Position numbers and translations under genes: made by a program
DNA from: a virus
Virus record (IMG/VR): IMGVR_UViG_3300045738_001902
Span: 1 to 51,059 of that record
Strand: one strand, 5' to 3'
DNA: 51,059 nucleotides
Notes under the pieces: generated by a model
Database searches by the model: none
What the model was told of the DNA's origin: nothing
The model's input: only the letters and a program-made list of their open reading frames with translations
Part shown: positions 1 through 51,059 of the stretch, piece after piece
Position numbering within the stretch: position 1 is the first letter of the stretch
Layout: every line of letters begins with the position of its first letter

Positions 1-152
1 AAGGTGACCATCAGCGAAGGCACCAGATAGCACACCAGGATGATCGGCACGAAGGTGTAGAAGCGCTGCCACCCCTCGCGGTCGCGCGTCGCGAACACGA
101 AGCCGAGGATGAGGGCCAGCAGCCCGAAGATGATCCGGTCGTCGGTGATCAT
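1..152 (-). CDS. DUF819-type integral membrane protein, N-terminal part (gene runs off the left edge)
   Basis: Only the first 50 codons are present; the rest lies beyond the window. The reading begins MITDDRIIFGLLALILGF, continues to a charged RDREGW loop, then a second hydrophobic stretch (FVPIILVCYLVPSLM). A short N-terminus, a membrane helix and a YTFVP..L.CY.VPSL segment is the typical opening of DUF819 (YjcL-like) multi-pass proteins of unknown transport role. I chose the ATG at 152 because the next upstream in-frame codons offer no ATG, GTG or TTG. A GGAG lies about 12 bases upstream, farther than usual. It is separated from the prophage by the tRNA promoter and is taken as host backbone. 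Family assignment is by recall of the motif pattern. Confidence 0.7.
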   Translation of the reverse strand, partial: MITDDRIIFGLLALILGFVFATRDREGWQRFYTFVPIILVCYLVPSLMVT

Positions 153-219
153 GAGGAAGAAGCGCTCCGCTGCGGTGACAATCGCGGGGGCCTAGCGGGC
201 GCGGATGCGAAAATCCATG

Positions 220-248
220 TTGACCGCGCCTCCGCGCACAGGCAAATC
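220..248 (+). promoter_or_regulatory. Original host promoter of tRNA-Gly, now orphaned
   Basis: TTGACC (220-225), a 17-base spacer and CAAATC (243-248) place transcription start about 8 bases before the tRNA 5' half at 263, the expected spacing for a tRNA gene. Because the prophage splits the tRNA, this promoter now reads only the 5' half and then prophage DNA. Confidence 0.5.
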
Positions 249-262
249 GCCCCCACCGCGCC

Positions 263-299
263 GCGGGTGTAGCTCAATGGTAGAGCAGCAGCTTCCCAA
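263..299 (+). repeat. attL: 37-bp copy of the 5' half of tRNA-Gly
   Basis: Bases 263-299 are identical to 39601-39637, the first 37 bases of the intact tRNA-Gly gene, through the anticodon loop. Identity stops abruptly on both sides, as expected for an attachment-site core. The rest of the tRNA (anticodon 3' strand, T-arm, acceptor 3' strand) is missing here, so this copy cannot make a tRNA. Confidence 0.92.
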
Positions 300-310
300 T
301 GTTCGCGATC

Positions 311-331
311 AACGGTTTTCCGCCGTTTTTT
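311..331 (+). terminator. Rho-independent terminator just inside attL
   Basis: Stem AACGG (311-315) / CCGTT (323-327) with loop TTTTCCG; the T run continues to 331. It points rightward, so it would stop transcripts started at the orphan tRNA promoter before they run antisense into the integrase gene. Confidence 0.6.
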
Positions 332-370
332 GTGCGCGATCTTTCCAATATCGCCCGATTTTCCCCTTTA

Positions 371-380
371 TGTTGGAAGG
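371..380 (+). repeat. TGTTGGAAGG motif, left copy (possible integrase arm site)
   Basis: This 10-mer lies between the end of the integrase gene and attL. The same 10-mer occurs at 39559-39568 beside attR, and twice more at 13695-13704 and 13709-13718. Its presence next to both att sites suggests an integrase arm-type site; this is inference. Confidence 0.4.
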
Positions 381-386
381 GTTCGC

Positions 387-1682
387 TCAGGCTTGCTCCC
401 TGCGCTCGCGGTCCTTGGCCTCGCGGGCGGTGACCAGGGCGATCGCGCGGGCGGCGCGGCCGGTGGTGCGGGGCATGTAGGTTTTGAGGATCCTGCGGGT
501 CTCGTCGATGTCGTGGCCGGTGATCGCCGCGATCAGATGGTCCTCGAGGCCGAGCTCGCCCAGGTAGACGACGCAGGTGCGGCGCAGGTCGCGGAACTGC
601 AGCGTGCGGATCTCGGCCGCGAGATCGGGCTGCTGCTGCTGCTCGGCGGCAATCGCCGCTGCCTCGCGGACGTCGGCGAAGTCGCGGATGAAGCGGGTCT
701 GTCCGCTGGTGCCGGCATAGATCGCGACGCGATCGGCTTCGGTGCGGGTGTCGTCGAGGATCATGTTGAGGCGCTCGGCCGCGCGGGCGCGCTCGATGTT
801 CGCCTCGAGGCGGCGGCGGGTGTCGCCGGTCACCGGCACCTCGATCCAGGCGCCGGTCTTGTTCTGGCGGATGCGGATCCCGCGCGGGATGTTGTCGGGC
901 GCCGCGGCGGCCAGCGTGGCGTAGTCTTCGGGCTGCATCTTGTGCGCCGGCAGGACGACATATTGCGGAATGACGGTCTGGAGAATGTCTGCCTCGCGCT
1001 GGCCGATGGCGTAGCCGAGCACGATCGCCAGCGCGATCGAGGGGAAGCCGAGCCGATCGGCGGTGGCGACGATCAGCTCGCGCGCCGGCGGCGACCAGAT
1101 GACGTCGCGCGGGCCGGGCTGGCCGAGCCCGAAATCCTCGAACGGGTTCTTGCCCTGCTCCCACAGATCCTCGTCGATCAGATAGGCGAACAGCTGGCGG
1201 CCGATCTTGAGCGTCGAATGGGCGGCGTGGTGGCCGATGCCGCCGGCAGCCTCGGGCGACATCATGCCGGTGCGCAGCGTCCGGACCCGGGCGCGCGTGA
1301 TGAAGGCGAGCGGGTGCTTGCCGGCCCAGTGCTCGAGCCGCTTGAGCCCGGTCTCGTAGGTCTTGGCGGTGCTCGGCGCGATGCGCGGGGAGCCGTCGGG
1401 CTTGGTGCCCTTGACGACGTCGCGGCGGTAGAGCTCGATCGCGTGGCCGAGCGTGCCGTCCTGCCGGCGGTCGCGCACCTGGGGGACGGTGGCGCCGCGC
1501 TTCCACTCCTCGACCTCGCGGTTGATTTCCTGCGCCGCGGCAATCGCCGCGCCTTCGTTCTTGCCCAGCGGGCGCGGATCCCATCCGGCGTCGCGGAGCG
1601 TCTTGCTGGGTTGCCAGTACCAGCTGGTCACCTTCGCCTTGTTGGTGCGGCCGACCAGGCAGGGGATCGAGATCTTCGCCAT
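387..1682 (-). CDS. int: Phage tyrosine recombinase (integrase)
   Basis: This 431-residue protein catalyses site-specific insertion and excision at tRNA-Gly. The catalytic domain shows the first arginine in a YAIGQREADIL segment, a second-box RDLRRT in which the usual histidine of HxxR is replaced by Arg, the TGH box, and the nucleophile tyrosine in LKTYMP. The FRDLRRT form recurs in alphaproteobacterial phage integrases, so the substitution probably does not signal decay. The start is the ATG at 1682, which overlaps the upstream stop by one base (TGATG), implying translational coupling. A longer open frame to 2246 exists but covers the upstream gene. It is the last gene of the minus-strand operon and ends about 90 bases from attL. 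Confidence 0.93.
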   Translation of the reverse strand: MAKISIPCLVGRTNKAKVTSWYWQPSKTLRDAGWDPRPLGKNEGAAIAAAQEINREVEEWKRGATVPQVRDRRQDGTLGHAIELYRRDVVKGTKPDGSPRIAPSTAKTYETGLKRLEHWAGKHPLAFITRARVRTLRTGMMSPEAAGGIGHHAAHSTLKIGRQLFAYLIDEDLWEQGKNPFEDFGLGQPGPRDVIWSPPARELIVATADRLGFPSIALAIVLGYAIGQREADILQTVIPQYVVLPAHKMQPEDYATLAAAAPDNIPRGIRIRQNKTGAWIEVPVTGDTRRRLEANIERARAAERLNMILDDTRTEADRVAIYAGTSGQTRFIRDFADVREAAAIAAEQQQQPDLAAEIRTLQFRDLRRTCVVYLGELGLEDHLIAAITGHDIDETRRILKTYMPRTTGRAARAIALVTAREAKDRERREQA

Positions 1683-2170
1683 CAGCTGTCTCCCTCGACG
1701 ATCTGGGCCTCGATCGTCGGCCATGGCTCGCGGGCGTTGGCGCAGTCGGGGGCATGGCCGGCCTTGGCGGTGCGGCCGCAGGCCTGACAGATGCTGGCGG
1801 GATCGCGAACCTTTACGGTGGCGGAACCGGCGGGCGAATCGGAGGCCGTCGTATCGGGTGCCGGCTGCTGGCCGAAGCGGCGGGCGTCGGGCTTGCCCTG
1901 GCGCGCGGCCTGGGCATCGGTGAGATTGGCGGCGAAGGCGGGAGAGAGCCGCCGCTCGGCCGTGCGGCAGGCATCGGCATGGGCGATCAGCGCGGCCGCC
2001 ATGTCGCGCAGGAAGCCGTCGTGGAGCTCGCGCTCGCCCGAGCAGAGCGCGCGCATGGTGCGTTCGCCCATTTTGAGAATGCGCGCGGCGGGGCGCTGGC
2101 CGCCGAGGAGCTCGGTGGCCTCGCGCCACAGGGCGCGCTGGGTTTCGGGATCTGCGGGGGTGGTTTTCAT
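1682..2170 (-). CDS. Small HTH-like, zinc-knuckle-like protein upstream of integrase
   Basis: The 162-residue protein has an N-terminal part resembling a compact helix-turn-helix (about residues 20-55: GGQRPAARILKMGERTMRAL, followed by SGER). This pattern is typical of small phage regulators in which AAR.L....RT forms the recognition helix. The C-terminus has a Cys-rich patch (CQACGR, then HAPDC) that could bind zinc. It is translationally coupled to the integrase by a one-base overlap, which suggests a role in integration control or excision, but no excisionase family was recognised. It starts 141 bases after the previous gene, behind a hairpin-containing leader, and so may have its own control. 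Confidence 0.6.
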   Translation of the reverse strand: MKTTPADPETQRALWREATELLGGQRPAARILKMGERTMRALCSGERELHDGFLRDMAAALIAHADACRTAERRLSPAFAANLTDAQAARQGKPDARRFGQQPAPDTTASDSPAGSATVKVRDPASICQACGRTAKAGHAPDCANAREPWPTIEAQIVEGDS

Positions 2171-2234
2171 GGTGGGTCCTTCGACCGATCGCGCGGCCCG
2201 AGTGCCGACGCGCAGTAAGTGTTAGCAGTTCGGG

Positions 2235-2261
2235 CGCGGCGGGCAAGTGGCGCCCGCCGCG
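2235..2261 (-). promoter_or_regulatory. Strong hairpin in the leader of the HTH-integrase gene pair
   Basis: A perfect 10-bp inverted repeat (2235-2244 with 2252-2261) has a 7-base loop. No T run follows on either strand, so it is not a standard terminator. It lies between two genes of an otherwise overlapping operon. Confidence 0.5.
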
Positions 2262-2283
2262 GCTCCGGGACAGTGGGGTTCGG

Positions 2284-2292
2284 CTATTTCAT
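2284..2292 (-). other. Two-codon minigene (ATG AAA TAG) behind a perfect Shine-Dalgarno
   Basis: On the minus strand, AAGGAGGAGG (2307-2298) is followed after five bases by ATG AAA TAG (2292-2284). The ribosome site is among the strongest in the window, yet it serves an open frame of Met-Lys-stop. Phage lambda barI is a known two-codon minigene that sequesters tRNA as peptidyl-tRNA. Whether this one is functional is unknown; the site could be the relic of a deleted gene. Confidence 0.4.
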
Positions 2293-2311
2293 GGGGGCCT
2301 CCTCCTTGGTG

Positions 2312-2713
2312 CTAGAACGGGATATCGAAATCGGGCGGCATCATGCGACCTTCGGCAGCTGTCTCCTGCCGGCGCAGGGCGATCCTGGCGAAAGGAACCC
2401 CGGCTTCGTCGCAAAGGCGCGTGATCGCGTCGATCGCCTCCGCATCGATGCGGCCCTGCAGCTGTTCGATGATACGCAGGGAGCGCTCGAAGGTGAGATA
2501 GCCGGTGCCGCAGGTGCCCGGGTGGTACGGGGGGAGCTGATCGCCATCGGTTGCGGCATTCAGCGCCGCCTCAAGGGCCTCGCGCTGGCGATGGCGGATC
2601 CGCGATCGTGCTCCTGCCTTGGTGTAGTCGTCGGGCCAGCGCTTGCCGCGAGTGGCAGCATAGGCGCTGCAGGCGGCTTCCAGCATTTCCTCGGTCGGCT
2701 CCGTGGGCGTCAT
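2312..2713 (-). CDS. Early protein with an SSB-like C-terminal tail (DFDIPF)
   Basis: The 133-residue soluble protein begins MTPTEPTEEMLEAACSAYAA and is mainly helical. Its last residues are PPDFDIPF. Bacterial single-stranded DNA-binding proteins end in DDDIPF, the peptide that docks RecQ, RecO, PriA, ExoI and other repair and replication enzymes. I see no OB-fold or ssDNA-binding aromatic pattern, and the protein is shorter than usual SSB, so it is not an ordinary SSB. The tail could recruit or titrate host SSB partners (inference). The start ATG at 2713 overlaps the upstream stop (ATGA). It lies in the middle of the early minus-strand operon. Confidence 0.65.
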   Translation of the reverse strand: MTPTEPTEEMLEAACSAYAATRGKRWPDDYTKAGARSRIRHRQREALEAALNAATDGDQLPPYHPGTCGTGYLTFERSLRIIEQLQGRIDAEAIDAITRLCDEAGVPFARIALRRQETAAEGRMMPPDFDIPF

Positions 2714-3375
2714 CTCGAGGGTTCTCCTGTTGCGGTGATGAGCTCGTGGTTGCGGGTGGCGGCGAAGAGGCTCTCCTCGGCGCGGATATCGTCCTGCCAG
2801 TTGCAAGCTTCGACGATTTCGAAGGGCGTGTGGGGGCCGAATTCGGCGCGGGCGCGCTCGATGACCTGCTCGCGGGTGTCGCCGAACTGGTCGTATTGGT
2901 CGCCGCCGATCTCGCGCGCCCACCATTCCCATTCGCCGGTGCTGCCCGATGCCTGCCGCCAGGCGAGGAGGAGCTCCTCGTCCTTGTCGTCCCATTCGGC
3001 GTCGCGGTCCTCATAAACCGCTTCGTCCTTCGAGCGCAGCACGGCCTCGATCGCATTTAGGAGCCCGTCGAGGCTGATGAGAAGGGCTGCAGCTGCTGCG
3101 TCGACCTTCTCGGGAGCGAGTTCGACCCGGCCTCGTTCATTGCGCCAAGTGGTCGCACGGCGGAAATACTCTGCCAAATGCTCGGGTGAATTGGTGAGCC
3201 AGTGTAGGTCGCAAGAACCAGCGGGCACTTCCCCCGCCGCGGCGGCATCAAGTATGGCTTCAACAGTCGGTGGCTTGCCCTCGGTGGTGATCGGAGAAAA
3301 GGGGGTGGGATGGCTTTCGCCGTCTCCCGCCCCAGGCTCGCGGCCGGGGTCGCATTCGGCTGCGGTATCGGTCAT
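2710..3375 (-). CDS. Acidic early phage protein of unknown function
   Basis: The protein has 221 residues. The start is taken as the ATG at 3375 because its ATGA overlaps the stop of the gene upstream; a longer open frame to 3474 would overlap that gene. The N-terminal ~40 residues are low-complexity (Gly, Pro, Glu); the remainder is acidic and Trp-rich with helical stretches (for example ELLLAWRQASGSTGEWEWWA). No catalytic motif or membrane segment is visible. It is coupled to its neighbours on both sides by 4-base overlaps. I do not recognise the family; the position suggests a host-takeover or accessory function. Confidence 0.6.
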   Translation of the reverse strand: MTDTAAECDPGREPGAGDGESHPTPFSPITTEGKPPTVEAILDAAAAGEVPAGSCDLHWLTNSPEHLAEYFRRATTWRNERGRVELAPEKVDAAAAALLISLDGLLNAIEAVLRSKDEAVYEDRDAEWDDKDEELLLAWRQASGSTGEWEWWAREIGGDQYDQFGDTREQVIERARAEFGPHTPFEIVEACNWQDDIRAEESLFAATRNHELITATGEPSR

Positions 3376-3581
3376 GGTTGGTTTCCCTGTGCGGACGTGG
3401 TGCCGGTGCTGCGGTCCTCGCGCAGCTTCAAGTGGTATTTCTTCGCGCGGGTGTAGGTTTCGAGCCAGACCCATGTGCCGTTATCGAGGCGGCGGGGGAG
3501 CCAGGCGAAGAAGGTGCCTTCGCGCCTGGGGCGATGCAGTTTGCGGAGCGAGGCGAGCAGCTGCGCACGGCGGAATCTCAC
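3372..3581 (-). CDS. Small basic early protein
   Basis: This is a 69-residue basic protein (MRFRRAQLLASLRKLHRPRREG at the start). The GTG start at 3581 overlaps the upstream stop as GTGA and the stop overlaps the next start as ATGA, matching the operon's packing. The open frame upstream to 3647 would overlap the preceding gene, so the shorter form is preferred. The FFAWLPRRLDNGTWVWLETYTR segment looks like a small beta-sheet module such as a short DNA- or RNA-binding fold, but no family is recognised. Confidence 0.55.
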   Translation of the reverse strand: MRFRRAQLLASLRKLHRPRREGTFFAWLPRRLDNGTWVWLETYTRAKKYHLKLREDRSTGTTSAQGNQP

Positions 3582-4168
3582 AGGGCCATCTCCTTCTGGC
3601 GATCGGGGGCGCGGCGGGCCATGATCTCGGCCATGTGGCTTTCCCATTCGAGGGCCGCGGCGCGGGTGGTGTCGTCGGTGGCGAGGATCGCGAGACCGGG
3701 CGGGCCGCCATTGCTCGCGGTCCAGTCCCAGCCATCGTCGTAGGTCTCGGCCAGCGCCGAGAGGCAGGCGATGCGGTGGTCGGCCTGGTCGCGCGTCATG
3801 CGGCCGCCGGCGATCCAGTCGGGATAGACGCGGTCGCGCATGCGCAGCTCGCGCGCCAGGCCGGAGCGGCGGGTGCGCCAGTCGAGACCGTGCGCCGGCG
3901 GTGTCGAGGGGATGGCGGGCCAGCTGCCGGTCATCAGGAAGGTCGCATAGTCGGCGGCGGCGCGGGCGCGCAGCGCGGCGATGCGCGCCAGATCCTCGCG
4001 CCAGGCGGCGATCAGCGCCATCTGGTGATCGGCCTCGGCCTGCGTCATCCGCAGCGCCTCGACGCGGCCGGGATAGAAGCTGCGGCGCTGATCCTCCTCG
4101 CGCAGCAGCTCGGCGGCGACCTGGTCGATCGTGACGGGGTGGAGATGGTGGAGTTGGCCGAGCGCCAT
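3578..4168 (-). CDS. Early phage protein, unknown function
   Basis: The 196-residue protein is probably mostly helical, with several short MTQAEADHQMALIAA / MTRDQADHRIACLSALAE repeats (about residues 40-60 and 120-140). These two segments resemble each other (MT.(A/D)QADH..A...A), suggesting an internal duplication. The ATG at 4168 overlaps the upstream stop by one base; the in-frame GTG at 4171 is an equally close alternative. It has no membrane or catalytic signature and lies between the GapR-like gene and small basic gene in the same operon. Confidence 0.6.
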   Translation of the reverse strand: MALGQLHHLHPVTIDQVAAELLREEDQRRSFYPGRVEALRMTQAEADHQMALIAAWREDLARIAALRARAAADYATFLMTGSWPAIPSTPPAHGLDWRTRRSGLARELRMRDRVYPDWIAGGRMTRDQADHRIACLSALAETYDDGWDWTASNGGPPGLAILATDDTTRAAALEWESHMAEIMARRAPDRQKEMAL

Positions 4169-4419
4169 CACCCCATCCCCAGCGCGGTTTTGTAGGTCTC
4201 GAGGATGGTTTCCTCTTCGGCGCGATCGTCGGGGTTCATCTTGCGCAGGCGGACGATCTGGCGGGCGATCTTTGGAGTGTAGCCGACCGCCTTCATCTCG
4301 CCGTAGACGTCGCGGATATCGTCGGCGATGCCCTTCTTTTCCTCCTCGAGCCGCTCGATGCGTTCGATCAGCAGGCGGAGGCGATCGTCGCTTGCGCTGT
4401 TATGGCCGGGCCCGCTCAT
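4168..4419 (-). CDS. GapR-like DUF2312 DNA-binding protein
   Basis: The 83-residue protein matches the DUF2312/GapR pattern: an N-terminal SGPGHNS leader, a long helix [23 protein letters not shown], then a [16 protein letters not shown] basic segment. Caulobacter GapR is an abundant alphaproteobacterial chromatin protein that binds overtwisted DNA ahead of replication and transcription. Phage copies are common, and this one could alter the topology of phage or host DNA (inference). The start ATG at 4419 lies within the last 20 bases of the upstream gene. The full expected length is present. Confidence 0.88.
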
Positions 4420-4741
4420 GCTGCGCGCCCGTAGCCGGACAAGGGGCCGGGCAGCGGGGCGGGCAGCGGGGCGGGCAGACGGTGCGATCGGCGCGCCGGC
4501 AGATCAGGCTTTCGCCATCCCACCAGGCGTCGCATCGCCGCGGCGGCGGGGGCGGGTCGAGATCGGGCATCGGCGGATCCTCGCAGCGCAGCTGCAGCAG
4601 CATGCCGAGCGGCGGGGCCTCGAAGCGCATCGAACCGATTTCGTCCGCGAGGCGCAGCATGGCGATGGCGGGGCGGGCTCGGCGCGAAAGAAAGGCGCGG
4701 CGACGGATGCGGGTGGCGATCTCGAGCTGTTCGGGCGTCAT
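4400..4741 (-). CDS. Small early protein with Pro/Cys-rich C-terminus
   Basis: The start is taken as the ATG at 4741 ([14 protein letters not shown]); an in-frame ATG at 4792 would place the start inside the promoter/operator region. The first ~60 residues are helical and basic, the middle has a proline run, and the tail contains repeated [15 protein letters not shown], an unusual Cys-Pro repeat caused by short tandem DNA repeats. It is the first gene after the internal promoter region and therefore leads the GapR-like to integrase sub-operon. Function unknown. Confidence 0.55.
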
Positions 4742-4834
4742 GCGAATCGGTATAGAATACCGACCCGCCTGTAGGAAACACAAAGAGAACATTCCCGCGC
4801 GATTGTAGGATTTGTCCTAGGGAAATTCCTACAG
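4742..4834 (-). promoter_or_regulatory. Internal promoter with clustered TGTAGGA half-site operators
   Basis: CTGTAGGAA (4769-4777) and TTCCTACAG (4826-4834) are exact inverted copies. Between them TAGGA-TTTG-TCCTA (4806-4819) forms a second palindrome. On the minus strand TTGTGT and TATTCT separated by 18 bases could be -35 and -10, with an operator half-site between them. The -10 sits only 12 bases before the ATG at 4741, so the mRNA would be nearly leaderless. The cognate repressor is unknown. Confidence 0.5.
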
Positions 4835-5074
4835 TCATGCCGTCACCAGCTCGAGGCTGTCGGCGATCGAGGCCGCGATATCGTCGATGGTCTGCCACGA
4901 TTCGACGGCGCGCGGGGAGAGGTCGATGTTCCAGGCGCGCTCGATGCCGAGCGAGAGGCGCTGGATATCGGGCGCGGTCATGGCGAGGTCTTCGGCCAGG
5001 CTGGTGTCGCCGCGGCGATTGTCGCGGGGAAACATCTGGGCGAGCTGCTCGAGGATCTGGGGATTGCGGTTCAT
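4835..5074 (-). CDS. Acyl-carrier-protein-like fold lacking the phosphopantetheine serine
   Basis: The 79-residue acidic protein has the length and helix pattern of an acyl carrier protein: LAEDLAMTAPDIQRLSLGIERAWNIDLS....ESWQTIDDIAASI aligns by eye with the second to fourth helices. The DSL motif that normally carries the 4'-phosphopantetheine serine reads MTAPD here, so it could not be charged. A phage ACP-like protein without the serine may act as a decoy or structural partner (inference). The ATG at 5074 overlaps the upstream stop as ATGA. It is the last gene before the internal promoter. Confidence 0.6.
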   Translation of the reverse strand: MNRNPQILEQLAQMFPRDNRRGDTSLAEDLAMTAPDIQRLSLGIERAWNIDLSPRAVESWQTIDDIAASIADSLELVTA

Positions 5075-5313
5075 GGGTTCATTGGCTCCTCTGCGGGGGT
5101 GGGTTCCGGGCCGAGCGCGTCGGCGGCGAGACGGGTGACGCCGATCGCCAGCAGCGCGGCGATCGCCAGCACGGCTGCGGCGGTGGCGAGACGGATCATG
5201 CCGTCGCGGCGGCGGGTGCGGCGGTTCTCGTCGACCTCCCGCTGCAGCCATTCGGCCAGCTGGGGTTCGCCATTGGCGCGGGCTGCGTCGACGAGTTGCT
5301 TGGGGTCATGCAT
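5071..5313 (-). CDS. Small single-pass membrane protein
   Basis: The protein has 80 residues: a charged N-terminal helix (KQLVDAARANGEPQLAEWLQREVDENRRTRRR), then one hydrophobic segment (LATAAAVLAIAALLAIGV, about residues 43-60), then a short acidic tail. The arginine cluster before the helix predicts an N-in topology. It overlaps the next gene by 4 bases and the previous by 8. Small inner-membrane proteins in early lysogenic operons are often exclusion factors; this is only a suggestion. Confidence 0.6.
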   Translation of the reverse strand: MHDPKQLVDAARANGEPQLAEWLQREVDENRRTRRRDGMIRLATAAAVLAIAALLAIGVTRLAADALGPEPTPAEEPMNP

Positions 5314-5809
5314 GTTCGGTCTCCTCCCGGTGGTTGTCCTGGCCGGCCTGCGCGGCGATAAAGTCGTCGCGGTCGACCAGCGCGACCAGCATGGCGATCG
5401 CGGCGATGCGGTGGCTGCGGACGGTCTCGGCAGAGCGTGCGTTGCGCGCGAGCATCAGGAAATGTTCGGCGCCCAGCGTGAAGAAGGTGGGCCCGTGTTC
5501 GGTGTCGCTGGCCGGGGAGTGGCCCTTGGCGAGATGATGGGTGCGCAGGCGGACCACGCTCTCGAGAGAGCCGCCGGGCGCCAGCGAGGGGACGTCGGCG
5601 GCCCAGCGATCGAGCGACCAGCCCTCGGGTGGCCAGTGGTCGGCGCGGCAGTCGAAGCGATCCCCGAAGAGTGCGGCAAACCGCTCCGTCGCCGGATATT
5701 CGGTAACCCTGTACGCAACAGGTCCGGCAGCGGAGCGGTCCGCGTCCTCGATGCCGGGGGAAGGGTCGGCATCGAGGGGGAGCTCGAGAGAGAGAAGCGG
5801 GCGGTTCAT
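5306..5809 (-). CDS. Early phage protein, unknown function
   Basis: The start ATG at 5809 overlaps the preceding small gene by 4 bases. The 167-residue soluble protein begins MNRPLLSLELPLDADPS and has a Trp-rich centre (DHWPPEGWSLDRWAADVP). Its C-terminal helix (HRIAAIAMLVALVDRDDFIAAQ) is amphipathic. No family or active-site pattern was recognised. An open frame continues upstream to 5932 but overlaps two other coupled genes, so it is rejected as part of this gene. Confidence 0.55.
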   Translation of the reverse strand: MNRPLLSLELPLDADPSPGIEDADRSAAGPVAYRVTEYPATERFAALFGDRFDCRADHWPPEGWSLDRWAADVPSLAPGGSLESVVRLRTHHLAKGHSPASDTEHGPTFFTLGAEHFLMLARNARSAETVRSHRIAAIAMLVALVDRDDFIAAQAGQDNHREETEHA

Positions 5810-5922
5810 CGCGCGGCCGCCTCCAGCAAGGCAAGCGCGGCGTAGCCGAGCAGCAGCAGGCCGGGGAGCGACCAGAGCAGCTCGCGATGGGCGCGCGACG
5901 GGACGGTCCGGAGCGCGCTCAT
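5806..5922 (-). CDS. Very small membrane protein (38 residues)
   Basis: The open frame MSALRTVPSRAHREL followed by the hydrophobic LWSLPGLLLLGYAALALL is framed by 4-base start/stop overlaps on both sides (ATGA at 5922-5919 upstream, and its stop within the start of the next gene). This packing is the main support for it being real. A single membrane helix with a basic N-terminus is predicted. Function unknown. Confidence 0.5.
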   Translation of the reverse strand: MSALRTVPSRAHRELLWSLPGLLLLGYAALALLEAAAR

Positions 5923-6215
5923 GGCGTGACATAGTCCGGATCGTAGCGGGTGCGCACGTCGGGCGGGAGCGTATCGGCGACCGCGGGGTCGAGCGTCTTG
6001 ATGGCGACGGTGTTGGCGTCGGACGTGGCCTGCGCGGTGATGACCTGCTGCGCCAGCTGGGCCTCCTGCGTGACGGCGAGGCGGCGATCGGTGATGGCCT
6101 GGCTGACGTCGATCGCCTCGCGCAGGTTGATCTCCTCGGCTTCCCACCCGGTCTTGGCGGCGGGCTCGAGTTCGTCGAGGATAGCGAGCAGCGCGCCTTC
6201 GGCGGTGCGGGTCAT
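5919..6215 (-). CDS. Small helical early protein
   Basis: The 98-residue protein is Ala/Glu/Gln-rich and probably coiled-coil over about residues 20-70 (REAIDVSQAITDRRLAVTQEAQLAQQVITAQ), followed by a short Pro-rich tail ending YDPDYVTP. The start ATG at 6215 overlaps the stop of the preceding gene. No enzyme motif is visible and the family is not recognised. Confidence 0.55.
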   Translation of the reverse strand: MTRTAEGALLAILDELEPAAKTGWEAEEINLREAIDVSQAITDRRLAVTQEAQLAQQVITAQATSDANTVAIKTLDPAVADTLPPDVRTRYDPDYVTP

Positions 6216-6523
6216 GCGCCGATCTCCACGATCGTCGTGTGTTGTGCGGCCATCCCCCGTCCGCGCAGCGCGGCCTGGAGCCGGTCGCCCTCGCTCTCGA
6301 GGAAGGAACGCAGCGCTTCCCAGGCAATGACGCGCACCTGGAATTGATCCTCGAGCGCAGCAGTGACGATGATCGTCTCGATCCGGTCGAATGCCTCGCT
6401 CACTGCATGGGATGCGACCTCGGCGACTTCGACTGCCTTCGCGGGTTCCATTCCCGACTGACGCAAGGCCTTCGCGAACGGCAGCGAGATGTTGCCCGGT
6501 GAGCGTGGATAGCGGTGGCCCAT
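6212..6523 (-). CDS. Small early protein
   Basis: The 103-residue protein begins MGHRYPRSPGNISLPFAKAL and continues as alternating helices. The middle (VEVAEVASHAVSEAFDRIETIIVTAALEDQFQV) and the basic end (ESEGDRLQAALRGRG) suggest a helical, possibly nucleic-acid-associated protein. The start ATG at 6523 overlaps the preceding stop by one base (TGATG) and its stop overlaps the next start as ATGA. No family is recognised. Confidence 0.55.
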   Translation of the reverse strand: MGHRYPRSPGNISLPFAKALRQSGMEPAKAVEVAEVASHAVSEAFDRIETIIVTAALEDQFQVRVIAWEALRSFLESEGDRLQAALRGRGMAAQHTTIVEIGA

Positions 6524-6891
6524 CACGCCACCTCGCGGTCGTTCGAGAAGACCAGGCGCAGGTCGCTCGCGGCCGCGTCCATCGCTTCGGCGGCGGCGGC
6601 CTCGGCGGCATCGTCGAGCGCGGCGGCGGCGCTGGGGGGGAGATAGTTGCCGAGCCAGTCGATGACGCCGGCGCGGATCCATTCGCTGCGGGGGGCGACG
6701 CCGGTCTCGAGACCGCCGCCGTGCTTGCGATGGGGAAGCGGGCGGGGAAAGCCAGCCTGGTCGATCAGCAGGTCGATGTAATCGACGAGGATTTCGTCGC
6801 TGCCGCGGTGGCCGAGCACCTTGCCGACCCAGCGGAAATTGCACGTCGCCTGGCCTTCGTGGCGGGCGAGCATGGCAGAAAAGGCGGACAT
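6523..6891 (-). CDS. First gene of the early minus-strand operon
   Basis: The 122-residue protein opens the operon and has a clear GGAGG seven bases before the ATG at 6891. The N-terminal half (FRWVGKVLGHRGSDEILVDYIDLLIDQAGFPRPLP) looks like a helical DNA-contacting module, with a conserved-looking Trp-rich patch at SEWIRAGVIDWLGNYLP. The C-terminus is Ala-rich. Function unknown. By position it corresponds to the first product of a lambda PL-like operon, so it would be among the first made after derepression. Confidence 0.6.
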   Translation of the reverse strand: MSAFSAMLARHEGQATCNFRWVGKVLGHRGSDEILVDYIDLLIDQAGFPRPLPHRKHGGGLETGVAPRSEWIRAGVIDWLGNYLPPSAAAALDDAAEAAAAEAMDAAASDLRLVFSNDREVA

Positions 6892-6921
6892 TCGCTAACC
6901 TCCGTATGAACTACGAAGGGC

Positions 6922-6976
6922 GTTGTAAGCGTTCCGCTTACAGTGTCAAACTAAAATGTAAGCGATATGCTAACCT
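6922..6976 (-). promoter_or_regulatory. PL-like early promoter with two 19-bp repressor operators
   Basis: On the minus strand TTGACA (6949-6944), a 16-base spacer and TACAAC (6927-6922) form a good promoter for the 6891 gene. The perfect 19-bp operator TGTAAGCG-TTC-CGCTTACA (6924-6942) fills the spacer and -10. A second, less perfect operator (TGTAAGCG-ATA-TGCTAACC, 6958-6976) overlaps the end of the repressor gene. Confidence 0.8.
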
Positions 6977-7311
6977 GCTCGCTTGGCGTCGTCCGGGCGA
7001 TAGGGTGCGACGACGTCGGCGACGCGGTCGAGCTGCTCGAGCTGCGAGGGGTCGGCGGCGCGCATGCGGTCGATCATCGCCCGCTCCTGGAGCGAGAGCG
7101 CATAGGGATTGTCCTCGATCGCGAGGAGATCGGGGGCGGCGCAGCCGAGCGCGCCGGAGATCCGCCGCATATAGTCGAGCGTGAGCTGCATCTTGCCCAG
7201 CTCGAGATCCGACACGGTCACCTTGGACGTGCCGATCGCATCGGCGAGCCGCTGCTGCGACCAGCCTTTCTCCATCCGCAGGGCGCGGATCCTGTTCGGT
7301 GCCTGTTCCAC
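6970..7311 (-). CDS. Phage repressor, XRE-family (CI-like)
   Basis: The protein has an HTH_XRE domain near its N-terminus (about residues 8-65): RIRALRMEKGWSQQRLADAIG, then TSKVTVSDLELGK as recognition helix and YMRRISGALGC. The remaining ~45 residues are helical. There is no S24 peptidase domain, so induction by LexA-style self-cleavage is not expected. The GTG at 7311 (VEQAPNRIRALR) gives 113 residues; an open frame to 7389 would run through operators and is rejected. The gene lies between two operator clusters exactly as a CI-type repressor should, and probably binds the TGTAAGCG palindromes to hold both early promoters shut. The start codon is the least certain point. Confidence 0.8.
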   Translation of the reverse strand: MEQAPNRIRALRMEKGWSQQRLADAIGTSKVTVSDLELGKMQLTLDYMRRISGALGCAAPDLLAIEDNPYALSLQERAMIDRMRAADPSQLEQLDRVADVVAPYRPDDAKRAG

Positions 7312-7321
7312 CGGGAGAAAA

Positions 7322-7400
7322 TGTAAGATTTGCGCTGACACGCCTAGCTGCCTAATCGCTGACAGGGGCTTGTCAATATGTAAGCGCATCGCTTACGTTA
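7322..7400 (+). promoter_or_regulatory. PR-like promoter and operators for the Cro-like gene
   Basis: The operator TGTAAGCG-CAT-CGCTTACG (7379-7397) and a weaker one, TGTAAGAT-TTG-CGCTGACA (7322-7340), match the pair left of the repressor. TTGTCA (7371-7376) and TACGTT (7395-7400), 18 bases apart, could serve as -35 and -10, with the strong operator filling the spacer. The weak operator lies 11 bases upstream of the repressor start and could mediate autoregulation. Confidence 0.65.
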
Positions 7401-7405
7401 AGGTT

Positions 7406-7642
7406 ATGAGCCAGAACGGTACACTCCCCGCTGCATGCCTGAGCCTGAAAGATTGGCGCACCGCCCGCGACAAGACGCAGGAGGAATGCGCCGGCGCGGT
7501 CGGAACGACGCGCCAGGTCTGGTCCGACTGGGAGCGCGGAAGGCGGATCCCGAACCGCCATTTCATGCCCCTGGTGGTGAACCTGACGGGGGGCAAGGTG
7601 ACCGCCGCATCGTTTTATCCACCGCTATCGCAGGTCGCTTAA
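7406..7642 (+). CDS. Cro-like HTH protein
   Basis: This 78-residue protein has one helix-turn-helix of XRE type: LSLKDWRTARDKTQEECAGA, then VGTTRQVWSDWERGRR as turn and recognition helix. It is transcribed divergently from the repressor from a promoter whose operator is shared with it. Size and position fit a Cro, which would compete for the same operators and promote lytic growth. The start ATG at 7406 follows the operator by nine bases, so the leader is very short. Confidence 0.75.
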   Translation: MSQNGTLPAACLSLKDWRTARDKTQEECAGAVGTTRQVWSDWERGRRIPNRHFMPLVVNLTGGKVTAASFYPPLSQVA

Positions 7643-7683
7643 AGGCGTTGCGTAGCGGTCCGAACAGCAGCGGCGGAGGGCCG

Positions 7684-8760
7684 ATGGACATCGCCGAGAT
7701 CTGCGATCGTCTCAACCAGCGCGCGCGCGATCTGGCGCCCGATCTGCTGCCCAACGGGCGCCGGGCGGGCAATCGCTGGATGTTCTCGGGGCTCGACGAT
7801 CACGGCCGCAGCGAGAGCGCCTATGTCATCCTGGCGGGCAGCAAGTGCGGCAAGTGGTTCGATTACGGCAATGCCGGCGCGGGCGAGGACAAGGGCGACA
7901 TGCTCGATCTGCTGCGCCACAAGCGCTGCGGCGGCGACCAGGCGGCGGCGATCGCCGAAGCCAAGCGCGAGCTCGGCATCGAGGAGCGCTGGACGCCCGG
8001 TGCCAGGATCGATCCGGAAGAAAAGGCGCGGCGGGCGGAGGCGGCGCGGCTGCGCGCGGCAAAGCGCGAAGAGGACGAAGCGGCGGAGTACGATCGCAAG
8101 GCGCGGGGTGCCAAGCGGCTCTATCTGCAGGGCCGCCCGATCGCGGGGACGCCGGCGGAACGCTATCTGCTCGGCCGGTCGCTGTCGCCCGATCCGGTGG
8201 GCGACTGGCCGGGCAGCCTGCGGTTCTTCGAACTGGTCTATCACGGCGCGCTCGAGACCAAGCTGCCGGCGATGCTGGCGGGGATCTTCACGGGGCAGGG
8301 CCGCCAGATCGGAACGCACCGGATCTTCCTCTCGAGACGCGGCGAAGGCTGGGGCAAGCTGACAAGCGCGCCGGCCAAGATGGTGCTGGGCAATATGTGG
8401 GGCGGGTTCGTGCCGATTCACAAGGGGCGCAGCGGCGCCAGCATGCGCAGCATGGCCGAGGGCGAGGCCGTCTATGTCACCGAAGGGATCGAGGATGCGA
8501 TCGCGGTGCGGATGGTCAAGCCCGAGGCGCGGATCGTGGCCGCGATCAGCCTGGCGAACATCGGCGCGATCGTGCTGCCGCGCGAGGCGGGCAAGCTCGT
8601 GGTAGTCGCCGATCGCGACGACAATGCGCAGGCGCGCGAGCAGCTCGAGCGCTCGATCGCGCAGCAGCAGGCGCGCGGGCTCGAGGTGGCGCTGGTGATG
8701 CCGCCGGCGGGGATCAAGGACATGAACGATTGGCTGCGAACGCAGGGAGAAGCCGCGTGA
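7684..8760 (+). CDS. Toprim-domain primase
   Basis: The 358-residue protein begins MDIAEICDRLNQRA and contains a KCGKWFDYGNAGAGEDKGDMLDLL segment typical of phage DnaG-like primases (DUF7146 type). The C-terminal Toprim domain runs from about residue 260: VTEGIEDAIAV supplies the catalytic glutamate and VVVADRDDN the DxD metal site. It ends with KDMNDWL, common in this family. A Lys/Arg/Glu-rich coiled segment (about 115-160) joins the two parts. No N-terminal zinc finger is visible. GGAGGG lies just upstream of the ATG. It opens the replication operon and overlaps the next gene by 4 bases (GTGA). Confidence 0.87.
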   Translation: MDIAEICDRLNQRARDLAPDLLPNGRRAGNRWMFSGLDDHGRSESAYVILAGSKCGKWFDYGNAGAGEDKGDMLDLLRHKRCGGDQAAAIAEAKRELGIEERWTPGARIDPEEKARRAEAARLRAAKREEDEAAEYDRKARGAKRLYLQGRPIAGTPAERYLLGRSLSPDPVGDWPGSLRFFELVYHGALETKLPAMLAGIFTGQGRQIGTHRIFLSRRGEGWGKLTSAPAKMVLGNMWGGFVPIHKGRSGASMRSMAEGEAVYVTEGIEDAIAVRMVKPEARIVAAISLANIGAIVLPREAGKLVVVADRDDNAQAREQLERSIAQQQARGLEVALVMPPAGIKDMNDWLRTQGEAA

Positions 8761-9407
8761 CGCGCAAATACGCCTGGACATGGGCAGATTACGATCGCGA
8801 GCTCGCCAAGGACAAGCGGCGCGAAGAGCGCGCGGCCGCTCGCCGGGCCGAGACCGCGCAACCAGATCCCGTCGCGGGATTTCAAACAGCGGCCAGGGCG
8901 CGTCCCGATCCCCTCGGGGACCGCTGCGAAGGCGAGGCACCTGCGGGAGCAAGCGGGGCTGCGACGGATGGGCATGAGAACCCTGCGAATGCCTCGTCAG
9001 CGCGCCCATTTTTAAAACGCCCTACCACTTCGTTGCATGAGGGCGGGCCTGTCAGCCCTACCGCTTCGCTGCATGAGGGCGGTGGGGCCAGGGTCGCGGA
9101 GGTCAAGGCGAAAGCTGCGCCCGCCGCTCCGCCGCGGCCCTTGCCGCCGATCGCGACGGCGCCGGCGGCGCTGTCGCCGCGCGGTCGGATCGTGCTGGCG
9201 GATGCGCCCAGCGCGATGGAGGCCAGCGCCGATCGCTGGCGCGCGGAGGAGGCGGCAAAGCTCGCGCCGCTGGATGGCGGAGCTGAGGTCGACGGCAGCG
9301 TGATCTGCCGTTGCGGATCCCGGCATGGCCGCAAGCCCGGGCCGGTACCCGCCTGGTTCGGCCGCGACTGTATCGAAGTGGATTGCGATTTGAGGCGGTG
9401 CCGGTGA
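8757..9407 (+). CDS. Low-complexity protein between primase and helicase
   Basis: The 216-residue protein starts at a GTG overlapping the primase stop. The N-terminal ~45 residues are very basic (RELAKDKRREERAAARRAE), the middle is Ala/Pro-rich and disordered, and the C-terminus has a compact Cys-rich module (VICRCGSRHGRKPG, then FGRDC..VDCDLRRC) that may bind zinc. The middle carries a 12-residue in-frame tandem repeat (TTSLHEGG / TASLHEGG). Its position suggests a replication accessory factor, but there is no direct support beyond that. Confidence 0.6.
   Translation: MTRKYAWTWADYDRELAKDKRREERAAARRAETAQPDPVAGFQTAARARPDPLGDRCEGEAPAGASGAATDGHENPANASSARPFLKRPTTSLHEGGPVSPTASLHEGGGARVAEVKAKAAPAAPPRPLPPIATAPAALSPRGRIVLADAPSAMEASADRWRAEEAAKLAPLDGGAEVDGSVICRCGSRHGRKPGPVPAWFGRDCIEVDCDLRRCR
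9020..9082 (+). repeat. Tandem 27-bp direct repeat, period 36 bp
   Basis: Bases 9020-9046 and 9056-9082 match at 25 of 27 positions; the two differences are A/G and T/C transitions. The period (36) is a multiple of three, so the repeat inserts 12 residues in frame. Each unit begins CCCTACC and ends GCATGAGGGCGG. Confidence 0.85.
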
Positions 9408-11404
9408 GCGACAACGTTACCGAGATGCGCGCAGCTCTCGACAATCCGCAGCCGGCACCGCAGCTCGCCGCGGCGGGCGAGGCGCCCGAACGCCGCCGGC
9501 GCGAACGCCCGCCGTTCCCTCCCGGTTGCCCGGTGCGGCCGCTGGGGTTCAAGAGCTCGATCGACGGCAAGCAGACCTGCTATTACCTCGATGCGACCGG
9601 CCAGCTGGTCGGCCTCGAGGCGGGCAACCGCCACGGCAAGAACAGCCTGATCGCGCTGTTCGGCGATAAGTCCGACTGGCTCGAGGAACATTTCCCGCAA
9701 TGGTCGGCGCCGAAATACGAGGGCCGCGGCAAGGATCGCCGGCAGGTGCAGGCAAGCGAGATTATCGGTTTCGACCAGGCCGAGGCGAGCCGGGCGCTGA
9801 TCGAGGAATGCAGCCGGCGCGGGATCTTCACCGCCGCCGGCAAGGTCCGCAATCGCGGCGCGCACCGGCACAATCACACCGGGCTGGCGCTGCATTGCGG
9901 CGACAAGCTGCTGGTCAGCGAGCACAATCTGGATGCGACGATCCGCGGGTGGAACTGGATCGATCCCGATGTCCACGGCGGCTTCGTCTATCCCGGCGAT
10001 GCCAAGATCCCCCGGCCCCACGAGGAGCAAGCCGGGATCGAGCCCGCGCGGCGCCTGGTCAAGCAGCTGATGACCTGGAACTGGCGGCGGCCGCTGCTCG
10101 ACGTGCGGTTGATCCTGGGCGGGATCGGCGCGAGCCCGATCGGCGGGGCGCTCAAATGGCGTTCGAACATCTGGGTGACGGGCGGTTCGGGCACCGGCAA
10201 ATCGACGCTCAACGGGCTCGACGGGCTGCTGCACCAGCTGTTCGGCGACGGCATGTTCCGCACCGGCAATTCCAGCTCGGCCGCGATCCGGCAGACGCTG
10301 CTCAATTCCACCGTGCCGGTGATGATCGACGAATTCGAGGCCAGCGAGGACAATCGCAAGGTCAAGGAAGTGGTGGAGCTGGCGCGGCTCTCCTCGAGCG
10401 GCGAGAAGATGCACCGCGGCGGCAACGATCACAACGCGCATGAATGGACGATCCAGAGCTGCTTCTGGTTCAGCTCGATCAATATCCCGCCGCTCGAGCA
10501 GCAGGACCGCAACCGGCTCGGGATCTGCGAGCTGCTGCCGTTCGAGAGCATTCCTGCGCCGATCGACTGGAAGGCGCTCAACGCGCCGTTGATCGGGCGC
10601 CAGATCACGCGGCGGATGATCGACCGCTGGGACATCCTCCAGGCCACGATCGACAAATACTCGGCCGCGCTTGCCGAGGTTGGCCACGATCAGCGCGGCG
10701 CCAAGCAATTCGGCACGCTGCTGGGATGCGGCGACGTGCTGCTGCACGATCACGATACGCCCGATCGCCTGCCCGACGACGAGGAAATCGGCCACTGGGT
10801 GAACGAATGCCGGCCCGAGCGGCTGCGCGAGGTCAGCGACAACATGCCCGATTGCGAGCGCTGCCTGGGGCATCTGCTGCACAGCCAGGTGCAGGCGCGT
10901 GGCGGCGACGAAAAGGTCTCGCTGGCGCGCTGGGTGGGCGATGCGGTGCAGGTGGCGGTGGAACCGCTGTTCAACGAGACTGCCGATGGCGAACGGATCG
11001 ACGATCGCGCACCCAAGCGGCTGCAGGAGATCGGGCTCAAGATCGTCAACGCGGTGCGCAAGCGCGAGGAGCGATCGGCGACCGGCGAAGTGCTCCAGGC
11101 GGCGCGCTGGGGCTCCTCGATCTACGAAAAGGAGGAGCCGGGCTTCCTGGCGATCGCCAATTCGCATCCGGCGCTAGCGAAGATCTTCGAGGGCAAGCAC
11201 TGGGCGGGAAACTGGCAGCAGTCGCTCGGCCGGACGCCGGGCGCGATCGAGGGGGTCAAGGTCAAGTTCGGCAAGCGTGCCGCCTGGGCGGTGCTGGTGC
11301 CGCTGCATGCGGTGCTCGACGAAGACGAGCTGCCGGGCGCGACTCGCCGCGGGGCGACGGCCGAATGGCTGGCCGAGCAGCTGCGCGGCGAGAGCGAGGG
11401 ATGA
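9404..11404 (+). CDS. AAA+/helicase-like replication ATPase
   Basis: The 666-residue protein has Walker A GGSGTGKST (about residues 257-266) and Walker B VPVMIDEFE (about 303-312). The residues that follow (ARLSSSGEKMHRGGNDHNAHEWTI, then CFWFSSINIPP..QQDRNRL) resemble sensor-1 and arginine-finger regions of phage AAA+ or superfamily-3-like helicases. The N-terminal ~230 residues resemble the processing part of phage replication proteins but I cannot name a domain. It is encoded behind the primase with a GTGA overlap and ends in an ATGA overlap with the methylase, so primase, ATPase and methylase are co-translated. No DNA polymerase follows, so host polymerase is presumably recruited. Confidence 0.78.
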   Translation: MSDNVTEMRAALDNPQPAPQLAAAGEAPERRRRERPPFPPGCPVRPLGFKSSIDGKQTCYYLDATGQLVGLEAGNRHGKNSLIALFGDKSDWLEEHFPQWSAPKYEGRGKDRRQVQASEIIGFDQAEASRALIEECSRRGIFTAAGKVRNRGAHRHNHTGLALHCGDKLLVSEHNLDATIRGWNWIDPDVHGGFVYPGDAKIPRPHEEQAGIEPARRLVKQLMTWNWRRPLLDVRLILGGIGASPIGGALKWRSNIWVTGGSGTGKSTLNGLDGLLHQLFGDGMFRTGNSSSAAIRQTLLNSTVPVMIDEFEASEDNRKVKEVVELARLSSSGEKMHRGGNDHNAHEWTIQSCFWFSSINIPPLEQQDRNRLGICELLPFESIPAPIDWKALNAPLIGRQITRRMIDRWDILQATIDKYSAALAEVGHDQRGAKQFGTLLGCGDVLLHDHDTPDRLPDDEEIGHWVNECRPERLREVSDNMPDCERCLGHLLHSQVQARGGDEKVSLARWVGDAVQVAVEPLFNETADGERIDDRAPKRLQEIGLKIVNAVRKREERSATGEVLQAARWGSSIYEKEEPGFLAIANSHPALAKIFEGKHWAGNWQQSLGRTPGAIEGVKVKFGKRAAWAVLVPLHAVLDEDELPGATRRGATAEWLAEQLRGESEG

Positions 11405-12045
11405 GCCTGCTGTCGCGCGCGAGTGGCAACACCAAAGCGCGCCGCAAGAACGATTTCTACGCCACCATCGATCGCCGGGCCGTGGAAGCGCTCGCGCGAT
11501 TCCTCCCGCCCGGAACCGTCTATGCCGAGCCGTGCGCCGGCGCCGGCGATCTGGTGGTGCTCCTCGAGGCGATCGGGCTGGTGTGCGAGTGGGGCCTCGA
11601 GCTCGAACCGCAGCAGCCGTCGAGCGGGTCGGCCGATGCGGATCCGCTGCCGCCCTGTCCGCGCAACCGCTGGCCGATCGCCCAGGGCAATGCGCTCTCG
11701 CTGACCAGGGGGGATATCGGAGGGGCGACAGTGTTCGTTTCCAACCCGCCCTGGCATCGACCGCTGCTGCACCCGCTGATCGAGCACCTGGCGGCGCTGG
11801 CGCCGTGCTGGTTCCTGTTCGATGCGGGCTGGAAGCATACGCAGGCGGCGGGCGAACTCGGCCCGATCTGCACCGATGTGGTCAGCGTCGGCCGACTCAG
11901 ATGGTTCGAGGACGGCGATCACGATTCGACCAACGACTGCGCCTGGTACCGCTTCGATGCGACGGGCGGCGCGGATCCCGGCCAAGGGACGCGGTTCCAC
12001 TGGCGGCCGAATGCGCGGGCGGCGCAGCTGCGACTGGGCTGGTAG
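11401..12045 (+). CDS. N6-adenine DNA methyltransferase
   Basis: The 214-residue class I methyltransferase has the SAM-binding motif I as YAEPCAGAGDL (about residues 41-51) and catalytic motif IV as VSNPPW (about 112-117); the NPPW form indicates N6-adenine methylation. An N-terminal KNDFYATIDRRAVEALARFLPP leads into motif I as in Dam-like phage enzymes. No restriction partner is adjacent, so it is an orphan enzyme likely to protect or mark phage DNA. The start ATG overlaps the helicase stop. Confidence 0.85.
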   Translation: MSLLSRASGNTKARRKNDFYATIDRRAVEALARFLPPGTVYAEPCAGAGDLVVLLEAIGLVCEWGLELEPQQPSSGSADADPLPPCPRNRWPIAQGNALSLTRGDIGGATVFVSNPPWHRPLLHPLIEHLAALAPCWFLFDAGWKHTQAAGELGPICTDVVSVGRLRWFEDGDHDSTNDCAWYRFDATGGADPGQGTRFHWRPNARAAQLRLGW

Positions 12046-12089
12046 GGGCATCTTGCGGCACCGCTCCTGATCGGCGATGGTGCTCGGCA

Positions 12090-12368
12090 ATGCTTGGAGA
12101 CGTCCTCTTCGCGGCGTGGCTTTGCCTCATGCTTTCGCTCTGCTCGGCAATGCTGGGTGAGCAGCCGGCGGCGCTGCGGCTCGGCTTCGGCCTGGGGATC
12201 GCCTTTCTGCTGATCCTTGAGGGCAGCTATGCGGCCATCTTCGAGCCGACTGACGGGCCGGTGACGCCGAACCGTATCGCGGCCGTTCTCTACTACGGCG
12301 GGTCGGTCGCGTTCGGCCACCGCCTCTGGATATGGCTCTCGCAGCGCGCCAGGCGGCCGAAGCGCTAG
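12090..12368 (+). CDS. Small three-helix membrane protein
   Basis: The 92-residue protein has about three hydrophobic segments (LFAAWLCLMLSLCSAML; LGFGLGIAFLLILEGSYAAIF; IAAVLYYGGSVAFGHRLWIWL) and a basic tail RARRPKR. It starts 44 bases after the methylase, without a strong ribosome site, and its stop shares CTAG with the stop of the converging gene at 12365. A small membrane protein at the end of an early operon could be an exclusion factor or holin-like; I cannot decide. Confidence 0.5.
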   Translation: MLGDVLFAAWLCLMLSLCSAMLGEQPAALRLGFGLGIAFLLILEGSYAAIFEPTDGPVTPNRIAAVLYYGGSVAFGHRLWIWLSQRARRPKR

Positions 12369-12727
12369 ATCATCACCGGCGATCGCGCGTGGTCGAACAG
12401 GGCGAGCCCGTCGACCGGTGCGGTGCGACGATCGAGCGGCCGCATGGGTGAGGCTGCGCGAACGGCGATCAGCTGGCGCTCGGTCTCGCAGCTGCGGATG
12501 CCGGCAAGCTCGCCCTCGACCGCGCGCATGGCTCGCTGGGGATTGCGGGCGTTGCAGGGCACACCGAGATACTCGCGGCCTTCGCGCGGCAGGATGTAGC
12601 CCTGCCAGCGGGTGCCGAGGTGCTCGCAGAACACTTCGGCGATGATGTGGCCGGCCGCATCGCGCAAGCGATAGCCGGTGGCGCCGGCGGCTTCCCAGCG
12701 GCGGGCGATATCGCGGGCGCGGGTCAC
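12365..12727 (-). CDS. Small protein of the convergent two-gene unit
   Basis: The 120-residue protein starts at GTG 12727, overlapping the upstream stop as GTGA; the frame is open farther but covers the zinc-ribbon gene. It reads VTRARDIARRWEAAGATGYRLRDAAGHIIAEVF, then HLGTRWQGYILPREGREYLGVPCNARNPQRAMRAVE. This alternation of strand and helix is compatible with a small alpha/beta DNA-contacting fold. Family not recognised. Together with the next gene it forms an isolated minus-strand unit under its own operator, possibly expressed in the lysogen. Confidence 0.5.
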   Translation of the reverse strand: MTRARDIARRWEAAGATGYRLRDAAGHIIAEVFCEHLGTRWQGYILPREGREYLGVPCNARNPQRAMRAVEGELAGIRSCETERQLIAVRAASPMRPLDRRTAPVDGLALFDHARSPVMI

Positions 12728-12906
12728 GAGCGGATCATCGCGGGAAGGGGTTCGTCCACAGGCGCGACGGTGGTTGCGCGCGAGCTGATCGCGGGGACAT
12801 CGTCCCGGCCGCAGCGCCCGCAGCTGCTGGCGCAGGCATCGTGCCACAGATCGCGCCACCGGTGCTGGCAGCCGAGGCACTCGTAATCGAGCATGAGAAG
12901 AGACAT
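12724..12906 (-). CDS. Small zinc-ribbon protein
   Basis: The 60-residue protein begins MSLLMLDYECLGCQHRW and has two Cys pairs, CLGC (about residues 10-13) and CGRCG (about 29-33), separated by 15-20 residues, the layout of a FmdB-like or rubredoxin-like zinc ribbon. The tail is disordered. It may be a transcriptional accessory or a structural ribbon. An in-frame ATG at 12894 is an alternative start. It is promoted from the operator-controlled promoter about 60 bases upstream. Confidence 0.6.
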   Translation of the reverse strand: MSLLMLDYECLGCQHRWRDLWHDACASSCGRCGRDDVPAISSRATTVAPVDEPLPAMIRS

Positions 12907-12957
12907 CGCTGGGGTCCTTTTCGACCATCGGCGCGGCCTGATGCCGTCGCCATAACT

Positions 12958-12990
12958 GTGCCTAATACTAGGCACGGATTTGCGCGTCAA
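12958..12990 (-). promoter_or_regulatory. Promoter with an 18-bp perfect operator palindrome
   Basis: TTGACG (12990-12985), 17 bases, then TATTAG (12967-12962) form a good minus-strand promoter for the 12906 gene. GTGCCTA-ATAC-TAGGCAC (12958-12975) is a perfect 7-bp-arm palindrome lying over the -10. This operator differs from the TGTAAGCG and TGTAGGA families, so a third regulator is implied. Confidence 0.7.
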
Positions 12991-13211
12991 CCCCGGCCCG
13001 CTCACGGGACGCGACATGTCGGGAAACCGCCATGTCAAGATAGAAAACGCGCGTGAGCAGCGGGCGCGAAGCGACCGCGAACAGCGAACGCACTTTATGG
13101 GCGTGACGGGGCGCAGAGCGACCCTGTCGCGCTCGCCACACACACCCCGGCCCGTTGGGGAGCCGGGATATTGGTGGCCAGTTTCTCGGTACCCGATGGG
13201 TCAGGGGTGGT

Positions 13212-13456
13212 GGTTCCGGCTGGAACCGTGTGGAACCGCTGCGAGAACGCCTAAGTCGCTGTGAATGCGCGATAATTCGGCGGGCGCTGGCGGTTCCGGT
13301 CGGCGGGGCCACTTCCATGCATGCACGGCTGTGCGCAGACGCGCGCGCAGACGCGACGGGGTCAAACGCTGGAACCTTGGAACTTCACTTAGTTCTATAG
13401 TCCTTTCAGTTAGTTAGTGGTTCCGTTGGTGGTTCCGGTCGGTTCCGGTTGGAACC
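13212..13456. repeat. Cluster of ~9 GGTTCC/GGAACC hexamers (iteron-like)
   Basis: Exact hexamers occur at 13212, 13222, 13232, 13292, 13371, 13419, 13431, 13441 and 13451. Two are paired as the same module, GGTTCC-N4-GGAACC, at 13212-13227 and 13441-13456, bracketing the cluster. Chance expectation for both hexamers in 245 bases is well under one. Confidence 0.75.
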
Positions 13457-13694
13457 GTCTCGCGCTGCGGTGGCCGAATTGCATATTCTGGCAGGCGGAT
13501 ATCGGAGCGATCTGCTCGCGAACCTCGATCCGGGCGTAGTCAGGGCCTCGCTCGGGGGTGTCGCGGCGAAAGTTTCCGGGTTTTTTGGTCGGCAGCGCGA
13601 CCAGGTGCGCGGCGATCGGCCGGCTGGTGAGCTCGAGCGCGGCGGTGGCGACGAATGGCGGAGTTCTGCGGTTTCGAGCGGCGCGGATCGGCGA

Positions 13695-13718
13695 TGTTGG
13701 AAGGGTGATGTTGGAAGG
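13695..13718 (+). repeat. Tandem pair of TGTTGGAAGG, 14 bases apart
   Basis: Copies at 13695-13704 and 13709-13718 match the motif beside both attachment sites. The 14-base spacing is longer than one helical turn. The pair lies in the gene-poor region. Confidence 0.6.
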
Positions 13719-14149
13719 CATGGGCAAGAGTGGCGGAAATGCGCGGGTTGCGCGCCGAGCGCAGGAGCCTAGCAGGCTTGAGCGCTTCGGCGATCGCGGC
13801 CCCGCGGCCGCCCCGATCGGCCTCGCCCTGGGCGGCCCCCCCATGCCCCCTTTCGCTCCGCTCACCTCGCTCTGGGCCGCGCGCTCGAGCGTGTCGGAAT
13901 TTGGATCCGTGTTCGGCTGCGCCGACCCCGGCGAAGCCTTCCCGGCTCGCAAGGCGCGGTTCGTGCCGGGCGCGGAACCTGACGGTGCGAAAACGGGTCG
14001 GGGTCTGGTCGATACCGCTCCCCACGCCCGACGGGCGGCAACGGGCCGGGGAAAGCCGCTCCGTTCGGGTCGGGGAGCGGGGCCGTTTCGGCTCAATGCT
14101 GGGTGTCCAGCGCTGCGTCGGACGGGTGAAGCTAGCGGAGGCCACGCCG

Positions 14150-14746
14150 GTGTCAACTGATCCACTCGGCCATGGTGGAAAACAGGCGCTTGCCGATGCC
14201 GCGGCGGAGAGCAAGCGGCTGCTCGACGAAGCTGCGCTGGAGGAGCGCGAGGCGCAGGACGATCTACTTGAACCGCTGACGGCAGAGGAAACCGCGACCG
14301 CCCAGGAGGAGCTCGGCGCTCAGGCTGGACCCATGACGGTCGTCCGCCACGCTCGAGAGGCTCGCAAAAAAGGTCGGACGCCGAATTCGCGCAACCGCCG
14401 CACTACCGACACGATCAAATATCTCTCGCAATTCGGCCCCGATCCGTTGGTGGCGTTGATGAAAATCGTCGGCGAGTCCGAAGAGGCGATGGTTGAGCGC
14501 AGTCGCCAAATCGATCCGGTGAAGAAACAGCTCTCGTATGGCGAGGCGAAATCCATCCGGGTCCGGTGTGCCGAGACGCTGGCGCCCTATTTCCACGGCA
14601 AGCAACCCGTGCAGGTCGACGCGACGATCCGGGGCGTGATCGTGCAAGAATTCGTCGGGGAGCCGCGAGCGGCACGGGGGCAGACGATCGATGGCGAGAT
14701 CAAGGGCATTCTCGCGCCGGGCGATGATCGCGAGGGTGCCGAGTGA
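14150..14746 (+). CDS. Terminase small subunit-like protein
   Basis: The 198-residue protein sits directly before the large terminase with a GTGA overlap, the usual TerS position. After an Ala/Glu-rich start it has a basic segment (RHAREARKKGRTPNSRNRRTTDTIKYLSQFG) and then helices (PLVALMKIVGESEEAMVE; GEAKSIRVRCAETLAPYFHGKQP) that recur in phage small terminase or DNA-recognition subunits. I chose GTG 14150 because GGAGG (14137-14141) precedes it by 8 bases. The frame is open to 13730 but the added residues look like non-coding translation. It would recognise the packaging site and recruit TerL. Confidence 0.68.
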   Translation: MSTDPLGHGGKQALADAAAESKRLLDEAALEEREAQDDLLEPLTAEETATAQEELGAQAGPMTVVRHAREARKKGRTPNSRNRRTTDTIKYLSQFGPDPLVALMKIVGESEEAMVERSRQIDPVKKQLSYGEAKSIRVRCAETLAPYFHGKQPVQVDATIRGVIVQEFVGEPRAARGQTIDGEIKGILAPGDDREGAE

Positions 14747-16266
14747 CCGAAGATATCGAAGTCCGCACGCTAAACTCGCCGGGTCCGATCTCGGATGCGT
14801 TTCTGCGGAGCCGGGCATTCATCAAGATCATCATCGGCCCGGTGGGATCGGCCAAGACGATGACGGCGCTGCGAGCGCTTCGGCGGGTCGCGACCAAACA
14901 AGGCGGGCGGCGAGATGCGCGCGGCGTGCTGTGGCGCAAGGCCCGGGTGGGGGTGATCCGCGAAACCTATCCGAACATCGAAAAGAACACGCTGCCGAGC
15001 TGGTTCCGGATCCATCCGGAGAGCGACGGAAAGTTCACCTGGAAGGCGCCGTTCACGCACAAGATCCAGTTGATCCTCGAGCAGGACGCCGATGGCCGGG
15101 CGATCGACGTATGCGAGTTCGAAATCGAGTTCCGCGCGATCGGCGATCGCAGCGTGGAAGAGGCCTGCCGCGGCTGGGAAGTCGTTGCGGTGATGATCGA
15201 CGAAGCGGATCTGCAGCCGGTCGATCTGCTGGCGTTTCTCTCCGGCCGCGTCGGGCGTTCTAGCGACCTCGATCCGACGCTGGTGGTCGATCAGCAGATC
15301 ATCCTCTCGCTCAACGCGCCGTATATGGACAATTGGGTCTATGGGCTCGCCATCGAAAAGAACCTGGGCGAGCTGCTCGATCCGGAACTGATCGAGGCGC
15401 TTGGCGGCCGTGAGCTGCTCGAGGTCTTTATCCAGCCCGGCGGGAGGGAGCCCGACGCGGAGAACCTCCATAATCTGCCGCAGGGTTACTATAAAATCCA
15501 GGCGGCGACGAACAAGCACCGTCCCGATTACGTCGCGCGCATGATCGACAACAAGTTCGTGCCGATGCAGCACGGGCAGCCGGTCAATCCCCGCTTCGAT
15601 TACCGCGATCACGTCCGAAAACTCGAATGGGATCCGTCGCGGGTGCTGACGATCGGCGTCGATCAGGGGCTCAATGCGGCTGCGGCGTTCACTCAGCGGA
15701 CGGCCAATCTCGGGCTGCGGACGCTGCGCGAAGTGGTGAATTTCCGCGACGACGGCAAGCTGGCGAAAATTGGCGGTGCGGCCTTTGGGCAGATGCTCAA
15801 GGCGGCGATCAACGAGCATTTCCCCGATCTACGGCCCGAGATGGTGCGGATCGTCTGCGATCCGGCTGCCTGGAGCGCGGGCGACAACGAAGACGAGCAG
15901 ATGGACTGGGTCCGGATCGTGCGGCGCGAGCTGGGCCTGCCGATCTTCAAGGCGAAATCGAACAAGCCTTCGCTGCGAAACGAGGCGCTCTGGGCGGCGC
16001 TGGAAGAGCGCGACGGCTACGCGGTGGATCCCAGCTGCAAGCACCTGATCAAGGGCCACCTGGGCGGATACCGCTACTCCAAGGGCGAGATGTCGCAGGG
16101 TGAGCGCCGCGGCCATCTGGTCATCGCCGACACCGTCTACACCCACATCTGCGACGCCGAGCAATATGCTGCGCTCGAGGGCGAGCACGTCATCTCGGAC
16201 CTGCGCGGCCATCCGCGGCGCAGCGGGCCGGTCACGCTCGACAGCGATTTCGACGTTTTTGCATAG
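14743..16266 (+). CDS. terL: Terminase large subunit
   Basis: The 507-residue packaging motor has Walker A GPVGSAKT (residues 32-39), an arginine-rich KARVGVIRETYPNIEK segment, Walker B VMIDEAD (about 150-157) and coupling motif SLNAP. The C-terminal RNase H-like nuclease has its first metal aspartate in IGVDQG (about 303-308) and another in IVCDPAAW. It starts at a GTG overlapping the TerS stop. Full length for the family. It cuts the concatemer and drives DNA into the prohead through the portal. Confidence 0.92.
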   Translation: MTEDIEVRTLNSPGPISDAFLRSRAFIKIIIGPVGSAKTMTALRALRRVATKQGGRRDARGVLWRKARVGVIRETYPNIEKNTLPSWFRIHPESDGKFTWKAPFTHKIQLILEQDADGRAIDVCEFEIEFRAIGDRSVEEACRGWEVVAVMIDEADLQPVDLLAFLSGRVGRSSDLDPTLVVDQQIILSLNAPYMDNWVYGLAIEKNLGELLDPELIEALGGRELLEVFIQPGGREPDAENLHNLPQGYYKIQAATNKHRPDYVARMIDNKFVPMQHGQPVNPRFDYRDHVRKLEWDPSRVLTIGVDQGLNAAAAFTQRTANLGLRTLREVVNFRDDGKLAKIGGAAFGQMLKAAINEHFPDLRPEMVRIVCDPAAWSAGDNEDEQMDWVRIVRRELGLPIFKAKSNKPSLRNEALWAALEERDGYAVDPSCKHLIKGHLGGYRYSKGEMSQGERRGHLVIADTVYTHICDAEQYAALEGEHVISDLRGHPRRSGPVTLDSDFDVFA

Positions 16267-16275
16267 GAGGATCGA

Positions 16276-16512
16276 ATGGCGTTTTTGAAGAAGGCGGCGG
16301 GGTTTCTGGCCGGTGGTCTGATCGGGGGCCTGCTCGGACTCCGCAGCAAGAAAAAAGAGGTGATCCAGCCCAAGGCGGTCACCCGCGACGACGCGGCGCG
16401 CGAGGCGGCGCGCGACGAGGAATTGATGAAGCGCCGCGGAGCCTCGGCCGATCGCATCGTATCGGGAGGCGAGCCCGCAGGTGGGATCGGCCGGCTGATC
16501 GTCGGAAGTTAA
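16276..16512 (+). CDS. Small structural-operon protein with Gly-rich hydrophobic start
   Basis: The 78-residue protein begins MAFLKKAAGFLAGGLIGGLLGL, then a lysine-rich break and a charged helix (TRDDAAREAARDEELMKRRGASAD) and a Gly tail. Short proteins with this layout stand between TerL and portal in many short-tailed phages and are annotated only as hypothetical. An AGGAGG lies 7 bases before the ATG. It may be a minor virion or membrane-active protein. Confidence 0.6.
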   Translation: MAFLKKAAGFLAGGLIGGLLGLRSKKKEVIQPKAVTRDDAAREAARDEELMKRRGASADRIVSGGEPAGGIGRLIVGS

Positions 16513-16533
16513 CGGATCAACAGGAGACAGGTT

Positions 16534-17376
16534 ATGGCCGAAAAAGCGGCACAAAATGCGAATGAGGGTGTTCCCCTGGCGGAGCGCGGAGCGCTCTTCG
16601 GCGCGGTTTCGGGCATGGCTCTCTTGCTCGCGCCGGATCTCGAGCTGGCACCGAAAGACGAGACCGAAACCGAAGTCGATCTTTCGATCCGGTTGCTCGG
16701 CGAGCTGGCGGAGCGCGCGCAGAACGTGGGCGATCGGCTGGCGCAGCTCGATGGTTCGATCGCTGCCTACAAGGGTCAGGTCACCAAGGCGGAAAACGAG
16801 CGCGACGAAGCTACCCAGCGGCTGAATGCCGGTCTCGTCCAGTTCGGCCTCGCGATCCAACGGCAGGTCGAAGCTCCGGAATTCGATACCATCGAGGCGA
16901 CGCTGTCGGCGCTGGGCGAGCTCACCGCGGAGCGCAATGCGCTCAGGCGGTCGCTGTCGGCGCAGAAGGGGGCGACGACGCGGGTGAAAAACGAAGTCGA
17001 GCAGCTCGAGGTCAAGGCGCGCCCGCGGCGACTGGGGCCGATCGACGATCAGCTGTCGACGGCGGAGCTCGCGCAGTTGTTCGCCGATACCGAACGGGTC
17101 GAGATCGCCTTCTCGGACGGGCGGGCCGAGCTCAAAAGCGTGCATCCGGTCTCGGTACCGGGCGCCGCCTTCACCTTCCGGCGCGGGCGGCTCTCGCTCA
17201 CCGTGGGCGATCTCAAGGTGCGCGGTCCGGCGGACGAGCGGCCGCCGCGCGCGCTCAATGGCTATGCGCTGCTGGTCGAGGGCGAACAGGTCGCCTGGGT
17301 GCCGCGGCTCGCGGGGCAGCTCACGCTCGGCGGGGGCACAACCTACCAGTTGAAGGACGACGTCGTTCTGGCGTGA
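16534..17376 (+). CDS. Structural-operon protein with coiled-coil centre
   Basis: The 280-residue protein has a hydrophobic-charged start, a long coiled coil (about residues 60-160, including LAERAQNVGDRLAQLDGSI and LTAERNALRRSLSAQKG) and a C-terminal beta-rich domain (about 190-280, VHPVSVPGAAFTFRRGRLSLTVGDLKV ...). An AGGAGA precedes the ATG by about 8 bases. Located before the portal, it may be a head-completion, fibre-like or decoration component. No family is recognised. Confidence 0.55.
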   Translation: MAEKAAQNANEGVPLAERGALFGAVSGMALLLAPDLELAPKDETETEVDLSIRLLGELAERAQNVGDRLAQLDGSIAAYKGQVTKAENERDEATQRLNAGLVQFGLAIQRQVEAPEFDTIEATLSALGELTAERNALRRSLSAQKGATTRVKNEVEQLEVKARPRRLGPIDDQLSTAELAQLFADTERVEIAFSDGRAELKSVHPVSVPGAAFTFRRGRLSLTVGDLKVRGPADERPPRALNGYALLVEGEQVAWVPRLAGQLTLGGGTTYQLKDDVVLA

Positions 17377-17385
17377 CGTCCTTCG

Positions 17386-17428
17386 CGCGGCCGGCGGGCC
17401 GCTCGATATCCTCTCCCCGCCGGCCGCG
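17386..17428 (+). promoter_or_regulatory. 13-bp GC-rich hairpin between structural genes
   Basis: The arms 17386-17398 and 17416-17428 are perfectly complementary over 13 bp with a 17-base loop. There is no T run after it, so it is not a normal terminator; processing or partial attenuation before the portal is possible. Confidence 0.6.
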
Positions 17429-17455
17429 TCACCATCCCTTTCCCGGAGCTGTTCG

Positions 17456-19096
17456 ATGATCGCCAATATCCAGGACGAAGACCTCGCCAAGGCGGACCTG
17501 CGCGACCAGGAACGGCTCGAGCATTTGCGCTCGCCCTGGGAGGCGAGCTGGCGCGAGATCGACGAACGGTTCCCGCACGGTGCGGGCGGGTTCAATCGCG
17601 AGACCGCCGGCAATCTGCGATCGGCGCGCAATTTCGACAGCCAGCACATCCTCTCGCTGCGCAAGTTCGCCGCGGCCGGGGTGGCGATCACGACGCCCGA
17701 GCAGGACGATTACATCCGGCCCAAATTCCTCGACGACGATCTCAACCGCGAACGCAGCGTCGAGCTATGGCGATCGAAGACCGGGCGGCGGATCAAGCAG
17801 ATCCGCCATGCGGCGCATACCGGGTTCGCCACTGCGGCAAACGAGGACTGGGATCAGCTGGGGCGCTACGGCACCAGCGGGGTGTGGCAGGAAGCCGGGC
17901 CGCGGGGGATGATCTATCGCTGCCTGCACCTGTCGGAGCTCTACATCGATGTCGATTTTTCCGGCCTGGTCGATCGGGTGCATCGCAAGCTCGAGCTTTC
18001 GGCGCGGCAATGCGAGGACCTGTTTGGGCTGGAGGCGCTGACGGAAAAGATGCGCGACGCGCTCAAGCCGGGCAGCAACAAGGAAAACGAGAAATTCGCG
18101 GTCCTGCACGTCGTCGCGCCGAACCGCAGCTGGGATCGCGAGGCGCTGGACCATAGCCGTTTCCCGATCGGGAGCCGCTACCTGGCGATGGACGAAAAGG
18201 TCTATCTGCGGCGCAAGGGCTATCGCACCATGCCGGTCTCGGTAAGCCGCCACACGACCAGCCCCGGCGAGATCTACGGGCGCTCGCCCGCATTCGACGT
18301 GCTGCCCAATATCCAGGGCGTCCAGGCGATGAAGCACACCACGCTGCGCGCGGCGCACAAGGCGGTGGATCCAGCGCTGGCGTTCCACAACGACGGCGGG
18401 GCGACGAAGATGGCAAGCAAGCCGGGCGGAATGAATCCCGGCTTCGTCGACGAAATGGGCCGCCTGATGGTCCACCGCATGCCCGGCGGCGAGAACGGGT
18501 TGCCGATCGCGCTCGAGATGATCGAAGCCGAGAAGGACACGATCCGGATCGCGTTCCTAGAGGAATTCTACAAAATCCTGACCGATCCCAACTCACGGAT
18601 GACCACCACCGAAGTGCTCGAGGTGATGTCGAAACAGGGCGTCCTCGTGCGGCCCTATGCGAGCCGCTACGAAACCGAAAAGCAACATCCGATGACGCAG
18701 CGCGATCTCGAGCTGATGATGGCGGCGGGACAGGTCGAGGAATTCCCTCCGGAAGTGCAGGAGGCCGGCGCCTGGCCGCTGGTCGATTACGAAAACCCGC
18801 TGGCCGCGATGTCGCGCGCCGAGAACACGGCCAAGACGCTGCGCTTCATGCAGGCGCTGCCGATCCTCGCCGAGGTCGATCCGGCGGTGCGGCTGCGGGT
18901 CGATGCCGAGGCGATGGCCAAGGGCATGGCGGAAGAGATCGGGGTCAAGCCCGAATACATCCGCAGCGACGAAGCGGTCGCCAAGCTCAAGGCCAACGAG
19001 GAAGCGGCCAAGGGCGCGATGGTCAATGCCGAGTTGCTCGAGAAGTCGGCGGGTGCGGTCAAGGATCTGGCGCAGGCCGGCGCGATGGCGGCCTGA
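17456..19096 (+). CDS. Portal protein (podovirus head-tail connector)
   Basis: The 546-residue protein resembles the T7-like head-to-tail connecting family: near the start RLEHLRSPWEASWREIDERFPH, then long acidic helices, GTSGVWQEAGPRGMIYRCLHLSELYIDVD in the middle, and GEIYGRSPAFDVLPNIQGVQAMKHTTLRAAHKAVDPAL, which is typical of the wing/stem junction in T7 gp8-type portals. Length fits. It makes a dodecamer through which DNA enters and leaves. It follows a strong hairpin and starts with ATG 17456 after a GGAG-like site. Its C-terminal helices (residues ~480-546) are Ala-rich. Confidence 0.85.
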   Translation: MIANIQDEDLAKADLRDQERLEHLRSPWEASWREIDERFPHGAGGFNRETAGNLRSARNFDSQHILSLRKFAAAGVAITTPEQDDYIRPKFLDDDLNRERSVELWRSKTGRRIKQIRHAAHTGFATAANEDWDQLGRYGTSGVWQEAGPRGMIYRCLHLSELYIDVDFSGLVDRVHRKLELSARQCEDLFGLEALTEKMRDALKPGSNKENEKFAVLHVVAPNRSWDREALDHSRFPIGSRYLAMDEKVYLRRKGYRTMPVSVSRHTTSPGEIYGRSPAFDVLPNIQGVQAMKHTTLRAAHKAVDPALAFHNDGGATKMASKPGGMNPGFVDEMGRLMVHRMPGGENGLPIALEMIEAEKDTIRIAFLEEFYKILTDPNSRMTTTEVLEVMSKQGVLVRPYASRYETEKQHPMTQRDLELMMAAGQVEEFPPEVQEAGAWPLVDYENPLAAMSRAENTAKTLRFMQALPILAEVDPAVRLRVDAEAMAKGMAEEIGVKPEYIRSDEAVAKLKANEEAAKGAMVNAELLEKSAGAVKDLAQAGAMAA

Positions 19097-19098
19097 CG

Positions 19099-19458
19099 AT
19101 GGCGGTTAGCGAGCAGAACCGGATCCGCTATCGCGCCATTCAGGTGTCGCGGCAGGTCAAGTGGATCTTCATGGCGCCGCCGGAGCGGCTCGCGCGCTGG
19201 TTGGCGGGCAAGTTGCTGTTCGGGATGCTGCTGCGCTGGCTGTTCAACGGGCCGGACGGCAAGCCGCATGTCGCCGGCGAGATCGTGCTCGCCGAGCTGC
19301 GCAATCGCTACGCCCTGGGGTCGGTGTTCTCAGACGATCCGCTGGTGATGGCGCGCAAGGTGGGGCGCCGCGAGGTGTTCGACGATCTGATTTTTTATCT
19401 CAACCTGGACGAAGGAACCGTCCAAAGACTGATGGAGCTCGACGATGGACTCGATTGA
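19099..19458 (+). CDS. Small structural-operon protein, possibly Bbp19-like
   Basis: The 119-residue protein begins two bases after the portal stop and has a Trp-rich N-terminal part (QVKWIFMAPPERLARWLAGKLLFGMLLRWLF), then a helical segment RNRYALG and a C-terminal VMARKVGRREVFDDLIFYLNLDEGTVQRLMEL. The last part recalls the small phage protein next to portal genes known from Bordetella phage BPP-1 (Bbp19), MARR.GRR.V. The match is weak. Its end overlaps the next gene by 14 bases. Confidence 0.5.
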   Translation: MAVSEQNRIRYRAIQVSRQVKWIFMAPPERLARWLAGKLLFGMLLRWLFNGPDGKPHVAGEIVLAELRNRYALGSVFSDDPLVMARKVGRREVFDDLIFYLNLDEGTVQRLMELDDGLD

Positions 19459-20452
19459 TGGCGGCGCAGGCGGCGCTGGTGGCGATGGCGGCGGCAATGT
19501 GGGCGGCGCGGCTGATTTTCTCGGTGATGGCGCCCAGGCCGGCGGCGGCGACGGTGGTGCCGCAGGCGGCGCTGCGGACGGCGCGGGGGCCGGCGCTGGC
19601 GGGGGGACCGGCGGTGGTGCCGATGGTGCCGCCGCTGCAGGCGGCGACGGGGCGGGCGGCGATCCGCAATGGTTCGCCGATCTTTCCGGGGAGACCGGCG
19701 AAGGCGAGAGCGCCAGCAATCTCGACTGGGTGAAATCGAAGGGTTTCAAGTCGCAGGACGATATCGTCAAATCGCTCCGCTCGGCCGAGAAGCGGTTGCA
19801 CGAGGGCGGCGGGATCAAGGTGCCGGGCGACGACGCGAAGCCCGAAGACATCGCGGCCTATCGCACTGCGATCGGCGTCCCGGAGAAGCCCGACGGCTAT
19901 GCGCTGCCGGCGCCAAAGGATGCCGCGGGCAATCCGATCGAGATCAACACCGCGGTGATGGAGCGGGTCACCCAGGCGGCGCACAAGCATGGCATTCCCA
20001 AGGCCTCGCTCGATGCCGTGCTCGAGGACCTGGTCGCGGCGGATGTCGCCGATCACGATACGCTGGTGAAGGATCGCCAGGCCAAGGCCGGCGAGCACGT
20101 CAAGGGCTGGGGCGACGATCGCGAGGCGAAGCTGGCGCAGGTGAATGCGGCGGCCAAGGAAGCCGGGTTCACGCGCGAGGACATGGAATATCTGCGCGGA
20201 CTGCCGAGCGGCCCGGGCAAGGTGCTCGATCACCTGGCCAAGCATGGTGCCAATTTCAGCGAGGACAGCTTGGTGCGCGGTGAAAGCCGGACCTTCGGGA
20301 TGACATCCGCGCAGGCGCAGAAGGAAATCGACGCGATCAAGGCCGATTCCTCGCTGCTCGACAAGGCGCTGGTCCCCGGAACGGCCGAGAATGCCCGGTA
20401 CAACCGCGCGCTCGAGGCGCTGGGCGCCGCGGCGGACAAGGTGGAAGCGTAA
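19445..20452 (+). CDS. Scaffold protein with extreme Gly/Ala-rich N-terminus
   Basis: The protein has 335 residues. The first ~72 are almost only Gly, Ala and Asp, from repeated GGC-type codons, and are certainly disordered. The remainder (from PQWFADLSGETGEG) is acidic and helical, with KPEDIAAYRTAIGVPEKPDGYAL, a pattern seen in scaffolding proteins of T7-like phages, and a long charged C-terminus. It lies between portal and capsid, the expected place. It would direct prohead assembly and then leave. The Gly-rich repeat may vary among relatives because simple repeats slip. Confidence 0.75.
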   Translation: MDSIDGGAGGAGGDGGGNVGGAADFLGDGAQAGGGDGGAAGGAADGAGAGAGGGTGGGADGAAAAGGDGAGGDPQWFADLSGETGEGESASNLDWVKSKGFKSQDDIVKSLRSAEKRLHEGGGIKVPGDDAKPEDIAAYRTAIGVPEKPDGYALPAPKDAAGNPIEINTAVMERVTQAAHKHGIPKASLDAVLEDLVAADVADHDTLVKDRQAKAGEHVKGWGDDREAKLAQVNAAAKEAGFTREDMEYLRGLPSGPGKVLDHLAKHGANFSEDSLVRGESRTFGMTSAQAQKEIDAIKADSSLLDKALVPGTAENARYNRALEALGAAADKVEA

Positions 20453-20494
20453 CTGTAAGGGGATATCTTACTTAATCGCTTGACTTTGGCACCT

Positions 20495-20520
20495 GCCTGC
20501 GGGATTTTTGGCCCGCAGGC
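20495..20520 (+). promoter_or_regulatory. 9-bp hairpin upstream of the capsid gene
   Basis: GCCTGCGGG (20495-20503) pairs with CCCGCAGGC (20512-20520), loop ATTTTTGG. A TTGACT (20480-20485) precedes it, so the region may hold a promoter, a processing site, or both. About 200 bases of leader follow before the capsid start. Confidence 0.5.
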
Positions 20521-20717
20521 GCGACCGGGGGGTCCGCGCTTCGCTTACGAAGCTCGGGCCCCTTTCGCATCTCAGTCTCCGGCAAGCCCCTCCCAGAGTG
20601 CGGCCCGGAGCCCCGCCGCGGATGCGGCCGCCGATCGCGGGCGTAAAACGATAGAATGGCCCGGCGCGCCGGCAAGCCTTTCGCATTCGGTCTAAACCCC
20701 AAATGACGGAGGGCCAG

Positions 20718-21653
20718 ATGAGCCAGAACGTCCCCAATAGCTTTCAAGTAAAGTTCCAGAACAACGTCGAGCTGGTACTCCAGCAGCAACAGTCGCGGCT
20801 GATGTCTTCGGGCGCTGTCGTCGTCCAGAACGAGACCGGGGCCGAAAAGGTCAAGATCAAGGATCTGGTCGGCAACACGGCGCCGCGCGAAGCCACCGAT
20901 CGGCACGGTCGCACCGAATGGGGCAACCGGACCTATGACGGGATCTGGATCCCCAAGCCGCCCGAGCTCTACGATGCCGATCTGGTCGACAATGACGACG
21001 AGCTCGCCACCGCGATCAGCCTGAGCGGTACCGCCACCATGGCGGCCGCCGGAACGCTCAACCGGGCCAAGGACCAGCGCATCCTCGAAGGGTTCTACGG
21101 CGATGTCATCAGCGGCAAGCATGGCACCACCACGACCGCCTTCCCGAGCGGCAACATCGTCCCGGTGACCACCGGCGGCGCGAGCGGTCCGCAGCCGCTC
21201 AACACCCGCAAGCTGCGCGAGGCCAAGGTCATGCTCGGCGAGGCGCATGTCGATCCGACGCGCAAGCGGTTCATGGTGCTGACCGAAGAGGACAACGACT
21301 CGCTGCTGGACGAAGTGCCGGCGACCAGCACCGATTTCCAGAGCGCGTTCGGGGCCAAGGTCGACGAGAACGGCACGCTGATCAGGATGTTGGGGTTCCA
21401 CTTCATCCCGATCGAGCTCGACAATCCGCTGCTCACCACGATCCCGGATCTCGCGACCGATGCGAACGGCTATCGCAAGACGCCGTTCTGGGCCGCAGGC
21501 GGCCTCGTGGCGAACGTCTGGCAGGCGCTGCGGACCGAAGTCGGCAAGATCCCGGAACTGCGGTTCTCCAAGGGCTACTACGCCGGCACCACGCTGGGCG
21601 CGACGCGGTCGCAGGCCGGCATGTCGGGGGTCATCCTCAACCAGAAGCGCTGA
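20718..21653 (+). CDS. Major capsid protein
   Basis: The 311-residue protein begins MSQNVPNSFQVKFQNNVELVLQQQQSRL and continues as a HK97/P22-type coat sequence, with a middle ISLSGTATMAAAGTLNRAKDQRILEGFYG and a final region KGYYAGTTLGATRSQAGMSGVIL. The VKFQNNVELVLQQQQSRL start recurs in coat proteins of short-tailed alphaproteobacterial phages. The ATG at 20718 is chosen over 20703 because GGAGG (20708-20712) lies 5 bases before it. It assembles the icosahedral shell with the scaffold. Confidence 0.88.
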   Translation: MSQNVPNSFQVKFQNNVELVLQQQQSRLMSSGAVVVQNETGAEKVKIKDLVGNTAPREATDRHGRTEWGNRTYDGIWIPKPPELYDADLVDNDDELATAISLSGTATMAAAGTLNRAKDQRILEGFYGDVISGKHGTTTTAFPSGNIVPVTTGGASGPQPLNTRKLREAKVMLGEAHVDPTRKRFMVLTEEDNDSLLDEVPATSTDFQSAFGAKVDENGTLIRMLGFHFIPIELDNPLLTTIPDLATDANGYRKTPFWAAGGLVANVWQALRTEVGKIPELRFSKGYYAGTTLGATRSQAGMSGVILNQKR

Positions 21654-21659
21654 CCAGGT

Positions 21660-21685
21660 GCGGCGGGGCCTGCCGGTCCCGCCGC
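21660..21685 (+). promoter_or_regulatory. Hairpin directly after the capsid gene
   Basis: GCGGCGGG (21660-21667) pairs with CCCGCCGC (21678-21685), loop 10 bases. TTCCCC follows rather than a T run, so termination would be partial at best; 3' stabilisation of an abundant mRNA is an alternative. Confidence 0.5.
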
Positions 21686-21738
21686 TTCCCCGCCCATGAC
21701 CCGGCGATAGCTCCGGCGAGGCAGACAGGAGAAACACG

Positions 21739-22182
21739 ATGGCATTTCACTACGTCAAGCAGCAGGTGGGGGTCGCCGATGGGACCAACCCGCCCGATCG
21801 CGCCGATGGTCGCGAAGTCGTGGCCAACAAGGTCTCGACGCTCGCCAGCAAGGTGCCTGGCACCGCCTGGGCGTCGGCGGACCGGATCTATCTGGGCAAG
21901 CGCCCGGCCGGCTACAAGCTGGTGGCGGCCCGCGTCACCAGCGACACCAGCCTTTCGACCAGCACGCTGGCGATCGGCAGCGAGGCCACGGCGGACAAGT
22001 ACGTCGCGGCGCAGGGCAGCCTTACCGCTACGGACACGTCGCAGGCGCTGAAAGTCAAGGCCTCCACGCTCGACGATGATCCGGTCGACGAGGAAGAGGC
22101 GCTGTGGGCGACCGTCGGCACGGCAGCGATCGCCTCGGCGACGCTGCTGACCATCGAGCTGGAATTCGTCGGCATCAGCTGA
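21739..22182 (+). CDS. Post-capsid protein, possibly decoration or head-associated
   Basis: The 147-residue protein begins MAFHYVKQQVGVADGTNPPDRADG and is beta-rich, with TSDTSLSTSTLAIGSEATADKYV and an IASATLLTIELEFVGIS end. ATG 21739 follows AGGAGA by about 6 bases. Proteins placed here in short-tailed phages are often capsid decorations; there is no direct motif support. Confidence 0.55.
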   Translation: MAFHYVKQQVGVADGTNPPDRADGREVVANKVSTLASKVPGTAWASADRIYLGKRPAGYKLVAARVTSDTSLSTSTLAIGSEATADKYVAAQGSLTATDTSQALKVKASTLDDDPVDEEEALWATVGTAAIASATLLTIELEFVGIS

Positions 22183-22199
22183 TCGATCCGGGCAAGCGG

Positions 22200-22264
22200 T
22201 CCGGCGGCCCTATCCGCCGGATCGCGCGGGGAGGCGGCGCGCTGCGTCGAGGCAAGCCGCCTCC
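22200..22264 (+). promoter_or_regulatory. Two successive hairpins in an intergenic gap
   Basis: TCCGGCGG (22200-22207) pairs with CCGCCGGA (22214-22221), and GGAGGCGGC (22230-22238) with GCCGCCTCC (22256-22264). Neither is followed by a T run. They lie in the 113-base gap before the next small gene. Confidence 0.5.
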
Positions 22265-22295
22265 TCCGCGAACATCCTGACAGGAGAAGGCGCGC

Positions 22296-22499
22296 ATGGC
22301 CGAACAGTACAAGTACACCGGGAAATACGGCGCTCTGGATCGCGGCGATATCGCGGTCGCGGTCGGTGCCGCCGAAGCGCAGAGCGACACGGTGAGCGTC
22401 AACATCGATGTCACCAACATGAGCCGGGCGGAAGCGGTCCATGCGATCGAGAAGATCAAGGCGAAGATCCTCGCCGAGCCCTGGCCGCCGCTCGCCTGA
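22296..22499 (+). CDS. Small structural-operon protein
   Basis: The 67-residue protein (MAEQYKYTGKYGALDRGDIAVAVGAAEAQSD...) has a short beta-like half and a helical C-terminus (MSRAEAVHAIEKIKAKILAE). AGGAGA lies 8-12 bases upstream of ATG 22296. Unknown function; its place between head and tail genes suggests a connector or minor head protein. Confidence 0.55.
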   Translation: MAEQYKYTGKYGALDRGDIAVAVGAAEAQSDTVSVNIDVTNMSRAEAVHAIEKIKAKILAEPWPPLA

Positions 22500-22519
22500 T
22501 CGACTGACGGAGCGACCGG

Positions 22520-23131
22520 GTGAGCAGCTATGCCGAAATCGCCAATCGCGCAGCGGTCGCAGTGGGAACTTCGGCCCGGTTGACCGCGCCCGGCGACGAC
22601 ACGGTGCTCGGCCGTGCCGTCGCCGCGGTATGGAATATCGAGCGCCGGGCGGCGATCCGCGACGGTGGCTGGAATTTCGCCATGCGGCGCGCGACCCTGC
22701 CGCGCCTGGTGGAGCGACCGAAGCACGGCTATTCGGCGCAATACGAACTGCCGAGCGATTGCCTCAAGCTGGTCGAGCTGTTCGGCGGTGAACGGTTGCG
22801 GTACCAGCTTGAGGGGCGACAGATCCTCGCGGATGCGACCGGCGGGCTCGATATCCGCTATCTCGCCGACGTCGCGGAGCCGACGGCGTTCGATCCCGGT
22901 TTCGTCGGGGCCTTCGCGCTGCGGATCGCCTGCGCGATCGGCGGCAAGATCGCGGGATCCAGTTTCGACAAGCGCGGGTGCTGGAACGAATATCTCGCTG
23001 CGGTGGCCGATGCCCGCGGGGCCGATGCGCTCGAGAACCCGCCGCTCGAGCAGGAAGAAAGCGACTGGGTGCTGGCGCGCTATCGCGGCGAGGGCGCCGG
23101 AACATTGAGCAATTGGGTAGACGGCGGATGA
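22520..23131 (+). CDS. Tail tubular protein A-like (T7 gp11 type)
   Basis: The 203-residue protein begins MSSYAEIANRAAVAVGTSARLTAPGDDTVLGRAVAAVWNIERRAAIRDGGWNFAMRRATLP. The VW..ER.A.LR...W.FA.RRA.LP core and the following YELPSDCLKLVEL are standard for tail tubular protein A. It forms the ring that connects the portal to the tail nozzle. It starts at GTG 22520 after GACGGAGCGA. Its stop overlaps the next start (ATGA), giving the expected A-then-B order. Confidence 0.8.
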   Translation: MSSYAEIANRAAVAVGTSARLTAPGDDTVLGRAVAAVWNIERRAAIRDGGWNFAMRRATLPRLVERPKHGYSAQYELPSDCLKLVELFGGERLRYQLEGRQILADATGGLDIRYLADVAEPTAFDPGFVGAFALRIACAIGGKIAGSSFDKRGCWNEYLAAVADARGADALENPPLEQEESDWVLARYRGEGAGTLSNWVDGG

Positions 23132-25371
23132 GCGTCGTCCGTCACCTCCAGACCGGTTTCATGGCCGGCGAGCTCGATCCCTATCTCGACGGGCGCATCG
23201 ACACGCAGCAATATGCGTTCGGGCTCTCGACCTGCGAGAACTGGATCCCGCTGTCCGAAGGGCCACTGGTCAAGCGCCAGGGCTTCGCATTCGTGCGCGA
23301 GGCAGCGCCGAGCGCCAGCTGGCTGACCGCCTTCCGGCGGTCGATCGACCAGGAATATGCGCTCGAATGGAGCGACAACGCGCTGCGGTTCTTCACGCTG
23401 GGCGGGCGGCTCGAGACCTCGCCGGGAACGGCTTACCAGGTCGCGACCCCTTATGCCGCCAGCGAGGCGCCGCAGCTGTCGCAGCAACAGAGCTACGACC
23501 GGCTCTATTTCAACCACGGCGATCATCCGCCGGCGGCACTGCGGCGCGACAGCACCCTCGCCTTCGCCTTCGAGACGCTCGTTCTCGAGAATGGCCCCTT
23601 CCTCAACATGAACACCGATGAAGCGCTGGTGGTCAGCGCAAGCGGCACGACAGGCGCCATCACGCTGACCGGGAGCGCAGGGGTGTTCTCGCCCGGCCGC
23701 GTGGGCGGCGCCATCCGGCTCGAGGCGAGGGATTTCGCCGTCATCCCGCAATGGGAACCGGGCATGAAGGATGTCGCGGTGGGCCAGAAGGTCCGCAATC
23801 GCGGCAAGGTCTATGTCGCGGCCAGCGGCGGAACGACCGGTTCGGTCGAACCCGAGCATATCGAGGGCACCTATTACGACGGGCAGAACAAAAAGGATCT
23901 GCTCAACGACAAGGGTCCGTACGGAGTGCGCTGGACCTACGTCCACGACCGGTTCGGCATCGCGCGGATCAATTCGGTAACCGGCAACACCGCCGGCGCC
24001 ACGGTGGAGCGAACCCTCCCTGACAGCATCGCATCGGGCACCTATCGCTGGGCGCACCAGGCGTTCTCCGAAGCGGAGGGCTGGCCCAGCCTGGTTACGC
24101 TCTACAAGGGCCGCCGGGTCGATTTCAAGGATCTCTACGTCATCGGCTCGGTCGTCGATGATTACGGCGGCGGGCGGGTCAATTATTCGACGCATACCGT
24201 GGCCGGCGAGCTGGCCACCGATCTCGGGTTCCGGCGGACGATCGCCAGCGAGGATCCGCCGCTGTGGGTGAGCAACGATCGCAAGCTGCTGGTAGGAACG
24301 GCAAGCCAGGAGCTGGCGATCGGGGCGGCCAATTCCGGTGCCGGGTTCTCGGGCGAGAACATCGAGGCGGAACCGCAGAGCTATTACGGCAGCGAGCTGG
24401 TGATGCCGGTGCGGATCGCCACCGAGACGATCTTCGTCGAGCGCGGCGGACGCCGGCTGCGCAGCGCCGATTACGATTTCGGGCGGGATCGCTACGACGC
24501 GCCCGATCTGACCGCGACGGCACGGCATATCACCCAGAGCGGGATCGTGCAGCTGGCTTATCAGCGGGTGCCTTTCAGCCTCGTCCATGCGGTACGCGGG
24601 GACGGGCAGATCGTCGTCCACCCCAAGACGCGCAGCGAGATCAAGGGGCTGGCGCGGATCCGTCTGGGAGGCGGTGCGCGCGCACTGTCGGGCGTGTCAA
24701 TTGTGGGTGAGGACCGCAAGACGGACGATCTGTGGCTGCTCGTCGAGCGCGAAAATGGGGCCGGCGCGACGGTGCGCGAGATCTGGAAGCAGGAAGCCTG
24801 GCGCGAACTGGGCACCGATCAGAAGCAAGCCTTCTTCGTCGACGGGGGCGTGCGGATCGCTGCCTCTGCCGGCGACGGTCATTTCACCGGCCTGGGGCAT
24901 CTCGCCGGGCAGGCGGTTGCAGTGCTGGCCAACGGGTTCGTCATCACCGGCCTGTCGGTCGATGCCGCCGGCGAGCTCGACCTGCCGGCGCAAAACGTGC
25001 CAGCGTATGACTACACCGTGATTGTGGGGCTCGCCTACAGAGCGACGGCCACCACGATGCGGCCGGAAATCCGCTCTGATGGCGGGAGTTCGGCGGGCTT
25101 GCGACAGCGCCTTATCAAGGTGGCACTGCGGATGCTGGACAGCCTGGGGATCAAGGTGAGCGTGCCCGGCGGCGTGACCGAAGAGATCATCGATCGCCGC
25201 GGCGGCCAGTCGATGGACGAACCGGTGCCGCTGTTCTCCGGAGACAGCGATGGGCTGGTCGAGGCGGAATACGACCGCGACGGGCGGGCAAGCTGGATCA
25301 GCGAAGTTCCCCTGCCTGCCACGGTCGCGCTTGCGGCGCTCAATGTCGATGTGAGCTGGCGCGATGAGTAG
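23128..25371 (+). CDS. Tail tubular protein B-like (nozzle, T7 gp12 type)
   Basis: The 747-residue protein begins MSVVRHLQTGFMAGELDPYLDGRIDTQQYAFGLSTCENWIPLSEGPLVKRQGFAFV. The F..GEL.P...GR.D...Y..GL..C.N..PL..GP..RR.GF pattern is the hallmark of short-tailed phage nozzle proteins of the gp12/DUF-type family. The rest is beta-rich. It builds the tail nozzle below the gp11-like ring. It begins at ATG 23128, overlapping the previous stop; an in-frame extension to 22978 is rejected because it lies in the gp11-like gene. Confidence 0.87.
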   Translation: MSVVRHLQTGFMAGELDPYLDGRIDTQQYAFGLSTCENWIPLSEGPLVKRQGFAFVREAAPSASWLTAFRRSIDQEYALEWSDNALRFFTLGGRLETSPGTAYQVATPYAASEAPQLSQQQSYDRLYFNHGDHPPAALRRDSTLAFAFETLVLENGPFLNMNTDEALVVSASGTTGAITLTGSAGVFSPGRVGGAIRLEARDFAVIPQWEPGMKDVAVGQKVRNRGKVYVAASGGTTGSVEPEHIEGTYYDGQNKKDLLNDKGPYGVRWTYVHDRFGIARINSVTGNTAGATVERTLPDSIASGTYRWAHQAFSEAEGWPSLVTLYKGRRVDFKDLYVIGSVVDDYGGGRVNYSTHTVAGELATDLGFRRTIASEDPPLWVSNDRKLLVGTASQELAIGAANSGAGFSGENIEAEPQSYYGSELVMPVRIATETIFVERGGRRLRSADYDFGRDRYDAPDLTATARHITQSGIVQLAYQRVPFSLVHAVRGDGQIVVHPKTRSEIKGLARIRLGGGARALSGVSIVGEDRKTDDLWLLVERENGAGATVREIWKQEAWRELGTDQKQAFFVDGGVRIAASAGDGHFTGLGHLAGQAVAVLANGFVITGLSVDAAGELDLPAQNVPAYDYTVIVGLAYRATATTMRPEIRSDGGSSAGLRQRLIKVALRMLDSLGIKVSVPGGVTEEIIDRRGGQSMDEPVPLFSGDSDGLVEAEYDRDGRASWISEVPLPATVALAALNVDVSWRDE

Positions 25372-25879
25372 GCTCGATTTCCACCGGCTCGAGCCGGACG
25401 ATCTGCTCGAGATCGACCGCCAGGAGAGCCAGCTGCTGTGGCTCGGCGCGCCGGGCGACGTGGATCGCGAGAGCGCCGCGATTTTGGCGGCGGAGCCGGT
25501 TGCGTGGACGGCATGGGGCGATGGCCGCATCGTCGCCTGTTTTGGCATCAGCGAGACCTTTCCGGGCGTGCAGGGAGTAGCCTGGGCTCTGCTCGGCCGC
25601 GAAATCGGATCGCAGCACCTGGCGCTGACGCGCTTCATGGCGCGCGAGATCCGCGAATGCGGGTTGGAGCGGCTCGAGCTGCTCGCGAAGGCGAACGAAG
25701 TCGAGGACGTGGCCGAGGCGATCCCCGACATCGATCCGGGAATTCTGACCAAGGTGGCGATGGTCGAACCGACGCCCGAATGTCGGTTCGCACTGCTGCT
25801 GGGAATGCAGCCGATGCATTGCCTGCGCAGGTTCGGCGCGGCGAGCGAAACCTACATGCTGTTCGAGAGGTTTGGCTGA
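25364..25879 (+). CDS. T7 gp13-like internal virion protein (DUF2833/GNAT-like)
   Basis: The 171-residue protein has the GNAT-like layout found in T7 gp13-type proteins: an early ..EPDDLLEIDRQESQLLWLG, a central WTAWGDGRIVACFGISETFPGVQGVAWALLG and a late ..TYMLFERFG. Such proteins in podoviruses are needed for assembly of the internal core; acetyltransferase activity is not established. ATG 25364 overlaps the nozzle gene by 8 bases and the next start is at its stop. Confidence 0.7.
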   Translation: MSRLDFHRLEPDDLLEIDRQESQLLWLGAPGDVDRESAAILAAEPVAWTAWGDGRIVACFGISETFPGVQGVAWALLGREIGSQHLALTRFMAREIRECGLERLELLAKANEVEDVAEAIPDIDPGILTKVAMVEPTPECRFALLLGMQPMHCLRRFGAASETYMLFERFG

Positions 25880-26328
25880 TGGTCCAGGCGCTTCCCTTCC
25901 TCGCGGCGGCCGGATCGATGGTCAAGGGCGTCGGCGGCCTGATGGCCGGCAATGAGAACCGGCGTTCGGCCTATGCGCAGGCGGGCGAGGAGCGGCGCGC
26001 CGCGGCGGGCCAGATCCGGCGGGTGAAGACCGATGCGCGCCGCAAGATCGGCGAGCAGCTGACGATGATGGCGGGCGGCGGCTTCGAGGGTGCGAGCGCC
26101 GGCGGGACCGCGCTCGATGCGCTGCGCGAAAGCCAGGTCGAAGCGGCGATGGATGTGCTCGAGCTGCGGCGGCAGGGAGTGCTGCGCAGCAGGGCGCTCG
26201 AGCGGCAGGGCGACAACGCGCGGCGCGAAGGACGATTCGCGCTGGTCTCGGGCATTTTGGGGGCAGGCAGCTCCTACATTCAGGGCAAGAACGACTGGGC
26301 GCAGGCGCGCGCCGGGGAAGGCGGCTGA
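25879..26328 (+). CDS. Internal virion protein, gp14-like candidate
   Basis: The 149-residue protein has an N-terminal hydrophobic segment (VQALPFLAAAGSMVKGVGGLMAG), then an Arg/Gln/Ala-rich amphipathic helix (AGEERRAAAGQIRRVKTDARRKIGEQLTMMAGGGFEGASAGG) and a GILGAGSSYIQG end. Hydrophobic start followed by long amphipathic helices is characteristic of T7 gp14, which forms a channel in the outer membrane during ejection. It is placed between gp13-like and large internal proteins. TGATG overlap at both ends. Confidence 0.65.
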   Translation: MVQALPFLAAAGSMVKGVGGLMAGNENRRSAYAQAGEERRAAAGQIRRVKTDARRKIGEQLTMMAGGGFEGASAGGTALDALRESQVEAAMDVLELRRQGVLRSRALERQGDNARREGRFALVSGILGAGSSYIQGKNDWAQARAGEGG

Positions 26329-28280
26329 TGGCGAGCCGACCCGAAGGTTATCGCAGCCGGATCGATCCGCGCGCCGGCGCCCCCATGCCGGAGGTCAGCG
26401 CCGCAGCCTATGGCGCGGAAGCGGCCAATGCGGTGATCCAGCTGGGCGAGACGATCCAGTCCGAGAAGCTCCAGAACTACCGGATCGAGCGCAAGCTCGA
26501 CCAGAACCGCCAGTGGACCGGTTTCCAGACCGGCTATGCGGCGGTGCGCGAAGAGATGGCCACGGCCGCGCGCGAGGGCCGGCAAAGCGATGCGCCGGGC
26601 CATGCGGACCGGATGGCCGAGCTTTATCGCGAGCGGCAGACAGCGCTGCTCGAGGGGATCGGCGACGACGAAGTGCGCCGGCGGGCAAAGGGCTCGCTCG
26701 AGGACTGGGGCGCCCAGTTCCGTACCGGCGAGGCCGATTGGGAGACATTGCGCGCCGGGGAAGTCGCGGCCGAGCAGTTCGAGCAGAGCCGCGACGCCAG
26801 CGCGAACCGCGTCCGGAGGCTGGAAAGCCCGCAGGACTATGGTCTCGAGCTGGAAATCCAGCTCGACGCGATCGACGGGCTGGCGGCGTCTGACAAGGTC
26901 AAGGAGCAGCTGCGCGAGGAAACCGAGCAGGTGCTCGCGATCGGCTTCCTGCAGGGCCGGATCGACAGTGATCCGCAAGTCGCGAAGGTGATGCTCGAGA
27001 GCGGCGCGTTCGACGAAGTTCTGCAGCCCAACCAGGTCGAGGCCTTGCTCAATGGCAGCGCGGTCGAAATGCGGCGGATCGACGCGGCGCAACAGCAGGC
27101 GATCGCGCAGGAGAAATCCGAGTTCCGCGAGACCTTGCGCGATTTCAACGTCCGCGAAGGGCAGGGCCGCGATGTCACCGCCGAGATCCCTGCGCTCCTC
27201 GAGCGGGCGCGCGCCTATGGCATGGACGATGTCGTCAGCCAGCTCGAGGGTTCGGCGACGACGGCCGAGTTCGGGCGGGTTTATGAAGGCGCGAGCCCTA
27301 TCCAGCTAGAGCAGCGACTTGCGGAGCTGGGCGCCAAGGACAGCCTTACCGATCAGGAGGCGATGGAGCGTCAGTGGATCGAGGACAAGCTGCCGTCGAT
27401 CTCGACCCGCTTCAACGACGATCCGGTGGGGTTCTATGCGCGCGAGGGCGGGGCCGGTGCTCCCCCTCCGCTCGACTTCGAGGACCCGGCATCGATCGCC
27501 GCGCGGTCGCGCTGGGCGGCGGGCGCGGCAGGCGCAAGCGGTCGCCCGGTTCCGGTCCTGTCCAAGGGCGAAGCCGACCAGCTACGCAGCACATACGAGG
27601 ACGGCCGGCAGGGCGAGGCGCAGGTGATGGCGCTGCTCGACCGGCTGCCGGTAGCGCAGCGGATGGCGGCCGCGAAGATGATCGACCCGGGCGACCGGAC
27701 GCTGCCGATCGTGGCGACGCTCAATCCGGCCTCGCGGGCGCAGGCCCGGCGGGGTCGCGAGGCATTGCGGGCGAACGGCAAGCTGCTCTCCGAGATCATC
27801 AAGGCCGATATGGATCTCGAGGAGGACGTGCTCGAGGTCAACCGGCAGTTCGAGCGGGCGCTGGTCGCGGTTCCGCCCGATCAGCGCAACGCGATCTTCG
27901 AGACCGCAAAACAACTCGCGGCGGGGCAGGTCGACAAGTTCGGCGGGGGAATGGACGGGCGGCTGTGGCGCCTGGTGCTCAGCCAGGCAGTCGGCGCGCA
28001 GAACGTCAATGGGGAGCGCCGCGGTGGCTTCGCGATCTGGGGCGACCGCTGGTTTCTCGTGCCCGAGGGCCGCACCGCCAACGAGTTCCGCGATATCGTG
28101 CTGCGAACCGCCGCGCGCGGCGAGGTCAAGCCGGTCAATCCCGATGGTTCGCCGGCGCGGCTCGGGCGGGCGTTCCCGGTCGCGGTGGGTGGCGGGCTCT
28201 ACGAATACCGGACGGCAAGCGGTGCGGTTGTGATGGGCAACAACGGCAAGCCCTGGCGCGTAAAGGTTCCGGGCCAGTGA
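26328..28280 (+). CDS. Large internal (ejected) virion protein, gp15-like candidate
   Basis: The 650-residue protein is strongly helical and Glu/Arg/Gln-rich throughout, with predicted coiled coils over about residues 30-330 and few motifs. It starts MASRPEGYRSRIDPRAGAPMPEVSAAAYGAEAANAVIQLGETIQ. In T7-like phages the gene order gp13-gp14-gp15-gp16 is conserved, and gp15 is a long helical protein injected with the DNA. That order, size and composition are the basis of the call. ATG 26328 overlaps the previous stop as TGATG and its end overlaps the next start. Confidence 0.6.
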   Translation: MASRPEGYRSRIDPRAGAPMPEVSAAAYGAEAANAVIQLGETIQSEKLQNYRIERKLDQNRQWTGFQTGYAAVREEMATAAREGRQSDAPGHADRMAELYRERQTALLEGIGDDEVRRRAKGSLEDWGAQFRTGEADWETLRAGEVAAEQFEQSRDASANRVRRLESPQDYGLELEIQLDAIDGLAASDKVKEQLREETEQVLAIGFLQGRIDSDPQVAKVMLESGAFDEVLQPNQVEALLNGSAVEMRRIDAAQQQAIAQEKSEFRETLRDFNVREGQGRDVTAEIPALLERARAYGMDDVVSQLEGSATTAEFGRVYEGASPIQLEQRLAELGAKDSLTDQEAMERQWIEDKLPSISTRFNDDPVGFYAREGGAGAPPPLDFEDPASIAARSRWAAGAAGASGRPVPVLSKGEADQLRSTYEDGRQGEAQVMALLDRLPVAQRMAAAKMIDPGDRTLPIVATLNPASRAQARRGREALRANGKLLSEIIKADMDLEEDVLEVNRQFERALVAVPPDQRNAIFETAKQLAAGQVDKFGGGMDGRLWRLVLSQAVGAQNVNGERRGGFAIWGDRWFLVPEGRTANEFRDIVLRTAARGEVKPVNPDGSPARLGRAFPVAVGGGLYEYRTASGAVVMGNNGKPWRVKVPGQ

Positions 28281-31200
28281 GCGGGCCGGTCCTCGATTTC
28301 GATCCGCAGGCCGCGAGCCTGCCGCAGGCGCGCGCGGCCGAGACGCGCGAAGCGCCCGGCATGCTGGATCTGATCGGCGCCGGTGCCAGGGTCGAGGCGG
28401 ACCGGGTCGATCAGGTGCAGGATCTGCGCCGGGCGGAAGCCTATCGGCCCCTGATCGAGGCGCTGGTGGAGAACGGCGTCGATCGCCGAGATCTGCATCA
28501 CGGCGCTCCGGGGATGTTCGGGATCGGCCCGGAACTGCTCGGCATGCCGGATTACGAGCGCATCTGGCGTGAGGCACGGCGGCGCGGAGTCGACGGGCTG
28601 CCCGAGACCCGCGAGGCGTTCGAGCAGAATGCGTTCCGGAGGGGTGGAGAGCGCGATCGCGACCAGGAGACGCTCGGCCGCGCAGAAGGCGTCGCCGGCG
28701 TGGCGGCAGGCTTCGTCGGCGCGATGGCAGGCAGCTTCGCGGATCCGATCAACGTCTATTCGCTGCCCTTCGGCGGCGCCGGCCGGACGATCGCGCAGCG
28801 GATCCTTTCCGAAGGCCTGGTCGGCGCCGGCGTCGAGGGAGCGCAGGCGCTGAGCATGAGCGACAATTACGCGCGGATGGGGGAGGAATACGGCATAGCC
28901 GAGGCGGCGCAGGACATCGCGGTCGCCGGAGCGGGCGCCGCGGCGCTGCGTGGCGGGATCGAGATCGCGCCGGGGATCGATGCGCGCGCCTACGATTTGG
29001 CGCGGCCGGTGCGCGAAGCGATCGACGGCGCGTTCGCCGAGCGCGATATCGCGCGGGCTTTCGCGCGGTCGGTCCCGGAAGAGTTGCGCACGCCCGAACA
29101 GGAGGCGGCGCTGCACCTGCTGACCCGGCAGGCGGAGGTCGAGGAATCCAGCCCCTATGTCGCGACCCACGAAGCGGTCGATCGCCATGTCTCGCAGATG
29201 GAAGAGGCGCTGGCCGCGCTCGAGGAGGGACGGATTGCGCGTCCGGTCGAGCCCGGGGGGGAAATGCGGCCGGAGGTGGAGGAAGTCGCTCCGCTCGCGC
29301 CGGCGCGCGCGGCGCAGTCGGTGCCATCTGCAGCGGCGGCGGCCCGCGCCGATTTCGGACAGGTGAAGGCGGCGATCCGGGGACCGGAAAGCGGCGGGAA
29401 CGACGGTGCGGAGAACGCGCTGGGATCCTCCGCCAGCGGGCGGTACCAGTTCATCGAGAGCACCTTCAAGCGGCTCTATGCGCGCGAATTCGGCGGGGGC
29501 GGCGGCGCGGCGTCGCGCGCCTGGGCGACGCGGCGCTTCGACGTCGGGATCCAGGAGCGGTTGATGGATCGGCTTCTGGCGGACAATGCGAGCCAGCTGG
29601 AGCGCGCCGGCGTGGTCGCCGACACCGGCAATCTCTACCTCGCCCACTTCGCCGGCGCTGCGAAAGCGGTGGAGCTGGCGCGCGCGCCGCGCGATGCGCC
29701 GGTGAGCGCCTATTTCTCGCAGCGCGCGATCGCGCAGAACCCGGCCTATCTGGGTGGCGGCAAGACGGTCGGCCAGGCGATCGATGTCATTCGCGGCAAG
29801 GTGGGTGGCGGTGTCGGCGTGCCGGCGGCGGGCGCGCGCGAGACCAGGCTCGGTAATCTCGAGCTCGACGACGAACCCGTGCTGCGCCCCGAGGCGCTCG
29901 ATGCCGAACGGCCGCTGGTCTCGGTGGGCGGGCAGGCTGTGCCGATCGCGCGGATCGAGGCAAGTGCAATCGGGGTCGATGCCGAGCTGATGCAGTTCAA
30001 GAGCGGCGGCGATGCCTTCGGCGTGACCGACCGGCTGCAGGGGATCGAGGAATGGGACCCGATCGCGGCCGGGATGGTGACGGTGTGGGAAGGCGCGGAC
30101 GGGCGCCGGTTGATCGCCGATGGTCACCAGCGGCTCGGGCTCGCCAGGCGGATCGAGGCGCAGGGCGGCGGGTCGATCGGGCTCAACGCTTTCGTGCTGC
30201 GCGAAAGCGAGGGCTATTCGGAGGTGGATGCGCGGATCGTCACCGCATTGAAGAACATCGGCGAGGGCACCGGCACGGCGGTGGATGCGGCCAAGGTGTT
30301 TCGCGATGTCGGGCCGGAAGGCGAGGCGCTGCTGCGGCGGCTGCCGCCACGCTCGGCGCTGGTGCGAGACGGCAAGGCGCTGTCGCGTCTCGGCGACGAT
30401 GCGTTCGGCGCGGTGGTCAACGAAGTCATCCCGGAAAATTACGGTGCCGCGATCGGCGCGCTGGTGCCCGATCGGGCGCTGCATTCGGCGATGGTGCGGA
30501 TCCTCGTCGAGACCGAACCGCCCAACCGCGTCCAGGCCGAGGCGATCCTGCGGCAAGCTCTCGAGGCGGGCTTTACCAGGGAGACGCAGGACAGCCTGTT
30601 CGGAAGCGAGGAACTGGTCACCGGACTGTTCGCCCAACGCGCCAAGCTGCTCGACCGGGCCTTGCGCGAAATGCGCAAGATGAAGGGCGCGTTCCAGGTC
30701 GCCGCGCGCAATGCCGAGACGCTGGAAAGCGGCGGCAACCGGATCGACGTGGCGGGCAGCCAGGCTTCGGCGGACGGCAATGCGCGCGCGCTTGCGCTGG
30801 TCGATCGGCTTGCGCTAAGAAAGGGAAATGCGGTCAATGAACTTCTCGACCAGGCAGCAAGGCGGCTCGCCGACGGCGACCGGATCGCCGCGGTCCTCCG
30901 CGACTTCGTCGCCGGGATCCGAGGGCTCGACCTCGACAAGCTTGATGTCGGCGGAGAGGCTGGATCAGCTCGCGCAGCTGGCGACGGGGCTGGCGGAAGC
31001 GGACGCGCTGGCGAGCCTCAAGGGCAGGCTGGCCAATACGCTCGGGACGAAGCCGCTCGGGACTCGGGCGAAGAACTGACCCCGCGCGAGCGCGATGCGC
31101 TTGCCGAACAGGGTGACCACTCCCCTCTCATAGACGACGACGCGGCGCGACTCTTCGACGACGACGCCGGCGATGGCGTGCGTTCGGTCTCGGAGAGCGT

Positions 31201-31471
31201 CTGGCACGATATCGAGGCCCAGGCAGATTTCGCCGCGCCTACCGCTGCGCAGCGCCGGACCGCGCTCGAACAGCAGGCGGAGGGCCGTGCCCGCGCTGTC
31301 GCGCCCCAGCGTGCCGCCGGAGAAGACGGCGGGCTGTTCGACAACCAGGACACCACCGGATCCCTATTCGATCTCGACGACGGCAAGGGGCCGCGCGCCG
31401 CGGCTGCGATCCGGGGCGAGATCGAGGCCGAGCGCAGCGGGCTCGAGGAGATCCGCAAATGTCTGAAATGA
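28277..31471 (+). CDS. Giant ejected virion protein with transglycosylase and ParB-like domains
   Basis: The 1064-residue protein starts at a GTG overlapping the previous stop. Residues ~360-500 read as a lytic transglycosylase: KAAIRGPESGG (catalytic Glu in the ES motif), SSASGRYQFIESTF, FDVGIQERLMDRLL and LYLAHFAGAAKA follow the usual order. Residues ~550-680 look like a ParB/Srx-like domain: VPIARIEASAIG, then RRLIADGHQRLGLARR, then ALKNIGEGTGTAVDAAKVFRD. The gene order makes it the gp16 counterpart, whose transglycosylase cuts the wall during DNA ejection. Linking a ParB-like module to an ejected protein is a known theme of phage polyvalent proteins. The C-terminal ~150 residues are acidic and disordered. 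Confidence 0.78.
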   Translation: MSGPVLDFDPQAASLPQARAAETREAPGMLDLIGAGARVEADRVDQVQDLRRAEAYRPLIEALVENGVDRRDLHHGAPGMFGIGPELLGMPDYERIWREARRRGVDGLPETREAFEQNAFRRGGERDRDQETLGRAEGVAGVAAGFVGAMAGSFADPINVYSLPFGGAGRTIAQRILSEGLVGAGVEGAQALSMSDNYARMGEEYGIAEAAQDIAVAGAGAAALRGGIEIAPGIDARAYDLARPVREAIDGAFAERDIARAFARSVPEELRTPEQEAALHLLTRQAEVEESSPYVATHEAVDRHVSQMEEALAALEEGRIARPVEPGGEMRPEVEEVAPLAPARAAQSVPSAAAAARADFGQVKAAIRGPESGGNDGAENALGSSASGRYQFIESTFKRLYAREFGGGGGAASRAWATRRFDVGIQERLMDRLLADNASQLERAGVVADTGNLYLAHFAGAAKAVELARAPRDAPVSAYFSQRAIAQNPAYLGGGKTVGQAIDVIRGKVGGGVGVPAAGARETRLGNLELDDEPVLRPEALDAERPLVSVGGQAVPIARIEASAIGVDAELMQFKSGGDAFGVTDRLQGIEEWDPIAAGMVTVWEGADGRRLIADGHQRLGLARRIEAQGGGSIGLNAFVLRESEGYSEVDARIVTALKNIGEGTGTAVDAAKVFRDVGPEGEALLRRLPPRSALVRDGKALSRLGDDAFGAVVNEVIPENYGAAIGALVPDRALHSAMVRILVETEPPNRVQAEAILRQALEAGFTRETQDSLFGSEELVTGLFAQRAKLLDRALREMRKMKGAFQVAARNAETLESGGNRIDVAGSQASADGNARALALVDRLALRKGNAVNELLDQAARRLADGDRIAAVLRDFVAGIRGLDLDKLDVGGEAGSARAAGDGAGGSGRAGEPQGQAGQYARDEAARDSGEELTPRERDALAEQGDHSPLIDDDAARLFDDDAGDGVRSVSESVWHDIEAQADFAAPTAAQRRTALEQQAEGRARAVAPQRAAGEDGGLFDNQDTTGSLFDLDDGKGPRAAAAIRGEIEAERSGLEEIRKCLK

Positions 31472-31483
31472 GGAGCTGACACC

Positions 31484-31771
31484 ATGGCGATCGAATTGAC
31501 GTTTCACGGGTTCCGGACGGTGGATGCCGGCGGCGCCCACACGCCGCACCTGCCGGCGCAGACCGGAGATGCGGTGACGGTCGCGGACGGCGCGGTCTCG
31601 GCCGGACTCGCAGACGGCGGGATCTATCGCGTCGTCGCGACCAGCGCCTGCCGGGTCCGCTTTGGAAGCGATCCCGCCGATGCGACCGGCGGCGAATACT
31701 GGCCGCAGGGCCATGTCGCGCTGCGCACTGTCGCCGGTGCCAGCAAGGTCGCGGTGGACGCAATCGCGTGA
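31484..31771 (+). CDS. Small protein between internal virion genes
   Basis: The 95-residue beta-rich protein (MAIELTFHGFRTVDAGGAHTPHLPAQTGDAVTVADGAVSAGLADGGIYRVVATSACRVRFG) has no membrane segment. ATG 31484 lies 9 bases after AGGAGC. Its stop overlaps the next start as GTGA. Placement and beta content suggest a small head or tail accessory, for example a fibre-base or decoration protein. Not recognised. Confidence 0.5.
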   Translation: MAIELTFHGFRTVDAGGAHTPHLPAQTGDAVTVADGAVSAGLADGGIYRVVATSACRVRFGSDPADATGGEYWPQGHVALRTVAGASKVAVDAIA

Positions 31772-34239
31772 GCCTGGGCGCGTGCCTCCCAGGACTTGCC
31801 GCCGAGGGCAAGATCAGCGCCGACCAGGCGGCGGAGGCGCGTGTGCTCTATGACGAGCTGCTGGAGGAATACGCGCGCAGCGGGAGCCGCGAGAGCGCCG
31901 AGGCACTGGCGAGCACCGCGGCGATCGCCGCGATGGAGCGGCGGATCACTCGCAAGGAATTCCTCGCCGGGCTGACGATCCGCCGCCGCCAGGCGATCGC
32001 GGCCGATCTGGCTTCCTACGGCAGCGACATCGGCGATGCGCGGTTCAAATCGCAGCCGGCGGGCGGCGGCGAGGGTGGCCCGCCGATCGATCCCGGTGCC
32101 GCGACCGCGCTGATCGGCGGGCGCGATCCGCGCGCGCGGTTCTCGAGCGTGGAGGGCCGGCGGCGGGCGATCGTGGGCGATGCGCAGATCGAGCTCGACC
32201 GGTTCCTCGCGGAGCATTCGGCCAATCTTAGGGGCAAGGTGCGCAACAAGGCGCAGCTGACCGACATGGTGCGCGAGCTGTTCGGCGAGGACAGCGGCAA
32301 CGCCAGCGCGCGGGCGATGGCCGAAGCCTGGCGGCGCACCTCGGAGCGGCTGCGCCAGCGGTTCAACGCCGCCGGCGGCGACATCGGTTTCCGCGCGGAC
32401 TGGGGCCTGCCGCAGGCACACGACTGGCAGAAGGTCCGCAAGGCGGGTTACGCTGCCTGGCGCGAAGCGATCTGGGGCCGGTTGGATCGCCAGAAGATGA
32501 TCGACGGCCGCACCGGGCGTCAGTTCTCCGACGATGCGCTGGAAGAGGTGCTCAGCGACGTCTGGGAGACGATCCGGAGCGACGGGACCTTCGACATGAC
32601 GCCGGGAGCTCCGGGCGGCAAGGCGCTGGCCAACCAGCGGACCGATGCGCGCTTCCTCGCGTTCAAGTCTGCCGACGACTGGATGGGCTACCAGCAGGAG
32701 TTCGGGACGGTCGACGCCTATAGCGCGATGGTCGGCCATATCGAGGGGATGGCGCGCGATATCGCGGCGCTCGAGATCCTCGGGCCCAACCCGAATGCGA
32801 CCCTGCAATGGGTCAAGGACACGGTGACGCAGAGCGCCGGCCGCGATCGTTCGCCCGATGCCAAGGGACCCAAGCGCGCCGAGACGGCAGGGCGTGCGGT
32901 CGACCGGTTGTGGGACGAATATCGCGGAGCGCATCAGGCGGTCGACAACGAGTGGATCGCACTCGGCTTTTCGGGGCTGCGCGCCTTTCAGGTTGCGACC
33001 AAGCTGGGCGGCGCGGCGCTCACCGCGGTCAGCGATGCCGCGTTCTTCCGCACCCGCAAGAAGTTCAACGGGCTCGCCAGTGCGCGCGGGGTTCCCGGCT
33101 ATCTCAAGCTGATGGCGCCGGGCTCGATCGAGGCGCAGAAGATGGCGGTGCGCCGCGGGCTGATTGCCGAGGAATGGTCGAGCCGCACGGCGGGGCAGAG
33201 CCGGTTCCTGATGGAGGAGCTGACCGGGCATATCCCGCGCACGTTGGCGAGCGCGGTGCTGCGGATCTCGCTGCTCAATCGCCACACGCAGTCGCTGCGC
33301 TGGGTCTATGGCATGGAATCGATCGCTACCTATACCGAGGCGGTCGGCAAGGGCTTCGGCGAGCTCGAGCCGGAATTGCGCAGCGCGCTGCAGCGCTACG
33401 GCATGGGCGCCGAGGAATGGGACCGGATCCGCTCCGCGCCGCTCGAGCAGGACGGCGGGGTGGAATGGCTCGCGCCGCACAATCTCGAGGATCGCCAGCT
33501 GGCGGCGCGGTTCATGGAGATGATCCACACCGAAAAGGATATCGCGGTGCCGGTCGCGGATCTCGAGACGCGCTCGTTGTTCAATTCGATGCTGCCGCGC
33601 GGGACCCTGCGCGGCGAGATCGGGCGCAGCGCTCTCCAGTTCAAGAGCTTCGGCCTCTCGGTGCTGCTTTCGCAGTCGAAGCAGGTGATGGCGATGAACA
33701 CCGGAACTGCGGCGCGTTATGCTGGCGGTCTGCTGCTCGGAACGACGTTGATGGGCGGGGTCGCGATGCAACTCAAGGCGATCGCGGCAGGCAAGGATCC
33801 GCGTCCGATGGAAGACGGCGATTTCTGGTTTGCTGCCCTGCTGCAGGGCGGCGGTCTCGGGATCTACGGCGACTTCCTCTATGCGGCCGAGAGCCGATCG
33901 GGCGGCGGGTTCGCGCAGACGCTCGCCGGGCCGCTGGTCGACGACGTCCAGGGGGTCGCCAATCTCGCCAAGGCGAAGGATCCGCGCCGCAGCCTGGTGC
34001 GCGAAGCGAAGGGATTCCTGCCGGGTAACAACCTCTGGTACGCCCGCACAGCCTTCGATCGGATGGTCGCCGACCAGATCGACGAAGAGATCAATCCCGA
34101 CATCCGCAATTCGCGCCGCCGGCTCGAACGCTACGCCGCCGAGCAGGGCACCGATTACTGGTGGTCGCCCGGCGACACCGCACCCGAGCGCGCGCCTGAT
34201 CTGGCCAACGCCCTGGAAGAAGGCCCTATCGATGAATGA
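31768..34239 (+). CDS. Large virion protein, likely ejected internal protein
   Basis: The 823-residue protein starts at GTG 31768 and is mostly helical with a basic N-terminal third. Notable are an N-terminal EEYARSGSRESAEALASTAAIAAME helix, a FSGLRAFQVATKLGGAALTAVSDAAFFRTR hydrophobic segment (about 400-430) and another, GGLLLGTTLMGGVAMQLKAIA (about 650-672). Long soluble helices with isolated membrane-like segments are usual in ejection proteins. It sits after the gp16-like gene and before the tail fibre. It might alternatively be a second core protein. No enzymatic motif was found. Confidence 0.55.
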   Translation: MSLGACLPGLAAEGKISADQAAEARVLYDELLEEYARSGSRESAEALASTAAIAAMERRITRKEFLAGLTIRRRQAIAADLASYGSDIGDARFKSQPAGGGEGGPPIDPGAATALIGGRDPRARFSSVEGRRRAIVGDAQIELDRFLAEHSANLRGKVRNKAQLTDMVRELFGEDSGNASARAMAEAWRRTSERLRQRFNAAGGDIGFRADWGLPQAHDWQKVRKAGYAAWREAIWGRLDRQKMIDGRTGRQFSDDALEEVLSDVWETIRSDGTFDMTPGAPGGKALANQRTDARFLAFKSADDWMGYQQEFGTVDAYSAMVGHIEGMARDIAALEILGPNPNATLQWVKDTVTQSAGRDRSPDAKGPKRAETAGRAVDRLWDEYRGAHQAVDNEWIALGFSGLRAFQVATKLGGAALTAVSDAAFFRTRKKFNGLASARGVPGYLKLMAPGSIEAQKMAVRRGLIAEEWSSRTAGQSRFLMEELTGHIPRTLASAVLRISLLNRHTQSLRWVYGMESIATYTEAVGKGFGELEPELRSALQRYGMGAEEWDRIRSAPLEQDGGVEWLAPHNLEDRQLAARFMEMIHTEKDIAVPVADLETRSLFNSMLPRGTLRGEIGRSALQFKSFGLSVLLSQSKQVMAMNTGTAARYAGGLLLGTTLMGGVAMQLKAIAAGKDPRPMEDGDFWFAALLQGGGLGIYGDFLYAAESRSGGGFAQTLAGPLVDDVQGVANLAKAKDPRRSLVREAKGFLPGNNLWYARTAFDRMVADQIDEEINPDIRNSRRRLERYAAEQGTDYWWSPGDTAPERAPDLANALEEGPIDE

Positions 34240-34248
34240 GGTGAAGCC

Positions 34249-37095
34249 ATGACCGTCGCCGAGCAAATCCCGCGCGTCGAGTATCTCGAGGATGCCAGCA
34301 CGGTCTCCTTCCCGGTTCCGTTCCGATATCGCGCGCCGGCTGATATCAAGGCGAGCCGGCGTTCGGCGACCGGTCCTGCGGTGCAGCTGGTCTTCGGGAC
34401 CGACTACAGCGTCTCGCCGGGCGATACGAATGCGGGCGGCACGCTGACCGTGACCGCCGCCGCTGTCGATGGAACCGTGCTGGAGATCTGGCGGGAGACC
34501 CCGCGGGTGCAGGATGCCGATTACACGGCATCGGGACCGTTCAAGGCGGAAAGCCATGAAGCCGCGATGGATCGCGCGATCCTCGTGGCGCAGGAGAACG
34601 ATCTCGATATCGCGCGAACCGCGCGGGTGCCGAGCGGCGAGCCTGGTCTGACGATTCCGCCCGCAGCTGAACGCAAGGGGAAATACTGGCTCTACGATCC
34701 GTTCACGGGGCAACCGGCGCTGGACGATCCCGACAATTTCGCGGCGCCGGCGCGGGGGGAGGCGGACCGGTCGGCGCTCGAGGCGGACAGGGCCGAGAGC
34801 GCGCTGCTGGCGACGGAGCTGGTGCGCGACCAGGCGGCCGATCTCGTGCTGCCGGAAAACATCTTCGTCAACACGACCCTCGAGATTGCCGAACTGGACA
34901 CCGCTCCGGGTGTGACCTTCAAGCTGGTGAACCTCGAAACGGGCATCGCCACCGTCTATCTGCGTACCGAGGGTGGATCGACCGAGCTTTATTCCGAAGC
35001 CTCGACGGCAGCGCTTGCTGCTGCGACCGGATCGGGCAAGGTGGGGTTCGACCAAATCGGGGGAGCCGCCGAGCCGGGCACCGTGGCAGCCCGCCTGCGG
35101 GAATCGCCTTCTCCTTTCGATCCGGCTTTTGGTGTCGTCGGAGAGAATGGCGTCGACGACACCGCCGCCTGGCAGATCTATTTCAATTACTGCCGCGCGA
35201 ACGGCTACGTTCCGCATTCGCCCCGGCCGGTGATCAGCGAGATTTCCGACACACTCGTTCTGAAGCCGTATTACAATCTGCTCGACAATTTCGCCGTTCG
35301 ATCGTCCGGGGCTGCAATGCTCGGGAACGTCACGTTCCTCTATACGGGGCTGCGCGATCGACCGGCTCTCGAGGTGGGAACGCCGCCCGATCCTGCCAAT
35401 CCCTACGAGAACCAATGGCTGGAAAGCCGCATCGAGCTTCCCTCTGTGTTCGCGGCAGGGTTCGATGTCAGCTGGCCGGGCGGATTGAACGATGCATCGC
35501 CGGACTGCGGAATCTACATCCATCGGATGATCCGCGACCAGATCGTCGAGAACTGGGTGGCCGGGTTCACCAGTGGAATAATCTACGAGGGTTCGGCCTG
35601 GAACACGATTTCCGGCAAGCACATCGCGGATAACAAGTTCGGTCGCGTCTATACTTCGCTCGGATCGAATACCGAAGACAGCTTCACCAACGAGAACACG
35701 GTAATCGGCGGGCGGATCGGCCACACCAGCAAGTCTCGCGGCCTCGGCTTCGCTGCATTGCAGGTATTCACCTGGGACAAGGTGTCCTCCTATCGCGGGC
35801 ACAACACCAATCGCTTCATCAACCCCTGCCTCGAAAGCAGCGGCTTTGTCGAAGGCGATATCCGGGTCCCGGTGTGGTGCGATGGCGCGGGAGTGGACAA
35901 CCGCTTCGAGAAGGTCCGAATGGAAAGCTGCAACGGGCCGATCATGGTCTGTGATGGCGGTGGCTCGGGCGATTTCTGCAGGAACAACCAGATCGATCTG
36001 CTCTATGCATCCAGCGAGGAGCAGCAGATCCGCGTCGTCAACAAGGGCGGCGCGGTCAGCAATTACGTCACCGGGCTGGGCGCGCAGAAGCGGGTGTGGA
36101 GTTCGGGGGAAATCGCCTCGGGCATCAAGTCGAGCGGCGCCAGTACTGCGACGATCTGCGACCCGCGCCTGTTCTTCCTGATCGAGAACAGCCCCGCCTT
36201 CCCCGCCGACATTCGCCGGACCGTCGACTTTGTCTGGAGGGTGGGCGGGCATCGCAATGCGATCCTGTTGAACCAGGCCGGTAGCTGCAGGATCGCGGTG
36301 GCAATCGATGCGAGCTTCATCAAGGAATTCACGCTTAGCTACGCTGCCTTGCTCGGCTTTTCGGGGAGACCCAATTTCTTCGCGCTGGATGCTGCCGGAT
36401 CGCTGCTTTCCGGACTCGCCACCGAAACCGAAATCAACCCGTTGACCGGCGTAGCCTATGCCGATGAACCCTATGTCAAGGGAACCAGCTCGGCGGCGAC
36501 GGGCGGCGGGCTGATCAGCAGCGGCGGTGGCTACGGCGTCGGCACGGATTCCGAAACCTTCAAGTCGATGGCGATCAGCGTGCGCGACGAGGTGAAGACC
36601 CTGATTTTCTCCGTGACGGGGGCGTCGCGCGCGGCTGCTCTCCAAAGCATGGAAGTGATCGGCCATAGCGCCATGATGCTGCCGGGGTCGGCGTTCCCGA
36701 CGATCGACGGCATGTCGGCGCTGCACGTCTTCTCGCTGCTGGACGACAGCGCCACCATCATGGCCACGGCAAACCCCGCCACGGCGGGACGGCATGGCTA
36801 TTATGCGCGCGGTGAATCGGTGGGGAACGCGAACCCGGCATCGGGTCAGCCCCAGGGCTGGATCTGTACGACCAGCGGGTGGCTCGCCTCGGCATGGGTG
36901 GCATCGACCATCTACGACGTGCCGGGCGAACTCATCACCAGCGACGGCGGCAAGATCTACGAGCTGGTGACGCCGGGCACGGCGGCCGGGAGCGGCGGGC
37001 CGACCGGCTCGGGCTCCTGGATCGAGGATGGCACCTGCGTGTGGGCATATATCGGTGTCAAGGCGGCGTTCGCGCCCTTGGCGAACCTGCCGTGA
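34249..37095 (+). CDS. Tail fibre / tailspike with T7-like N-terminus and beta-helix body
   Basis: The 948-residue protein begins MTVAEQIPRVEYLEDASTVSFPVPFRYRAPADIKASR. The F.VPF.Y....DI.V....G....L..GTDYSV start is that of T7 gp17-type fibre N-terminal domains that anchor to the tail. After a short coiled coil (EADRSALEADRAESALLATELVRDQAAD) the body from ~300 has a pectate-lyase-like entry motif (GENGVDDTAAWQIYFNYCRANGY) and beta-helix repeats rich in Gly, Asn and Ile. Host recognition and perhaps capsule or polysaccharide cleavage are expected. Ends in a small ...YIGVKAAFAPLANLP domain. Confidence 0.8.
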   Translation: MTVAEQIPRVEYLEDASTVSFPVPFRYRAPADIKASRRSATGPAVQLVFGTDYSVSPGDTNAGGTLTVTAAAVDGTVLEIWRETPRVQDADYTASGPFKAESHEAAMDRAILVAQENDLDIARTARVPSGEPGLTIPPAAERKGKYWLYDPFTGQPALDDPDNFAAPARGEADRSALEADRAESALLATELVRDQAADLVLPENIFVNTTLEIAELDTAPGVTFKLVNLETGIATVYLRTEGGSTELYSEASTAALAAATGSGKVGFDQIGGAAEPGTVAARLRESPSPFDPAFGVVGENGVDDTAAWQIYFNYCRANGYVPHSPRPVISEISDTLVLKPYYNLLDNFAVRSSGAAMLGNVTFLYTGLRDRPALEVGTPPDPANPYENQWLESRIELPSVFAAGFDVSWPGGLNDASPDCGIYIHRMIRDQIVENWVAGFTSGIIYEGSAWNTISGKHIADNKFGRVYTSLGSNTEDSFTNENTVIGGRIGHTSKSRGLGFAALQVFTWDKVSSYRGHNTNRFINPCLESSGFVEGDIRVPVWCDGAGVDNRFEKVRMESCNGPIMVCDGGGSGDFCRNNQIDLLYASSEEQQIRVVNKGGAVSNYVTGLGAQKRVWSSGEIASGIKSSGASTATICDPRLFFLIENSPAFPADIRRTVDFVWRVGGHRNAILLNQAGSCRIAVAIDASFIKEFTLSYAALLGFSGRPNFFALDAAGSLLSGLATETEINPLTGVAYADEPYVKGTSSAATGGGLISSGGGYGVGTDSETFKSMAISVRDEVKTLIFSVTGASRAAALQSMEVIGHSAMMLPGSAFPTIDGMSALHVFSLLDDSATIMATANPATAGRHGYYARGESVGNANPASGQPQGWICTTSGWLASAWVASTIYDVPGELITSDGGKIYELVTPGTAAGSGGPTGSGSWIEDGTCVWAYIGVKAAFAPLANLP

Positions 37096-37154
37096 TGCGC
37101 GGCAGCACCGGCAACGCATCGGAAGGACTGCGGATGGCGGGGAGCGGGCGATGA
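37095..37154 (+). CDS. Tiny overlapping open frame between fibre and holin candidates
   Basis: The 19-codon frame starts at an ATG overlapping the fibre stop (TGATG) and stops at ATGATGA, overlapping the next start. The double overlap suggests translational coupling that feeds the next gene, rather than an important peptide. The peptide MRGSTGNASEGLRMAGSGR has no recognisable feature. Confidence 0.25.
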   Translation: MRGSTGNASEGLRMAGSGR

Positions 37155-37561
37155 TGCTGCTCGCCGCCATCGCCGTCGCCCTGCGGGTCGCGCTGATCCT
37201 GATCGCCTGCGCAATGGTGGTCGGCCTGCGCGGCGAGATATGGGCGGTCGTGCGGCGCAGGTCGGGCTGGCAGGCGCATCTATCCACCGCGACCTTCACG
37301 GCGCTGGTGACCGCCGGCGCGGTCATTTCCTCGGTCAACGTCTTTCCCGATGCTGGCTGGGCGATCCCGCGCGAGGCTCGTCTCGCGGTGGTCAATATCG
37401 GGCTCGCCCTGTTCCTGATCGGCACGCTGACGGGGCTGTATCGCCGCGCGCTGCGCGCCGGGCCGGACAAGGCGCGGGCGGCATTTCTATCAGGGGTCGC
37501 GCTCCTGGTCCCCGGCGGGGGGCTTGTCGCACTGCTGACGGTGAGCGGAGCTAATGGCTAA
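37151..37561 (+). CDS. Holin candidate, multi-helix membrane protein
   Basis: The 136-residue protein has about four hydrophobic segments (MLLAAIAVALRVALILIACAMVVGL; STATFTALVTAGAVISSV; AVVNIGLALFLIGTLTGLY; AFLSGVALLVPGGGLVALLTV) with short charged loops. Size, topology and position at the start of the lysis cassette fit a holin or antiholin. It starts ATGATG 37151 with GGGGAG about 7 bases upstream. Its stop overlaps the next start as TAATG. Confidence 0.6.
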   Translation: MMLLAAIAVALRVALILIACAMVVGLRGEIWAVVRRRSGWQAHLSTATFTALVTAGAVISSVNVFPDAGWAIPREARLAVVNIGLALFLIGTLTGLYRRALRAGPDKARAAFLSGVALLVPGGGLVALLTVSGANG

Positions 37562-38001
37562 TGCCCTGGAGAGATATCCCGCCGCGCTGGTGGGCCGTGC
37601 TGGTCGGCGTGGCGTTCGGATCGCTGGCGCTGGTGAGCATCGACGGACCCAACAAGGGCTATGGCAAGGCGATCGTCGCCGGGCTGATGACGGCACCGGT
37701 GCTGGCGCTGATCGCAGGGGCCATGCTGCCGCCCGACACATCGGTGGAGATCGCCGCGCTGATCGGCGGGATCGCGGCGCTGGGCGGCACCGGCGTGATC
37801 ATGTCGGTGGCGCGCATGGCGCCATCGATCGTCACGGGAGGGCTGACGGGGATCGCCACCTCGTACCTGCATATCACCGGTTCCCGGCAGCCCGAGGAGC
37901 CGGATGTGACGCGCTATCGCATCGACGGGACACCAGCGGAGCCGGATCCCGAGCTGGACGCCCTGGCGCACGAATTCGACGAGAAGGATGAAAACCGATG
38001 A
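37561..38001 (+). CDS. Second membrane protein of the lysis cassette
   Basis: The 146-residue protein has hydrophobic segments (WWAVLVGVAFGSLALVSI; AIVAGLMTAPVLALIAGAML; VEIAALIGGIAALGGTGVIM; IVTGGLTGIATSYL) and an acidic hydrophilic C-terminus (PEEPDVTRYRIDGTPAEPDPELDALAHEFDEKDENR). It resembles holin/antiholin proteins in layout and directly precedes the endolysin with a 4-base overlap (ATGA). Confidence 0.55.
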   Translation: MPWRDIPPRWWAVLVGVAFGSLALVSIDGPNKGYGKAIVAGLMTAPVLALIAGAMLPPDTSVEIAALIGGIAALGGTGVIMSVARMAPSIVTGGLTGIATSYLHITGSRQPEEPDVTRYRIDGTPAEPDPELDALAHEFDEKDENR

Positions 38002-38624
38002 GCGCTTTCGATCACGACGCCTTCATGCGCGAGTGGCGCAGCAAGCGCCTCGGCGACGGGGACAAGATCAGCCAGGCCGAATACGATCTGGTGCTGGCCG
38101 CGATCGGCGGGCGCTGGACGCCGCCGCCGGCAGAGCGCCCGGGCGAACCCGCGTGGCTGGCGATTGCCCGGACGTTGATCGGCCAGCGCGAGATCCCGGG
38201 CCCCAAGCACAACAGCTGGATCGCGAAGGGCTGGGCGCGGCTCGGCGCGGGTTGGTTCAGCAACGACGAGACGCCCTGGTGCGGCTTCTTCGTGGCGCAT
38301 TGCATCGACGCGGTCGGCTTGCCCTTTCCCGGCAAGGGGCTGTTCGCGCGGGCGAAGGCGTGGCTCGACTGGGGCAAGCCGTCGAAGCCGGTGCTGGGCG
38401 CGGTGGTGGTGTTCGGGCGAGCGGGCGGCGGGCATGTCGGCTTCCTCGTGGGTGAAAGCGCCAGCAACTGGTATGTGCTGGGCGGCAACCAGGCGAACGC
38501 GGTCAACATCACTCCGATCGCGAAGGCTCGCGCGCTGGGCTACCGCTGGCCCGCGTCGCTGCCCGAGTCCTCAACCCTGCTGCCGAAGATGAGCGGCGGC
38601 ACCGTCTCGGTGAACGAAGCGTGA
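37998..38624 (+). CDS. Endolysin, TIGR02594 (NlpC/P60-CHAP-like) family
   Basis: The 208-residue protein has a helical start then the catalytic domain: RTLIGQREIPGPKHNSWIAKGW, TPWCGFFVAHCID with the nucleophile Cys (about residue 95), GGHVGFLVGE with the His (about 146), and YVLGGNQANAVNITPI completing the site. This order is characteristic of TIGR02594-type peptidoglycan hydrolases in alphaproteobacterial phages. There is no signal peptide, so export would depend on the holin. It follows the holin candidates and overlaps the next gene as GTGA. Confidence 0.88.
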   Translation: MSAFDHDAFMREWRSKRLGDGDKISQAEYDLVLAAIGGRWTPPPAERPGEPAWLAIARTLIGQREIPGPKHNSWIAKGWARLGAGWFSNDETPWCGFFVAHCIDAVGLPFPGKGLFARAKAWLDWGKPSKPVLGAVVVFGRAGGGHVGFLVGESASNWYVLGGNQANAVNITPIAKARALGYRWPASLPESSTLLPKMSGGTVSVNEA

Positions 38625-38854
38625 CGGGCTCGCCGCTCGACCGGCTGCGCCAGTTGGCGATCGTCGCGCTGGCGCTTCTGGCCGCGGGTGTGATCGTGTT
38701 CCTGCTGATGCTGATCTGGCCGACGCGTACCATCACCAGCGAGATGGCGGGATGGGCGACGGCAGCATTCCTCGCCCTGCGCGAATTCATTTCCAAGATC
38801 GAGAACATCGTCAACGGGCCGGCTTCGCCGCTGCCCGAGGAGAGGCCGCTATGA
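38621..38854 (+). CDS. Small membrane protein in the lysis cassette
   Basis: The 77-residue protein has one strong membrane helix (LAIVALALLAAGVIVFLLMLIWP, about residues 12-34) and a possible second weaker one (MAGWATAAFLALREF). It begins at a GTG overlapping the endolysin stop. It may be a holin or pinholin; with the two earlier proteins this cassette encodes three candidates for pore function. Confidence 0.5.
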   Translation: MTGSPLDRLRQLAIVALALLAAGVIVFLLMLIWPTRTITSEMAGWATAAFLALREFISKIENIVNGPASPLPEERPL

Positions 38855-39216
38855 TTGGACTGATCGCCAAATTCCTGCTCGCCCGCAACCCGGCGCTGAC
38901 CCTCGCCCATGCCAAGCGGCTCGCGACCGGCCTGCTGATCCTGCTGGGCGTCTTGCTGCTGGTCGGCGGGGCGGCGCTGTGGCTGCATTTCCACGACCAA
39001 GGCGTCGAGGAGAAGGTGCTGCTCGAGCGCGACAATACGGATCTTCGCGCCAACGCCGCGGCGAACGAAACTGCCGGCGTATCGATGGCCGAGCGCGAGA
39101 AGATCGAAGCCCGCGAACAGAAGGAACTGGAAGATGAAGTGGATGAAGCCGAGGCTGCTGGTCGTAGCGCTGCCGATGATCTGTGGAGCGGCGACCTGTT
39201 CGACCCCGAGCCCTGA
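38851..39216 (+). CDS. Inner-membrane spanin (Rz-like)
   Basis: The 121-residue protein has an N-terminal membrane helix (LATGLLILLGVLLLVGGAALWL) followed by a long charged coiled coil (EEKVLLERDNTDLRANAAANETAG....EREKIEAREQKELEDEVDEAEA). That layout matches lambda Rz-type i-spanins. A second frame (39134-39460) is nested in its 3' end. It would complete lysis by fusing inner and outer membranes. Confidence 0.75.
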   Translation: MIGLIAKFLLARNPALTLAHAKRLATGLLILLGVLLLVGGAALWLHFHDQGVEEKVLLERDNTDLRANAAANETAGVSMAEREKIEAREQKELEDEVDEAEAAGRSAADDLWSGDLFDPEP

Positions 39217-39460
39217 ATTGGGGCTCGATCGCGGCGTCACCGCCAAATGCCCGCGCACGATCACCGCGCCGGGCGAGCTGGTGAACCGCGAAGTGCTGAC
39301 CCTGCCCGATGGCAGCAAGGTGGTGCCGATCGGCAATGCCGATGCGCGCGAGAACATGCTGGTGCGCGGCGCCCTGGTCTATCGCGATGGCTATCGCGCC
39401 TGCCGATCGGTGGTGATCTATGCCGAGGAGCGCGACGACGTGCTACGCGAGGGTGGTTGA
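39134..39460 (+). CDS. Outer-membrane spanin candidate (Rz1-like, nested)
   Basis: The frame starts 83 bases inside the Rz-like gene and ends 244 bases beyond it. The 108-residue protein has a signal peptide-like start (MKWMKPRLLVVALPMICGAATCSTPSP) with Cys residues near positions 17 and 22 that could be lipidated, but no perfect lipobox. Unlike lambda Rz1 it is longer than 60 residues, with a beta-rich tail (GALVYRDGYRACRSVVIYAEERDD). The nested position is what an o-spanin shows; composition fits less well. Confidence 0.6.
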   Translation: MKWMKPRLLVVALPMICGAATCSTPSPELGLDRGVTAKCPRTITAPGELVNREVLTLPDGSKVVPIGNADARENMLVRGALVYRDGYRACRSVVIYAEERDDVLREGG

Positions 39461-39532
39461 GCTACAGGAGCCCGGCATTTCTAGGCTTCCTCAGCGGTCG
39501 CATTCCCGCTAACGGCTGCTGACGCAGACGGA

Positions 39533-39554
39533 CCATGTTGGAATTCCAACATGG
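39533..39554. repeat. 22-bp perfect palindrome near attR
   Basis: CCATGTTG and CAACATGG are joined by GAATTC, giving a perfect palindrome 46 bases left of the tRNA. The arms include TGTTGGAA, the core of the TGTTGGAAGG motif, so it may be a symmetrical protein site at the prophage end. Confidence 0.7.
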
Positions 39555-39558
39555 AAGG

Positions 39559-39589
39559 TGTTGGAAGGTTTCACATGAAACCACGGATT
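39559..39589 (+). promoter_or_regulatory. TGTTGGAAGG motif and candidate prophage-borne tRNA promoter
   Basis: TGTTGGAAGG occupies 39559-39568. TTGGAA (39561-39566), 17 bases and CGGATT (39584-39589) would give a start a few bases before the tRNA; the -10 is poor. GGTTTC-ACAT-GAAACC (39567-39582) is an inverted repeat in the same stretch. The prophage must supply a promoter for the restored tRNA. Confidence 0.35.
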
Positions 39590-39600
39590 TCCGGGCGTTT

Positions 39601-39637
39601 GCGGGTGTAGCTCAATGGTAGAGCAGCAGCTTCCCAA
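39601..39637 (+). repeat. attR: 5' half of the restored tRNA-Gly
   Basis: Identical to 263-299. Here the phage-carried 5' half joins the resident 3' half, which keeps the gene intact. The crossover lies within these 37 bases, which end in the anticodon loop. Confidence 0.9.
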
Positions 39638-39674
39638 GCTGACGACGAGGGTTCGATTCCCTTCACCCGCTCCA
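39601..39674 (+). tRNA. tRNA-Gly (anticodon CCC)
   Basis: A 74-base gene including CCA. The acceptor stem GCGGGTG pairs with CACCCGC, the D-arm is GCTCAATGGTAGAGC, the anticodon loop is TTCCCAA with CCC at its centre, and the T-arm is GAGGGTTCGATTCCCTT. CCC reads GGG glycine codons. The gene is the target of the prophage and possibly of an earlier island. Confidence 0.93.
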
Positions 39675-39819
39675 CAATCCTGAAATTGCCCCACAAAACC
39701 GCCATTCAGGAGGCGGTAGTGCGCACACCTTCATCCATAGCTTCTCACACGGCCTCTCACAGGCTGTCCGTATCCGTGAACAGGACGCCGAACGCGTTCG
39801 GCGAACGGGTTCGCTGAGG

Positions 39820-40155
39820 ATGCGAAAGATCAACTATCTGGTCCGTCGCGGGGCCCGTTATCATTTTCGTCGCAGATCGCCTTGCGACTACAAGTGTAGC
39901 CGTCCGATAAGCATTTCACTGGGTACTTCCGACCCCGTCGAGGCACGCCGTCTCGTCCGTCGGATGGCCGCGAAATGGGATGAATTGCAGATGGGAATGA
40001 TAGTGCAAATCGAACGAGGGCACCTCACAAGACGCAGCATACTGGTTGCCCCTCATCGCAACGTATACCGGCGCGTGCAGAGAGGAAGGGGCAGGCCTAG
40101 AGGTCGATGATTTCATGGCGCTGTTGGATGACGAGGTTTTCGGAAGGGCTTGGGC
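39820..40155 (+). pseudogene. Tyrosine recombinase remnant (internal deletion and frameshift)
   Basis: The N-terminus MRKINYLVRRGARYHFRRR, then ISLGTSDPVEARRLVRRMAAKWDE, matches the start of DUF6538-type integrases. About 200 bases later, in the +1 frame (from ~40016), AAYWLPLIATYTGACREEGAGLEVDDF matches the core around the first catalytic arginine of the same enzyme family. Roughly 100-150 residues between them and everything after the core are missing. The remnant ends at a junction near 40155 with the sigma-factor gene. It begins 145 bases from the tRNA 3' end, the position of an island integrase. It cannot produce an active enzyme. Confidence 0.85.
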
Positions 40156-40656
40156 TGCGGACCCGCCGCGCTCCACACCGTCTACGAGATGACATCGGCC
40201 AAGCTGTTCGCCACCATCGTGCGGATCGTGCGCGGCCGCGAGCGTGCCGAGGACCTGCTGCAGGAGGTCTATGTCAAGGCGTGGCGCCGCGCCGGGCGAT
40301 TCGATCCCGCCAAGGGCAGCCCGATCACCTGGCTGTGCACGATCGCCCGCAACACCGCGCTCAACGACCTGCGCCGCGAGAGCCGCAGCGCCGAACTCGC
40401 GGGAGACGAATTGCCCGAGGTCGCCGACGAGACCGTGCTGCCCGCCGACGACTGGCTGTGCGCCAGCGAGGACAGCGCCGAACTTGCCCGCTGCCTCGAG
40501 CAATTGCAGGCCGACCATCGCCGTTCGATCAAGCTCGCCTTCTTCGATGGCTTCAGCCACTCCGAACTGGCGCACAAACTCGAGGTCCCGCTGGGCACGA
40601 TGAAGAGCTGGATCAGGCGCGGGCTCGCCGGGCTGAAGGGCTGCCTGGGTGGCTGA
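40150..40656 (+). CDS. ECF sigma factor (SigK-like), 5' end truncated
   Basis: The protein shows region 2 (SAKLFATIVRIVRGRERAEDLLQEVYVKAWRRAGRFDPAKGSPITWLCTIARNTALNDLRR) and region 4 (LEQLQADHRRSIKLAFFDGFSHSELAHKLEVPLGTMKSWIRRGLAGLKGCL). Family members usually have 15-25 more residues before AALH.VYE.TSAKLF. Here that part is replaced by sequence continuing the integrase remnant. The possible starts are a TTG at 40150 or ATG at 40189. No promoter is recognisable. The protein may be functional if translated, because region 2 is nearly complete. The cognate anti-sigma gene overlaps by 8 bases. Confidence 0.82.
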   Translation: MGCGPAALHTVYEMTSAKLFATIVRIVRGRERAEDLLQEVYVKAWRRAGRFDPAKGSPITWLCTIARNTALNDLRRESRSAELAGDELPEVADETVLPADDWLCASEDSAELARCLEQLQADHRRSIKLAFFDGFSHSELAHKLEVPLGTMKSWIRRGLAGLKGCLGG

Positions 40657-41410
40657 CACGTTCGATCCCACCGCCGGCGATCCCGCAGCCGACGATCCCT
40701 TCATCCGCGCCGGCGAATATGCGCTGGGCGTGCTCGAAGGCGGCGAACTCGCCATTGCGCAGCGTGAGCTGCTGGCCGATCGCGGTTTTGCCGAGGCGGT
40801 CGAATGGTGGGAGCAGCGGTTCGCCGCCATGGCCGAACAGGCCGGCGAATATCTTCCTTCGGCCTCGGTCTGGCGCGGGGTCGAGGCGCGGCTCGATGCG
40901 GAGAGCGGGACCGCTGCCGCCGAACCCGTGGTCCTGCCGGACGGTCGGGCAGCAAATTGGAGCCTCGCGGCGCTGGTGACCGGTGGCGCGCTGGCCGCGG
41001 GAGCGCTGGCGCTGTTCCTCGCGACGCCGCGCCCGTCCGAGGTGGTGGTGCCCGATATCGCCGCCGCGCCTTCCGAGTGGCTGATCGCGCAATTGCAGGA
41101 TGCCGAGACCGAGCGCAGGCTCGCCAGCGTGGTCGATGTCGAGAACCGCAGGCTGGCGCTGACTATCGCCGGGCTCGAAGCCGAGCCGGGGCAGACCCCC
41201 GAATTGTGGGTGATCCCCGCCGGCGGCGCACCCGTCTCGCTGGGTGCGATCCCCGAAAGCGGTCGCTTCCAGCGCGACCTGTCGGCGGCGGAGAGCGATC
41301 TGCTGGTCGGGGGCGCGTCGCTCGCGGTCACCTACGAGGCGGACAGCGGTGTGCGCCACCAAGCGCCGACCCTGCCGATCCTGCTGGTTGGGGAACTCGA
41401 CCGGATCTGA
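40649..41410 (+). CDS. Anti-sigma factor, RskA family
   Basis: The 253-residue protein has an N-terminal cytoplasmic region with EYALGVLEGGELAIAQRELLADRGFAEAVEWWEQRFAAM (the anti-sigma zinc-like helical domain), a membrane helix (SLAALVTGGALAAGALALFLA, about residues 110-130) and a periplasmic domain typical of RskA (AQLQDAETERRLASVVDVENRRLALTIAG, PELWVIPAGGAPVSLGAIPESGRF). It binds the adjacent sigma factor at the membrane and releases it on an external signal, in known homologues redox or envelope stress. It starts at GTG 40649, overlapping the sigma stop. Confidence 0.88.
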   Translation: MADTFDPTAGDPAADDPFIRAGEYALGVLEGGELAIAQRELLADRGFAEAVEWWEQRFAAMAEQAGEYLPSASVWRGVEARLDAESGTAAAEPVVLPDGRAANWSLAALVTGGALAAGALALFLATPRPSEVVVPDIAAAPSEWLIAQLQDAETERRLASVVDVENRRLALTIAGLEAEPGQTPELWVIPAGGAPVSLGAIPESGRFQRDLSAAESDLLVGGASLAVTYEADSGVRHQAPTLPILLVGELDRI

Positions 41411-41453
41411 GCGTTATAGATCGGGCGCTTGCTTCACGTTCAAAAGCAATTTT

Positions 41454-41540
41454 CGTCGGGGCCTGCATCCGGTCCGGCCCCGACGGGGTAGCTGCGCCCG
41501 CCTTCTTCGAAAGAAGGCAGCCGAAACCTGCGGGGTTTCG
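41454..41540 (+). repeat. Three consecutive hairpins upstream of the adhesin gene
   Basis: A perfect 10-bp stem (41454-41463/41476-41485), an 8-bp stem GCCTTCTT/AAGAAGGC (41500-41507/41511-41518) and a 7-bp stem (41522-41528/41534-41540) follow each other. No T runs are present. The arrangement resembles a REP-type intergenic repeat; other copies are not in this window. Confidence 0.55.
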
Positions 41541-41625
41541 CGCAGTGGGGCCCCTCGCGAGTTCTGCTGGGGAGGGGATGTCCCGCGTCGATCGGCTTTC
41601 TGGTCCATAATGGAAGGAAAGTACT

Positions 41626-43542
41626 ATGAAGATCACGACCAATACCCGCCTTGCGACAACGCTGCTGGCGGGCGCCGCCATGTTCGCCATCACCTCGCCC
41701 GCCCAGGCCGATCCCACCCCCGAATGCAATGATTCCGAAACCAATGCGACCGAATGCGGCAGCGATTCCGACGCAACCGCAGCGGGCGCAACCGCGGTCG
41801 GCAATGGCGCGGTCGCGGATGGCGTCGATGCCGTCGCCGTGGGCAGCGACGATGCGGGCGCCGCTCCGGCTACCGCGACCGGGCCCTCGACCACCGCGAT
41901 AGGCGGCGAAAGCCTCGCCAGCGGCCCGGGTGCGACCGCGCTCGGCTGGCGTGCCGCCGCCGACGCCGAACGCGCGACCGCGCTGGGTCACCTCGCCACC
42001 GCGCAGGGCGTTCGTTCGACCGCTGTCGGCGAGAACGCCGATGCGCAGACCGACTTCAGCACCGCGATCGGCAATGAATCGATCGCCAATGGCGTCGACG
42101 CGTTGGCGGTCGGCGACACCGCCGTCGCCATGGGCAATTCCACGACCGCCGTCGGCGGCGAGAGCGTGGCGATGAACCCGGGTTCGAGCGCCTTCGGCTG
42201 GCAGGCCGAGGCGAACGGCGAACGCTCCACCGCGATCGGCCATCTGGCGCAATCGGGAGGCTTTGCCTCCACTTCGATGGGTGAAGCGGCCGCGGCGCTT
42301 GGTCGCGGCGGCATCGCCATCGGCGGGAACACCGATGGGGGCGCCTTCGGCGCGCTGGCCACCGACGATGCCGGCATTGCGCTGGGCAGCGATTCCGAAG
42401 CGCGCCAAGCCGGCGCGATTGCTATCGGCAGCGATGCCGATGGTGGTGGCGACGGCGCGGTTGCCAACGGCGTGGACGCCTTGGCGCTTGGTGCAGATGC
42501 CATGGCGATCGGAAACTCGACCACCGCGCTCGGCGGCGAAAGCCTTGCCAACACGCCGGGTTCGACAGCACTTGGCTGGCAGGCGGTTGCCACGGGTGCG
42601 ATGGGCACTGCGGTCGGCCACCAGTCCACCGCTTCGGGCGATCAGAGCTTCGCCGGCGGCGAGGATTCGGTCGCATCGGGCAGCAATTCGGTCGCCATCG
42701 GCAACACCGCACAGGCGACCGGCGGCGATTCGATCGCAATCGGCGGCAATCGCGACGGTGCCACCGGCTTCTCGACAATAGCCAGCGGGCCCTCGACCAC
42801 AGTGGTCGGCGGCCAGTCCTCGGCGATCGGCGCGGGCGCCACCGCCTATGGCTGGCGCGCCAACGCCACCGCCGAGCGGGCCACCGCGCTGGGCCATCTC
42901 GCCACCGCATCGGGCGTCCGCTCGGTTTCGGTCGGCGAAGCCGCCACCGCGAGCGGCGACGGTGCGATCGCAATGGGCAATCAGGCCGTCGCATCGGGGG
43001 TGAACTCGGTCGCAATCGGCAATGGTGCCACCGCCACCAACGACGGCCAAGTCGTGGTCGCCTCGCTGGGCGCCAGCAGCACCTCGCAGATCGGCCCGAT
43101 CGCGGTGGTCACCGCGGATGCCAACGGCACGCTGGGGGTCAGCTCCTCCGCAGGACTGAGCAATCTCGCGAGCTTCTCCGCCGTCCAGGCCAACAGCACC
43201 GCGATCGCGGGCAATTCCGCCCTGATTGCTGGGAACAGCAGCGCGATCATGGGTCTGCAGGATCGCCAGAGTGTGCTGTTCGATCTGGCGCAGGAGAACA
43301 GCACCCAGGCGCGGCGAGCCAATGAAGGCGTCGCGCTGGCGCTGGCGATGGAATCGCCGGTCATCATGCCGGGCAAAACCTTCGGCGTGGCCGGCGGCTT
43401 CGGCTATTACAACGACCGCGTCGCGGGCTCGGCGTCCTTCGGGCTGCGGGTCAGCGAAAGCACCGCGGTGACCGGCGGCGTCGGGGTCGGCTTCGACTCG
43501 GGCGAGGTCGGCGCGCGCGCCGGTTTCCAGGCCTCCTGGTAA
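41626..43542 (+). CDS. YadA-like trimeric autotransporter adhesin
   Basis: The 638-residue protein has a signal peptide (MKITTNTRLATTLLAGAAMFAITSPAQA, cut after AQA). The passenger is made of about 30 short YadA-head repeats of the type NSVAIG(N)(G/T)A, such as DAVAVGSDD and NSVAIGNGATA, and larger ~80-residue blocks repeated three times with STTA(V/I)GGESLA..PGSTALGWQA. A short stalk (QANSTAIAGNSALIAGNSSAIMG) leads to the C-terminal anchor MPGKTFGVAGGFGYYNDRVAGSASFGLRVSESTAVTGGVGVGFD...FQASW. It would trimerise in the outer membrane and mediate adhesion. A long open frame on the opposite strand is a repeat artefact. Confidence 0.88.
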   Translation: MKITTNTRLATTLLAGAAMFAITSPAQADPTPECNDSETNATECGSDSDATAAGATAVGNGAVADGVDAVAVGSDDAGAAPATATGPSTTAIGGESLASGPGATALGWRAAADAERATALGHLATAQGVRSTAVGENADAQTDFSTAIGNESIANGVDALAVGDTAVAMGNSTTAVGGESVAMNPGSSAFGWQAEANGERSTAIGHLAQSGGFASTSMGEAAAALGRGGIAIGGNTDGGAFGALATDDAGIALGSDSEARQAGAIAIGSDADGGGDGAVANGVDALALGADAMAIGNSTTALGGESLANTPGSTALGWQAVATGAMGTAVGHQSTASGDQSFAGGEDSVASGSNSVAIGNTAQATGGDSIAIGGNRDGATGFSTIASGPSTTVVGGQSSAIGAGATAYGWRANATAERATALGHLATASGVRSVSVGEAATASGDGAIAMGNQAVASGVNSVAIGNGATATNDGQVVVASLGASSTSQIGPIAVVTADANGTLGVSSSAGLSNLASFSAVQANSTAIAGNSALIAGNSSAIMGLQDRQSVLFDLAQENSTQARRANEGVALALAMESPVIMPGKTFGVAGGFGYYNDRVAGSASFGLRVSESTAVTGGVGVGFDSGEVGARAGFQASW

Positions 43543-43585
43543 GCCGCGCACCGGTTCGAGGGCATTCCTGCGGACCAGGAAGGAA

Positions 43586-43617
43586 GGGGGCGGGGCGTCA
43601 TGCCTCGCCCCCTTTTT
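43586..43617 (+). terminator. Rho-independent terminator of the adhesin gene
   Basis: An 11-bp GC-rich stem (43586-43596 with 43602-43612, one G.T pair), loop GTCAT, then TTTTT (43613-43617). Confidence 0.9.
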
Positions 43618-43934
43618 CCTCTTTCCTATTGTTAGCGGTGCAGACTGGACGGGCGAGGGCAACGCCAAAATGTCCGCTTTCGCAACTATGAACAATCGGC
43701 AGGTTTCGGGACTACCCGGCGATCCGCTGAATGGCCGAAATTAGGACGCAAAGCGGAACTTCCGGAGGTGGGCCGGGAGCGGGCTGTCTGCTCTAAGCCA
43801 GATGACCAGCTCGACCGGATACTAAAATCCTAATTTCACCCGCGCTGCTGGTTTATAGCTACTTGCCCTGCGGTGCTTTCGTGGAGCCTCGCTAACTGCT
43901 TGGATTTCCTACCGGAACTGCGTAAACAATCTCC
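43618..43934. other. Intergenic region, start of lower-GC DNA
   Basis: About 317 bases without a supported gene. Base composition falls relative to the left, with more A/T. No strong promoter pair was recognised; the kinase promoter presumably lies in 43800-43930. Confidence 0.5.
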
Positions 43935-44909
43935 ATGAGGGCCCCGTATAAAATAGATCTCGATGGCCTGAACGCTGTTCTGCGAACAGCCTTAGATGCG
44001 ACGGTCGTCATGGATACCAATGGTGTCATCCGAGGTTGGAACGCGATTGCCGTGCGCACCTTTGGACATTCCGCCGAAGAGGTTTTGGGAAAGAGAATGA
44101 GCGAAGTGATCATCCCCGCTCGCTATCGCGACGCGCATGAGAGCGGACTGACCAAATTCCTCGCTACCGGTGAAGGGCCTGTGCTGGACAAGCACATAGA
44201 AATTGAAGGGCTCCATGCAGGCGGGTCCGAGCTTCCGATCGAACTGTCCATCACGCACACTGTCAAATTCGGACAACCGCTTTTCATCGGATTCTTGCGC
44301 GATATCAGCGATCGTCGACGAGCGGAAAAGACTCGTCAGGTTATGGTCGATGAGCTCAATCATCGGGTGAAAAACTTGCTGGGTGTGGTGTCCGGGCTGG
44401 CCCATCAAACACTGAAGTCAGCCAATTCTCTGGACCAGTTCGGCGAGGATTTTACCGGCCGACTTGCAGCGCTGGGACGGAGTCACGAGCTGCTGACCGC
44501 AGTAAGTTGGGAAGATGCCTCGCTGCACGATCTGGTCGATGCGTTGATCGAACCCTACGCCGGGTCAAAAGGACGTATAGCGTTCGATGGTCCGCCCTTG
44601 CTCCTTCCTCCCAAGCATTTTCTGGCCTTGAGCATGATCGTTTACGAGCTGCTGACCAACGCGATCAAGTATGGCGCATTATCGACCGACCGAGGCGGTT
44701 TGGAAATCGCATGGACCATTGCCGAGGGGCATATCGACTTCGATTGGATGGAGGGTGGCGATGTCGTTCCTTCACCACCAGCACAAAAGGGTTTCGGCAC
44801 ACGCATGATCGACTTCAGCGCACGTCACGACTTATCGGGTGAGGCGCATTGGAACTGGACGCCCACCGGATTGGTTTTCGGGTTACGCTTTCCGCTTCCT
44901 GGACCTTAA
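43935..44909 (+). CDS. PAS-domain HWE-type sensor histidine kinase
   Basis: The 324-residue soluble kinase has an N-terminal PAS domain (residues ~10-125: LDATVVMDTNGVIRGWNAIAVRTFGHSAEEVLGKRMSEVIIP), then the HWE/HisKA_2 dimerisation region with phospho-acceptor His in DELNHRVKNLLGVV (about 139-148), and an ATP-binding N-box ELLTNAIKYGALS (about 235-247). DFDWMEGGD and GFGTRMIDF complete the HWE-type catalytic domain. There is no membrane segment, so it senses a cytoplasmic or light/redox signal via PAS. It precedes a receiver gene. Confidence 0.9.
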   Translation: MRAPYKIDLDGLNAVLRTALDATVVMDTNGVIRGWNAIAVRTFGHSAEEVLGKRMSEVIIPARYRDAHESGLTKFLATGEGPVLDKHIEIEGLHAGGSELPIELSITHTVKFGQPLFIGFLRDISDRRRAEKTRQVMVDELNHRVKNLLGVVSGLAHQTLKSANSLDQFGEDFTGRLAALGRSHELLTAVSWEDASLHDLVDALIEPYAGSKGRIAFDGPPLLLPPKHFLALSMIVYELLTNAIKYGALSTDRGGLEIAWTIAEGHIDFDWMEGGDVVPSPPAQKGFGTRMIDFSARHDLSGEAHWNWTPTGLVFGLRFPLPGP

Positions 44910-45018
44910 AATGACTTCGATTCTACCCTACCGACCGAACTCGATATGCTCTTCGTCGCAATGCTCGGGCCCGCCGCCACATCGCCGGCCGAGTGACCGA
45001 AATGAATTTACCGCTGAG

Positions 45019-45399
45019 ATGATCAGAACGAATGTTCTTGTCGTGGAAGACGAGATGATGATCGCATGGCAAGTCCGCGATCTTCTGGAAGATTTGGGCT
45101 TTGAAGCCGTTCAAACTGTGGGCAAGTTCGAAGATGCCCTAGCCGTAGCGGAGCGTAGCCCTCCTACTTTGTTGATCTGCGACGTTAACCTTGGCTCTGG
45201 TCCAGATGGTATTGCGACTGCTTCAGCGATTGCATCTCACAAAGTCGTCGAGGTGATTTTCATCACAGGATACGCTGGGGATGAAATACGCTCACGGGTC
45301 GAGCGATTCGATCCAGGGGCAAAACTCCTGCGAAAGCCAATCCAAGCGAAATTCCTGAAGGACGCTATCTTACAAGTGCTCGGTCGGAAACCAAACTGA
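45019..45399 (+). CDS. Single-domain response regulator (receiver only)
   Basis: The 126-residue CheY-like receiver has acid pocket VVEDE (residues 8-12), phospho-acceptor Asp55 in LLICDVNLG, the switch Thr83 in FITGYA, and the conserved Lys106 in LLRKPI. There is no output domain. It follows the HWE kinase by about 110 bases on the same strand and is its likely partner. Single-domain regulators of this kind commonly act by protein contact. The start chosen is the ATG at 45019; the ribosome site is weak. Confidence 0.85.
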   Translation: MIRTNVLVVEDEMMIAWQVRDLLEDLGFEAVQTVGKFEDALAVAERSPPTLLICDVNLGSGPDGIATASAIASHKVVEVIFITGYAGDEIRSRVERFDPGAKLLRKPIQAKFLKDAILQVLGRKPN

Positions 45400-45960
45400 G
45401 ATTCGAATGTCTTGTCGCTAGCCATCAACCACGTGCAACTCTTTAGAGGTTCGGCGATATTCAAGTGATGGTTATTGGACTCCTTCTGCTCGACGCCGCC
45501 CGGTCGTCTCAGATACTAAAATATGACAACTCACTGCAATTGGTCGGTCACTGTGGAATTCTCAAGCACAAGCGCGCGCTATTTGCAGCGTTCGGTTGCT
45601 TGGAGACGGTGGGTGCCGAGAGGTCGATAGCGGCATGGAGGACTTTGATGTCTGTCGCTCCGTAGACCCGAATTCTCAGCAGCGTCGGCAGCCGGTGTAA
45701 ACCAGGATGTAAGCTTTGGCCCACCTGCACAGGCTCGCCGTCGCAAAATAAAACTCTCGACTAGCAGTTGTTCAATTTCCATGACTAAGGCTCTAGCATC
45801 TAACCTAGAAGCAATCTCATAGGGGGTCACGATCGATTCTTTCTCTTTCAACACGGCCGACTACCCTGCGGTTGATCGAGCGGAGCGCTATCAGCAAGCT
45901 TATTCCCCCGGAGCCAGAGTATCTCCCACGGGACCGGATTTCCGCGCTTCGTTTGCTGCG
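45400..45960. other. Gap between receiver and AraC gene; includes unstarted coding sequence
   Basis: The first 420 bases have no supported gene; a 66-codon frame at 45465-45665 has no family signature. From 45823 the reading is already that of the AraC protein, as described in the next entry. Confidence 0.5.
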
Positions 45961-46821
45961 GTGCGGCTCGACGACAGCTTGATCTATCAACGTTGGATCA
46001 ATGACGTCGAGCACAAGCGCTCTTCAGCGCGAGCTAAGAAGGATGGCTTCGACCATTTTGTTGTGACCGCCGTTCTCTCCGGAACGTTGGAGGTGGACAC
46101 CCAGGGCTCAAAACTAACTGTGCCGTCGCAAACAATCTCGGTTCTCGATCTTTCCTACCCCATGACCACTCGCGCTAGGAACGCGCACATCGTCACATTG
46201 GCGGTAGCAAGGGACCGGCTATCGGAGACAACGGCTGCGCTCGTCGGTGCCAAAGGCCTCGTGCTTGAAGGGACGATGGCCACGTTTTTTACGCAGCACC
46301 TTGAACAACTTGCAATCTCAGCAACTAACCTTCAGCCCAGCGAAGCGAGGCAGATGGTCGAGGTGACCCTCAGCATGCTCTTTGCAGCCATCAACAGCCA
46401 TGACAATTATAGTCGAGAGCGTCCGAAAAATTTCTGCCTTATCAAAAACTATGTGGAAGCCCACCTTACTGAAAGAGACCTCGGACTGGACCGAATTATC
46501 GTGGAAACCGGTCTTTCGCGAGCGACGATCTACCGACAATTTCGCCAAAACGGCGGTGTATCTGGCTACATACGCGATCGCCGCTTACGCCGCTTGGCCA
46601 TCGAACTCGTAAAATCGCGAGAACCATTGGCGAACTTGGCTTTCGACGTCGGCTTCGCAAGCGCTGCTCATGCGAGTCGAAGCTTTTACGACAAATATGG
46701 GATAAGGCCTGGGGAATACCGTAAAACGTTCCATGCGACTTGGTCCAACGACATTCCCGAGGCACTGATGGACGTGTTCTTGAAGGAAGTTTTACCTCAA
46801 CAATTGATCGAGAGGCCCTGA
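45961..46821 (+). CDS. AraC-family transcriptional regulator with lost or unusual start codon
   Basis: The C-terminal AraC double HTH is clear: LDRIIVETGLSRATIYRQFRQNGGVSGYIRDRRLRRLAIELVKS, then LANLAFDVGFASAAHASRSFYDKYGIRPGEYRK. The upstream part is an AraC-binding-like regulatory domain. The first canonical start codon is GTG 45961, but the same frame reads convincingly protein-like back to 45838 (SFSFNTADYPAVDRAERYQQAYSPGARV). Farther back comes an in-frame TAG at 45820-45822, preceded by an in-frame ATG at 45781. So translation may start at a non-standard codon near 45832, or the gene lost its start through a nonsense mutation or start-codon change. It is in the lower-GC segment. Confidence 0.8.
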   Translation: MRLDDSLIYQRWINDVEHKRSSARAKKDGFDHFVVTAVLSGTLEVDTQGSKLTVPSQTISVLDLSYPMTTRARNAHIVTLAVARDRLSETTAALVGAKGLVLEGTMATFFTQHLEQLAISATNLQPSEARQMVEVTLSMLFAAINSHDNYSRERPKNFCLIKNYVEAHLTERDLGLDRIIVETGLSRATIYRQFRQNGGVSGYIRDRRLRRLAIELVKSREPLANLAFDVGFASAAHASRSFYDKYGIRPGEYRKTFHATWSNDIPEALMDVFLKEVLPQQLIERP

Positions 46822-46943
46822 CGCCTCAAAAATGAGACGCTGAGGCATTTCTCCGCGATCCGTGCGAGCTTAGGTTGCCCTGTGCAGCAGATCTGTGCCG
46901 ACAAGTCGTCGTGTATGTCTGACGAACACAAGGAACTGTCCAA

Positions 46944-47366
46944 ATGGAAACCAAAAACAAACTAAAATCTACTACGATCAGCGGCCTTAGTGCCATTGCA
47001 GGCATTATGATGTTTACCTACGGTGCACCGAGCAAGAGTCAATCTGCGCCGGTAAACAAGTGTGAGTTCTTCGAGCATTTCGATTATGAGGGCCGTTCCT
47101 TCATGCTTCATCATAATCACGTTTTAACGGTCGGAACTGACGTTCAGGTAAAGCATGAGGATGCACGGCGGACCCGTGGGGACTATCAAAAGTTCGTTGA
47201 TCCAACGTGGAAAGGCATCATCTCCTCTGTCAAAATTGGCTCCAACTGCGTGGCGCAGATGAACTTCCCAGGCGGAAACGGAATTAATGTGCAAAAAGAC
47301 GCTCCGCGAATGTCCGGCCAGTTTAACGACAGCGCAGAATACGTGTCTTGCTACTGTGAGAATTGA
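46944..47366 (+). CDS. Secreted beta/gamma-crystallin-like protein
   Basis: The 140-residue protein has a basic start and a hydrophobic segment (TISGLSAIAGIMMFTYGAPSKSQSAP) consistent with a signal peptide. The mature part holds FFEHFDYEGRSFML, then WKGIISSVKIGSNCVAQMNFPGGNGINV, then GQFNDSAEYVSCYC. F.E..DY.GRS... and W...ISS(V) are the pattern of beta/gamma-crystallin Greek-key motifs, which in bacteria often bind Ca2+. Two Cys near the end may form a disulfide. Function unknown; other secreted proteins lie next to it. Confidence 0.65.
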   Translation: METKNKLKSTTISGLSAIAGIMMFTYGAPSKSQSAPVNKCEFFEHFDYEGRSFMLHHNHVLTVGTDVQVKHEDARRTRGDYQKFVDPTWKGIISSVKIGSNCVAQMNFPGGNGINVQKDAPRMSGQFNDSAEYVSCYCEN

Positions 47367-47538
47367 TTCCAGCGAAATCCTCGTGGTAGGATGATGCGCA
47401 GCTTCGCAACTCGACCGAGGAGTTGTCGGGTAATTTATAAAGTAGCGCTTTCAGGTTTCCAGGAAGATCAGCGTTAGACCTCCAGCGGGAGATCGGCGCG
47501 CAGATCCTCATATCTAAACAGTAAGGTGGTCGAGCGAA
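47367..47538. other. Intergenic region without a supported gene
   Basis: About 170 bases between two secreted-protein genes. No terminator or promoter was recognised with confidence. Confidence 0.4.
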
Positions 47539-50500
47539 ATGACGGCAAGAATGTTTAAGGCTGCGCTTCTCATTACATGCGCGGTCATGGCCTCACCTAC
47601 TTTGGCGCAGTCAGATTCGGCCCGGCAAAACCATTTTCGATTGAGCGAAGTCGTTGTCTATGGGCAAGAAACTGGAGAGGAACGCGGCTTCATCGATCCC
47701 GAAGCTTATGATGAGCTACTAGCTTCGTCTGCGACACCAGAAAACGTGAAGCAGAACCTGCGTAGCGGCGTTCAATGGGCGATCACAACCGGTGATGGAC
47801 GGCGAGGTTGGGTGAGCCCCGATTTCGAGTGTATCAAGGTGCTCGATTTTCGGGAGTTCCCCCAATGTCAGGGTAATGCCGAAGCGGGCAAAGATATATT
47901 CGAATTGTCGATTCCGAGGTCGCAACCAGCGTTGAACAGGCTGGTCGCGGCACCAGAACAGGCCGATGCGGCTCGCAGCGGACGTGTGGCCTTCGTGAGC
48001 TCCGATGGCAGCGCTTCGGTTGGGAGTAGGTCGGTTTTCATCCTGCGTAATACCTCCAGCGGCGAAACCATTCTCGTCCCTGTCGATGGCCACGAAGCAA
48101 CGTGGACCGAGATCTCCATCAGGCCAGGTAATTACGAGGTAATTCCTCCTGCTCCGTCCATTAACGGCTACCAAAGTTTTTACACCAAGAAGGTCAGTGA
48201 GACCCAGATCACAGTAAATGCCGGCGGAAGTCCGGTGCTCGTGGATTTCAGCCTTGGGGTGATGATAACACCGGTGGCCATGCGTGTCGGCGAGGTTACT
48301 AGCGACAGTGTTGCGCTAGACTGGGATTCTCTGCCTGACGTTAATATCGAGAGCTACACGTTGGTCCGCACCGATGGCGGCACAGAAGCGGCCAATATAG
48401 AGGCAGGGGACGTAGTTACTCGCGGGCAAGCAAATGCTACAAGCGCTGTTGCCAAGGGGCTCAGCTCCAGTCGAATGTATACTTTTACACTGTTTTCTAA
48501 AGCCAGTGATGGAAGCAATCTTCCCACTCGTTCGTTAACAGTTTCCACCTCCCGTAAGACTGCCGATCTGGAATCTTCCTATGCGCTAGCTCCAAATACA
48601 ATCGTGCCGGATAATTTCGCTGCCCTCCGCGCCGAACCGGTTTCGGCGACGAGCATTCGAGTCGCCCTGCCTGCCAATCTAAAGAGGGGCAGCAGCAGCC
48701 CTATACCCGGGGTGGCAGAGGCTGCACTGGAAGGTAACGGCTGCGTTGTCGGCACACCGTTCCTTGTCACCACCGATGTCGCGGGCGATCAGTCGTTCTA
48801 CGGTTTGATCGATGCTTGTGAGGGCCCGCCGACTGGCGCTAGTTCGGCGATCGTCAACCGCCAAGTGCCGCTTTCTGCGGTATTCGATTATTTCAGCGTG
48901 TCTACCAATGACGAGGCTGAATGCTACGATGCCATGACCGGCAGGCTTTTGTCGGCAGGCAATAACGCGTGCACTCTTGTGCAAGAGCAACCTGAACTTG
49001 TGGCCGACGATATGGCCCGAGCTCAACAGAATGAGGCGGGTGATGGGGAGACGCCGAACGGACCAACCCTGCCCTTTAGGGGGGAGACCAACCTCGTTAG
49101 AGAGCAACGTTACTCATCAGTATCCGGTGATCATTATCTGATATTTCAGGATGACGGTAACCTGGTGGTATACACTGCAAACGGACAATACGTATGGGGT
49201 CTTGACCGAGAGCCTGATGTCGATTTCCAGCGGATCGCACGGGTGACCTGGCAGGGTGATGGCAACCTTGCCGCCTATTCGGCGGATAACCAATGGATTT
49301 GGTCTGCGCTGCACGAAGGCCCTGATCCGAATGCGCTCCTGTGGCTAAACGAAATGGGCACCTTGCAAATCGTGGTCGACGACCGAGTTATGTGGAGCGC
49401 GACCACCCCGCTTTCTTCCCGGATAAAAAAGAGTGCTGGGGAAGTGGATTCGGGCGAAGTCACGGCTGCAACCGCGTCTCTGATGGCGGGTAGCGGAATT
49501 TCCCCTTCAAGTTTCCAGTTCGTTGGAGAGGGGCGCGGATACTCCAAAGTCACCAAGCGCTTCCACTACAATGGCATATACACACAGTGGCAGGAGCCGA
49601 CCGCGTCTTATGCTGCCAACATGTTGGATGCAGGGCCACTTAATTATCAGAACACATTCACCCGCAGGCTGACTCTTAGTGATTCGATTGCTTCTATGCC
49701 ACGGACATACGGCAGATCTGTTCCGGGGGTGAGCATCATCCGAATTGAAGATCCAAGCAGCTTCTCGGCTGCGGGATCGCTGTTCGCTATGGCCTCTTCA
49801 ACCCAAAGGCTCAAATGCGAGGGAAAAGGCAGCGCCAAGTTCGCCTTGGCCCCTCGCATAGATCCGTTGAAGAAATTTAGCTTAACGATCTCTGGGGGGG
49901 CGTTGAACTGGGACATTCAAGCTGGGGTAACGGCTTCTTTTAACCCGGCAGTGGAGTTTGACGGAAGTTATTCGTGCGCACTTGACCTACCGAGCATCGA
50001 TATCAAGTTCGCCGGTGCGGCGGTCCCTGTCAGCCTGCGACTCAAGCCCGATGTCTCGGCGGAAGCAACTGCAAGCTTGAAAGTGAATGGGCCGTCGCTC
50101 GCCCTTGATGTCGGCATTCAGAGCACGGGCAGAATTACAGTCGAGACGCGCAGCTGCAAAGTTGGATATGGATGGCTTAGCACAAAGGTTCTTTGTGGGG
50201 CGAGTATGGGGGTATACCCCAGCACCAAGCCAATCGCCAATTTTAGACGCGGCGGCGTCAGTGCCAACATCACTGGAACGCTCACCTTCCGAGCGGGAGT
50301 GGAGGCAAATCTTGGCTTTGGCTACGATATCGGGATTGCGAAAGCACGTTCGGGTTTCGCCCTCACTTTGTCCCCCCTATCGGCTGAGTTGAAGGCGCAA
50401 GCTGGCACAGCCAGTTGCGTTTCGGCTTCGATCGGCTACCAAATTGATGCCGCTCTAGTCGCCGAAGCCTATATTCCAGTCTTCTTGGATGAAGAGAAGC

Positions 50501-50577
50501 GTTACCCGCTCTATGCAAGCGGTCACCAGGGCTACCCAAATGCGACATTCGGGGTTGGGGATTGCGGCGACGATTAA
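47539..50577 (+). CDS. Large secreted protein with fibronectin-III-like and bulb-type lectin domains
   Basis: The 1012-residue protein has a signal peptide (MTARMFKAALLITCAVMASPTLAQ). Residues ~245-340 look like a fibronectin type III domain (PVAMRVGEVTSDSVALDWDSLPDVNIESYTLVRTDGG....RMYTFTLFSKASDG). Residues ~518-625 have a B-lectin pattern: FQDDGNLVVYTANGQYVWGL fits QxDxNxVxY exactly, WQGDGNLAAYSADNQWIWSA is one change away, and LNEMGTLQIVVDDRVMWSA is degenerate. The C-terminal ~300 residues are beta-rich. Ca2+-independent mannose binding on the cell surface or medium is likely; target unknown. Lower GC than the left part of the window. It may be paired with the crystallin-like gene. Confidence 0.8.
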   Translation: MTARMFKAALLITCAVMASPTLAQSDSARQNHFRLSEVVVYGQETGEERGFIDPEAYDELLASSATPENVKQNLRSGVQWAITTGDGRRGWVSPDFECIKVLDFREFPQCQGNAEAGKDIFELSIPRSQPALNRLVAAPEQADAARSGRVAFVSSDGSASVGSRSVFILRNTSSGETILVPVDGHEATWTEISIRPGNYEVIPPAPSINGYQSFYTKKVSETQITVNAGGSPVLVDFSLGVMITPVAMRVGEVTSDSVALDWDSLPDVNIESYTLVRTDGGTEAANIEAGDVVTRGQANATSAVAKGLSSSRMYTFTLFSKASDGSNLPTRSLTVSTSRKTADLESSYALAPNTIVPDNFAALRAEPVSATSIRVALPANLKRGSSSPIPGVAEAALEGNGCVVGTPFLVTTDVAGDQSFYGLIDACEGPPTGASSAIVNRQVPLSAVFDYFSVSTNDEAECYDAMTGRLLSAGNNACTLVQEQPELVADDMARAQQNEAGDGETPNGPTLPFRGETNLVREQRYSSVSGDHYLIFQDDGNLVVYTANGQYVWGLDREPDVDFQRIARVTWQGDGNLAAYSADNQWIWSALHEGPDPNALLWLNEMGTLQIVVDDRVMWSATTPLSSRIKKSAGEVDSGEVTAATASLMAGSGISPSSFQFVGEGRGYSKVTKRFHYNGIYTQWQEPTASYAANMLDAGPLNYQNTFTRRLTLSDSIASMPRTYGRSVPGVSIIRIEDPSSFSAAGSLFAMASSTQRLKCEGKGSAKFALAPRIDPLKKFSLTISGGALNWDIQAGVTASFNPAVEFDGSYSCALDLPSIDIKFAGAAVPVSLRLKPDVSAEATASLKVNGPSLALDVGIQSTGRITVETRSCKVGYGWLSTKVLCGASMGVYPSTKPIANFRRGGVSANITGTLTFRAGVEANLGFGYDIGIAKARSGFALTLSPLSAELKAQAGTASCVSASIGYQIDAALVAEAYIPVFLDEEKRYPLYASGHQGYPNATFGVGDCGDD

Positions 50578-50882
50578 GGAAGGCGCATATCTGTTTTGAT
50601 CAGAGGTGGCCGCGGCCAGGTCGCTATTTCTGGAAGCAAGAATGCGGCAGCTTTCCGATTGATACGCGCCAGTTCCAGGAGCCGAATTGGGGTTCGAAGC
50701 AGCCGCTACCAAAGCAGAAAAAGTCGGTGTGGCGAATGCTTCCACAATCAGCGCGCTTGGTTCCTGCCCTGTGTCGTGGCCGGAGCTTGGTATAAGCACC
50801 TTGACCTTCTCACATACCAGGATACAAACCGGGACACATCAACAGAAATCCCAAGGTTTTCTGCGGCTTTCAGGTTGCCTGT
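50578..50882. other. Non-coding or decayed region with a MurA-like fragment
   Basis: No complete gene is supported. The plus-strand reading from 50596 gives LIRGGRGQVAISGSKNAAA, similar to the start of MurA (..LIRGG....G.V.ISG.KNAA), but nothing farther on resembles MurA. It may be a gene fragment left by a recombination event or a coincidence. Confidence 0.35.
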
Positions 50883-50913
50883 GATGAGGGTTAGAATCCC
50901 TTCACCCGCTCCA
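50883..50913 (+). repeat. 31-bp degenerate copy of the tRNA-Gly 3' end
   Basis: Matches 39644-39674 at 28 of 31 positions, including the full acceptor 3' strand and CCA. The differences are in the T-arm (the TTCGATT loop reads TTAGAAT). It marks the probable right end of an island integrated at the same tRNA. Confidence 0.8.
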
Positions 50914-51059
50914 TTTTTGTTTGCGCACGCCGATCCGGGCGCGCGATGTCCTCGCGCCTTCGGCGCTGCGGGCGGGCAGTCGCCCTTGCGACGCCTGCGG
51001 CGTCGTTCTGCCGCTTGATCCCGATCCATCCTCTGCAGAGCCTGCGAACTCTCGACAGG
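50914..51059. other. GC-rich terminal stretch, no gene supported
   Basis: High-GC DNA with two small hairpins, GCGCC-TTC-GGCGC (50954-50966) and GACGCC-TGC-GGCGTC (50990-51004). It may be host DNA downstream of the original tRNA locus. Confidence 0.4.

Follow-up and report, generated by a model that had tools for sequence, protein, structure and literature searches.

A putative virion protein in the gp16 slot of a T7-like prophage joins a transglycosylase domain to a divergent ParB-type module

The 51,059-nt stretch of DNA analysed here (the window) looks, from its sequence, like an integrated temperate phage, a T7-like podovirus. An identical 37-bp repeat corresponding to the 5' half of tRNA-Gly(CCC) occurs at 263-299 and at 39601-39637, the second copy lying within an intact tRNA gene, and the two copies are likely the prophage ends. 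That the repeat duplicates the 5' and not the 3' half of the tRNA is unusual. Past the right copy lie bacterial-type genes, including a PAS/HWE histidine kinase and an AraC regulator, as well as a host adhesin-like YadA-head repeat protein (10 stretches; 41626-43542) with internal DNA repeats. Perfect palindromes of 22 bp (39533-39554) and 18 bp (39786-39803) stand around the right attachment site and may be sites for a recombinase or a regulator.

The late genes are arranged in the order seen in T7, beginning with terminase, a portal-type adaptor, capsid and gp11-/gp12-like tail proteins, and continuing with a gp14-like protein, a gp15-position protein, the gene at 28277-31471, a 95-aa ORF, a phrog_684 virion protein and the tail fibre. 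The 'portal protein' label of phrog_21 was dropped because a portal-type head-tail adaptor (phrog_332) is already encoded in the window. The genes of the second part of this order are:

25438..26328, plus strand: gp14-like internal virion protein (phrog_418, E 3e-10)
26328..28280, plus strand: gp15-position internal protein (phrog_992, E 2e-7; synteny)
28277..31471, plus strand: modular ejection-type virion protein by its open frame, relatives and conserved slot, 1064 aa (N-terminal region, transglycosylase, ParB-like module, tail)
31768..34239, plus strand: virion structural protein after the slot (phrog_684, E 3e-164)
34249..37095, plus strand: tail fibre with a T7-type N-terminus (sequence matches)

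The initial annotation had placed the 28277-31471 gene at the gp16 position, and this placement held: in the window and in most transglycosylase-bearing relatives, the gene follows gp12, gp14 and gp15 and precedes phrog_684 and the tail fibre. T7 gp16 occupies the same slot, from gp15 to the tail fibre, and also carries a transglycosylase, although here phrog_684 and the 95-aa ORF precede the fibre as well. We rejected homology to T7 gp16 by sequence, as T7 gp16 matches phrog_342 whereas the 28277-31471 protein does not. Furthermore, the transglycosylase of T7 gp16 is N-terminal, while the domain here is internal and phiKZ gp144-like, and a ParB module takes the place of the C-terminal part of T7 gp16.

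The GTG start of the gene shares bases with the stop codon of the gene before it (GTGA at 28277-28280), and the reading as a single protein is kept in independent relatives, at 62% over the full length in L002 and 52% over aa 1-560 in L004. The two ends of the protein are:

28277..29341, plus strand: N-terminal helical region (aa 1-355; AlphaFold2 model of aa 1-520 and hydropathy; kept in relatives with and without ParB)
30953..31468, plus strand: acidic C-terminal tail (aa 893-1064; common to relatives with other cargo, L074 and L004)

In the aa 1-520 model, confidence is low across much of aa 150-355. Stretches at aa 136-154, 176-194 and 214-232 are rich in Ala and Gly and moderately hydrophobic, with hydropathy below that typical of transmembrane segments. 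A Foldseek search with the same model returned transglycosylases alone as matches of note and no ejection protein. Weak matches of the protein to an FMN-binding protein and to PilJ were dismissed as chance.

A Pfam search of the protein gave no family match for the transglycosylase domain, which was recovered with profiles and a structural model:

29342..29812, plus strand: lytic transglycosylase domain (aa ~356-512; hmmsearch to phiKZ gp144; Foldseek 3bkh)
29387..29389, plus strand: putative catalytic Glu371 (on the ES of the gp144 alignment)

With 25 relatives in the profile, hmmsearch matched phiKZ gp144 at E = 1e-17 (9e-7 with a smaller profile), and Glu371 is invariant in 25/25 relatives, which bears out the transglycosylase proposed earlier. 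The best PDB match of the aa 1-520 model is likewise gp144 (3bkh, E 1.4e-3, prob 1.00), with pLDDT at about 90 or above across the domain. Fold and sequence are thus alike, but phiKZ gp144 is a separate endolysin protein, whereas the domain here sits in a gp16-slot fusion.

Beyond the transglycosylase lies a ParB-like module that spans aa ~553-892 of the 1064 residues:

29933..30265, plus strand: ParB-type NTP-binding domain (aa ~553-663; AlphaFold2/Foldseek to ParB/Noc; hhalign register)
30269..30577, plus strand: ParB-type central helix-turn-helix (HTH) DNA-binding domain (aa ~665-767; hhalign; Foldseek to Noc 6y93)
30578..30952, plus strand: helical extension of the module (aa 768-892; alignment and model; kept in most members, unmatched in L082/L083)

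The earlier suggestion of a ParB/Srx-like fold at aa 540-700 was examined by structure prediction. The AlphaFold2 model of the module, built on a 32-sequence alignment, has a mean pLDDT of 86, and all 14 PDB matches at E <= 1e-3 (Foldseek) are ParB or Noc, aligned over 209-231 columns. As these matches cover both parts, the predicted structure contains a ParB NTP domain followed by a ParB HTH domain. Over the whole module, TM-scores by target reach only about 0.5, a modest value that probably reflects a different orientation of the domains; the DNA-binding domain of Noc alone (6y93) gave a TMt of 0.64-0.66, against 0.45 for human sulfiredoxin. The fold was therefore confirmed, while the extent proposed for it stood in part: aa 540-700 extends little beyond the NTP-binding half, but ParB homology reaches about aa 767 and the conserved module about aa 892.

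We also aligned a 39-member profile of the module to a 74-member ParB profile with hhalign, using column shuffles and reversal as controls. Module positions 17-231 aligned with ParB positions 50-251 in one colinear block with a score of 37.0, compared with a mean of 14.8 and a maximum of 25.6 for 100 column shuffles and 13.6 for the reversed profile. Aligned on its own, the HTH segment reached 38.5 (E 1.3e-5), with 16.3 as the highest score among 60 shuffles. In contrast, the NTP-binding segment alone scored 14.0, no better than its shuffles (mean 13.1), so that the assignment of this half rests on fold and shared register. Direct sequence searches (phmmer to PDB, Pfam, NCBIfam) gave no ParB match, and shallow hhalign profiles gave a ParB score inside the shuffle range; only deeper profiles and structure revealed ParB. 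PF02195, PF17762 and TIGR00180 were absent among the families listed at E <= 1 for 32 module members (the Pfam listing comprised 25 of 32 families). The DdrB-ParB model PF18763 had no match in the window at E <= 10 and was absent among the families listed for 32 relatives.

The module thus shares with chromosomal ParB, Noc and KorB the two-domain architecture, the fold, the order of the three nucleotide boxes and the HTH homology. It differs in having a helical extension instead of the usual C-terminal dimerisation domain, in its fusion to a transglycosylase virion protein, and in being missed by PF02195, PF17762 and TIGR00180. It extends the ParB-CTPase fold by a divergent branch that escapes models such as PF02195, which a 2025 survey used (PMC12704722).

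The hhalign register puts Q573 on the Q of QPR, GHQR on GERR and KN on EN, giving three putative nucleotide boxes:

29993..30001, plus strand: QPR-equivalent box Q573-F574-K575 (equivalent of Caulobacter crescentus Q58/R60, PMC8367383)
30122..30133, plus strand: GERR-equivalent box G616-H617-Q618-R619 (E102 replaced by His, R104 kept)
30251..30256, plus strand: EN(IQR)-equivalent box K659-N660 (C. crescentus N136 kept, E135 replaced by Lys)

Q573, G616, H617, R619 and N660 are invariant in 39/39 relatives. In C. crescentus ParB, CTP binding is weakened or lost when R60, R103, R104, N136 or R139 is mutated, hydrolysis requires Q58 and E135, and E102A gives a clamp locked shut (PMC8367383). The equivalents of Q58, R104 and N136 are kept here and that of R60 is Lys, whereas E102, R103, E135 and R139 correspond to His, Gln, Lys and Glu, respectively. 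Compared with ParB, Noc and KorB, the hydrolysis-linked Glu of GERR is always His and two arginines are replaced. It is probable, judging from these residues, that the module binds an NTP with altered chemistry, though the replaced R103, R139 and E102 equivalents may mean that NTP binding is lost or altered; the identity of the nucleotide is not predictable from sequence (PMC12704722).

The fusion of a transglycosylase with a ParB-superfamily domain, suggested in the initial annotation, is real: both the phiKZ gp144-like domain and the ParB/Noc fold lie within the single 1064-aa open frame. Its comparison with polyvalent phage proteins was also apt, in that one large protein among virion genes carries unrelated activities, a transglycosylase and a ParB module. 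This general theme is already known, since Iyer et al. 2017 (PMC5512222) described polyvalent proteins that include a lysozyme fused to a DdrB-like ParB, e.g., in an Acinetobacter prophage. The two systems are alike in placing a peptidoglycan enzyme and a ParB-superfamily domain among late phage genes. However, the module described here is outside the DdrB family (PF18763), has an HTH domain, and occupies a T7-like gp16 slot, a defined cargo slot between conserved ends. New features are the presence of both ParB/Noc domains, a sequence too divergent for current models, the location in the gp16 slot, and evidence that cargo is exchanged between conserved ends. Among the open-access papers searched, none pairs ParB with an internal virion protein or with phage ejection proteins.

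The segment at aa 536-892 is common to 42 viral loci and 8 bacterial contigs, mostly of sphingomonads and Hyphomicrobiales. Flanking genes are constant among relatives, with gp12, gp14 and gp15 before the slot and phrog_684 and the fibre after it. Same-slot relatives keep the N-terminus, many also the transglycosylase and the C-terminal tail, and exchange the central cargo, which may be ParB, ParB with a Zeta toxin, a GntR-like winged helix, or unnamed domains. For example, L004 and L072 are 52% identical over aa 1-560 and have part of the C-terminal tail in common, with a GntR-like winged helix (Pfam E 1.6e-4, below the cut-off) and unnamed sequence replacing ParB. Six others (L074, L081, L084, L091, L094, L099) join the N-terminus and transglycosylase to other, mostly unnamed cargo, and several share C-terminal motifs. 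Marine relatives have no detectable gp144-like transglycosylase; in many of them a Zeta-toxin domain (PF06414, E down to 1e-18) comes after ParB. L095 combines transglycosylase, ParB and Zeta. The module also occurs in the gp16 slot of Nohivirus S31C1, within a 1484-aa protein, and in cyanophage P-SCSP1a (7675-15390), within a 2571-aa protein annotated as hypothetical and located directly before the tail fibre.

Slot and domain content suggest that the 28277-31471 protein would be transferred to the host along with the DNA. We tentatively favour, at somewhat less than an even chance, a modular gp16-slot ejection protein whose ParB-type module binds an NTP and engages DNA after ejection. The protein would sit in the virion core and exit via the tail with the gp14- and gp15-like proteins, and its transglycosylase would open the peptidoglycan. 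The ParB-type module would then reach the host cytoplasm, where an NTP (CTP, ATP or GTP) would occupy its pocket, and the HTH domain would engage DNA, acting as a clamp, anchor or ratchet; the simplest candidate for this DNA is the phage DNA that enters first. Incoming phage DNA is the more likely partner: as the module carries ParB's own DNA-binding domain, gripping entering phage DNA fits better than action on host DNA or restriction systems. The latter had been proposed in the initial annotation, but we found nothing pointing there, and the module is not of the DdrB type.

In T7, gp16 combines a periplasmic transglycosylase with a C-terminal half modelled in the cytoplasm; this half, gp16-C, binds DNA without sequence preference and is a proposed genome clamp near 850 bp (PMC8954989). 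By analogy, clamping of the gp16-C kind would be a fitting task for a ParB-type NTP/DNA module located distally in a gp16-slot protein. The winged helix found at the ParB position in L004, another DNA-binding fold, fits a DNA-gripping role. Conversely, the HTH surface residues vary, the module is net acidic, the protein has no detectable homology to T7 gp16, and many other slot cargoes are unnamed, all of which count against the favoured reading. A bolder form, which we think unlikely, is that the ejection machine has an exchangeable DNA-gripping tip encoded by the slot, in this clade a ParB-derived, NTP-gated clamp that would load on the first-entering phage DNA and hold or ratchet it; if true, phage genome entry would be driven or controlled by a recruited ParB switch. 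The T7 gp16-C clamp was proposed without a known fold; the ParB-type module offers a concrete candidate, with testable residues, for how podoviruses pull or hold DNA at entry.

Exchange of cargo between conserved ends could also reflect an arms race with hosts, with the module injected as an effector against defence that would bind a restriction or other defence protein of the host. The polyvalent-protein theme is compatible with this, and T4 Ip2/Ip3 are examples of injected anti-restriction proteins (PMC12373910). Nevertheless, we consider it doubtful, as we found nothing to connect the module to a defence system and the ParB module is kept across diverse hosts and marine phages, unlike a narrow inhibitor. 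A structural or packaging role, in which the module would arrange DNA or the inner core within the capsid and do nothing further once ejected, would agree with the location among virion genes and with P1 DdrB, a head protein that is annotated as helping to add DarB to the capsid (PMC9024508). The transglycosylase fusion implies delivery, however, and the pocket residues are invariant, making a purely structural function quite improbable. We regard as similarly improbable an NTP-regulated DdrB-like DNase that nicks host or rival-element DNA after injection, following the reading of Iyer et al. 2017. Both the ParB/Srx-superfamily fold and the known fusions of DdrB-type ParB with lysozyme in phage late genes (PMC5512222) speak for such an enzyme, but PF18763 does not match, the module has an additional ParB HTH domain, and we identified no metal-binding nuclease motif.

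A search for a canonical parS site gave a single near-parS sequence, GGTTTCACATGAAACC, at 39567-39582 of the window, just inside the right prophage end; it is imperfect, with a chance expectation of 0.04 for the 16-mer and 0.82 for the 14-mer core. In a scan of the genomes of relatives, one site shared a contig with a prophage (G002), lying ~17 kb downstream of its gp16-slot gene and probably outside the prophage. Given a lone imperfect site in the window and the probable location of the G002 site, we attach no function to these sites. Delivery of a KorB-/Noc-like regulator that represses or activates phage or host genes early in infection is the least probable alternative and very unlikely: it draws on the two-domain architecture common to KorB and Noc (PMC12704722), the temperate appearance of the phage and the failure to find a T7-type RNA polymerase in the window (by a weak search whose control matched nowhere), but no operator is known and the sole parS-like site has no counterpart inside the G002 prophage. 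Compared with these alternatives, the ejected NTP- and DNA-binding module remains our preferred reading.

The defined cargo slot is also a place to seek further injected effectors, including Zeta-toxin kinases. A Zeta-toxin kinase domain lies C-terminal to the ParB module in L018, L022-L030, L032, L035, L036, L055 and L095, in most of these loci just upstream of the phrog_684-like virion gene, and this toxin-like domain may be injected. A segment with no Pfam match (around 'EFLAxRGGxxDxxGxDL', later a 'GYF/GYL/GWF' motif) recurs in different cargoes at the centre of the slot protein in L004, L074, L091, L098 and L099. Finally, the same ParB module is present in a 3912-aa virion-region protein, annotated as hypothetical, of Ruegeria phage 45A6 (L056, 6802-18540).
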